A stretch of 39,307 nt of DNA from Chitinophagaceae bacterium (GTDB taxonomy: Bacteria; Bacteroidota; Bacteroidia; Chitinophagales; Chitinophagaceae). The notes below the pieces were generated by a model, which saw only the letters and a program-made list of their open reading frames with translations, did not search any database and was not told where the DNA came from. The stretch is taken from NCBI GenBank assembly GCA_023957755.1, contig JAMLGT010000022.1, forward strand, positions 1 through 39,307, in the 5' to 3' direction. The position numbers were made by a program, and so were the translations under genes. Shown piece after piece: positions 1 to 39,307 of the stretch. Position 1 is the first letter of the stretch. Every line of letters begins with the position of its first letter.

Positions 1-849
1 CATCTCGGTATATTGGTCAGCAACGAGTTTTTCAATATCAAACTCTGAGAGGCTGGCCTTGATCTTTCCCTCCTCCATTTTGCCCAGCGAGAGAAATTCA
101 TTAAGGATATTATTCAGATTAATTACCGAGGATTTAATTCTTTGAATATGCTTATCCCGCTTCTCCTGCTCATCTGTCAGTTTGTATTTTGCCAGCAGGG
201 AGGCCGACGAGAGAATAGTACTCAGAGGCGTCCTGAATTCATGAGATGCCATTGAAACAAACGCACTCTTCATCTCGCCCAAATCTTTTTCTTTGCTCAG
301 TGCTTGTGTAAGTTCATTTCTGGATTCTTCCAGTTTGGCCAACGCCTTCTCTAATTCCATCGTACGCATCTTCACCTTTTCCTCCAGTGCTTCATTAAGC
401 GCCTCCATCTGTTTATTCATATCTGCAAGGCGAAGCCGCTGCTCGCGCAGCTTTTCCTGTGCAGAAACTCTTACAGAAATATCATTGATAAACGCAATTG
501 AATAGGTACCTGTGTCGATAGTATAGCTGCTCAGGCTTATTTCCAGTGGAATTTCCCTGCCTGTACTTGTGATACCACACAAATCCCTTCCTGCTCCCAT
601 CGGCCTGATTTCAGGCTTAAGATTGTATGCTTCCATATTGCCTGTGTGCGACTTTCGGATAGGTGCAGGAAGCAGGATTCCCAAATCCTTGCCAATAAGA
701 TCCTTCGCGTCCTCATATTCGAATAATTTAAGCAGAAAGCCATTAGCTAAAACGATTTTTCCGCCCTTATCCACTACCAATATGCCTACAGAAGCATTCT
801 GAAATATAGCTTCAAATCGCTGTTCAGCATTTGTCAGGCTTTGCTTCAT
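1..849 (-). CDS. PAS-domain sensor histidine kinase, 5' part only
   Basis: This is an open frame of 283 codons from ATG at 849 that runs off the left edge, so the catalytic ATPase domain is outside the window. Residues about 9-125 read as a PAS sensor domain (FQNASVGILVVDKGGKIVLA, followed by a typical GREIPLEISLS strand). Residues about 128-190 form a charged coiled-coil linker. The dimerisation and phospho-acceptor (HisKA) region follows, with the H-box SHEFRTPLSTILSSASLL and the phosphorylated histidine at about residue 203. No transmembrane segment or signal peptide is seen, so a cytoplasmic sensor is likely. An in-frame TAG lies 11 codons upstream and no other ATG intervenes, which fixes the start. 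The signal sensed and the partner regulator are not visible here. Confidence 0.9.
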   Translation of the reverse strand, partial: MKQSLTNAEQRFEAIFQNASVGILVVDKGGKIVLANGFLLKLFEYEDAKDLIGKDLGILLPAPIRKSHTGNMEAYNLKPEIRPMGAGRDLCGITSTGREIPLEISLSSYTIDTGTYSIAFINDISVRVSAQEKLREQRLRLADMNKQMEALNEALEEKVKMRTMELEKALAKLEESRNELTQALSKEKDLGEMKSAFVSMASHEFRTPLSTILSSASLLAKYKLTDEQEKRDKHIQRIKSSVINLNNILNEFLSLGKMEEGKIKASLSEFDIEKLVADQYTEM

Positions 850-1328
850 TAAAAAAGAAGGTTTTCTTGTGTTGATACGCTATCCTGCATTTTGAAAATG
901 CCATTCTTCTCACATCTCACTAATCTCCCTGAACCTACGCTCCGGGCACAACTTCCACGCCTCAGGCTTCTCAAAAAACAGAAGCGCAAAGGTACCACCT
1001 TTTGCTATCTTTTGAGACTGGGTCTATGCGATTTATATCATTATTTCTTAGTAGCACTTAATCGGGTTCGGCAATTCAAAACAGAAAAATCAGAAATTCC
1101 CAAAATTCAAAACCGGGCTCCACCCTTCTAATACCCACCCTCTCTTCGCCAGCCCCCAAGACAAAACCTGCCCATCTTGCTTTCATTTCAGAGTATGAAG
1201 GCACAAAAACCAGATACTATCCGGCACAGCCATGCTCCCTGGAATAGCACTGATTGGAAGCCCTGCCACGCGATGGAAGAGCGGAACCTGCCTTATCTTC
1301 AGCAGTTTTTTCTCTAATCCATGCCCTT
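850..1328. other. intergenic region upstream of the kinase gene
   Basis: I find no convincing gene in this stretch. On the minus strand a TACCTTTG (987-994) matches the Bacteroidota -7 element TAnnTTTG and lies about 140 bases upstream of the kinase ATG. However, no TTG lies at the expected -33 position, so it is only a weak promoter candidate. The rest (1135-1328) lies downstream of the 1329 gene; I see no clear hairpin terminator there. Confidence 0.4.
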
Positions 1329-2708
1329 TTATGGTTGTGGTTTGATTTCCTGTACTTCCAGCAATAAAGTGGTGTATTGTGCTCTTGTTTGTCCGCGAAA
1401 AACCTTACCTGTGACCAGCACCTTCTTATTTATGAAAGTTCTCATATTAAGGTCTTTTACATTGACAACCTGCAATTCCCTTTCGCCTCTAATAATGCGA
1501 TCATCGGTCTCGGGATCGCCGCTCTCGCCATAACCTAAAGGTAATGCAAGCGCATTGACAGGATAATCGGATTGCAGTACCATTATTTCTCCTTGCGAAC
1601 CGGGGAAAGATTTTTTTATAATTATTCCGGAGATTTTCGCCAAAGCAGGATCATAAAAATAATCACCCGGAGCATAATCCAATTTTTCAAAATTCAACGC
1701 ACCAAATTCTTTCATGGTCAAGTGAGTGGTACTGTTATCCGGAAAGGATTTGAAGCCAGAAAAATGCTCCACATCGTAGCGATGTAACAACCAATTTCTG
1801 GAATCAGCCTTATACTTAAACGTGAAATACCGGTGATCAAAATCCGCCCCGGTTCCTACTCGCTGTTCGAGTGTGAAAAAACTATTTTTTACAGCCACCC
1901 GGGAATTATATGGGTTAAAACTATCATCCGCCATAAACAATACGTTGTTAGCACCTGCTTTCATGTATGCACCTGCACTTTGATGAAGAAGCAATTGTAT
2001 CAAACAAAATTCATCATCCCGGCTATACATCCACAACACAGCATCTTTCTTGTATATGTCCCCATTCAAATCCCCCTCCGCATAGGTTACCAATTCATAT
2101 CCCGATGGTATCCACTTTGAAAATTTTTCAACTCCTTTACTAATAAAAGCATCCGCACTGAAGGGATCTGTCTCGCCCTTACCGGCTTTCTTTAGAATCA
2201 TTTCTTCAGAAGCATCTTTAAAATTAATGGCACCGGTCTGCTGTTCAGTTATACCTGTCCGAAGAAAATAATTTTCAATTCCATAGTTCCACGTTTGTGA
2301 GGCATAATGAGTAAAGTAATATTCATTACCCCTCTTTTCAAAAACCATAGAGACATCGCTAAAACCACTGTTGCTGCCTATCGTGTAATCTGCATGTAAG
2401 AATTCGCCTCCCAGATACGGCGAACTACCTCCGGAAGCCCCCAACATACTACTACCCATCAATAGTCCATTGTTCTTCGCTATCAGCGATAGTTTACCAT
2501 TCTTATTGCTCACCAGTATAATATCCATCTCATCCTCATCTTCAACAGTAATCATGATATCACCCGAAGTACTGGTAAGCCCCGGCCCTGAGGTGTCGCT
2601 AATTTTTTGATTACCAATAAAGGGCTTGAAATTTAATTTGCTAATCTGCGCGTTTGTGGCGACAGTATTTAAACCAATAGATAGTAGTATAAATAGTATA
2701 TTTTTCAT
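1329..2708 (-). CDS. exported protein with a DLNGD loop and a DUF4431-like tail
   Basis: The product has 459 residues from ATG at 2708. That start begins a clean signal peptide (MKNILFILLSIGLNTVATNA, cleavage before QISK). The frame stays open upstream to a TTG at 2921, but that extension overlaps a decayed gene and would put a second hydrophobic segment in front, so I reject it. The middle carries an AEGDLNGDIYKKDAVL segment of the kind seen in FG-GAP/VCBS calcium loops. The last 45 or so residues (ERELQVV, then KKVLVTGKVFRGQT and a strand LLLEVQEI) resemble the DUF4431 domain as I remember it, but the usual histidine pair is not there. It probably acts in the periplasm or at the surface. 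Function is unknown. The neighbours at 3104 and 4172 carry a similar loop. Confidence 0.75.
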   Translation of the reverse strand: MKNILFILLSIGLNTVATNAQISKLNFKPFIGNQKISDTSGPGLTSTSGDIMITVEDEDEMDIILVSNKNGKLSLIAKNNGLLMGSSMLGASGGSSPYLGGEFLHADYTIGSNSGFSDVSMVFEKRGNEYYFTHYASQTWNYGIENYFLRTGITEQQTGAINFKDASEEMILKKAGKGETDPFSADAFISKGVEKFSKWIPSGYELVTYAEGDLNGDIYKKDAVLWMYSRDDEFCLIQLLLHQSAGAYMKAGANNVLFMADDSFNPYNSRVAVKNSFFTLEQRVGTGADFDHRYFTFKYKADSRNWLLHRYDVEHFSGFKSFPDNSTTHLTMKEFGALNFEKLDYAPGDYFYDPALAKISGIIIKKSFPGSQGEIMVLQSDYPVNALALPLGYGESGDPETDDRIIRGERELQVVNVKDLNMRTFINKKVLVTGKVFRGQTRAQYTTLLLEVQEIKPQP

Positions 2709-2889
2709 AATTCTTAAATTTGATTTTAAAAAATTCAGCCTATTGCTTTCAGGCGATGGTTTGTGAATGCCAATACGGGTGTAGCTGAACGCATTTCCCG
2801 AAGTAAGCAGCATCAGAAAAAGCCCATAAAAAAATGGAACAGGAAATTTATTCCCGGGTTTGAATATCGCTTTCATTTTGAATCCTAAA

Positions 2890-3103
2890 TTAAACTTCAT
2901 AATACCGGTCTTCATTTTCAAAAACGGCTACATATTTATTTTCAGGAATGTACAGCACCCTCGAATCGGTATATTTTTCAAACGATTTTAAATGATTTCG
3001 GGAATGATTTTATCTTTAATCAAGGTTCGCCAACGACTGCCGTCATCCCCTTCCAATTGCACCTGGAAACTAAACAACCCGGTTTGTTTTAGGTATTTAT
3101 AAT
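2890..3103 (-). pseudogene. 5'-truncated, frameshifted gene remnant
   Basis: Two overlapping frames read as one protein tail. The first gives YKYLKQTGLFSFQVQLEGDD, continues as GSRWRTLIKDKIIPE, and then hits a stop. The second, shifted by one base, continues as HLKSFEKYTDSRVLYIPENK and ends VAVFENEDRYYEV at a TAA (2890-2892). Restoring one A in the run near 3000 joins them. The first frame can be followed back to a TGA at 3132-3134, inside the end of the neighbouring gene, with no start codon, so the 5' part is missing. I do not recognise the family. It explains why this gap between two lipoprotein genes has coding character. Confidence 0.6.
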
Positions 3104-4159
3104 TTAACAAGGAATATATAAGATTACACTTTCAATATTTCCATTCTTGTCAAACTGAATAACCCATCCATCATCAGCATTTTCATTTGTGGGAACTGAA
3201 ATCGATTTTCCACCTCCATTTTCGCTATCGCTTATCCACCAATTGTCTCTTTTCTGCAACACATTTTCCAATTCAGTTAAAGTAGTTTTTTCAGTAATCG
3301 TTCCTTTGTTGGTTTGTATTTTTAATCCGGAATTTTTAAATATTAGTGATTGAAAAGCTGCCTTTTTATTGTTACTCAATTCAAAAACCAGATTAGGATA
3401 ATGCAATTCACGATACATACCCTCATCAAAATAAGTTCCACAATCAGGTTGCTGTTCAGGTTCAGTTATTTTTCCACTTCCCAAAATCTTTTGATAATCT
3501 TTTAGCGTAGCAGTCAAAGGAATAGAAACATTGTTGGCATTCAGAATCTCATTCACTTCAAGAAACTCTCTCTCTCCAACATCCGTTCTGTGAAGAGCCG
3601 TGTAGGTGTTTACTAATTCGTTTCCCTTCAAGATAAAAGTAACCGGAATGTCTTGTCTCTCCTCTTGATTGTCAACAATAGCTCCTTGAATAAGGCAATC
3701 CTTTATTTCCCTGAAAGCAAATAATAAGTCAGGATCACCGGCTTGAGCATCAAACTGGCTTAGGTATTGCCATTGTTTATTTTTTTGTAAAAAAACCACA
3801 TAGTGAAAATCCCAACTATTGCCACCTCCACGACCTTCGATGGTAAATGGGAATAATGCATCTTCACTTCCATCTTTGTCTAAATCACCATAAATAATTC
3901 CTTTGGGAAGCACATTCCAGGAAAAATGCTTTTCTCCTTCCAATCCCAATTCTTTAAGGAAAGAAGGATTCTTTTTAAGAACTTCAAAAGCCTGGATTAA
4001 GGCAGCTGTATCTGCCCCAGATAGCGCCCCCCTAGCTATTACAGGAGTATCAGCGGCAACATTTTGGGGTTGTGTATTAGAGCTTACCTGTCCGCAGGCC
4101 GCAAAAAAAGCCCAAAACATTACAGCCAACAGGCGGTAATAAATTTTATTACATTTCAT
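3104..4159 (-). CDS. lipoprotein with a DLDKDG calcium-loop-like motif
   Basis: This 351-residue protein has a short basic start, a hydrophobic segment and a lipobox ending FFAAC, with the lipidated cysteine at residue 22. It is therefore a predicted SPII lipoprotein of the outer or inner membrane. Around residues 90-105 the segment YGDLDKDGSEDALFPF resembles an FG-GAP/EF-hand-type Dx[DN]xDG loop. It is followed by an aromatic strand (WDFHYVVFLQKNKQWQYL) that commonly follows this loop in bacterial VCBS-like proteins. The C-terminal third (NLVFELSNNKKAAFQSLIFK and the terminal DGWVIQFDKNGNIESV) has no family I recognise. It starts 12 bases after the 4172 gene stops, so the two are probably one transcript. 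Confidence 0.8.
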   Translation of the reverse strand: MKCNKIYYRLLAVMFWAFFAACGQVSSNTQPQNVAADTPVIARGALSGADTAALIQAFEVLKKNPSFLKELGLEGEKHFSWNVLPKGIIYGDLDKDGSEDALFPFTIEGRGGGNSWDFHYVVFLQKNKQWQYLSQFDAQAGDPDLLFAFREIKDCLIQGAIVDNQEERQDIPVTFILKGNELVNTYTALHRTDVGEREFLEVNEILNANNVSIPLTATLKDYQKILGSGKITEPEQQPDCGTYFDEGMYRELHYPNLVFELSNNKKAAFQSLIFKNSGLKIQTNKGTITEKTTLTELENVLQKRDNWWISDSENGGGKSISVPTNENADDGWVIQFDKNGNIESVILYIPC

Positions 4160-4171
4160 AAAAAAAGCATT

Positions 4172-5008
4172 TTAGCAATCATTATTTACCAATATGTCGC
4201 CCAATTTTTTCAGGGGCTTTTGTTTTTCATTTTTATCGGAAAGAAAAAAGTAAAGATGTTCACTTTCGTAAAAATCACTTAACTGCAAAATCATATCCGG
4301 CAGGGCATCCCCATTTAAATCACCCGCCCAAATGAGCTTAGGAACAGCGCCTATTATTTCCGGCAAATCAACCAGGGGATATGTAATTCCATTAGTGGTC
4401 AGGGACAAACTAAAAGGCTTAATTTTTTCAAGGTAAATATTACCCTCGGTGTCTTTCTGTAGCTGATTGACAGGAACGGGATTTTCTTCTTCATCTAAAA
4501 CAACGCCTTTGAGATTAAGTTGTACAGGGAAACCATCCAGAGCTATGGTAACTTCAGTCCCGGGCAAAAGGTTTATGTTTTCCTTAGCAGTTACCAGGCG
4601 CTCACTCAGACCATCAAATGGTGTAAAAAAGAGTACCGCATTTTCATGTTCCGAACGAATTATCATAATATCCTCTCCTGCGCATTCATCAAAACCATAG
4701 CTAATTTTCAAGTTAGCTTTTCCTATTTTCCATTCACCTGTTTTATCATCTTTATACAGCTCCATCCAGGTCTTAGAAGATACATTTTTAGGATAACCCG
4801 TACTTTCCTTTCGGTATTGACCAGGAAGTAACATTTCAACGCCCTGTGGGAATGCAGGTAATGAATCATGAGCGACTGTTACCAGAGTAGAAGTATTCGC
4901 AACAGTTGTGTCATTGGTTTCAACCGGAGGGTTGCCATCTGTTCTACCGTTGCAGGCAATAAGGAGACCGAGAGAAAGGATACACAAAAAATAGTAGTTA
5001 TTTTTCAT
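4172..5008 (-). CDS. lipoprotein with a DLNGD loop, first gene of its operon
   Basis: This 278-residue protein starts MKNNYYFLCILSLGLLIAC, a signal peptide with lipobox LIAC and the lipidated cysteine at residue 19. A Thr/Asn-rich low-complexity linker follows. Near the C-terminus is WAGDLNGDALPDMILQL, again an FG-GAP-like calcium loop, followed by the aromatic strand YESEHLYFFLSD. The protein ends in CysAsnAsnAsp-type residues (VNNDC). It is the first gene after a long non-coding region with a candidate promoter at 5122-5151, and the 3104 gene follows 12 bases downstream. The role is unknown; I infer a surface or periplasmic protein made together with its neighbour. Confidence 0.8.
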   Translation of the reverse strand: MKNNYYFLCILSLGLLIACNGRTDGNPPVETNDTTVANTSTLVTVAHDSLPAFPQGVEMLLPGQYRKESTGYPKNVSSKTWMELYKDDKTGEWKIGKANLKISYGFDECAGEDIMIIRSEHENAVLFFTPFDGLSERLVTAKENINLLPGTEVTIALDGFPVQLNLKGVVLDEEENPVPVNQLQKDTEGNIYLEKIKPFSLSLTTNGITYPLVDLPEIIGAVPKLIWAGDLNGDALPDMILQLSDFYESEHLYFFLSDKNEKQKPLKKLGDILVNNDC

Positions 5009-5121
5009 TTTGTTTTTTTGACGATGGTCTTCACTTTGTCGGTGTTAGAAATTTGGTGTGCACTCTTATCTTTCAATATTGGGTGCTTCTCCCCTCTCTG
5101 AAAGATTAAAAGATTGGGTAA

Positions 5122-5151
5122 CAAAGTAAATTCAAAGCATATTCTTCACAA
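5122..5151 (-). promoter_or_regulatory. candidate promoter for the two lipoprotein genes
   Basis: On the minus strand TTG (5149-5151) is followed by 19 bases and then TTACTTTG (5122-5129). This matches the Bacteroidota pattern TTTG, N19, TAnnTTTG except for one base of the -7 box. The implied leader to the ATG at 5008 is about 110 bases. Confidence 0.45.
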
Positions 5152-5318
5152 TACCATAATCATGGGATACGCCGGGCCAGACTTGCTGTGAGGACGAGGA
5201 ACTATCCTTCTCTGCGAGGCGCTACAGGACAACCGGAGGCTTTTATACGACGTACCTCTGAGTGTTTGCAAAGAATCTCGTAGCGTATCTCCTCAGCACA
5301 CAACAAATAATTTATAAT

Positions 5319-5566
5319 GTGGCTAAAGCCCAAGTAGTTAGCCTCTCTTTTCGGTTGGCTAAAGCCAACGGTAAAAGATTTTAAGAGGGTTGTTGCGATT
5401 TGCCTTTCCCTAAGTCGGAATTTGAAATTACGGCCTAAGTGCCACCCTTACGGGGTAAAATTGCTGGTTTTAATTATCAGGACTTTTTGAACAAAAGTTT
5501 CCAACTATTAATTACCGTTGGCTTCAGCCAACGAAATGAAAGGTAACAGGTTACGGCTTTAGCCAC
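5319..5566. repeat. composite palindromic repeat, copy A
   Basis: The element starts GTGGCTAAAGCC (5319-5330) and ends GGCTTTAGCCAC (5555-5566), which is an exact inverted pair. Inside lie two further palindromes: GTTGGCTAAAGCCAAC (5354-5369), followed by GGTAAAAGATTTTAAGAGG, and GTTGGCTTCAGCCAAC (5517-5532), followed by GAAATGAAAGGTAACAGG. About 125 bases of less structured DNA separate the halves. The layout is like a non-autonomous, MITE- or REP-pair-like element. Confidence 0.7.
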
Positions 5567-5640
5567 ATTTCTTATGAGACTAAAGTTTCAGCCGTTTTTT
5601 CTTATTTATCCTTGTCTTTCACCCATCAATAATAGAGTTG

Positions 5641-5708
5641 TCATTCCGCACCTGATGTGGAATCTCATAAGGACGCCACCCGGGATTGCGGATCGGCGTC
5701 CGCAATGA
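5641..5708. repeat. hairpin-forming intergenic repeat
   Basis: The segment contains ATTGCGGA, six bases, then TCCGCAAT (5685-5706), an 8-bp perfect stem. It is preceded by TCATTCCGCACCTGATGTGG. Sequences of this type (TCATTCCGCACC, GTCCGCAATGAC) are common dispersed repeats in Bacteroidota intergenic DNA, from memory. No copy elsewhere in the window was seen. Confidence 0.4.
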
Positions 5709-5766
5709 CCCGCCATTTTTTGTGGTGAGTACACACACGTAGTACTGGAGATAATCTTTCTTTTCA

Positions 5767-5975
5767 GTTGGCTAAAGCCAACGGTAAAAGATTTTAAGAG
5801 GTTTGTTTCGGGTTGCTTTATTCTCAGTCAGTATTTTCAAATTGCATATTGTCTCTTTCCGCCGCAACTGCCCCTTTTGCCTGAAGTAATTCTGTGTTCA
5901 AAGTACTTTCACCACTATTATTATCGTTGGCTTCAGCCAACGAAATGAAAGGTAACAGGTTACGGCTTTAGCCAC
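5767..5975. repeat. composite palindromic repeat, copy B
   Basis: This repeats copy A almost base for base at both ends: GTTGGCTAAAGCCAAC (5767-5782) with GGTAAAAGATTTTAAGAGG, then GTTGGCTTCAGCCAAC (5926-5941) with GAAATGAAAGGTAACAGG and GGCTTTAGCCAC (5964-5975). The left outer GTGGCTAAAGCC is missing and the central part differs from copy A. The ends are therefore conserved while the core is not. Confidence 0.7.
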
Positions 5976-6028
5976 ATTATTCTTAGTGAAGTATAGCTAA
6001 AACCCTTATTGAGTAAGACTCTCGTAAT

Positions 6029-6088
6029 CCTGCCCTAAAGGGCAGGGTAATAAATTCAGAACCCGGGACCAGTGGGCTAAAGCCCACT
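6029..6088. repeat. two short palindromes of the CTAAAG type
   Basis: CCTGCCCTAAAGGGCAGG (6029-6046) and AGTGGGCTAAAGCCCACT (6071-6088) are near-perfect inverted repeats with the same CTAAAG centre as the larger elements. They lack a following T-run, so they are not obvious terminators. Confidence 0.55.
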
Positions 6089-6446
6089 TAGTCGGACAAT
6101 AATGACAAAAAATATTGGCCTATATCTCACTCTCCGGTCTTCATTTCTATGGCCTTCGGGAGCACTCATAATGGAATCCTTTTCCCGACAGCACCAGGAT
6201 TGTTTCTTTTTCATCAAGGAAAAATAATAGGGAGATAATACCCAAAAGAAGTTTGAGTTGCTTAGTGAAGTCAATTAATCAGGAATCAGAGTTAACTGAT
6301 AATTTTTATCTCCGTGATAGTAGAGAAGTACTTCTCAGTAATTACCAGGTTGCTGTTAACAGTTTTGAGAACTATTGTTCCCGCTTATTTCATGTACTTC
6401 CGTCATACAGGCATCGTCATTGCACCGTATCGTTTTCTCAAACAAG

Positions 6447-6462
6447 AACTTGCCTGCAAGTT
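6447..6462 (-). terminator. weak hairpin downstream of the amine oxidase gene
   Basis: AACTTGC, two bases, GCAAGTT forms a 7-bp stem about 25 bases beyond the stop of the 6488 gene. On the minus strand it is followed by CTTGTTTGAG, which has only a poor T-run. It may help end transcription but is not a canonical terminator. Confidence 0.3.
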
Positions 6463-6487
6463 GTGTTTCGCTTGCCTACACATCCAA

Positions 6488-8128
6488 TCATCCGAATAAT
6501 TGTAGCACCTGCGCGGCGACCCTTCTGCCGGTTTCGGCTGCTCCATTCATGAAGCCCTGAAACATCTCACTGCAATGTTCTCCGGCAAAAAAGAAATTTC
6601 CCACAGGTTGAATTTCAAGACCGGCAATGGTAGTCCACTGCCCTGGTTTATAACAGCTATAACTCGCTTTTACGTAGGGGTATTCTATCCAATTGACAAA
6701 AACATGTTTTCCCTTAAACTGCTCTTTTGAATGGATAAATATCTTGTCCAGTTCATCAACAAAACCATTTACTCTTGCATCGGGCAATTCGGTGCGCCAT
6801 ACATGCGATGGAGGAGCCAGCGGATTTTTGAATGATTCATCACAAAGCTTTTGAGAAAAATTGCCTCCGAAATAAGCAACATAAGCACCAAAAGGGTTGT
6901 TCTCAGTACGATTGACACTACCATCCCAACCATTGGTCATATCGTTGGTAAAAAGATATCCCATTGCGTTATTTTGCTTGCTTCGCCAGGGCTGGCCTTC
7001 ATAACCCAAAACCAATTTGGTATTCTTTCCATAGCCCAGTTCGTCGATACATCTTCTTTTTTCAGGTGAGATACTTTTGAGGGAGAGCCTGATAGTTCGT
7101 AAAATGGTAAAAGGAAGTGTGCACACCACAGTTTTACTTACCACCTGTTCCCCATTCTCAAAGCGAATCGTAAAGGTCCCATTATCATTTTCACTTATTT
7201 CATTCACCTGAAAATTCTTTTCAATTTTTCCGTCACCTACTTTTTGAGCAAGCTTGTTGATGACCTGAGCGTTTCCACCCTTTATCCTAAAACGTTCATC
7301 GCTGTCGCCAAATACCCTGAACCCATCATCGGTATTCGTATCAATCATATCGAGCATATTGAGTGTGGACTGCTCCTCGCAATCCAGGCCATACTCTGCT
7401 ATAAAAGCCGCAACAAACAAATCTTTCAGCCATTGGGCACACGGAAGCAGCCGGATATATTCCGACAACGGTGTATTATCTAATCTATGAGCATCGGCAG
7501 TGTCGTAGTCTTCGCCGAGACTATCTTTATCCCTGGCTATCCTTCCTGCAATCTTTTTGAATTCTTTAATAATTTCTTTTTCCTTAATCTTTCGGTTGTC
7601 AAAAAAGTAAATATCCTTTTCCCAATGGTTTCTCTCCTGCTCCTCGATCAAATCAACCAGCTCGAGATTAAATTCCTTTGCCAGTTGCAACATATCTTCA
7701 TGATCGCTATCTATAAAATCGCCCCCAAATTCAGGAAAGATGCCCAATTGCATGGAGTCGCTATAATGAGTCAGGATTCTACCCCCAAGGCGATTGCTCG
7801 CTTCAAATACTTTAAAGTTCACTCCGGAACCAAGGAGGTGATTGGCACAGTTCAATCCTGCCATTCCTGCTCCCAGGATTGCAATGTCTAACACATTCGA
7901 ATCACCCTGTTTACTGCGCTTATCATTGTTATTACAGGAACTCAGGAATGGAGGAATTGTTAATGCGATACTGACACCTGCCACGCCTTTGACCGATTGG
8001 CTCAAAAACTGCCTTCGGTTGAAAGCTTTTGTATCGGTATTCTGCACATCTCTGATCTTGTACTCTTTAACCTTCTCGCTTAATGCAGAGAGCAGAAAAC
8101 GTGTTAGCCTGTTTCTGGATTTTTTCAT
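6488..8128 (-). CDS. Tat-exported flavin amine oxidase family protein
   Basis: This 546-residue FAD-dependent oxidase belongs to the monoamine oxidase superfamily, which oxidises primary or secondary amines (or amino acids) with release of hydrogen peroxide. A twin-arginine signal is visible (NRRQFLSQSVKGVAG, Arg38-Arg39, then a hydrophobic stretch). It ends in FLSSC (Cys65), so the protein may be a Tat-dependent lipoprotein. The dinucleotide-binding fold follows (DIAILGAGMAGLNCANHLLG, with GxGxxG at 86-91, then VFEASNRLGGRI). The C-terminal FAD-contacting segment is FFFAGEHCSEMFQGFMNGAA. The substrate cannot be told from the sequence. The gene starts 4 bases after a frameshifted small secreted protein gene, so the two were probably co-transcribed. 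The unusual length before the twin arginine (37 residues) is worth noting. Confidence 0.88.
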   Translation of the reverse strand: MKKSRNRLTRFLLSALSEKVKEYKIRDVQNTDTKAFNRRQFLSQSVKGVAGVSIALTIPPFLSSCNNNDKRSKQGDSNVLDIAILGAGMAGLNCANHLLGSGVNFKVFEASNRLGGRILTHYSDSMQLGIFPEFGGDFIDSDHEDMLQLAKEFNLELVDLIEEQERNHWEKDIYFFDNRKIKEKEIIKEFKKIAGRIARDKDSLGEDYDTADAHRLDNTPLSEYIRLLPCAQWLKDLFVAAFIAEYGLDCEEQSTLNMLDMIDTNTDDGFRVFGDSDERFRIKGGNAQVINKLAQKVGDGKIEKNFQVNEISENDNGTFTIRFENGEQVVSKTVVCTLPFTILRTIRLSLKSISPEKRRCIDELGYGKNTKLVLGYEGQPWRSKQNNAMGYLFTNDMTNGWDGSVNRTENNPFGAYVAYFGGNFSQKLCDESFKNPLAPPSHVWRTELPDARVNGFVDELDKIFIHSKEQFKGKHVFVNWIEYPYVKASYSCYKPGQWTTIAGLEIQPVGNFFFAGEHCSEMFQGFMNGAAETGRRVAAQVLQLFG

Positions 8129-8132
8129 TATG

Positions 8133-8410
8133 CTAATTTTTGGGTTGATTTTGAATTTTCTTTATGTATGTGAGCAGGTTTGCATATTGACCTCCTGCCT
8201 GTTCCTGAAAAATCTTTTGTGTCTTCACACCGGGATTATTGCCATTTCCTAACTCCGGCAAAATATCACCCAAAGCAGCTTTGATACCTGAACCGCAAGC
8301 CTCAATTAGTTCACGTCCTCTTAAAAGAGGTTGATTTTTTTACTTATTTGTGCATCCAATGATACATGGCATACGCATAAAACTAATATAAAAAGGGCTT
8401 TTGATCTCAT
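8133..8410 (-). pseudogene. small secreted protein gene with a one-base frameshift
   Basis: From ATG at 8410 the frame gives a signal peptide (MRSKALFILVLCVCHVSLDA, then QISKK) and soon stops. From the A7 run (8335-8341) onward, the adjacent frame is open and protein-like: PLLRGRELIEACGSGIKAAL, later GVKTQKIFQEQAGGQYANLL, ending at TAG 8133-8135. Adding one A to the run gives an intact 92-residue secreted protein ending only 4 bases before the amine oxidase ATG. I do not recognise the family. Either the gene is freshly broken or the run was miscounted in sequencing. The tight spacing suggests a partner of the oxidase. Confidence 0.65.
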
Positions 8411-8426
8411 TATCTTCCCGGAGTTT

Positions 8427-8573
8427 TCATTTATTTATTTCGTAATGCCAGCTTTCATTTTCAAAAGCAGGTTTACATTTTGTCAGATTGTAAAACACTA
8501 TTAGCTCTGTATCTTTCCCTAAAGACCCTGTATAACTTTCCGGTATTACCACTATTTTTTTAAACAGACTCAT
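8427..8573 (-). CDS. 48-residue protein, unknown
   Basis: A short frame starts at ATG 8573, preceded by AAGGAG two bases upstream, one of the few Shine-Dalgarno-like sites in the window. It reads MSLFKKIVVIPESYTGSLGK and ends with CKPAFENESWHYEINK. The residue mix is protein-like, and it ends 17 bases before the next small gene, so it could be the first gene of the amine oxidase operon. The tail FENESWHYEI is loosely similar to the tail FENEDRYYEV of the remnant at 2890. It may itself be a leftover C-terminal fragment. Confidence 0.45.
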   Translation of the reverse strand: MSLFKKIVVIPESYTGSLGKDTELIVFYNLTKCKPAFENESWHYEINK

Positions 8574-8648
8574 AGCTCCTTAAATTATCAGATAACCTAT
8601 TATCACCGCCCCCGTGTAAAGGATAGGAGAAAAGAGACAAGAGACACC

Positions 8649-10328
8649 CTACCAGCTACCACCCCCACCTCCGCCAAATCCCCCGCCGGATGAACCACCA
8701 CCTGAGCGGCTGCCGGATGGCGCACGTACCATTGCAGATTGTGCAGAAGCCATGCTGACTTGGAACGATTTAGAAAATAACTGCATCTTCCACAATTGGC
8801 TGCCGCTGCTGTGGTACCAGGTAGGGGGCGGAACGTTCAGTGAATCAAATTTCTTTGCCCAGCCATCCAGCAATCCAAAAGCAAGTGCATAGCTCATCGT
8901 CTTTTCAAAATAATGCGGGTCCTGCTCAATAAGAGCCTTAATTTGATTTACTTCTGTCAATTTAATAAACTCCCTGAAGCCCATTAACTCCGAAAAAACG
9001 GCATTCCCATGTTGATTTTTTTTCTGCAGATAAAAACTCATAAAAGCAATAAACACGCAAACTACCGGTGCCAGAAATGCTGCAGTAACTCCTACTGTAA
9101 ACAAAAATACCGGAGAAAGAATCACCCCCAAAGCCACAGCAACTCTTGTAGTAATTTTCATCACTTTTTTTGCTCTGGATTCATAATACTGTTGTGCCGT
9201 TTTTTTTAGGTGCTCTCTGCAAAGATTCATAACTACATAAAAACTGCGATTCAGACTGCTGACCAATACTTCATTTCCCCAAATATTGAACAACGAATTA
9301 AACATACTTTGTTCGTACTCGGGAGTTGAAATGGGAATATTATCAAGCTTTCTCAGCTTCATATCCGATTTGCCGAATATGCCACTTTTGGGAATTTCTT
9401 CAATTTCAATTAATCCCTGCGATGCCCAGTGGGGAATAAGTGCCATGAGATCAGAAGCATCGTCTCTGTCGTTGATAAGATAACCGGCCATCGCCGGATC
9501 GATTCCCTGGGGAGGATAATAAGTAGTAACAGAAGTTACTTTGTCGTCTTTCCCAAATTTCAACCAAACCAGCCAGAAAGCTACCAGAAGAGTGGCTAAA
9601 GCAGCCATCCAACCATACTGTTGCCAGAATGGCGGCTTGATAATATTTTCTCTAATTAGATTTTGAGGCAATTTCACTAAAACTGTAACGTCCTGTCCGG
9701 GTGCAGAAAAGTAATATCGTGGGCTTTTTCCGGAAAATTTCCCGTTGGAATACGTGTTTTCAAAATCAGTGGAGACAACCGTTGTTCCTGTATTTCCAGC
9801 ATATACAAAACAGTTCTCAGGAAATAATTCCGCACCTTCCGGCGTGTGGATGTTGAAACTGATTTGCTGAAAAATTGCTCGCCATCCGTTAGGTTTGATA
9901 TTCCAGTAGAATTGCACCAAATCGCCATCAAACAGAAATCCATTGTAAACCCGGTACCGGATTTCGTAATGCTGAATGCCTGACACAAGTTTGTCTTTTT
10001 CGCCAATTTTAATTTCTATTTTACCATCTGTCCTTTGTTCCCATTTGGAAGAAATCTCAAAATGATGATTGGGAACTTCTATGTGTTGAATAACCAGGTG
10101 GCGCTTTTCATTCTTTCCATCGGTATTTTTTATAGTGTAATCAGTTAGGATTTCTCTATACAAGCCGTGTTTGGGCTGCAGAAATTCTACCTCATAATTT
10201 TCAATCACATCAAAATAGCCTTCTTCATTCAGGTAAAAATCGGCAATGAAATTATTAACCACAAAACCCTGTGCAAAAGCTACTGGAGGAGCAGAAAACA
10301 AGAGCAATATGAATATGAGTTTTTTCAT
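8649..10328 (-). CDS. DUF2207 family membrane protein, second copy
   Basis: This 559-residue protein has a signal peptide (MKKLIFILLLFSAPPVAFA), an extracytoplasmic beta-rich domain typical of DUF2207 (FYLNEEGYFDVIENYEVEF near the start, HYEIRYRVYNGFLFDGDLVQ in the middle), and a membrane segment around residues 235-258 (WMAALATLLVAFWLVWL). A cytoplasmic part containing YYPPQGIDPAMAGYLI follows, then further hydrophobic segments around 390-435. The C-terminus is a glycine-rich tail ending GGGGGGSW, as is common in this family. The role of DUF2207 proteins is not established; they are often encoded beside LemA, as here. The protein is a clear paralogue of the 11466 gene, with the same domain order and the same SW terminus. 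It is the last gene of the 8649-13193 run. Confidence 0.87.
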   Translation of the reverse strand: MKKLIFILLLFSAPPVAFAQGFVVNNFIADFYLNEEGYFDVIENYEVEFLQPKHGLYREILTDYTIKNTDGKNEKRHLVIQHIEVPNHHFEISSKWEQRTDGKIEIKIGEKDKLVSGIQHYEIRYRVYNGFLFDGDLVQFYWNIKPNGWRAIFQQISFNIHTPEGAELFPENCFVYAGNTGTTVVSTDFENTYSNGKFSGKSPRYYFSAPGQDVTVLVKLPQNLIRENIIKPPFWQQYGWMAALATLLVAFWLVWLKFGKDDKVTSVTTYYPPQGIDPAMAGYLINDRDDASDLMALIPHWASQGLIEIEEIPKSGIFGKSDMKLRKLDNIPISTPEYEQSMFNSLFNIWGNEVLVSSLNRSFYVVMNLCREHLKKTAQQYYESRAKKVMKITTRVAVALGVILSPVFLFTVGVTAAFLAPVVCVFIAFMSFYLQKKNQHGNAVFSELMGFREFIKLTEVNQIKALIEQDPHYFEKTMSYALAFGLLDGWAKKFDSLNVPPPTWYHSSGSQLWKMQLFSKSFQVSMASAQSAMVRAPSGSRSGGGSSGGGFGGGGGGSW

Positions 10329-10346
10329 CTGAATTTTACGATCCTT

Positions 10347-10739
10347 TCAGGGCTGATACCGTTTATGAAAATCGCCGTCAAGCACCACATTTTTTTTGTC
10401 GGCCGGGTCATACTTTACATGCAGCGTATCGCCGATACGATAGATATTGAGCTGCGATTCCCGCACAAATTCATACGTATGGGCTTCCCAATTATTGATG
10501 CTTTGATCGGTTATTTCCAATCCTATAAACATTTTATATACATAATCCAATCCGCCCGATGGTTGGGAATATTTCCCACCACCCTTATAAAAATCAGTGA
10601 TAATGCCAGTTGCCGGAATACTACCGGGAATATCCTTAGGTTGCAATGCTTTTCTATCGGATGTAGCCGCAGGCCTGATGATTATAAAGAATCCCGCCAT
10701 GCCGGTAATAATTAGTAGTATAATCAGTAGCGTGTTCAT
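10347..10739 (-). CDS. small membrane-anchored protein, paralogue of the 13369 and 15195 products
   Basis: This 130-residue protein has one N-terminal membrane anchor (MNTLLIILLIITGMAGFFII) and a soluble beta-rich part. It shares KDIPGSIPATGIITDFY, a VKYDPADKKNVV-type strand and the same spacing with two other products in this window. The plan is like DUF3592-type proteins, but I could not verify that. The gene starts 4 bases after the lemA-like gene ends and lies 18 bases before the DUF2207 gene, so it sits inside that operon. Function is unknown. Confidence 0.75.
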   Translation of the reverse strand: MNTLLIILLIITGMAGFFIIIRPAATSDRKALQPKDIPGSIPATGIITDFYKGGGKYSQPSGGLDYVYKMFIGLEITDQSINNWEAHTYEFVRESQLNIYRIGDTLHVKYDPADKKNVVLDGDFHKRYQP

Positions 10740-10743
10740 CTTT

Positions 10744-11310
10744 CTATTTTCTAAAATCTACAATCACATTATCCCGTTCATCCTCCTCAATTCCAAAGAA
10801 ATCAAAATGCCTGTAATTAAAAATCCCTGCGAATAACAGCCCGGGGAAACTTTCACCATAAGTATTATTCTCACGAACCGTACTGTTATAGTACCTGCGG
10901 GCACGTTCCAGCAATTCTTCTATTTGTGACAACTGTGTCTGAAACTTTAAAAATGAAGTGTCTGCTTTTAGATCGGGATATGCTTCCGCAACAGCGAATA
11001 ATCTGCCTATTGACTGTTGCAACTGATTTTCTGCCTTAATCCTTCCTGCAATATCATCAGCAGTGACAGATACTGCTGTATTGCGTGATGCAATCACCTG
11101 CGTTAAAGTTTCTCTTTCGTGTGCTGCATATCCTTTGACTGTATTCACTAAGTTGGGAATAAGATCGTGGCGTTTCTTAAGCGCTACATCAATATTGCTC
11201 CATGCATCCTGAACCATATTACGGTTCCTGGCGAATCGGTTAAAAATCACTGAACCATAAAGCAAAAGCATAACAATCACCACAGCCACTCCAATCATCG
11301 TGATACTCAT
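10744..11310 (-). CDS. LemA family protein
   Basis: This 188-residue protein has the LemA plan: one N-terminal membrane helix (residues about 3-25), then the signature NRNMVQDAWSNIDVALKKRH, DLIPNLVNTVKGYAAHE, and a long helical bundle containing LKADTSFLKFQTQLSQIEEL and ARRYYNSTVRENN. LemA proteins are small helical membrane-anchored proteins of uncertain function, frequently encoded with DUF2207 proteins. Here the gene lies between two DUF2207 genes (155 bases after the first, with one small gene before the second). The last 20 or so residues (acidic, EEDERDNVIVDFRK) are not typical of the family as I know it. Confidence 0.92.
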   Translation of the reverse strand: MSITMIGVAVVIVMLLLYGSVIFNRFARNRNMVQDAWSNIDVALKKRHDLIPNLVNTVKGYAAHERETLTQVIASRNTAVSVTADDIAGRIKAENQLQQSIGRLFAVAEAYPDLKADTSFLKFQTQLSQIEELLERARRYYNSTVRENNTYGESFPGLLFAGIFNYRHFDFFGIEEDERDNVIVDFRK

Positions 11311-11465
11311 TAAAAATTTTTGTACAGGTTCATTGTAAAAATAATTGCAGGATTCAGTTTATTAAATACCGAATTCATGGGAGGCGCAAAATTATCCCCC
11401 TCTTTCCTGTAACGCAAAGAGGCAGGAAACCTCCCGGCGAAACTCCTTAGTACACACCGGGTAAT

Positions 11466-13193
11466 CTACCAGCTTCCTCCGCCGCCGCTGCCCGCACCAC
11501 CACCGGATGAACCACCACCACTACCTGAGTGACTACTACCCGATCCGGAATTGAGACTAACCATCCCGGCCCCTGCCACCGACATACTGTTGTTCATGGA
11601 AGTAGTAAACAAGCGTATTGTAAGATTATTTCCCGAATGGCTGCTGCTATACCATGAGGGTGTCTGATGTAGCAACCCTTCAAACTTTTCTGTCCACTCC
11701 TTCAACAAATTAAAGGACACTGCATAAGGCATGGTTTTTTCAAAATAACAGGGGTCTTCTTCCAGGAGCACTTTAAGCCTGTCTGCCTCAGCCAGCCGGA
11801 TAAACTGCCTGAAACCATATAGCTCTCCCAAGATCTGTTTCCCCCTATCAGTTTTCGCCCTCATTTTATTAAAGAGGAAAGCAAAAAGCACCGGGAAAAA
11901 AATAAAAAAGAATAAATAACTGATGATTATAAAAGTGATGAATCCACCAGATGCAATATTTACGTATGATCGTGCAACAAAGGGAAACCATGAAATAATA
12001 GAAAAGGCGATTATCCAACTTAAGATCAGGACGATGATTTTTATTCTTCTTCCTGCATTCTTATAAAACTCCTTCGTCTTCTTAATTAACAACTGTGTTC
12101 CTTCAGTAAAAACGCCACGTCGTGAACTCATATAAACTTCATCACCACCAATAAATAGTTTTCTGAAAATATTGAGCTGATATCCCGGAATGTCAGCAGG
12201 CAAATCTTTTAGTTTTGTCAATTTCAGATCACCTGCGATAGAATCTCCACCTGCAGATAACTCTTTCATTTTTATATATCCTTTAGAGCCCCAATAGGGC
12301 AACAAACTCTGTATATCTCTGGGATTTGTGATATCATCAATCAGTGCTCCTGCCAAAGCGGAATCAATACCATCCGGCGGATAATAACTCGTAACCGGTG
12401 TAACAGAGATTGCTCTTAACCTGAGTTTAACAATCAGTACAATCAGGGTCACCATACCCAACACAATTCCTAACCATCTGTATCGTTCTGTAAACGGCGG
12501 AGTAAAATCCACTTCCTTTATAAAAGTCTTTGGAAGCTTAATTAATGCCGTTACACTCTGCAGGTATGGTGATACAAAGCCGGGATTAGAATGAGCTGAA
12601 AAAGCATTGCCGTTGTAGCTGTAAGAAAACTTATCCGAGATAGCAGTATCACCTTCAGGCCCGGCATAGACAAAACAATTTTCAGGTGAAAGTACGGATC
12701 CATCAGGGGCATAAACAACAAAATTAACTCTAAAAAAAACCGAAACCCATTCGGGAGATTTCACATTCCAGTAAAATGAGACCTCATCGCTGTCAAAAAA
12801 CAAAGCATTTTTCACACGGTAACTGATTTCATAATGCTGTATCCCGTCCACTAATTTTCCTTTGTCTCCAATCTTAACACGCAACCTGTCACCTAATTGT
12901 TTTCCAAGAATTTTATTGGTAGAAAATTTCTTCCCGGCCACTTCAATATCAGAAATGTACATAGTGCGTTTTGTCACCCTTCCTTCTGCATCTCTGTAAT
13001 CAAACCTGGTTATAAAATCGCGGTATATACCGTGTCCGGGATCGTGAAATTCAACATCATACTTTTCCACTACATCAAAATATCCCTCCTTGCTGAGGTA
13101 AAACTCAGCTGTGAATTGCTGCACTGAAAAGCTTTGCGCATCACTGCCTGCACAAAGTGAAAATGCAAATAAGGCCAGGAATAACTTTCTCAT
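11466..13193 (-). CDS. DUF2207 family membrane protein, first copy
   Basis: This 575-residue protein has a signal peptide (MRKLFLALFAFSLCAGSDA) and the extracytoplasmic DUF2207 domain (FYLSKEGYFDVVEKYDVEF, HYEISYRVKNALFFDSDEVS). A membrane helix lies around residues 238-257 (WLGIVLGMVTLIVLIV), followed by the YYPPDGIDSALAGALIDD segment and two more hydrophobic stretches around 385-445. The Gly/Ser-rich tail ends GSGGGGSW. It parallels the 8649 product along its whole length, so the pair arose by duplication. It heads the run LemA, small anchored protein, DUF2207. Role unknown; a membrane or envelope function is likely. Confidence 0.87.
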   Translation of the reverse strand: MRKLFLALFAFSLCAGSDAQSFSVQQFTAEFYLSKEGYFDVVEKYDVEFHDPGHGIYRDFITRFDYRDAEGRVTKRTMYISDIEVAGKKFSTNKILGKQLGDRLRVKIGDKGKLVDGIQHYEISYRVKNALFFDSDEVSFYWNVKSPEWVSVFFRVNFVVYAPDGSVLSPENCFVYAGPEGDTAISDKFSYSYNGNAFSAHSNPGFVSPYLQSVTALIKLPKTFIKEVDFTPPFTERYRWLGIVLGMVTLIVLIVKLRLRAISVTPVTSYYPPDGIDSALAGALIDDITNPRDIQSLLPYWGSKGYIKMKELSAGGDSIAGDLKLTKLKDLPADIPGYQLNIFRKLFIGGDEVYMSSRRGVFTEGTQLLIKKTKEFYKNAGRRIKIIVLILSWIIAFSIISWFPFVARSYVNIASGGFITFIIISYLFFFIFFPVLFAFLFNKMRAKTDRGKQILGELYGFRQFIRLAEADRLKVLLEEDPCYFEKTMPYAVSFNLLKEWTEKFEGLLHQTPSWYSSSHSGNNLTIRLFTTSMNNSMSVAGAGMVSLNSGSGSSHSGSGGGSSGGGAGSGGGGSW

Positions 13194-13368
13194 ATTTGAA
13201 AGAGTTCATTTATTAGAATTCTTAAGGCAGATTGAATGCGGCGTCATTCTTATCTGTAGGATAGTAATTCCACCCGAAGCGCGAGCCCCTGATAAACCCC
13301 GAGGTTACCAACAAAAGGCTCACGAAGCCGTATTTGATGCTGTTCTAAAATTGCTGAGATCAAAATCA

Positions 13369-13908
13369 TCACCAACCGGGCACATTGTCATAATCCATTC
13401 CCTGCTGTTGCACCCCGTGGGCAATCATCACCTTACTTTTATTTCTCGGATCATATTTCACTGGAAAACTGATGCCCGGCTGAAACAAGCCGACCTCTGT
13501 TACCGGCAGCATCTGTTCTATCCTGGCGGGCCAGGTTTCCCCCATTGGACTCCTTACATTTACTTCAATAACGATAGAATAAAACTGATAGGCTCCTGCA
13601 CGCATAGACATTCCCGCCTGATAGCTCTTTATGACCGTTGCAGTAGCCGGAAGCCCGTTTGGAATATCCTTTGGTTTGAGTCCGCCAAGTAACCACCGTT
13701 GTAGCACATAAATCAATAAAATGATAAATACCACAAATCCTATTACGATATACCAAAAGCTATTACCCAAAATTCTTAAAATAAAATTATCGTTCCCGCC
13801 AGAACTCATTTTCATTGTGAAATAAATCATAGCAATTGCGAATATCCCAATGCCTGCCCCCATCAACAAGGAAGTCCGGGCAAACTTTTTTGAGAAATTA
13901 TTATCCAT
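13369..13908 (-). CDS. membrane protein, paralogue of the 15195 product
   Basis: From ATG at 13908 the product is 179 residues with two hydrophobic segments (TSLLMGAGIGIFAIAMIYF and FWYIVIGFVVFIILLIYVL). A soluble domain follows that shares with the 15195 product LKPKDIPNGLPATATVIKSY, IVIEVNVRSPMGETWPARI, GLFQPGISFPVKYDP and a final SKV strand. The frame stays open upstream to 14049, but those 47 codons run through a hairpin-rich repeat and have unlikely composition, so I place the start at MDNNFSKK. Family and function are unknown; the fold may be DUF3592-like. The domain probably sits at the membrane surface. Confidence 0.75.
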   Translation of the reverse strand: MDNNFSKKFARTSLLMGAGIGIFAIAMIYFTMKMSSGGNDNFILRILGNSFWYIVIGFVVFIILLIYVLQRWLLGGLKPKDIPNGLPATATVIKSYQAGMSMRAGAYQFYSIVIEVNVRSPMGETWPARIEQMLPVTEVGLFQPGISFPVKYDPRNKSKVMIAHGVQQQGMDYDNVPGW

Positions 13909-13927
13909 GGTGATTGTTTTTAAAAGA

Positions 13928-14020
13928 GAATCCGAAGGATTCAGATAATAATAGTTACGTTGTGCAATATTGTTCGCCCCTGAAGGGGTCGTATGTTTAT
14001 GTTTGTTATATCCTATATAC
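13928..14020. repeat. hairpin-rich insert between two genes
   Basis: Two stems are present: GAATCC, GAA, GGATTC (13928-13942), which on the minus strand is followed by TCTTTT and so is terminator-like, and CCCCT, GA, AGGGG (13977-13988), followed by GTCGTATGTTTATGTTTGTT. The second is of a type I recall as a dispersed Bacteroidota intergenic repeat. The insert lies 20 bases upstream of the 13908 start and extends that frame spuriously. Confidence 0.5.
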
Positions 14021-14045
14021 ATAATTGACCTCTTTGTGGTCTTTA

Positions 14046-15155
14046 TCAATCATATAAATTTTCCTGTTTAATTATTTTTCCGTTGTTAAGATTTATTGTC
14101 ATTAGGTAATCGTTATTGCTAACCAACATTTGATCTGCTTTAATAAAGAAGCGTTCAAAACCGTACCTAGGAATCATTGTTTTGAGTTTCTTTTGTGGAA
14201 GCTGTATTTTCCAAATGGTTTTTAGAGAAGTCTTATCAAGCATTGATAATTCCATATCCACTTCATTGTCACTGGCTATGGGTGAGAGTACGAAGAAATT
14301 GTTTTTGTAATAAGTAATAGATGCATCACTATGGGCAGCGGCTGTTTTGTTTTTGGAAAGTGTCAAAAAGCTTACTTCAATGAAATCATCCTGAGAAATA
14401 GTTTTACCATTATTAGTGGTAATACTTTGCCTGCTACCATTGATTTCTTTGGTACCAAATTGCCGACTGGAAATTCTATCAGAAACCTGGAAATCATCTG
14501 CAAAAATATACTCCACCATATCAAATTTTCCCATGACCGTTTCAGCTTTCCCAGTAACAGGGTCAATGCGGTAATTGCGTTTGTCGTTAGCTTCTAACAA
14601 TACCCCCTTCTGTCCCGAAGTATTGACAAAAAAACGGTTGGTGCTTTTCCAATCCACACCGGGATTTAGTTTTTCTAATTCGCCAAAATCAAAGCGAAAT
14701 TTATTGACCTTCATATCATACAAAGCCAATTGGTTCCCTTCGTGATAAACAGACCGCATCAGCCAAACCTCATCACCTTCTGTCCAGATCACATACATTT
14801 GATCACTTTTCCCGGTTTTGTATTGCCCCTCTGTCAATTTCCTTCCGGTGGTGGTTTCCATTACCTGAAAATAAGTCGGAAAGGCCATTCCCCTGATGGT
14901 GATGCTGGCATCCACATCGGGCATTTCAACTTCAGGCTGAAAGGTATAAGCGAAATATTTTCCGTCTTCGCTAAAAACGCCTGTTTTAAATACTGGCACA
15001 TTGGTCAATCCCATCAGACTTCCCATTCCCTCCATTTTGCCAGATGTGAATTTGGAAATAGTATTGCTTATGAATGCCGTGAAAAGTCCCGAGCCGATAA
15101 TACCGATGCCTACTATAATCAGGCTGAGGATATAAAACTTCTTTCTGAAACTCAT
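14046..15155 (-). CDS. membrane-anchored protein of unknown function
   Basis: This 369-residue protein has one N-terminal membrane segment (FYILSLIIVGIGIIGSGLFT) and a large extracytoplasmic part. Repeated short stretches of the type seen in beta-propellers occur: FSEDGKYFAYTF, MYVIWTEGDEVWLMRS, LALYDMKVNKFRF, NRFFVNTSGQKGVLLEA and a final YLMTINLNNGKII. This suggests a propeller or YVTN-like fold, without a family I can name. It sits between the two closest paralogues of the small anchored family (15195 and 13369), 39 bases after the first. It may therefore belong to the same operon and act with them at the membrane. Confidence 0.7.
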   Translation of the reverse strand: MSFRKKFYILSLIIVGIGIIGSGLFTAFISNTISKFTSGKMEGMGSLMGLTNVPVFKTGVFSEDGKYFAYTFQPEVEMPDVDASITIRGMAFPTYFQVMETTTGRKLTEGQYKTGKSDQMYVIWTEGDEVWLMRSVYHEGNQLALYDMKVNKFRFDFGELEKLNPGVDWKSTNRFFVNTSGQKGVLLEANDKRNYRIDPVTGKAETVMGKFDMVEYIFADDFQVSDRISSRQFGTKEINGSRQSITTNNGKTISQDDFIEVSFLTLSKNKTAAAHSDASITYYKNNFFVLSPIASDNEVDMELSMLDKTSLKTIWKIQLPQKKLKTMIPRYGFERFFIKADQMLVSNNDYLMTINLNNGKIIKQENLYD

Positions 15156-15194
15156 ACTACAATTACTGAGGTTTGTGATTTTATGGTTTTAACA

Positions 15195-15653
15195 TTACCG
15201 CTGCGATTGGGCGAACACGACTTTGCTGCGGTGGTTGGGGTCATATTTTACAGCAAAACAGACACCCGGTTGAAACATTCCGATTTGGGTGATCGGAAAC
15301 ATTTGTTTGATTTTCGCTGGCCAGGTTTCTCCTTGCGGATTGCTAACATTAACTTCAATAATAAGTTGATAATATCGTGTAGCCCCGCCTGTCGAAGCTG
15401 ACTGTCCACTCTGGTAACAATTGGTAACAGTAGCAATAGCCGGAAGTCCGTTTAGAATATCTTTAAGTTTTATTTCCGACTTGAGCACTTTGTTTCCAAA
15501 TAAAACCAACAGTAGTATAACGATAATAGTTCCCACAATTGCTGTGATAAACTGAGGACTATCTTCTCCGTAGTGCGTTGCTGCCATTCCCACTATATAA
15601 AAAATAATAGCAATTAAGATGGCACTTCCGAGAAAAGTAAGTAAATATTTCAT
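15195..15653 (-). CDS. small membrane protein, paralogue of the 13369 product
   Basis: This 152-residue protein has two membrane segments (FLGSAILIAIIFYIVGMAA and FITAIVGTIIVILLLVLF) and a soluble domain: IKLKDILNGLPAIATVTNCY, YYQLIIEVNVSNPQGETWPA, IGMFQPGVCFAVKYDPNHR, SKVVFAQ. These blocks align in order with those of the 13369 product and more loosely with the 10347 product. Function is unknown. It starts 30 bases after the RCC1 gene ends, so it may still be on the transcript of the surface-protein operon upstream. Confidence 0.75.
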   Translation of the reverse strand: MKYLLTFLGSAILIAIIFYIVGMAATHYGEDSPQFITAIVGTIIVILLLVLFGNKVLKSEIKLKDILNGLPAIATVTNCYQSGQSASTGGATRYYQLIIEVNVSNPQGETWPAKIKQMFPITQIGMFQPGVCFAVKYDPNHRSKVVFAQSQR

Positions 15654-15683
15654 TTTTGAATATTTATAGGATTATGAGTTATT

Positions 15684-16799
15684 TTAAAACTTCACTTGTT
15701 CAAATTTATTCCTATCACTAAACCCTTTTCCCGTACCCAATTGCCCGGATCCATTGCTTCCAGTACTCCACACGCTTCCATCTTCTTTTAACACTAAAGA
15801 ATGATAAGCACCTGCTGCAATGGCTTTACATCCTTCTATTATCTTTACAAAAGAGCCGCTATTGTTATTGTTACCATTACCTAATTGCCCAAAGTCGTTA
15901 AGTCCTGCAGCCCAAACACTGCCATCATTTTTTAAAAGAAGGGCATGCCCAAAGCCTGTAGCAATAGAAGTGGTATTGTCGGCAATTCGCGTAGGCCTAT
16001 GTACAGTATAAGTATTACCATCACCTAATTGTCCGGCACCATCGAAACCTACACCCCAAACCGTCCCATCTGTTTTTAAGAAGACAGAAAATTGATTGCC
16101 TAAACTCATAGTGCTTACACTTCCGGCGATTTGTACAGGCATGCTACGACTTACATCACTACCATCTCCTAATTGATAAGCAGCATTATTCCCACAAGCC
16201 CAAAGCGTATTATCCGCTTTTAAAATATAGGCATGTGCCGTACCTGCCTTTACAGCTTTTACATTGTCCATTATTTTCACAGGCGTAGTTTGATTATTGG
16301 TATTGCCATTGCCCAATTGCCCAAAGGTATTATTGCCCATTGCCCATAAGCTGTTATCGGTTTTAATAAAGAAGCTGAAATCCTTGCCTGCTGCGATTTC
16401 CTTTACCTCTGTTGAGATTTGAACAGCAGTAGAACGATTGTTGGTGCTACCATCGCCTAATTGACCATAATCGTTATTCCCAATTGCCCATAAACTTCCA
16501 TCTGTTTTTAGAATTAAGATATGATACTCTCCTGATGTCACCTTGCTGACATTATCCATCACCTTTACGGGCAGGTACTGCAACGATGATTTGGTATTGG
16601 GCCACTGATACCTGCTATTGTTGCCCCAGGTATATAATTGACTTTGTGCATTGATAAAAAAGGAAGTATTGATTCCCGAAGCTACCTGCATATTACCCGA
16701 TTTAATATTTTGTGATATGCCAGCAGTACTTAACAGTAAAGCAGCCCCCAGCAAATACGATTTGTTAAAGGGTCTATTTAAATAAAACATTCTTTTCAT
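15684..16799 (-). CDS. secreted RCC1-repeat (seven-bladed propeller) protein
   Basis: The product is 371 residues from ATG at 16799, chosen because it begins a signal peptide (SYLLGAALLLSTAGISQ) and leaves a 22-base gap after the previous gene. Starting at 16835 would overlap that gene. Seven RCC1 repeats are visible by their W/G-N-QLG signatures: LYTWGNNSRYQW, LWAIGNNDYGQLGDG, LWAMGNNTFGQLGNG, LWACGNNAAYQLGDG, VWGVGFDGAGQLGDG, VWAAGLNDFGQLGNG, VWSTGSNGSGQLGTG. That number closes one propeller. Such proteins usually serve as binding platforms. No type IX sorting domain is seen at the C-terminus. It is the last of five surface-protein genes running from 28386. Confidence 0.88.
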   Translation of the reverse strand: MKRMFYLNRPFNKSYLLGAALLLSTAGISQNIKSGNMQVASGINTSFFINAQSQLYTWGNNSRYQWPNTKSSLQYLPVKVMDNVSKVTSGEYHILILKTDGSLWAIGNNDYGQLGDGSTNNRSTAVQISTEVKEIAAGKDFSFFIKTDNSLWAMGNNTFGQLGNGNTNNQTTPVKIMDNVKAVKAGTAHAYILKADNTLWACGNNAAYQLGDGSDVSRSMPVQIAGSVSTMSLGNQFSVFLKTDGTVWGVGFDGAGQLGDGNTYTVHRPTRIADNTTSIATGFGHALLLKNDGSVWAAGLNDFGQLGNGNNNNSGSFVKIIEGCKAIAAGAYHSLVLKEDGSVWSTGSNGSGQLGTGKGFSDRNKFEQVKF

Positions 16800-16821
16800 T
16801 TTATTGTTTGCATCCCCAATG

Positions 16822-18987
16822 TTATTGCACTCCAATTTCTATTTCTTTACTCATACCCGATGTCAGGTTGCCTCCCACTTGTTTCACCTGTATGGCATAT
16901 CGGTATGCTGAACCGCTGCGGACTGAATAGTCCATGAATTCAGGCCTTTCTTTATCTACTGATTGAAGCATGGTCAAAGGTTCGTTGCCTTTGGCACGAT
17001 ACACAATAAAAAAATAGTCGCTTTTCTGAGTGGGCGTTTGCCATGTCAGTTTTACTGCTGTTTCTTTTTTATCGTACACAGCCACTACATTTAATGGAGC
17101 AGGTAAAACATTATTCTTTGAATAAGTCAGATTTACTACAGGCGATTTAGGCGATCGCAAGCCGGTACTGTCAATGGTTTCAGCCGCATAATAGTAAGCC
17201 TTATTCGGAACGATAGCAGAATCTGTAAAGCTGAATTTATTTCTGGCATCAGCCATTATTCTGGTTAGTGATTTCCATTCTTTATCTTTTTCTTTTTTGA
17301 ATATTTCATATCCTGTCACACCCTGGCTTGAGCTTCCTATCCAGTCTGTTTGTATCGCTTCACCCACCACTTTAATACTTTCTGCCAGGGGCGATGTAGG
17401 TGGTATGTACACCGGCTTAGTTAGTATTGCCGGCACCGAATAACCAGAGTGGTTATTATGATAATCAACCGCTACAACTTTGTAGTAAACCCTTCTGTCT
17501 AATGTATGCGTAGGGATGGTGTCATTATACCTGTTATCCATGATAGGATAGCCCGTTATCTGCGCGTATTCGCCATCACGATTGTATGAGTAATACACTT
17601 TATACCCCTTCACATCCTGTTCGGGATTGGCATCCCAGTGCAATGACACGATACCTATCGAATCTACTGTACCTGCCAGGCCGCGTGGAGCAGAGGGCGG
17701 AATACTATCCTTCATCACCGTCATCAATGGCACAGAGGTTGCAAGATTGTATGCAGTATCTACCGCCATCAGCACATAGTAATTCTCTTTATCAACGAGA
17801 GCGCTGGTATCAGTATAGGATGTGGCGCCTTTGGCTAAGAGGTTTTCTGTAAGCGGTTCAAAAGGGCCAGTAACGGTGGGGCCACGGCTTACATAATATC
17901 CCGCTAAGTCAGTATCTGTCTTATTGGCCTCCCATGAAATCATAATCTTTTTGCCACCCAGATGCTGATAGGATTTTATGCGGGGCACTTCGGGAGCGGT
18001 AAGGTCAATACCATGAGTCTTAACGGGGTCGCTGAATGGGCTTGATTCTGCAAATGCTGTATTGCCGCTAATCCGATATTGATACTCTTTGTAGTTGACG
18101 GGAATTGAGTCTATATATACCTGATTATATTTAAGAATGGAAGCAATCTTCAGGCCTATTGAATCAGGCCTTTCGTCTTCGGGCAGGGACTCCGGTGGAC
18201 TATAGGGCGAGTAATATGGAAGCTTATTGAGCCGGTTCCAGGTTTTACCGCCATCATCACTGCGCTCAATATTATAGGTACTAAAATTCCCAACCTGTTG
18301 CCTGTTCCATTGCAATTCTATCTGTTTATCACGGCTGATAGCCTGCAATCCCTCAGGAACGGGTTCTTTGGAAGGTTTGATATTGATTACCGTAACCATA
18401 GCCGTATCCACCATAAAATCTGCATTTGCTGTATCTGAGGTGATGATGTATATATACCTGCCACCGGGGCGCACATCCTTGTCCACCCAGCGAAGCCCGG
18501 CTACTGTAGCTGCTTCCGGCGAAAAATCAGCAGCCTGCATACTGTACATAAACAGCATCCCCGTTGAAGACTTTACATCTCTCAACTGTTCTACAAACGA
18601 AGCATCCGGCCGTTTTAACATAGAGTCCACATTACTATACATTGCCATATCCAACAGGGAAATGTATTTATTGTTTTCTCCATACTGTTGTTTTATTTGT
18701 GCACGACTCCAGGGCAGGATAGCAGTTTTAGTCAGTTGCTTTTCGTAAATCTTATTCTCCGAGACCACATCATATCTTCTGATCTGATATCCTTTGTACC
18801 TCGCCATGTTCCACGCATTCCAGTTAGACGGGGCCCACCTCAAGACGATAGAATCCTCAGCAACCTTTGCAACGGCGTAAACCGGAATGGGAGTAGCCTT
18901 TTCCTGTGCATTGATATTGCTGGCCGCAAAGCCAATTAGTATCACAGCCATCATTACACGTCTGGACAAATATTTCAGATTTTTCAT
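16822..18987 (-). CDS. secreted protein with about six fibronectin type III domains
   Basis: The product is 721 residues from ATG at 18987, which starts a signal peptide (MKNLKYLSRRVMMAVILIGF, cleavage near NINAQ). The frame opens 10 codons earlier, but that would lengthen the basic region. FnIII-type strands recur about every 100 residues: SIVLRWAP, KQIELQWNR, KKIMISWEAN, GIVSLHWDAN, AIQTDWIG, AVKLTWQTP. Each is followed by a GY/Y-x-I/V-R/Y strand (YKGYQIRRY, YNIERSDDGG, GYYVSRGP, GYKVYYSYN, GYEIFKKEK, YFFIVYRAK). No enzyme domain and no type IX sorting signal is seen. It starts 33 bases after the giant protein gene ends and is followed at 22 bases by the RCC1 gene. It is probably a structural part of the same surface assembly. 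Confidence 0.88.
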   Translation of the reverse strand: MKNLKYLSRRVMMAVILIGFAASNINAQEKATPIPVYAVAKVAEDSIVLRWAPSNWNAWNMARYKGYQIRRYDVVSENKIYEKQLTKTAILPWSRAQIKQQYGENNKYISLLDMAMYSNVDSMLKRPDASFVEQLRDVKSSTGMLFMYSMQAADFSPEAATVAGLRWVDKDVRPGGRYIYIITSDTANADFMVDTAMVTVINIKPSKEPVPEGLQAISRDKQIELQWNRQQVGNFSTYNIERSDDGGKTWNRLNKLPYYSPYSPPESLPEDERPDSIGLKIASILKYNQVYIDSIPVNYKEYQYRISGNTAFAESSPFSDPVKTHGIDLTAPEVPRIKSYQHLGGKKIMISWEANKTDTDLAGYYVSRGPTVTGPFEPLTENLLAKGATSYTDTSALVDKENYYVLMAVDTAYNLATSVPLMTVMKDSIPPSAPRGLAGTVDSIGIVSLHWDANPEQDVKGYKVYYSYNRDGEYAQITGYPIMDNRYNDTIPTHTLDRRVYYKVVAVDYHNNHSGYSVPAILTKPVYIPPTSPLAESIKVVGEAIQTDWIGSSSQGVTGYEIFKKEKDKEWKSLTRIMADARNKFSFTDSAIVPNKAYYYAAETIDSTGLRSPKSPVVNLTYSKNNVLPAPLNVVAVYDKKETAVKLTWQTPTQKSDYFFIVYRAKGNEPLTMLQSVDKERPEFMDYSVRSGSAYRYAIQVKQVGGNLTSGMSKEIEIGVQ

Positions 18988-19020
18988 AATACTACTTTTC
19001 TTTTTAAATTCTTTCAAGCG

Positions 19021-22000
19021 TTACTTAGTATAGTTGAATTTCCCATCAACAGATGATGCCATAATTGATTTAAAAGGGTTATTGTAGCTCAGTCTATACT
19101 CCCTGCCCTGTACCGAAGGAAAACGCTGGAAGTCACGTTGCTTTTTAAGATGGATCGCGATTAGCTGGATCATTAATTCATTTGATTGTGAGCCAAACAG
19201 ATAATTATAATTAGATATTTTAACGGATGCTCCGCTAAGCCCGGTTGCAATCGTCCTGTATTCATTGAAAAGAGTATGTTTCAGTGTAGAGAGGCCATTA
19301 GCAGAAACTGGTAAGCCAAATGATAGCAACGCATCTTCTGCCTGCCGATACTGGGCCAATCTTTCATTGATATACTTCATATTACCAAAATAAGACTGCA
19401 CTGCCCCTTCAAACAGGTTAAAATCTGTGAAGTAATAGAAATCACGCATCCAGGTAAAGTTTATCACCGGACGTGTTTCTTGATATTGTCTCATGGGAGT
19501 TCCGGACTGCATAACCACTATGCCGCCGTTCTTCTGCTGCATGGCATCGTAATTCATGCTTCCACCGGAACTGCTGAATGCACTGGTGTATGATGCCGGC
19601 AGGTGGGTGAATGTGGTTTGTGCAGGAGCTGCAGTTGAAGATGAAGCCCTGCCGCCGCCTGTACCACTACCCGTATTGTCCAAGACAGCCTGCATCAATC
19701 CATCAGTATTAAAATATGCAGCTGCGCCCCCTCCGGTACCCATTTTTATACCTCCATTCTTTACACTTCCCAGTAGCATCACATTCATTACGCTCCAGGT
19801 TTCAAACACATAGGGTTGTGTCGGGTTATTATTTCCTGATAAAAATTCATAATTTGGCTTAAATAAGAATGTAGCAATGCGCGCCTCATCCCATCCCCAG
19901 TCAATTTTCAAACCATTGAGGGGAACAGTCGAACCATAGCGATAGGTGTTAAACAACATCCATTGGTCGTTTCCATTTGTCAGCTTTTTGTAGGAAAAAT
20001 TGATATCAAATAGATTAGCTGCATCTCCGGAGAAGAGATTGATGTTCGTCGGAACTTCAATTCTGAACAGTGGCGGGAAGAATTCATTTGTACCGAGTCC
20101 CGTTTTGAATTTTTTAATCTCAAATACGTCAAATGGTTCATCCTTAGGCGATACACTGAAATTGATCACGTTAAATAGAGTGCTACCTTTTACTGCGATC
20201 GTGTGGCCACTCATCTTTTCCCAGAAGGTATTGTATTTGCTGGTGTGGAAGTCAATTGAAAATAGAGAAACACCATAAACAGAAGTTGCCCTCTCCATCA
20301 CCGAGGTTGATTTCGTATTCAGTATCAGGTCCAGATTCCCGGGTGTCGAGGAAATCACGTTATCCCAGTTGGCAGCGCCGGAACCCGTTTTGTCAAAAGC
20401 TGCTTTTACGGTAGTGTTATGGGCTGCTATATTACCATTGTTTTTTGCCTTTATGACCAATTGGTTGGTGGACTGGGTCATATCCTTCTCCAACATCTGA
20501 GCAGCATTAACTGGTACCAGCATCAGATTCATGCGATATCCTTCATTGAGGCTCAGCCCTGCCGGTAATTGGAAACTAATTTGTTCCACTGCTCCGGGAT
20601 TCCAGGTAAAGGAAGTAGAAACAGTATCGCTGCCGCTGAATGCAGGAATAAACTGAACCACCTTTTTATACTTCGGATCATTCAATGGCACACGATCCAT
20701 ACGAGGTTCCTGTAAAAACCTCAACCCACCCCTGCCGGAAAACTCATTCTTCAGCAGATAACGTTGTCCATTAATCGGATAAGTATAAGCTATCTGTTTA
20801 TTATTCAGCTTTGCGTCTGCTATTTTGGTACGGAAGTTTACCACCTTCTCCTGCCTCATCACTTCTTTTAGACTCTTGTCCTGCTGATATTGATATGCGA
20901 CCACTGTTACTTTAAAAGAGTAATCTTTTTGCTGAGCAAATTCCCTGTCTTTCAGGTAGTTAGCTACTCTGTTATCGTTAGTATATTTGACATTTACCGG
21001 ATAAGCATCATTGTTGTCTTTAGTAGCTTTCAATTCAGTAAAAGATGCTTTGAAAACATAGAAACGGTTGAATGGCAATGAGTGATCGGCATCCGGTGGA
21101 TTAGGATAGCTGACAACCCCATCTGTTATCACTTTACCATTTTTGTCTTTCAGCTTATACCCCTCATTTGTATAGGCGCCTCCAGATACAGGTACATTAA
21201 AAGCCACGTACGGATAATCATAGATACCGATTTCTGAAGGAGAGGTTTCGGCTATCAACTCCAGATGTGCCAACGGATCGTATTCAGGATAGCATTTAGT
21301 ACCAAAGTCAAATGCCACAGTCTCGTCAACAGATATGACGCCTACGATAGACCCCTGAATTTTCACCATGCCTTCACCCCAGGTGGGATTAGGCAACCCG
21401 CCCCTTAAGTAAGCACCCAATTGCAGAGAGATCAATGATAAATCACCAATCCCCAAATGCACACCCACATCCATTCCAAAATAGGCATACAGCTGACCGA
21501 TAGCATAATATCCATTATAGCCAATAGCTCCATTTACGCTACATGCCCCTGTTTTGCCTGGTTTGGTTTCTACCATAGCAAGGTCAAACCCAATCATACC
21601 GTTTGCCTTTGCATAGAATATCAGGAAATCTAAACCTATCTTAGCATCTACTGCTGCGCCAAACATAAATCCACCTGCAGCATTTGTTTTCAGAAACTGG
21701 GAGATAGCCTGTGCATTTTGTTCAGGGCTGCTGGAGCCGCCCGGCTTCTGCACCTGATGTCCCGAACCTCCTTTAAGGAAGGTTCTGATTTTATCAGGTA
21801 GTGGTGCGAACGCCGGCAACGAACCCGCACCGACCCCCATACACAGATATGCTGTAGCCGTTAATTTGGCATAGAGTGCATCTCCCTCATCACCAAAACC
21901 AAATTCAGCCTTTACCCTGTTGCCCTTACCCTTGTCTGGCCGTCCTACATAAAGATAGTATTTAGCATTGGCGTCCTTACCGCCACCATGCATCCAAACG

Positions 22001-25000
22001 GGAATGTTCAGATTGGCGAAGCCCATGCTGGCCTTGACATCTATGGTAGCATCGTAGGTTGCGGTAGTAAACCCAAATTCCATATCTACGGCAGCATCTA
22101 CCAATCCTTTTTTATAATTAGTCGGAGTGGTAATAATATGCCCGTCTCCATTGAGTACCAATTCAGATAAACCTCCATGACTGATTTCTGCATTCACGGT
22201 AAGCGATGCATTTACAATTGTCGGGTTGGCATAGGTTACAATAATATTAGCCTGAAGTACACTTTTTGCAGCCTTTGGTACCATCGTTAGCTTTGCCGTT
22301 TCACCCGCAGTGCGAATTTTTTCAAAGTCAATAGCCTCAATCCCCATATTACTGAAATAGCCGCCCCCAAAGCCATTAAGCATTAATCCCCCAAAAATTG
22401 GAATACCGGTTGAAGTATAAAACTTGCCGCCTACACCACCGTATTTAATGTTACCCTTGGTTCCGAAATAAGCTTCTGCTGTGATATCAGCAAAAACGAA
22501 ATCAGCATGTAAATTTCCATGTACCCCATCGCCGTAGGTAGCATTGCCACTCCAGAAATTCAGTTTTCCGTCAATATTTACGGGACCAAACCCTCCCGCT
22601 ATATAAACAGACTCTACTGCTACACGCGAAAATTCTACCTTCGGCTTCAATCCTACCATAGCATATTTACCTACTACCCCTAAGTTGGTGCCTCCGGATA
22701 CGGTTGCCACGTCGCCAAAACCCACATTCACACTCAGGTCAAAAAACACCCCCACTTCGCCCGCCTTGGGCCGTTTCAATTCAAAATTATCTATCGTGAA
22801 CGCAAAACCTGATATCTTGCCGGTTGTTTCGGCAGGAGCAAAATCATCCTCTGCTGAAGGAACAAAATCATTGCCTGCATAAGGCCCGCTGTTTACTGCA
22901 TACACCGACATGTTGTCATAAGTATCTATGAACGCAGACGATGGTTTGTTCCCTTTTTGAATGGGTACCTGGCCCAGGGTCATAGACTCCAATCCAAAGG
23001 AAAACCCATCTTTGTTAGATACCATCAGATTCTGCACACCCAACAATGGAATATTACCACTAACAGGTATGCCTGCACCTGAAGCATCAAAATGCATGGA
23101 TATACCTCCTGTGAGTTTGGCTTCAACATACACATCTTTATTTTTTTCCTTTACAACCGAAAACCGTGAATCACTTGATACAGAAAGTGTCGCCTTCCAC
23201 ATGTCCATATCCATTTGTTCTTTGGGGTGGATATTGAAACTGTAGGTATATCCATCGCTTTCATTTTCTCCCTTATTCAACAGGCAGGTATAACTCAACC
23301 CTGTTTCGCTGATGGGCAGCCATACCGAACCTTTCATATCCATAGTCTGGTACAAGTTATTGCGTACAATAGGTATGTTGATTTCGCTCACCACAAAACC
23401 CCACCCACCCAAGCTGGCATTATCGGTCTTTTTGATTACGTCGGTAGCGCTGATGCGCATGGTTACACCTGCATCGTCAATAATAAGTCCGTTAAAGTTA
23501 ACCGCAGCGCTTTTGCTTACTACGAAGTCTTTTGGAAAATACATACCTAAATTGGGCATGTAAAATCCTTTAAAGGTTCTGTCCACTGTGCCACCCTTTT
23601 CTGCATACCCGGCAGGGAAAGACGCAGGAGTGGATAGGGCGGCAATATTGCGAGTATTAGAATGGTCGTAATAGAATCCTGAGGTAGCCTGTATCTGAAA
23701 TCCAGGGAGTGATTTAAAATCAAATTTATCACTGAAACTCAAGTCTGCAATCCAGTCGTTCCAATCGCTAAAATCAAACGTAGCGTTTAACTTAACCTTT
23801 TCTCCGGTTGGCTTACCATCTCCAGTTAGCGCCCTCATCTCATCGGGCATCGTCAGGTCGGCCTTTACAAATACCTTTTCAAAACCATTGGCTGTACTCC
23901 ATTTCAGATAGGTAGTCTTAGTTGTATCTATCTCACCTGCTATCCCGTCAGCAGCCCCTTTAAGTGTAAATGCTGTACCTCCCAGATTGATATGCCTGTC
24001 TGAAGGCAAAAACAACAATCCGTTGGTAAATGAAAATCCGTCTCTCTTAATACAGAATTTTGCACCGGCAAGCGACAGCCATTCGTTAGCTGTACCCGCA
24101 TCGGGGATGTTCATACTGAACAACATACGCATATCCGTACCCGTAGATGAAAAAATAATACCTGTTATTGCCATGGTAGCATTCACGCCGCCAATATTTT
24201 CATTGTCTAATCCCAACGGAAAATCAACAGGTGCACTACCTGTAATCTGTTTAATCTGGTTGGCTACTTTATTCACCCTGTTCATAATCGGGTTGACCTT
24301 ATTACCTACCAGGCCATTTACTTTATTTCCAAAATCCGGAAGACTAAGATTCAGAAAATCTTCTCCTGCCGCATGATCCCAGGTAGTAGTAACCTCACCT
24401 GCCAGCAATTGTTTTTTTTCATTAATCCGGATGTTTTGAAAAACTACATTCAGCATGATGTCTTTGCCGTAAGGCTTCCATAATATGGTACCGCTGCCCT
24501 TAAACTGGTCGCCATTTACCTGTTGTGCATCTTTCACCACCATATCAAAAGCGCCCACATGCACCACATCGGATGCATTCAGATTTCCTGTGAATACAGG
24601 AATGCTGCCATCTATTTTAGGCACATCTTCGCAAGCACCGGCAATTGTCAGTGCCCGATATCCGGGCCCGTCACCGGTTTTATCCGATCCTCCTGCCCCC
24701 AGAGGCCTGTATTCTAAGGTTGCAATCTCACTATATCCCTGGTTGGCAATCTCAAGGGGATCGGTAGTAGTACGAGGCAGATTGGCTTTCACCCTAACCA
24801 CATATTTCTTTCGTGAACGAAAAACATTCGGATACTTCATTGTATCCAGAATAAATCCAGGTCGCATCAGATTTCTTTGTCTGAAAGTATAGGGATTATA
24901 GAGCGCATCCTTAATCGCCTGACCTGGAAAAATTTCACGTATTTCCAGATCGTATGTGATACCACGCAGGGGCAATCCACATGTAGAGGATGGGGGCGTC

Positions 25001-25686
25001 CATGCAAATTGTATCTGTGATGACTGCGGTGTGAAAGTAGTAACACCCCTTAATCCACCTGTCAGGGTTGAAACCGGCATAGTAAACTGGGGTGCCGATG
25101 CCGTATAACAAATTCTGAATGTTGCACATCCTGCACCTATAGGAGATAACGGCCTTGACTGGCCAGGAACATCGTAATCATAAGCGTTTACGCATATCCG
25201 ATAGGTACCTTCCGGCAATTTGTAATTGATTGCATTTTGCCTGAGCGCACTCAGGTCAAGGTTCTCAAACATCAATTGGCTTCTCGAAAAATTCCCGAAA
25301 GTCTGCTCAATTAAATCCTTGTCTAATTGTATGGTCTGCTGTGGCCCTAAAATAATCGGTTTCGAAGGCCTGTAATCAGGTCGGAGCGATACACTCATTG
25401 GTGTGGGTGCCAATCGTTCAATTCTTCCACTTAATTTGACACGCTGCGGCGACTGAGAAGTGTTGACAATACGAATCATTAGTTTTTGCGTTAATCCCTG
25501 AAACTGCTGATTTTGAACTTCTGCTGCCAATTGCGGCAGGTAGGGACTCACCGGCTGTTGTACGATTACGTTTACCTGTACAGGTTGCTGTGCCCACACA
25601 AAACAACCTGACAATAAAAAGGCCATTAAAAGCTTAATCCTGCGTATCGCAATTGAAAAAGTCTTTATAGGGGAAGGAGTTTTCAT
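19021..25686 (-). CDS. giant (2221-residue) secreted surface protein
   Basis: The N-terminal signal (RRIKLLMAFLLSGCFVWAQ) contains a possible lipobox (LSGC, Cys28) and a possible SPI site after WAQ, so it may be a lipoprotein or a free secreted protein. The first 330 or so residues have the plan of large Bacteroidota exported proteins with TANFOR-type regions, as I recall them: QPVQVNVIVQQPVSPYLPQL, then a YKLPEGTYRICVNAYDYD block and CATFRICYTASAPQF. A long middle part of repeated beta-strands and Gly-rich turns follows (for example GGFGPVNIDGKLNF, GGVGGKFYTSTGIPIFGG, LNGFGGGYFSNMG). It looks like a repetitive beta-helix or barrel-like body. The C-terminal 500 residues are more mixed. No catalytic motif is recognised. 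It lies 12 bases after the beta-barrel gene, so the two are surely co-transcribed. Confidence 0.82.
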   Translation of the reverse strand: MKTPSPIKTFSIAIRRIKLLMAFLLSGCFVWAQQPVQVNVIVQQPVSPYLPQLAAEVQNQQFQGLTQKLMIRIVNTSQSPQRVKLSGRIERLAPTPMSVSLRPDYRPSKPIILGPQQTIQLDKDLIEQTFGNFSRSQLMFENLDLSALRQNAINYKLPEGTYRICVNAYDYDVPGQSRPLSPIGAGCATFRICYTASAPQFTMPVSTLTGGLRGVTTFTPQSSQIQFAWTPPSSTCGLPLRGITYDLEIREIFPGQAIKDALYNPYTFRQRNLMRPGFILDTMKYPNVFRSRKKYVVRVKANLPRTTTDPLEIANQGYSEIATLEYRPLGAGGSDKTGDGPGYRALTIAGACEDVPKIDGSIPVFTGNLNASDVVHVGAFDMVVKDAQQVNGDQFKGSGTILWKPYGKDIMLNVVFQNIRINEKKQLLAGEVTTTWDHAAGEDFLNLSLPDFGNKVNGLVGNKVNPIMNRVNKVANQIKQITGSAPVDFPLGLDNENIGGVNATMAITGIIFSSTGTDMRMLFSMNIPDAGTANEWLSLAGAKFCIKRDGFSFTNGLLFLPSDRHINLGGTAFTLKGAADGIAGEIDTTKTTYLKWSTANGFEKVFVKADLTMPDEMRALTGDGKPTGEKVKLNATFDFSDWNDWIADLSFSDKFDFKSLPGFQIQATSGFYYDHSNTRNIAALSTPASFPAGYAEKGGTVDRTFKGFYMPNLGMYFPKDFVVSKSAAVNFNGLIIDDAGVTMRISATDVIKKTDNASLGGWGFVVSEINIPIVRNNLYQTMDMKGSVWLPISETGLSYTCLLNKGENESDGYTYSFNIHPKEQMDMDMWKATLSVSSDSRFSVVKEKNKDVYVEAKLTGGISMHFDASGAGIPVSGNIPLLGVQNLMVSNKDGFSFGLESMTLGQVPIQKGNKPSSAFIDTYDNMSVYAVNSGPYAGNDFVPSAEDDFAPAETTGKISGFAFTIDNFELKRPKAGEVGVFFDLSVNVGFGDVATVSGGTNLGVVGKYAMVGLKPKVEFSRVAVESVYIAGGFGPVNIDGKLNFWSGNATYGDGVHGNLHADFVFADITAEAYFGTKGNIKYGGVGGKFYTSTGIPIFGGLMLNGFGGGYFSNMGIEAIDFEKIRTAGETAKLTMVPKAAKSVLQANIIVTYANPTIVNASLTVNAEISHGGLSELVLNGDGHIITTPTNYKKGLVDAAVDMEFGFTTATYDATIDVKASMGFANLNIPVWMHGGGKDANAKYYLYVGRPDKGKGNRVKAEFGFGDEGDALYAKLTATAYLCMGVGAGSLPAFAPLPDKIRTFLKGGSGHQVQKPGGSSSPEQNAQAISQFLKTNAAGGFMFGAAVDAKIGLDFLIFYAKANGMIGFDLAMVETKPGKTGACSVNGAIGYNGYYAIGQLYAYFGMDVGVHLGIGDLSLISLQLGAYLRGGLPNPTWGEGMVKIQGSIVGVISVDETVAFDFGTKCYPEYDPLAHLELIAETSPSEIGIYDYPYVAFNVPVSGGAYTNEGYKLKDKNGKVITDGVVSYPNPPDADHSLPFNRFYVFKASFTELKATKDNNDAYPVNVKYTNDNRVANYLKDREFAQQKDYSFKVTVVAYQYQQDKSLKEVMRQEKVVNFRTKIADAKLNNKQIAYTYPINGQRYLLKNEFSGRGGLRFLQEPRMDRVPLNDPKYKKVVQFIPAFSGSDTVSTSFTWNPGAVEQISFQLPAGLSLNEGYRMNLMLVPVNAAQMLEKDMTQSTNQLVIKAKNNGNIAAHNTTVKAAFDKTGSGAANWDNVISSTPGNLDLILNTKSTSVMERATSVYGVSLFSIDFHTSKYNTFWEKMSGHTIAVKGSTLFNVINFSVSPKDEPFDVFEIKKFKTGLGTNEFFPPLFRIEVPTNINLFSGDAANLFDINFSYKKLTNGNDQWMLFNTYRYGSTVPLNGLKIDWGWDEARIATFLFKPNYEFLSGNNNPTQPYVFETWSVMNVMLLGSVKNGGIKMGTGGGAAAYFNTDGLMQAVLDNTGSGTGGGRASSSTAAPAQTTFTHLPASYTSAFSSSGGSMNYDAMQQKNGGIVVMQSGTPMRQYQETRPVINFTWMRDFYYFTDFNLFEGAVQSYFGNMKYINERLAQYRQAEDALLSFGLPVSANGLSTLKHTLFNEYRTIATGLSGASVKISNYNYLFGSQSNELMIQLIAIHLKKQRDFQRFPSVQGREYRLSYNNPFKSIMASSVDGKFNYTK

Positions 25687-25697
25687 ACTTCAATTAT

Positions 25698-27407
25698 TTA
25701 AAATTGGCAGGTATATTGGATACCGGCTGAAAAATTTTTGGTTCTTACGGCAGTGGGCACTAAACTGATTTTATCCAGGGGGTCCAGATTGACCGGAGGG
25801 GTAAGTATATAACTACCGTACAAGCTAAAGCTGCTCTTACCCGCTGTAAGGCTGCTACTGAGCGAAAATGTAGTGTTATTACCCGGAGTATCACCAGTTG
25901 ATTTATTTAAAAAATATCCCACGTTACCCTGTACTGAAAGTTGATGCTGTTTAAGTAGTTGGATATTGGCACCCACATTTATCCCTGTGGATTGATACTC
26001 ATAATCCTTCTGACTATAAACACTATAATTGATACCCGTATTGATACCAAAATATTTTTCTATAAACTGCAGATCGTAAGTACCATTTACATTGATATTG
26101 TTCCCTGCCGTCATGTCTTTTGTTGAAGGATTGCGGTCAACCAGGTCAGTATAGTTAATACTGGCAGTGACTGTGTGTTGTTTGTTAGCAGCATAGGTAT
26201 TGAAGGAAGGTGAGAAAGCGTAATTCATCATCAGTTGATTCATCCTTACATCTTCATCAATAGCCATTGTGCCATCTTTCTGATATACATTAGCACCATT
26301 TACATTCAGGTTCAGATTCCAGTGTTGGTTCAGATTGGCATTGATAGAAAAGTTGCCTGCCATTGTCTGCAATTCAGAAATCAACGCTTTAGACAGGTTG
26401 TTATGCTGTGCATTAAAAGAACCATTAAGATTGAGATGCCCCCTGAATAAATTAGTCCCAAAGTTTCCGCTGTAGGTTTCAATATCATTTACCATGTAAA
26501 TTGTACCGAGAGACATATAGTCAGGCTGAATACGCTGGTAACCCCCGGAGATGTTAAATCCTTTAAGCGTCAGACCTAACTGTGTCCTTCCCGAATAACT
26601 AAACACCGTACTGTAATTGATGGGAGAAAATGTTCTCACAAATTTGGGTACTTCATAATGCCCGATGCTGTCAAGGCTTTCAAAATTCATATCCCTGTTA
26701 AGAAGGCTGAATGCCACATCACCTGAAAAAGTAAGCACCTTGAAAAGACGATACGACCACGCACCGCCTACAGCCGTATTCTCCTGTGGCTTAAGCGTAT
26801 TGAGCGAATCTTTGATTGGCGGAATAGATCCTTTATCATCTTTTCCGTGAAAAAAGCTTAGTGAAAACTCATTACCATCGTTTCCGGCACCAATCTTAAA
26901 CCCATAACCTATACGGCTGTATTGCGGTTCAATTCGATGGTCAAACGTAGTGTCTTCTGTGATGGCTTTATTAATGCGGCCATAGAAACCGGAAAACCGG
27001 AACTTACCCGGGCGCAGCTCTATACCTCCTCCCAGGAAACTCTGACCGTCAAATACAAATGGGTTAAGTGACATACTGCGATAACCCAGGTGCACTGTAA
27101 GCCACTTGTAAGTAGGGCTCATACCAAACTGAGTAAACGGAGTCGTATAACTGGTACTATACTGATTCACCACGAAGGAAAGTGGAATGCTGAAACCATA
27201 AATACTGGCTGTAAGGTTTCCATTCAAATTCCAGCTAAAAGGATCACGAGTCATATCGGGCTCGTTAGACGAGTAGTAGTCTGTTCCCGCACCTATACTC
27301 CCTGAAAGGTGAAATGGTTTCTGTTCCTTCAGGTTAGTCAGGTCCTGTGCATGCAATCCAAAAATATTTAGAGCAAGTACAGTTATTATTGAAAAAATCT
27401 TTTTCAT
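25698..27407 (-). CDS. outer-membrane beta-barrel protein
   Basis: This 569-residue protein has a signal peptide (MKKIFSIITVLALNIFGLHA) and then almost entirely alternating hydrophobic and polar strands with aromatic girdle residues. Examples are FHLSGSIGAGTDYYSS, FSWNLNGNLTASIYGFSIPL, TVHLGYRSMSLNPF, FRFSGFYGR, FSLSFFHGKDD and FSLSSSLTAGKSSFSLYGSY. It ends FSAGIQYTCQF, with the terminal phenylalanine typical of BAM substrates. No plug, TonB box or OmpA domain is seen. The gene starts 40 bases after the collagen-like lipoprotein gene and ends 12 bases before the giant protein gene. It could be the membrane anchor or exporter of that protein; this is inference from position only. Confidence 0.85.
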   Translation of the reverse strand: MKKIFSIITVLALNIFGLHAQDLTNLKEQKPFHLSGSIGAGTDYYSSNEPDMTRDPFSWNLNGNLTASIYGFSIPLSFVVNQYSTSYTTPFTQFGMSPTYKWLTVHLGYRSMSLNPFVFDGQSFLGGGIELRPGKFRFSGFYGRINKAITEDTTFDHRIEPQYSRIGYGFKIGAGNDGNEFSLSFFHGKDDKGSIPPIKDSLNTLKPQENTAVGGAWSYRLFKVLTFSGDVAFSLLNRDMNFESLDSIGHYEVPKFVRTFSPINYSTVFSYSGRTQLGLTLKGFNISGGYQRIQPDYMSLGTIYMVNDIETYSGNFGTNLFRGHLNLNGSFNAQHNNLSKALISELQTMAGNFSINANLNQHWNLNLNVNGANVYQKDGTMAIDEDVRMNQLMMNYAFSPSFNTYAANKQHTVTASINYTDLVDRNPSTKDMTAGNNINVNGTYDLQFIEKYFGINTGINYSVYSQKDYEYQSTGINVGANIQLLKQHQLSVQGNVGYFLNKSTGDTPGNNTTFSLSSSLTAGKSSFSLYGSYILTPPVNLDPLDKISLVPTAVRTKNFSAGIQYTCQF

Positions 27408-27447
27408 TTCTAAATTGGGTAATCAGTTCTTAAGATGACTTGAAGCA

Positions 27448-28386
27448 TCAGTCCCTGAGATTGTAAAGGGATTTGAGTTCACCAAAATCAACAGGCTTAG
27501 ACCTGAGAATACCTCCGGCCGCACCCTGAATTAACACGATCCGGACTTTGATGGACGCAAAATTGTACGAATTAGGAGCGTCATTCGGGCCCAGATCTAC
27601 CCCAAAGTGGACTACACCGTTTTGAAAGGACAAAGCCCTTATATTATACTGCACCACAGCCCCTTGTACATCTATAGTACGATATACAATCGGAAAAAAC
27701 TGCCAGGTGGTAGCCGTATCGGGTGCATTATTAGCTATACCATAAATAAGAACCGCACCGTTGTTGAAAACATCAGTCGTAAGTGCCGGTATATTGACAT
27801 CAAAGAAATCATTAATCAGCACATTATTGGCGACCCAGCTTTTGACATTAGGACTGGCACCGCCACCACCCAATACCAGTCCGGTTCCCCAATTAGTAGC
27901 AGAAAGTTTAGGGCCGTAAAGCATCAAGTTTTGCTTGTCCAGATAATAATCCCCGATCGCTCCAAGGGATGTAGCAGGAGTACCACTGCCGGAAAGTATC
28001 TGTGAGCCTCTGTCGCCCTTATCGCCTTTATCACCCTTGTCACCCTTGTCACCCTTATCACCCTTGTCACCTTTGCCTCCCTTATCGCCCTTGTCCCCTT
28101 TATCACCTTTTGCACCTCTGAGATTAAAAGGTACACCCCAACCTGAAGATTGTTTAGGTCCATAGAAATCACCATTAGAAATATTTACATAATAGTCTCC
28201 AGGATTTCCTACACCGGCACCCGGAACAGTACGTCCACTATAAATAATACTGCCGTCTTTGCCCGCCGGGCCTACGGGGCCAGCTTCTCCTTCGGGCCCT
28301 AATGCCCCGGCGGGGCCTTCTTTACCACAGGAAAAGGAAATGATTATTAAAAGTAAAAAAGATAAGGGCAGGAAAAACTTTTTCAT
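27448..28386 (-). CDS. collagen-like repeat lipoprotein, first gene of the surface operon
   Basis: This 312-residue protein begins with a signal and lipobox (LLLIIISFSC, Cys20). Collagen-type Gly-X-Y triplets cover residues 21-46 (GKEGPAGALGPEGEAGPVGP) and 91-128, the latter mostly GDK triplets. Each block is followed by a GDYY...YGPK linker, the kind commonly found in bacterial collagen-like proteins. The C-terminal 130 residues form a globular beta domain without a name I know. It is expected to be lipid-anchored with the triple helix pointing outward. It is the first of five same-strand genes, with a consensus-like promoter 60 bases upstream and a two-component system beyond that. Confidence 0.9.
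   Translation of the reverse strand: MKKFFLPLSFLLLIIISFSCGKEGPAGALGPEGEAGPVGPAGKDGSIIYSGRTVPGAGVGNPGDYYVNISNGDFYGPKQSSGWGVPFNLRGAKGDKGDKGDKGGKGDKGDKGDKGDKGDKGDKGDRGSQILSGSGTPATSLGAIGDYYLDKQNLMLYGPKLSATNWGTGLVLGGGGASPNVKSWVANNVLINDFFDVNIPALTTDVFNNGAVLIYGIANNAPDTATTWQFFPIVYRTIDVQGAVVQYNIRALSFQNGVVHFGVDLGPNDAPNSYNFASIKVRIVLIQGAAGGILRSKPVDFGELKSLYNLRD
28003..28116 (-). repeat. 9-bp tandem repeat encoding Gly-Asp-Lys triplets
   Basis: The collagen block is encoded by about 12 near-identical 9-base units (GGTGACAAG or GGYGATAAR) with only third-position variation. Such a run can lose or gain whole units without shifting the frame. Confidence 0.8.
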
Positions 28387-28446
28387 TTTGATCGAGTTTG
28401 ATTTTTAATGTTTACAAAATCCTGAGTTACCAGAAAAATGTTAATA

Positions 28447-28477
28447 CAAAGGAAAATGCAAAAAGCCATCCTGTCAA
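28447..28477 (-). promoter_or_regulatory. promoter candidate of the surface-protein operon
   Basis: On the minus strand TTG (28475-28477, within TTGACA), 20 bases, then TTCCTTTG (28447-28454) match TTTG, N19-20, TAnnTTTG with one deviation in the -7 box. The implied leader to the ATG at 28386 is about 55 bases. Confidence 0.5.
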
Positions 28478-28599
28478 TCCCATAATCAGGGGAGATGGTA
28501 TTGTATATGAAAGGAAAATTGTAATGTGATGTGACGGCGTGAGTTTCAATGTGAAGAATAGACTTTCCCGCTATCTTTCTACTGAAGCACCTCTACACT

Positions 28600-29232
28600 T
28601 TAAACCAACCGCTCTTTTAATGCTTTGCTTACCGCTTCTGCCTGCGAATGAACGCCCAGCTTTTCATAAATACTTTTTATATGCGTAGTAACCGTACCAA
28701 GGGTAATTCCTTCATGAAAAGCAATCATCTTATAACTATTTCCATCGGTTAATGACTGGAGTATTTGTTTTTCGCGATTGGTGAGTGCATAATCAGTCTT
28801 TCTGGTATGCTGGTTGTTGAAAAATTTCAGCACTAAGCGTGCTACCGCCGGCGACATAGGAGCGCCACCTTCCATCACTTCATGTATTGCATTGGCAAGG
28901 CGTGTGGTCAGATGTTGCTTGAGTATATAGCCAGTTGCACCATTTTTAATAGCTTCTAGCACATGGCCATCATCGTCAAAAACGGTTAACATTATAACAG
29001 GCAGATCATTATATTTCGACCTTATTAGATTTAATCCCTCAATACCGTTGACTTCCGGCATATCAATATCCATCAGAATTACATCTGGTTGATTCTGTTT
29101 TATATTATCCAACACATTGCCGGCATTTTCGAATGATGCCAAAAGTTCAAAATCTTCAGCAAACGAAATTAAAGATGCCAGACTGGTTCGGAGTTCTGTG
29201 TTGTCTTCATACAATAATATCCTGATAGGCAT
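28600..29232 (-). CDS. NarL/FixJ-type response regulator
   Basis: This 210-residue regulator has a receiver domain at residues 1-125: acidic pair Glu9-Asp10, phospho-acceptor Asp55 in DVILMDIDMPEVNG, the switch threonine in PVIMLTVFDDD, and the conserved lysine in GYILKQ. A LuxR-type helix-turn-helix lies at about 145-205 (LTNREKQILQSLTDGNSYKM, then THIKSIYEKLGVHSQAEAV). It is thus a DNA-binding transcription factor activated by phosphorylation. The kinase gene lies just upstream at 29388-31283, and the two form the pair usual in Bacteroidota. The next gene downstream is the collagen-like lipoprotein of the surface operon, 213 bases away, which is a plausible target. Confidence 0.93.
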   Translation of the reverse strand: MPIRILLYEDNTELRTSLASLISFAEDFELLASFENAGNVLDNIKQNQPDVILMDIDMPEVNGIEGLNLIRSKYNDLPVIMLTVFDDDGHVLEAIKNGATGYILKQHLTTRLANAIHEVMEGGAPMSPAVARLVLKFFNNQHTRKTDYALTNREKQILQSLTDGNSYKMIAFHEGITLGTVTTHIKSIYEKLGVHSQAEAVSKALKERLV

Positions 29233-29387
29233 AATTTATCTGTTTGTTAGTCTGTCGTATCAATTAGCAAATATCAATTATCAGCCAGCTAATCCACTAC
29301 CCTATTCATAGGATAGGTGCAAAGAGAAAGATACTCGTCACTCTATTCAGAAAAGATGGCTAAGAAGTCGGGACTCCGCATACCCCC

Positions 29388-31283
29388 TCACTTAACCCCG
29401 GCCCCCACCAACGACACCTCTAATAAAATAATCGTACCACTTCCTTTCTGTGAATTTATCTCTAATCTGCCATTCATGTATTCAGCTCTCAGTTTCATAT
29501 TATGAAGCCCATTGCCCATTGCCACTGTCTCTGCATCAAATCCACAGCCGTAATCCTTTATCTCTAATACCAGCATGTCGTCGCGCTGGTCCACGTGAAT
29601 ATCTACCTGGGTTGCCTTGCTATATTTTCGTGCATTATTTACCGCTTCCTTAAATATCATCATAAAATCTTTCCTCACCTGTGGTGATAACTTTCTCTTT
29701 GGATCGCTCAGGTTTTTGGCAAAGGCAAAGGGAATGTTTGATGTACCCAAAATATCTGAGGCCATCTTATGCATCTGTGACACAATGGCCCCCATACTAT
29801 CATTTTCCGGGTTGAGCGACCACACCACTTCACGGATGCCTCCGGCCACTTTGTTTGAAAGCCTGTTTATGTTTTCTGCTGCTTCCTTAATCTTAGGGTT
29901 CGATTCATTTTGCATCCCCAACATACTGCTGATGATTTGAATGCTTGAAATGGTAGATCCGATGTCATCATGTAAATCTCCGGCTATTCCCAGTCTTACC
30001 TTTTCCAGTTCCTTTGCTCTTTTTACTTTCTGCGCTATCCGCAGCCGGCTGATAATGACGATAGCGGAAAAGAGTATTAACATCCCCACAATCAGCACCA
30101 GGTACATTCTGTTCTTATAAGTTGCAGTTGCGTTCCGTTGTTCAGATAAATTCAATTGATATTTCAGAGAATCTTCCCGTGCTTTCTGATCAAATTCATA
30201 CCGGATACCCATTTTTTGGTACTCAAGATTTTGGGCGTGCGTCAAAATGCTGTCTTTCACATTCGCAGCCATTTCAAGGTATTTGATAGACTTCTTGTAA
30301 TCACCTGTTTCTTTATAATACCTCGCTCTCAGGGGGTATAAATTTGCCAGGTAGGTCACATCAGATACTGCACTTTCGCAGGGTTCACACTCTTTGAGAT
30401 AATAGGATGATTTTTGAATATTTCCCTTTCGTAACCACGCATCAGACAGATTGGTAATCACCTGACACCAAACCCTTAATCGCCGGGAAACATTCATTTC
30501 CAAATATTTCAATGCTCTTTCGTTATGCAATATTGAAGAATCTAACTGGCCTGATTCCATAAAAGCATTTGCAATATTAGCCGAACGAATAGCCAGTCTG
30601 CTATAATTATTAGTCCCCAACAGGTGTTCAATTTCGCTGCCCATCTTAAAGTATTTGATAGATTCGGCATAATCTTTTTTTGTATAGTATATATTGCCGA
30701 TAGTACCATAACAACTTGCCATCCCCGACGAATCATTCGTCTCTCTCCTTATCTCTAATGATTTGAAAGAATACTCCAACGCATTTTCCCAATCTTTCAG
30801 GTTATCATATACATTTCCAATATTAAGGTAAACTGCTCCTAAAGCCTTCTGATCCTTCAGATTTTCGGATAGTTCGAGGCTTTTAAAAAAGTAGTCCAGC
30901 GCCACCTTGTAATGATTTTGGCTTGCTGCAGCCACCCCGGCACGGCTATAACTTTTGGCCTCCTCTAGTGGGAGATTTTCCTTCTTAAAGAGTGAGGCTG
31001 CTAAAATGCATGTATCAATCATTTCAGCAAGTTTACCATCCTGATACAGGTACTCACTTTCGTTATACAAAATTCTGGCGTAATATTTATTCGATTTATT
31101 CTTTCGGGCAATATCCTTTGCCATATTAAGGTAGCGGTAAGATTCACTAATGTCCCTTTTGGAAATGTCTTTTGCCTTATTAAGCAATTCTGTTATCTGA
31201 AGACTGTCAGTATCATTACGGTTCGCAAATGAATAGGAACTACAAAGTAAAGCCAGTAATAAAAGAATGGGTGTTCGCAGCAT
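29388..31283 (-). CDS. TPR-type sensor histidine kinase (HisKA_3)
   Basis: The product is 631 residues from ATG at 31283. The frame is open to a TTG seven codons upstream, but the ATG directly starts the signal peptide (MLRTPILLLLALLCSSYSFA). Residues about 45-340 are tetratricopeptide repeats (ALGAVYLNIGNVYDNLKDWE, ASCYGTIGNIYYTKKDYAES and others) placed in the periplasm. A membrane helix follows at about 393-413, then the HisKA_3 dimerisation domain (GIAGDLHDDIGSTISSIQII, His438) and the ATPase domain (EAVNNARKYSKAT, DYGCGFDAETVAMGNGLHNM). It should phosphorylate the LuxR-type regulator encoded 155 bases downstream. A near-perfect promoter precedes it at 31361-31390. Confidence 0.92.
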   Translation of the reverse strand: MLRTPILLLLALLCSSYSFANRNDTDSLQITELLNKAKDISKRDISESYRYLNMAKDIARKNKSNKYYARILYNESEYLYQDGKLAEMIDTCILAASLFKKENLPLEEAKSYSRAGVAAASQNHYKVALDYFFKSLELSENLKDQKALGAVYLNIGNVYDNLKDWENALEYSFKSLEIRRETNDSSGMASCYGTIGNIYYTKKDYAESIKYFKMGSEIEHLLGTNNYSRLAIRSANIANAFMESGQLDSSILHNERALKYLEMNVSRRLRVWCQVITNLSDAWLRKGNIQKSSYYLKECEPCESAVSDVTYLANLYPLRARYYKETGDYKKSIKYLEMAANVKDSILTHAQNLEYQKMGIRYEFDQKAREDSLKYQLNLSEQRNATATYKNRMYLVLIVGMLILFSAIVIISRLRIAQKVKRAKELEKVRLGIAGDLHDDIGSTISSIQIISSMLGMQNESNPKIKEAAENINRLSNKVAGGIREVVWSLNPENDSMGAIVSQMHKMASDILGTSNIPFAFAKNLSDPKRKLSPQVRKDFMMIFKEAVNNARKYSKATQVDIHVDQRDDMLVLEIKDYGCGFDAETVAMGNGLHNMKLRAEYMNGRLEINSQKGSGTIILLEVSLVGAGVK

Positions 31284-31360
31284 AGCAAAGGAGTGGATTA
31301 ACAAGTGGCATCAGGAAATTAAAGAATCACAATTCTATTATCTTCCTGATTCCCACCAAA

Positions 31361-31390
31361 CAAATATATTAAAGAAGCTAATTATTACAA
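31361..31390 (-). promoter_or_regulatory. promoter of the two-component system
   Basis: TTG (31388-31390), exactly 19 bases, TATATTTG (31361-31368) on the minus strand is a full match to the Bacteroidota housekeeping promoter TTTG, N19, TAnnTTTG (TTG of the upstream box). It lies about 75 bases before the kinase ATG. Confidence 0.7.
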
Positions 31391-31543
31391 CAATCTTATT
31401 AATGAAAGAATTTACATCGCAATGTAAAAAGATGAATCAGCATATAACACATAAGATGATCGGGGGCACCATAAAAGCAGCCACAGATAAAAGAACTATA
31501 TGACACATTAAAATAAAAAATCAACCTTATACCTCGTCAAGAA

Positions 31544-31740
31544 TTAGACTTTCCCGGAAAAGTGTTTAATGGCAAATAGACGGGCCAAAGGCAAGCCCTG
31601 TTTTTTCGTATAAGCATTTCCTCTACCTCTGGCCAGTTGCTCCTCCGCAAGCCCTGTTTCCTCTCTAATTGCCAAATACAACCTGAAGTTTTTACTCTTC
31701 CTGATCCCCTACTACTCCCGGTTACATTACTGTTTGCCAT
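31544..31740 (-). pseudogene. small gene with a one-base frameshift
   Basis: From ATG at 31740 the frame reads MANSNVTGSSRG. After the C4 run on the plus strand (31706-31709) the adjacent frame reads IRKSKNFRLYLAIREETGLA, then EEQLARGRGNAYTKKQGLPL and ARLFAIKHFSGKV to a TAA at 31544-31546. One extra G in the run gives an intact basic 65-residue protein. The alternative unshifted 129-residue frame over the same DNA (31537-31926) is Cys/Trp-rich and much less protein-like. I do not recognise the family. It is either a decayed gene or a base-calling error. Confidence 0.55.
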
Positions 31741-31927
31741 ATTTATCATCCTTAAATTAAAACTTTTAGCTATTCTATAAATCGTACTATCCACGCAAAA
31801 GCCACCCACACAGCACCCCAATGTTCCCATTCTCAGCTTCAGGTATTTCTGCCACTCCTTCCTTAAAATGCCCCCAAACGGGGCTCTTAAACACATCAGA
31901 AACACGAAAAAGACAGGTAAAAGCACT

Positions 31928-31959
31928 TTTGATAATTTACCTCACTTCTGGTAACTTTG
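31928..31959 (+). promoter_or_regulatory. promoter of pdhB
   Basis: TTTG (31928-31931), 20 bases, TAACTTTG (31952-31959) matches the Bacteroidota promoter consensus in both boxes. The transcript would start about 40 bases before the pdhB ATG at 32008. Confidence 0.7.
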
Positions 31960-32007
31960 CATTTCTAAAAACGACCTTCAAACTATTTAATTGAACCAGA
32001 TACAATT

Positions 32008-32991
32008 ATGAAAGAAGTAGCATTCAGAGAAGCCTTAAGGGAAGCCATGCAGGAAGAGATGAGAAGAGATAAAAATGTGTTCCTGATGGGCGAAGAAGTA
32101 GCTGAATATAACGGTGCTTACAAAGTGAGCCAGGGAATGTTAGACGAATTTGGCCCGGAAAGGGTGATTGACACTCCTATCACGGAATTGGGATTTGCAG
32201 CTGTTGCCGTGGGAGCTGCCCAGAACGGACTAAGGCCTATTGTGGAGTTTATGACATGGAACTTCGCCAACCTGGCACTGGATCAGATTCTGAATACTGC
32301 CTCCAAAATGCTGGCAATGAGTGGCGGCCAGGTAGGCTGCCCTATCGTTTTCAGAGGGCCAAACGGGAGTGCCGGACAACTTGCTGCACAGCACTCTACA
32401 GCGTACGAGGCTATGTATGCCAATATCCCGGGACTAAAAGTAATTTCTGTAAGCAACCCTTACGACGCTAAAGGACTCCTGAAAAGCGCTATCAGAGACG
32501 AGAACCCGGTAATATTCATGGAAAGTGAAGTGATGTACGGCGATAAAGGAATGATTCCGGAAGAAGAATACACCATCCCTATCGGAGTGGCTAATGTAGC
32601 AAGAGAAGGTTCGGACGTAACTATTGTCAGCTTTAATAAAATGATGAAGGTGGCACTGGAATCTGCCGGCGAACTTGAAAAGGAAGGTGTTAGTGCTGAG
32701 GTAATCGACCTCCGCACCATCAGACCACTTGACTGGCACACCATCCTGGAATCAGTGAAGAAGACTAATCGGCTGGTAATAATCGAAGAAGAATGGCCTT
32801 TTGCTTCTGTCTCTTCGGAGATCGCTTACCGGATTCAGAAAGAAGGGTTCGACTATCTGGATGCTCCTGTGAGGAGAATTACTGCTGCAGATGCGCCCAT
32901 GCATTACGCACCCAATCTCGTGAAAGCATACCTACCCAGCGTAGAACGCACGGTAAACCTGGTGAAGGACGTGATGTATTTACAAAAATAA
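32008..32991 (+). CDS. pdhB: pyruvate dehydrogenase E1 component, beta subunit
   Basis: This 327-residue protein is the beta subunit of the thiamine-diphosphate-dependent E1 enzyme, which decarboxylates pyruvate and passes the acetyl group to the lipoyl domain of E2. The family signatures are all present: MGEEVAEYNGAYKVSQGM with the cofactor-activating glutamate, RVIDTPITELGFAAVAVGAA, the GQLAAQHST segment with His129, and the C-terminal transketolase domain (VIDLRTIRPLD, then VIIEEEWPFASV). The length is normal. The alpha subunit and E2 are not in this window, as is usual for Bacteroidota where these genes are scattered. Branched-chain E1 beta is closely related, but ITELGFAAVAVGAAQNGLRP favours pyruvate. 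pruA follows 39 bases downstream. Confidence 0.93.
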   Translation: MKEVAFREALREAMQEEMRRDKNVFLMGEEVAEYNGAYKVSQGMLDEFGPERVIDTPITELGFAAVAVGAAQNGLRPIVEFMTWNFANLALDQILNTASKMLAMSGGQVGCPIVFRGPNGSAGQLAAQHSTAYEAMYANIPGLKVISVSNPYDAKGLLKSAIRDENPVIFMESEVMYGDKGMIPEEEYTIPIGVANVAREGSDVTIVSFNKMMKVALESAGELEKEGVSAEVIDLRTIRPLDWHTILESVKKTNRLVIIEEEWPFASVSSEIAYRIQKEGFDYLDAPVRRITAADAPMHYAPNLVKAYLPSVERTVNLVKDVMYLQK

Positions 32992-33030
32992 TTCAACGAT
33001 TCCTCTGCGGGAATCATAAATTCAGATACT

Positions 33031-34662
33031 ATGCATTTTGGAAATTCTAATTATCCGCTACCTGCTAATGAGCCTGTATTATCTTATGCACCGGGTACAC
33101 CTGAACGGGCCGCATTAAAAAAAGCGCTCAAAGATCTGAAGAAAACAAAGGTGGATGTACCAATGTATATCGGAGCAGACGAGGTGCGTACGGGAGTTAA
33201 AAGGGATATCAGACCTCCACACGAAACAAAATTCCTTCTGGGCCAGTATCATCTTGGGGATAAAACTCACGTTAAGAATGCCATAAATGCCGCCCTGAAA
33301 GCAAAAGAAAAATGGGCTTCCCTGTCTTGGGACACACGTGCACATATCTTCCTGAAAGCTGCGGACCTGATTGCTACAAAATATCGTGCAGTTACCTGTG
33401 CGGCTACCATGCTCGGACAAAGCAAAAACGCATTCCAGTCTGAGATAGATGCCGTATGTGAGATGATAGATTTTCTCAGATTCAACGTGCACTTTCTCGA
33501 TCAGATATATCGTGAACAGCCTATCAGTTCGCCAGGCCTGAAAAACAGAATGGAATATCGTCCGCTGGAAGGTTTCGTAGCAGCCATCACACCTTTCAAC
33601 TTTACCTCTATCGGTGGCAACCTACCCACATCAGCCGCCATGTGCGGTAATGTAGTAGTATGGAAATGTGCACACACCCAGGTGTATAGCGCCGAATTGT
33701 TTATGCAGGTACTGAAGGAAGCGGGGCTTCCTGACGGAGTTATCAATCTGGTATATACTGATGGACCTACATTCGGCAGTGTAGTATTCAACCACCCTGA
33801 CTTTGCAGGAATTCACTTCACCGGTAGCACTGCGGTATTCAAGAATATGTGGAAGCAGATAGGTGAAAACACAAAAATATATAAGTCGTACCCACGCATC
33901 GTAGGCGAAACCGGCGGAAAAGACTTCGTATTAGTACATAAGAGTGCCAATGCAGATGAAGTAGTCACAGCATTATGTCGCGGTGCTTTCGAATATCAGG
34001 GGCAGAAATGCTCTGCTGCAAGCCGTGCCTACCTGCCTTCTAATCTTGCTGCTGAGATCAAGAAAAAATTAGTTTCCGAAATCAATACAATGAAGATGGG
34101 CACCGTAGAAGACTTTACCAACTTCATTAATGCGGTGATTGATGAGAAGAGTTTCGACAAACTGGAAGCATATATCAAACGAGCGAAGAAAGACAAGAAT
34201 GCTAAAATCATAGCCGGAGGGAAATGCGATAAGACGAACGGATACTTCATTGAACCCACAGTGATTGAAGCACTGGATCCAAAGTATGAAACGATGTGCG
34301 AAGAGCTGTTTGGCCCCGTACTCACTATCTATGTATATGACGAAAACAAGTTTGACGACACAATTAAATTACTGGATAGTACCTCACCTTATGCGCTCAC
34401 CGGTTCGATATTTGCAAGAGACCGCGCCGCAATTGAAAAAGCTACTCAGCGCCTGATGAATAACGCGGGCAACTTCTATATCAACGATAAACCCACAGGG
34501 GCAGTAGTAGGACAACAGCCGTTTGGGGGTGCACGAGGAAGTGGTACTAATGACAAAGCAGGCAGTATTCTTAACCTGTATCGTTGGCTGAGTGCACGCA
34601 CCATTAAGGAAACTTTTGTTCCTCCGGTAGATTATCGCTATCCATTCATGCAGGAACCATAA
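33031..34662 (+). CDS. pruA: L-glutamate gamma-semialdehyde (1-pyrroline-5-carboxylate) dehydrogenase
   Basis: This 543-residue aldehyde dehydrogenase oxidises glutamate semialdehyde, in equilibrium with pyrroline-5-carboxylate, to glutamate with NAD; it is the second step of proline breakdown. The N-terminus (NEPVLSYAPGTPERAALKKA) is characteristic of the stand-alone, mitochondrial-type enzyme. The NAD-binding fold shows FTGSTAVFKNMW, the general-base motif is RIVGETGGKDFV (Glu293), and the catalytic cysteine is in EYQGQKCSAASRAY (Cys327). The C-terminal QPFGGARGSGTNDKAGS is also typical. Full length. It is followed at 30 bases by pyrR on the same strand. Confidence 0.95.
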   Translation: MHFGNSNYPLPANEPVLSYAPGTPERAALKKALKDLKKTKVDVPMYIGADEVRTGVKRDIRPPHETKFLLGQYHLGDKTHVKNAINAALKAKEKWASLSWDTRAHIFLKAADLIATKYRAVTCAATMLGQSKNAFQSEIDAVCEMIDFLRFNVHFLDQIYREQPISSPGLKNRMEYRPLEGFVAAITPFNFTSIGGNLPTSAAMCGNVVVWKCAHTQVYSAELFMQVLKEAGLPDGVINLVYTDGPTFGSVVFNHPDFAGIHFTGSTAVFKNMWKQIGENTKIYKSYPRIVGETGGKDFVLVHKSANADEVVTALCRGAFEYQGQKCSAASRAYLPSNLAAEIKKKLVSEINTMKMGTVEDFTNFINAVIDEKSFDKLEAYIKRAKKDKNAKIIAGGKCDKTNGYFIEPTVIEALDPKYETMCEELFGPVLTIYVYDENKFDDTIKLLDSTSPYALTGSIFARDRAAIEKATQRLMNNAGNFYINDKPTGAVVGQQPFGGARGSGTNDKAGSILNLYRWLSARTIKETFVPPVDYRYPFMQEP

Positions 34663-34692
34663 GTCATCTGAAGAAAAACCATTTTCAGTAAA

Positions 34693-35202
34693 ATGACTAC
34701 CATCCTCAACAAAGCACAACTGCAAATCACGATCAGGCGACTGGCGTGTGAAATTGCAGAGAACTATTTTGAGGAAAAGTCTATCGCGATTATAGGGATC
34801 CAACCCCGTGGGATTTTCCTGGCAGATAAGATAGTACCTGAACTACAGCAACTGCTGCCTGATACGAAAATCAACTATGGCAAACTCGACATTACCTTCT
34901 ATCGTGATGATATCCGAAAGGAATTACATCAGCCCAACAAGACCGATATCCTCTTTTCTCTGGAAAATAGTAAGGTGGTACTAATCGATGATGTACTATT
35001 TACGGGCAGGACTATTCGTGCTGCCATAGATGCGATGCTTTCGTTCGGACGACCAGACCGTGTGGAACTCTGCGTCCTCATAAACAGAAGATATAGCAGG
35101 CAACTGCCCATTCAACCTGATTACAGTGGCAAAGCAATAGACTCTGTGTTGTCGCAGAAAGTAAAGGTAGAGTGGGAAAAGGATGAGGTAAATCTATACT
35201 AG
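34693..35202 (+). CDS. pyrR: PyrR, pyrimidine operon regulator / uracil phosphoribosyltransferase
   Basis: This 169-residue type I phosphoribosyltransferase shows the PRPP-binding loop VVLIDDVLFTGRTIRAAIDA. Other family segments are IIGIQPRGIFLADKI, LDITFYRDDIRKE, a conserved VELCVLINRRYSRQLPIQPD, and the terminal KVEWEKDEV block. In Bacillus PyrR binds pyr mRNA to attenuate transcription and also has weak uracil phosphoribosyltransferase activity. In Bacteroidota the RNA-binding role is less certain. No pyrimidine synthesis gene lies beside it here. It ends the plus-strand housekeeping run and is followed directly by the repeat array. Confidence 0.93.
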   Translation: MTTILNKAQLQITIRRLACEIAENYFEEKSIAIIGIQPRGIFLADKIVPELQQLLPDTKINYGKLDITFYRDDIRKELHQPNKTDILFSLENSKVVLIDDVLFTGRTIRAAIDAMLSFGRPDRVELCVLINRRYSRQLPIQPDYSGKAIDSVLSQKVKVEWEKDEVNLY

Positions 35203-35242
35203 TTTAAGCATCACATTATTTTAGGCAGGAAGAGGTTGTTTG

Positions 35243-35265
35243 CTGTGTAATTTTTAGTTACACAG
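35243..35265 (+). terminator. hairpin after pyrR
   Basis: CTGTGTAA, seven bases, TTACACAG forms a perfect 8-bp stem about 40 bases beyond the pyrR stop, followed by AGGTTTTCTC. It could terminate the pdhB-pruA-pyrR transcript, but it also reads as the first, diverged unit of the adjoining repeat array. Confidence 0.4.
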
Positions 35266-35267
35266 AG

Positions 35268-35700
35268 GTTTTCTCTATGTGGTTCTCTGTGTAGTGATTC
35301 TTATTACATGGAGTTGCACAGAGGATTCACAGAGTTGCACGGAGATTTTTCTCTGTGGTTCTCAGTGCCTTCTCTGTTTTCCTCTCTGTGTAATTTTTTT
35401 GGTACACGGAGTTGCACGGAGGATTCACAGAGTTGCACGGAGGATTCACGGAGTTGCACGGAGATTTTTCTCTGTGGTTTTCTGTGTAATTGTTTTTTGG
35501 TGCACGGAGTTGCACGGAGATTTTTCTCTGTGGTTTTCTGTGTGATTGTTTTTTGGTGCACGGAGTTGCACGGAGGAGGTACGGAGGTTCACGGAGGTTC
35601 TTTATCTCTGTGGTTCTCTGTGGCTTCTCTGGCTTTTCCTCTGTGTCATGTTTTTTGTTACACGGAGAGGCACGGAGAATTCACGGAGTTGCACGGAGTG
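35268..35700. repeat. CACGGAG/CTCTGTG repeat array 1
   Basis: About 430 bases consist of alternating blocks: T-rich blocks with CTCTGTGGTTCTCTGTG, and purine-rich blocks with CACGGAGTTGCACGGAG. Each is the near reverse complement of the other, so neighbouring blocks form hairpins. The sequence CACGGAGATTTTTCTCTGTG recurs exactly at 35338-35357, 35457-35476 and 35513-35532. Long frames here translate only the repeat and are not genes. The array ends 20 bases short of the 3' end of the Fic gene. Confidence 0.85.
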
Positions 35701-35719
35701 ACGTCTTTTTCATATTCAC

Positions 35720-36874
35720 TTATTCATTAAATAATTTTATGTATTCTTCAAAAGCATAAATGCGGTTTCTTTTATATCCTGTCACCTCTTTCAGAATGCC
35801 CAGTCTTTGAAAATCAGAAATCAGGCGATTCGCTGTTGATACATGGATATTCAGCAAGCCTGCTACAGTGGCTCCATCCAGAATGGGTTGCTTATACAAT
35901 TCATTAATAAAGCGTTTGCCGTCATTTTGTTTTCTTCCTAATTTTATAAGCCTGTTTAATTCCACATCATCTCTTAAGTGAATAATTTTCTGAAATGTTT
36001 CAACTCCTTTTTTTGAAGTCTCTATCACACCTGCTAAAAAAAATTTAATCCATTGGTATAAATCATTATTGACCCTCACTCCGGTCAAATTACCATAATA
36101 CAATCGCCTGTTCCTTTCAAAAAAATCGCTCAGGTACAATGTGGGTTGTTTTAATATTTTCTTATCAATTAAATATAAGGTGATCAGCAGTCTGCCGATC
36201 CTTCCATTTCCATCTAAGAAAGGATGGATGGTTTCAAACTGATAATGAATAATGGCAATTTTGATGAGATGCGGCACAATAATGGGGATTCCTTCCAGTT
36301 CCACATTAATAAATTTTTCCAGATCGTGCATCAGATCCGGTATTTCTTCATGAGTGGGCGGCACAAAAACCGCATCTTTTAACGTGGCGCCAATCCAGTT
36401 TTGGCTGTTGCGAAATTCACCCGGTAATTTTTCCTTTCCGCGAACACCATCCAAAAGAATGGCATGGGTATTCCTTATGAGCCGGTTGCTTATGGGTAAT
36501 TTCTCCAAATCGTCCATAGCGTTATTCAGCGCCCTGATATAATTGTGCACTTCTGTCCAGTCATCTCTTTTTTCGGGAATCAAATCTTCCGCTTTCAAAA
36601 GCGCTTCTTCCAAACTGGTTTGTGTTCCTTCTATCTTACTGCTTACGGTTGCCTCTTTGGTAACGTGCATTTTAATAAAGAAATCAATGTCTGGTATCAG
36701 GTCTGCAAAAGCATCTAACCTGCCAAGATACCTGTCTGCTTCGCTCATTAGCTGCAGTATTTCAGGCGAGGTCAAAAGCCATTGTACGCAAATGGGATTA
36801 GGCGTAAAGCTTTTGTATTCATACCGTTGTACCCACTTGCCTGCCTTAAATTTTTGTATATCTGCTGTTTGCAT
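35720..36874 (-). CDS. Fic family protein with C-terminal winged-helix domain
   Basis: This 384-residue protein carries the Fic active site HPFLDGNGRIGR (217-228), which transfers AMP or another nucleotide from its cofactor to a hydroxyl group of a target protein. All motif residues (His, Phe, Asp, Gly-Asn-Gly, Arg) are present, so it should be active. An N-terminal inhibitory helix is visible: SSKIEGT at 78-84 fits (S/T)xxxE(G/N), making it a self-inhibited class II Fic enzyme. The last 65 or so residues (ILDGATVAGLLNIHVSTANR, then a wing with YKRNRIYAFEEY) look like a winged helix-turn-helix. No antitoxin gene is adjacent, as expected when the inhibitor is built in. The gene is flanked by the two repeat arrays and by a palindromic operator. 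Confidence 0.93.
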   Translation of the reverse strand: MQTADIQKFKAGKWVQRYEYKSFTPNPICVQWLLTSPEILQLMSEADRYLGRLDAFADLIPDIDFFIKMHVTKEATVSSKIEGTQTSLEEALLKAEDLIPEKRDDWTEVHNYIRALNNAMDDLEKLPISNRLIRNTHAILLDGVRGKEKLPGEFRNSQNWIGATLKDAVFVPPTHEEIPDLMHDLEKFINVELEGIPIIVPHLIKIAIIHYQFETIHPFLDGNGRIGRLLITLYLIDKKILKQPTLYLSDFFERNRRLYYGNLTGVRVNNDLYQWIKFFLAGVIETSKKGVETFQKIIHLRDDVELNRLIKLGRKQNDGKRFINELYKQPILDGATVAGLLNIHVSTANRLISDFQRLGILKEVTGYKRNRIYAFEEYIKLFNE

Positions 36875-36943
36875 AAGTACAAATATAGAATTTTATAATT
36901 GCACTTAATGGCATAAGTGCAATTAAAGATAATTATAATTGCA
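36872..36943 (-). promoter_or_regulatory. fic promoter and palindromic operator
   Basis: A perfect 12-bp inverted repeat, TAATTGCACTTA (36896-36907) and TAAGTGCAATTA (36914-36925) with a 6-base spacer, lies in the promoter region. Further half-sites are at 36874-36884 (TAAGTACAAAT) and 36936-36943 (TAATTGCA). The -7 box TATATTTG (36880-36887, minus strand) ends only 5 bases before the fic ATG, so the transcript would start at or next to the start codon. The -33 box is poor, as expected for a regulated promoter overlapped by the palindrome. Confidence 0.65.
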
Positions 36944-36956
36944 GAATGAAAGCAGG

Positions 36957-37341
36957 TTTTTTCTCAGTGGCCCTCTGTGCCTTCTCTGTCTTCTTCTCTG
37001 TGTAATGTTTTCTCTGTTACACGGAGGGGCACGGAGAATTCACGGAGTTGCACGGAGGATTTTCTTCTCTGTGGTCCTCTGTACCTTCTCTGTATTTTCT
37101 CTCCGTGTTAAGGTTTTTTTGTTACACGGAGTACCACGGAGAATTCACGGAGTTGCACGGAGGTTTTTTTTTCCGTGGTTCTCTGTGTCTTCTCTGTTTT
37201 TCTCTCTGTGTAATTTTTTTGGTACACGGAGTTGCTCGGAGGAGGCACGGAGGTTCACGGAGGTGCTTTTTCTCTGTGGTTTTCTGTGGCTTCTCTGGCT
37301 TTTCCTCTGTGTCATGGTTTTTTGTTACACGGAGGGGCACA
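36957..37341. repeat. CACGGAG/CTCTGTG repeat array 2
   Basis: About 385 bases are built of the same blocks, in the same orientation, as array 1. The last 110 or so bases match the end of array 1 closely (GGAGGAGGCACGGAGGTTCA, then TGGCTTCTCTGGCTTTTCCT, CTGTGTCATG and GTTACACGGAG). The two arrays are therefore direct repeats with the fic gene between them. Open frames in the array only translate the repeat. Confidence 0.85.
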
Positions 37342-37551
37342 TCACGATTCAATCTTCTCACAAATCTCACTTTCCGATACAAAAAGTAAAAACCCTTTAC
37401 TATCAAGGGTTTCAGCTATTTGGGCAACATTAGGGCAACAAGGTTGCTAATATCAAAGGAAAGTGTATAACAAAGAAAGGAAAAAATATTGATTAGTGAA
37501 GTGTCCGAAGTGCCTTATCACTTGCGAGGGCAATTAAGGTGTGGTTACTTT
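37342..37551. other. intergenic segment after array 2
   Basis: It contains the hairpin at 37390-37412 and a short direct repeat, GGGCAACA, three bases, GGGCAACA (about 37422-37440). I see no gene. Confidence 0.35.
37390..37412 (-). terminator. hairpin with T-rich tail
   Basis: On the minus strand AAACCCTT, seven bases, AAGGGTTT is followed by TTACTTTTTG, a reasonable intrinsic terminator about 140 bases beyond the stop of the 37552 gene. It also marks the border between array 2 and unrepeated DNA. Confidence 0.5.
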
Positions 37552-37740
37552 CTAACGCAGTTGCTTTGCTACTGCTTCGGATTGTAAACCCATATACTGG
37601 CAAAATTCTTCAATGGTTACAACTTGGTGTTGTTCCTTACTGAAGTACTCCTTAATCTTCTTAATGAGCTTCCTGCCGTACCTGTCGCTTCTGCCTGTGA
37701 TTACCATAATATCTTTTGGGTAAATGCACATTCTATTCAT
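37552..37740 (-). CDS. conserved-looking small protein, unknown
   Basis: This 62-residue basic protein begins MNRMCIYPKDIMVITGRSDR and continues YGRKLIKKIKEYF and VVTIEEFCQYMGLQSEAVA. The second half could be a helix-turn-helix of the excisionase or DNA-binding kind, but it is short and I do not recognise the family. I have a recollection of similar short proteins in Bacteroidota accessory regions, unverified. The start is ATG at 37740, with a -7 box TATCTTTG and a palindrome upstream. The base composition fits its neighbours. Confidence 0.7.
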   Translation of the reverse strand: MNRMCIYPKDIMVITGRSDRYGRKLIKKIKEYFSKEQHQVVTIEEFCQYMGLQSEAVAKQLR

Positions 37741-37803
37741 TAATCAAAAAACTAATTTTCATACTTCATCTATGCCTTTGCTATGGCTTTGCCTTAGCTA
37801 TTC

Positions 37804-37827
37804 AGTAAAGTATTTACTGCAAAGATA
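37804..37827 (-). promoter_or_regulatory. promoter -7 box with adjoining palindrome
   Basis: TATCTTTG (37820-37827, minus strand) fits the TAnnTTTG box. It is followed at once by AGTAAA, GTA, TTTACT (37804-37818), a perfect inverted repeat at the expected transcription start. The -33 box is weak. This suggests a repressor site or a 5' hairpin. Further down the leader an 11-base unit (GCAAAGCCATA / GCAAAGGCATA) is present twice in tandem. Confidence 0.45.
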
Positions 37828-37901
37828 AAACTATTTTTAATGAGGTATGAACGGTGTTTGTTGGAATAATATGCACTTATCGGAACGAATGACTTCGGCT
37901 T

Positions 37902-37933
37902 TTTGTAAAGGCTATTTATGTATGATATTTTTG
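37902..37933 (+). promoter_or_regulatory. promoter of the 37973 gene
   Basis: TTTG (37902-37905), 20 bases, TATTTTTG (37926-37933) matches the Bacteroidota consensus in both boxes. The leader is about 35 bases, A/T-rich and without a Shine-Dalgarno sequence. Confidence 0.65.
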
Positions 37934-37972
37934 GATTGATATTCATTTTTAACCCAATTAAATTTTAATAAA

Positions 37973-38728
37973 ATGGCTCAACAAAAAGGTATAATCAAGC
38001 TGGACGGTACTATTGGTGGTATCACATTTTACAAGTCCAAAGACGGGTATCTTGCTCGTGAAAAAGGCGGTGTATCTGCCGACAAAATCGCTAACGACCC
38101 TGCGTTCCAAAGAACCCGTGAAAATGGTGCTGAATTTGGTAGAGCGGGTAAAGCTGGCAAAGTTCTTCGCACTTCTCTTCGTGCATTGCTTCAAAACGCT
38201 TCCGATAGCCGTATGGTTAGCCGCTTAACTACTGAAATGCTTAAAGTAGTACAGGCGGACGCTGTAAATCCTCGTGGTGAAAGAAATGTAATTGACGGGG
38301 AAGCAGAATTGCTGCAAGGTTTTGAGTTCAATATTAATGGTAAGCTCGGCACTACTCTCTATGCACCGTTTACGGCTGCAATAGACCGTGTTTCCGGTGC
38401 GCTTACTGTTGATATTCCTGCATTCGTACCTATCCATATGCTTGCTGCTCCGGGTGGCTCTACGCATTACAAAATCATTTCTGCAGGCGTGGAAGTTGAT
38501 TTTGAAAATGAAACCTATGTTATGGATACGCAGGACACTGCAATCCAACCGTGGGACGCAACTGCTACGGCTGCAATCAACCTTGCTAATGCCGTACCTG
38601 CTGCAAGCACTCACCCACTTTTCCTTGCACTTGGTATTGAATTTTATCAGGAAGTAAACGGACAAATGTATCCGTTAAAAAATGGTGCTTTCAATGCCCT
38701 GGCACTGGTGAAAGTAAGCGGTGTGTAA
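37973..38728 (+). CDS. conserved Bacteroidota protein of unknown function
   Basis: This 251-residue soluble protein has no signal peptide or membrane segment. It begins MAQQKGIIKLDGTIGGITFY and continues KSKDGYLAREKGGVSADKIA. A helical segment follows (RTRENGAEFGRAGKAGKVLR, TSLRALLQNASDSRMVSRLT). The second half is beta-rich (FEFNINGKLGTTLYAPFTAA, HYKIISAGVEVDFENETYVM). From memory, near-identical starts occur in many Bacteroidota genomes, often in several copies, but I know no function. The phage-structural look of the N-terminus (a TIGGITFYKS strand, then AFQRTRENGAEFGRA) is an impression only. It stands alone, with its own promoter and a strong terminator. Confidence 0.85.
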   Translation: MAQQKGIIKLDGTIGGITFYKSKDGYLAREKGGVSADKIANDPAFQRTRENGAEFGRAGKAGKVLRTSLRALLQNASDSRMVSRLTTEMLKVVQADAVNPRGERNVIDGEAELLQGFEFNINGKLGTTLYAPFTAAIDRVSGALTVDIPAFVPIHMLAAPGGSTHYKIISAGVEVDFENETYVMDTQDTAIQPWDATATAAINLANAVPAASTHPLFLALGIEFYQEVNGQMYPLKNGAFNALALVKVSGV

Positions 38729-38759
38729 TCTCAACGAACTTTCTTTCAGTTAATAAATT

Positions 38760-38786
38760 AGCTCCTGTTCTCAGGGGCTTTTTTAT
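38760..38786 (+). terminator. intrinsic terminator, probably bidirectional
   Basis: AGCTCCTG, four bases, CAGGGGCT (38760-38779) followed by TTTTTTATTTT is a classic terminator 30 bases beyond the stop of the 37973 gene. On the minus strand the same stem is preceded by A-rich DNA and followed by TAATTTATT, so it can also serve the 38816 gene coming from the other side. Confidence 0.85.
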
Positions 38787-38815
38787 TTTAGGGCATCAAG
38801 GCAAAAACGAATGTT

Positions 38816-38983
38816 TTACTTTTTTTGTTTTGATATTAGAAAGCCATAACAACCATTGCAAATAATCTTCCATTCATTATGATTAAGCACTTCAACTTTT
38901 GTTTTGGAAACCTTGTTAGCATTGCATCTGTCGCAATGGAATGGTTGAGCTTTCTCTGATTTTGTAATATTGAAACGGTTCAT
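38816..38983 (-). CDS. small zinc-ribbon protein
   Basis: The product is 55 residues from ATG at 38983. The frame is open to a TTG 11 codons upstream, which I consider less likely as start. Two Cys pairs are visible: FHCDRCNANK near the start and IICNGCYGFL 28 residues later. This fits a four-cysteine zinc ribbon of the kind found in small nucleic-acid-binding or rubredoxin-like proteins. No further family assignment is possible. It converges with the 37973 gene across the shared terminator. Confidence 0.65.
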   Translation of the reverse strand: MNRFNITKSEKAQPFHCDRCNANKVSKTKVEVLNHNEWKIICNGCYGFLISKQKK

Positions 38984-39099
38984 ATCATTGTCCAATTTTG
39001 GTAGAATTTCTTCCAAAATTAAAAAATCAAGTAACGAAATGTAAATGAAATGCCCTAAAAGGGCAAATCAGATACAAAACGAAAGCCTGACGGCAAACA

Positions 39100-39307
39100 A
39101 TGAGCGAAAAGACCGCCCGGCAAATGATAAACCACAACCGAACCATAACGGAAGGCTACAGGACGGCGGCGCAAATGCCTACTAAAGAAACAACGAGGAA
39201 CGGAAGAAACGCTGCTGAAAGGCTCAATGGCGGGGCGGTGCTGACTGATAATACGAAGCTGCTTTTTCATAATAAAAAATTTATGTGCATTCTTCACGTA
39301 GGCGGCG
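39100..39307 (+). CDS. possible partial coding region at the window edge
   Basis: From ATG at 39100 the plus strand is open to the edge (69 codons, MSEKTARQMINHNRTITEGY, later TKETTRNGRNAAERLNGGAV). On the minus strand an 80-residue frame (39055-39297) covers the same DNA. The stretch is GC-richer than its surroundings. I cannot decide which strand, if any, is coding. The hydrophilic plus-strand reading seems slightly more protein-like, while the minus reading is Arg/Pro/Ser-rich. Confidence 0.25.
   Translation, partial: MSEKTARQMINHNRTITEGYRTAAQMPTKETTRNGRNAAERLNGGAVLTDNTKLLFHNKKFMCILHVGG

Follow-up and report, generated by a model that had tools for sequence, protein, structure and literature searches.

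What holds together five neighbouring genes in a Chitinophagaceae genome, which encode a collagen-like protein, an outer-membrane barrel, a giant protein, an FnIII protein and an RCC1 propeller protein, and what does the barrel do for the giant beside it? The window analysed here, a stretch of 39,307 nucleotides, is the whole of contig JAMLGT010000022.1 of that host genome (3.67 Mb, 35 contigs).

Gene products and extent of the locus

All five ORFs (15684-28386) lie on the minus strand, as an earlier note on this DNA had stated. From the upstream end they encode a collagen-like probable lipoprotein (27448..28386, 312 aa; PF01391, E 1.3e-8) with a lipobox-like SFSC recognised by eye, the outer-membrane barrel (25698..27407, 569 aa; family profile A1 and model), the giant (19021..25686, 2221 aa), an FnIII-repeat secreted protein (16822..18987, 721 aa from its ATG start; PF00041, E 1.3e-9, the sole FnIII domain over the cut-off), and a secreted RCC1 propeller protein (15684..16799; seven stretches matching PF13540). 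Signal peptides were judged by eye. Measured from ATG starts, the intergenic gaps are 40, 11, 33 and 22 bases, which agrees with the earlier values except for the second, previously given as 12. No enzyme family was matched over its cut-off in any of the five proteins, in line with the enzyme motifs reported missing before; sub-cut-off matches of the FnIII protein include Amidase_3 (E 0.015) and an FnIII-bearing CbhB model (74.5 bits vs 1950).

The barrel matches no Pfam family over cut-off (best sub-threshold E 0.01) and found no match in a PDB sequence search. Its model, built from 25 sequences, has a mean pLDDT of 81.5, a pTM of 0.71 and 26 strands by DSSP, one of them only 5 residues long. 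The first Foldseek match of this model is MtrB (6r2q_B, E 4.1e-12, TM 0.47 by query), one of 300 matches with E <= 0.001, and it is a coarse one because the identity is 12% and the rmsd 13.9; the other top matches are wide barrels, ushers included. Judging from the model, these matches indicate a wide barrel and not a family.

The giant consists of an N-terminal domain (N-domain; residues 30-336, or 30-348 as drawn at 24643..25599, family A7), a conserved middle region (352-1736) and a variable end, and it matches both the giantN (E 1.7e-101) and the giantM profiles. No Pfam family was matched by the giant at E <= 1. A homolog was found in 38 of the 298 order genomes, and the middle region has matches in 45 of 395 phylum genomes. 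No match for the middle region was found in a PDB sequence search, and residues 352-1500 were modelled poorly (pTM 0.41); LptD and ApoB100, considered as folds for this region, were dropped (TM by query <=0.14, weak model). The middle region is strand-rich and amphipathic (alternation 2.94 vs 2.50 in the barrel) and may itself meet the membrane, as a second membrane or groove domain. A collagen-like GTP repeat was seen inside the giant of L136. At L089, L094, L108 and L110, the N-domain and the middle region are encoded apart, by different genes of one cluster.

The same-strand run continues upstream to a LuxR-type response regulator (28600..29232; PF00072 and PF00196) and a TPR sensor histidine kinase (29388..31304, 638 aa from its listed TTG start; HisKA_3, HATPase_c, TPR), both probable regulators, with gaps of 213 and 155 bases. 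Downstream of the RCC1 gene it extends to a small membrane protein (15195..15653, gap 30), whose relative at L124 carries DUF3592 (49% over 91 aa), and to a 369-aa protein (14046..15155, gap 39), which matches no Pfam family at E <= 0.001, has a relative directly after RCC1 at L124 (31% over 320 aa) and possibly belongs to the same unit. Since the run continues both ways and relatives of these flanking genes recur beside the L124 cassette, the unit probably comprises more than five genes. The promoter that had been placed only before the first gene was not recovered: the 213-base gap there holds no minus-strand site among the 60 listed sigma-70-like sites of both strands, and none of the five Bacteroidota-type consensus matches. 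Over the window, there were 61 sigma-70-like sites (shuffled sequences gave 46.5 +/- 5.7, an excess of about 2.5 sd), 21 terminator-like sites (14.5 +/- 3.5) and 5 Bacteroidota-type promoter matches (1.5). No promoter-like site is placed to start the unit, and these scans were set aside as evidence on it.

Elsewhere in the window, two arrays of diverged direct repeats of the CACGGAGTTGCACGGAG type (35241-35698 and 36954-37364) share a 133-nt pair that is 89% alike between the arrays; they overlap doubtful ORFs, and the gene between them is presumably Fic-like. Positions 8649-13193 encode two large membrane proteins with glycine-serine-rich tails, similar to each other by eye, on either side of a gene that we take to be LemA-like.

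A core of barrel, giant and FnIII genes

The window carries the barrel, giant and FnIII genes as three adjacent genes on one strand, and this arrangement recurs widely. Around giant homologs of the order, 40 stretches were fetched and the 39 with a giant ORF of at least 450 aa were counted, L060 being dropped because the ORF picker kept another ORF over its giant match; no more than three same-strand genes away from the giant, a barrel was found at 33/39, FnIII at 27/39 and both at 26/39. Loci from the phylum search, which omit L101 (flank only) and L081 (the host genome's own third copy), gave 26/28 for the barrel, 26/28 for FnIII and 24/28 for both. For the named loci, of which 13 of 18 were counted, the other five being repeats, recognised by equal length, of contigs already included, the values were 11/13, 12/13 and 10/13. 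These counts include several loci that stem from one genome, and they are lowered where a locus is cut off by the border of its contig or stretch.

The host genome itself holds three diverged cassettes (C15, C31 and C35) with barrel identities of 26-39%. Over 52 cassettes, out of 61 loci entered, the Mantel r was 0.84 for N-domain and barrel, 0.50 for N-domain and FnIII and 0.54 for barrel and FnIII, and for each of the three gene pairs 0 of 999 permutations reached that value; these correlations partly reflect the species tree. All three genes of the window cassette have their nearest relatives in the L033-L035 group, and all three of the C31 cassette at L040; for the C35 cassette, the nearest foreign relatives of the three genes disagree. 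The barrel, giant and FnIII genes thus form the core, inherited largely as a unit. Conserved order of the five families, a check that the earlier note proposed, was seen for the three core genes, while the RCC1 and collagen-like genes are accessory and all five were found together only in the window. The barrel of the second host cassette (L032, G000:C31:145812-147503) has an in-frame TAG and shows up as two ORFs of 471 and 91 aa, possibly through decay or a sequence error.

The barrel is also common across the phylum, where profile A1 matches at least 163 of 395 genomes at E <= 0.001, a lower bound because at most three candidates were scored per genome. Among 20 barrels hand-picked down the list, 14 have an N-domain or giant match adjoining or fused, and two others have large ORFs in their vicinity that match nothing. 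The remaining four, with neither kind of neighbour, include the 800-aa variants L161, L166 and L167, which stand in a different context with no recognisable giant.

Profile A7, built from 36 N-domain members, many of which came from loci linked to a barrel, has matches in 109 of 395 phylum genomes at E <= 1e-8. Among the 150 N-domain matches listed, a listed barrel lies within 3 kb of 93 (about 0.5 expected by chance over the 395 genomes), within 10 kb of 113 and within 20 kb of 121, which leaves 29 with none within 20 kb. Of the genomes with listed N-domain matches, 90/92 also hold a listed barrel. Conversely, for the first 94 barrels listed, an N-domain match from the list lies within 20 kb in 83 cases and is missing in 11. 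In five ORFs (L099, L104, L105, L110 and L164), the N-domain forms the front part of a fusion with the barrel, and at L153 and L154 it is joined to RCC1 repeats, with a barrel alongside.

The TANFOR domain was described in 2020 as the mark of a polymorphic toxin class in PMC7073777. Of two further papers that contain the name a single time, PMC11796102 deals with antimicrobial toxin genes and the other, by its title, with an unrelated subject. Its model TIGR02542 is matched by 17 of the 36 A7 members (best 2.7e-10), by the C35 paralog in the host genome (E 1.3e-5, the match lying inside the N-domain) and, at E <= 0.1, by 5/16 whole giants. The window giant has no TIGR02542 match at E <= 1, and its N-domain alone none at E <= 0.01. 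Searched over the 395 phylum genomes, TIGR02542 gave 16 matches in 13 genomes, none over the curated cut-off; 11/16 lie within 11 kb of a barrel, as do 10/11 of those with E <= 2e-5, five of them directly adjacent. From profile similarity, the N-domain of the giant probably belongs in the family of the TANFOR domain.

The accessory genes are distributed more unevenly. The host genome's single PF01391 match at E <= 0.001 is the collagen-like protein of the window, and a collagen-like gene adjoins the cassette in four genera and at L121. Across 23 genomes, all collagen matches fall in the gene near the cassette in the host (1), G032 (4), G045 (7), G106 (5), G143 (4) and G123 (3); G236 has six, of which one or more are away from it, eight other genomes have collagen elsewhere among the matches listed, and eight have none. 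Near the cassettes at L033, L035, L050 and L064, larger collagen proteins carry S74 endosialidase-chaperone parts, those of L033 and L035 also YadA-head repeats, and they resemble tail or trimeric surface fibres. PHROG tail-fibre matches of the window's collagen-like protein, considered as a sign of phage origin, are read instead as shared collagen repeats.

All seven RCC1_2 matches of the host genome fall within the window's RCC1 protein. At L124 (JAGFIU010000024.1), an RCC1 protein with 48% identity over 328 aa occupies the corresponding position in a run of kinase (three ORFs), response regulator, barrel, giant (two ORFs), FnIII, RCC1 and relatives of both downstream genes, with no recognised collagen gene. 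Linkage of RCC1 is not general, because six other genomes have RCC1 proteins at other places, and there the surroundings contain no match to the barrel, the N-domain or the giant; at L174, the window's RCC1 query had no match. Both the RCC1 and the collagen-like genes are accessory, not obligatory.

Response-regulator copies that are 62-65% identical to the window's stand beside the cassettes of L124 and L033-L035, those of L033-L035 at 64-65%, and at L033-L035 the kinase relatives come after FnIII and the regulator. Two-component genes lie within five genes of 17/39 order loci, 3/28 phylum loci and 6/13 named loci, so that this linkage is common in the order and near background in the phylum set, with the background of about 12% derived from 34 response regulators over the cut-off and an assumed gene number. 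A divergent protein of the IgGFc-binding family (E 4e-83) is encoded near the barrel at L084:767-3310, and ORFs of similar size and orientation occur at L086 and L088.

Proposed role of the barrel

We read the locus, with a probability of about 0.6, as a Bacteroidota cassette in which the wide barrel is the dedicated partner of TANFOR-family proteins, holding them and exporting or displaying them. The computation shows the conserved unit, its largely joint inheritance, the domain fusions and the barrel model; a physical contact between the two proteins is inferred, as are a putative docking side, export direction, ligand, mode of regulation and role in adhesion or recognition. Barrel and giant would most likely both pass through Sec, to judge by their signal peptides recognised by eye; the barrel would insert in the outer membrane, where the giant would dock to it by its TANFOR-family domain, from the periplasm or within the lumen. 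Even-stranded barrels normally have both termini on the periplasmic side, and in the fusions the N-domain comes before the barrel, so docking from either of these places is likely. The rest of the giant would be displayed at the surface or released from it, with the FnIII protein as a putative partner; the collagen-like and RCC1 proteins would serve as interchangeable parts for surface binding, and the sensor kinase and the response regulator encoded upstream may switch the unit on.

The fusions and the tight linkage are best explained by a physical partnership of the barrel and the TANFOR-family domain. It had been suggested previously that the barrel is an anchor or exporter with the giant as its passenger; the partnership is well supported by adjacency, the Mantel r of 0.84 and the five fusions, but a direction of movement does not follow from them. 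The giant may pass through the barrel, be anchored in it or form part of a membrane complex. Adhesion or recognition at the surface is more likely here than killing, because no toxin or enzyme family was found in the window copy and the C-termini are related within genera; the faster-diverging end of the giant, seen between the window and L033, is a counterpoint, as a toxin end might show the same.

The barrel could instead be an uptake channel for a large substrate, which the giant, FnIII, RCC1 and collagen-like proteins would capture in a Sus-like manner. The binding-type modules, the adjoining sensor system and the wide barrel would suit such a channel. We consider it unlikely, since neither a TonB plug nor a SusD-like family was matched in the five proteins (E <= 1), since none of their matches to enzyme families exceeds the cut-off, and since the size of the giant and the fibre-like collagen, YadA-head and S74 accessories of its relatives look more like surface display.

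In a slightly less probable explanation, the giant is a polymorphic toxin of the TANFOR class that leaves the cell through the type IX secretion system (T9SS), with the barrel as helper or bystander. This explanation draws on the TIGR02542 matches of the 17/36 family members, and in PMC7073777, Jana, Salomon and Bosis proposed T9SS as the TANFOR export route and reported Fn3 (enriched), SprB, PKD and sorting-domain genes near TANFOR genes. The host does encode SprA (2447 bits) and has 49 sorting-domain matches; 0/49 of these lie on the window contig, which covers 39 kb only. The last part of the giant diverges faster, as this explanation would have it, with 17-23% identity between the window and L033, where the end is the least conserved part, vs 51% at the N-terminus. 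Against this explanation, the five proteins have no T9SS sorting domain (TIGR04183, PF18962; E <= 1), as had been noted before, and toxin domains were sought in the final 361 aa of the window giant and in the C-termini of nine other giants, where no Pfam family was matched at E <= 0.01, although unknown toxin folds may escape such a search. The gene after the giant encodes the FnIII protein and is no recognisable immunity gene. Moreover, giants within a genus keep related C-termini instead of swapping them (last bins of L033/L035 64-86%, L033/L034 48-67%, L050/L052 80-94%), and five ORFs join the N-domain to a barrel.

That the five genes are chance neighbours is scarcely credible and already contradicted for barrel, giant and FnIII: all five together are found only in the window, and most cassettes examined have no adjoining collagen-like or RCC1 gene, but core adjacency is far above chance, domains are fused, L124 has RCC1 in the same place, and the host genome's sole collagen and RCC1_2 matches both lie here.

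The reading of the barrel as a dedicated partner can be widened, more tentatively, into a two-partner outer-membrane route of Bacteroidota apart from T9SS, in which a 26-strand barrel might recognise TANFOR-family domains and export or display whatever follows them, be it giant adhesins, RCC1 propellers or polymorphic toxins. If this is true, the exit of TANFOR toxins from the cell would be explained by the barrel route, and many unclassified giants of Bacteroidota may share one delivery or display platform.

Comparison with known systems

MtrB encloses a partner protein, and in the Shewanella Mtr complex (6r2q chain B) it is the first, coarse fold match of the barrel model. No CxxCH motif (0) occurs in the five proteins, where a multihaem partner of an MtrAB-type complex was looked for. 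Ushers of chaperone-usher systems are wide protein-exporting barrels, and FimD and PapC are among the best fold matches of the barrel, at a coarse similarity only; no usher, chaperone or pilin family was matched among the five proteins in Pfam and NCBIfam.

In type Vb (two-partner secretion) systems, by definition, a giant passenger with a conserved N-terminal domain is encoded next to its dedicated barrel, and the barrel gene of the window likewise adjoins a giant gene of this kind. Type Vb barrels have 16 strands, whereas the model here has 26, and the five proteins contain no POTRA, FhaC-type or TPS domain in Pfam and NCBIfam.

The TANFOR polymorphic toxins are another close parallel. The window giant has neither a TIGR02542 match nor a recognised toxin domain. 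The barrel, the usual neighbour here, is not named in the part of the PMC7073777 text available, and its main text contains none of the terms barrel, porin, operon or 'outer membrane protein'; in open-licence literature searched by title, as far as it was covered, nothing was found on a barrel/TANFOR pairing. The earlier note knew no name for the combination; it is not entirely nameless, since the N-domain probably falls in the family of the published TANFOR domain (TIGR02542). In both cases, giant secreted proteins of Bacteroidota start with a domain of what is probably the same family, the host has a T9SS, and Fn3 lies nearby, here as an adjacent FnIII gene found within three genes in 27/39, 26/28 and 12/13 loci. 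For the published TANFOR class, T9SS is a hypothesis for the exit route, and the phylum-wide barrel, a neighbour of this domain family and at times its fusion partner, offers a concrete and testable alternative.
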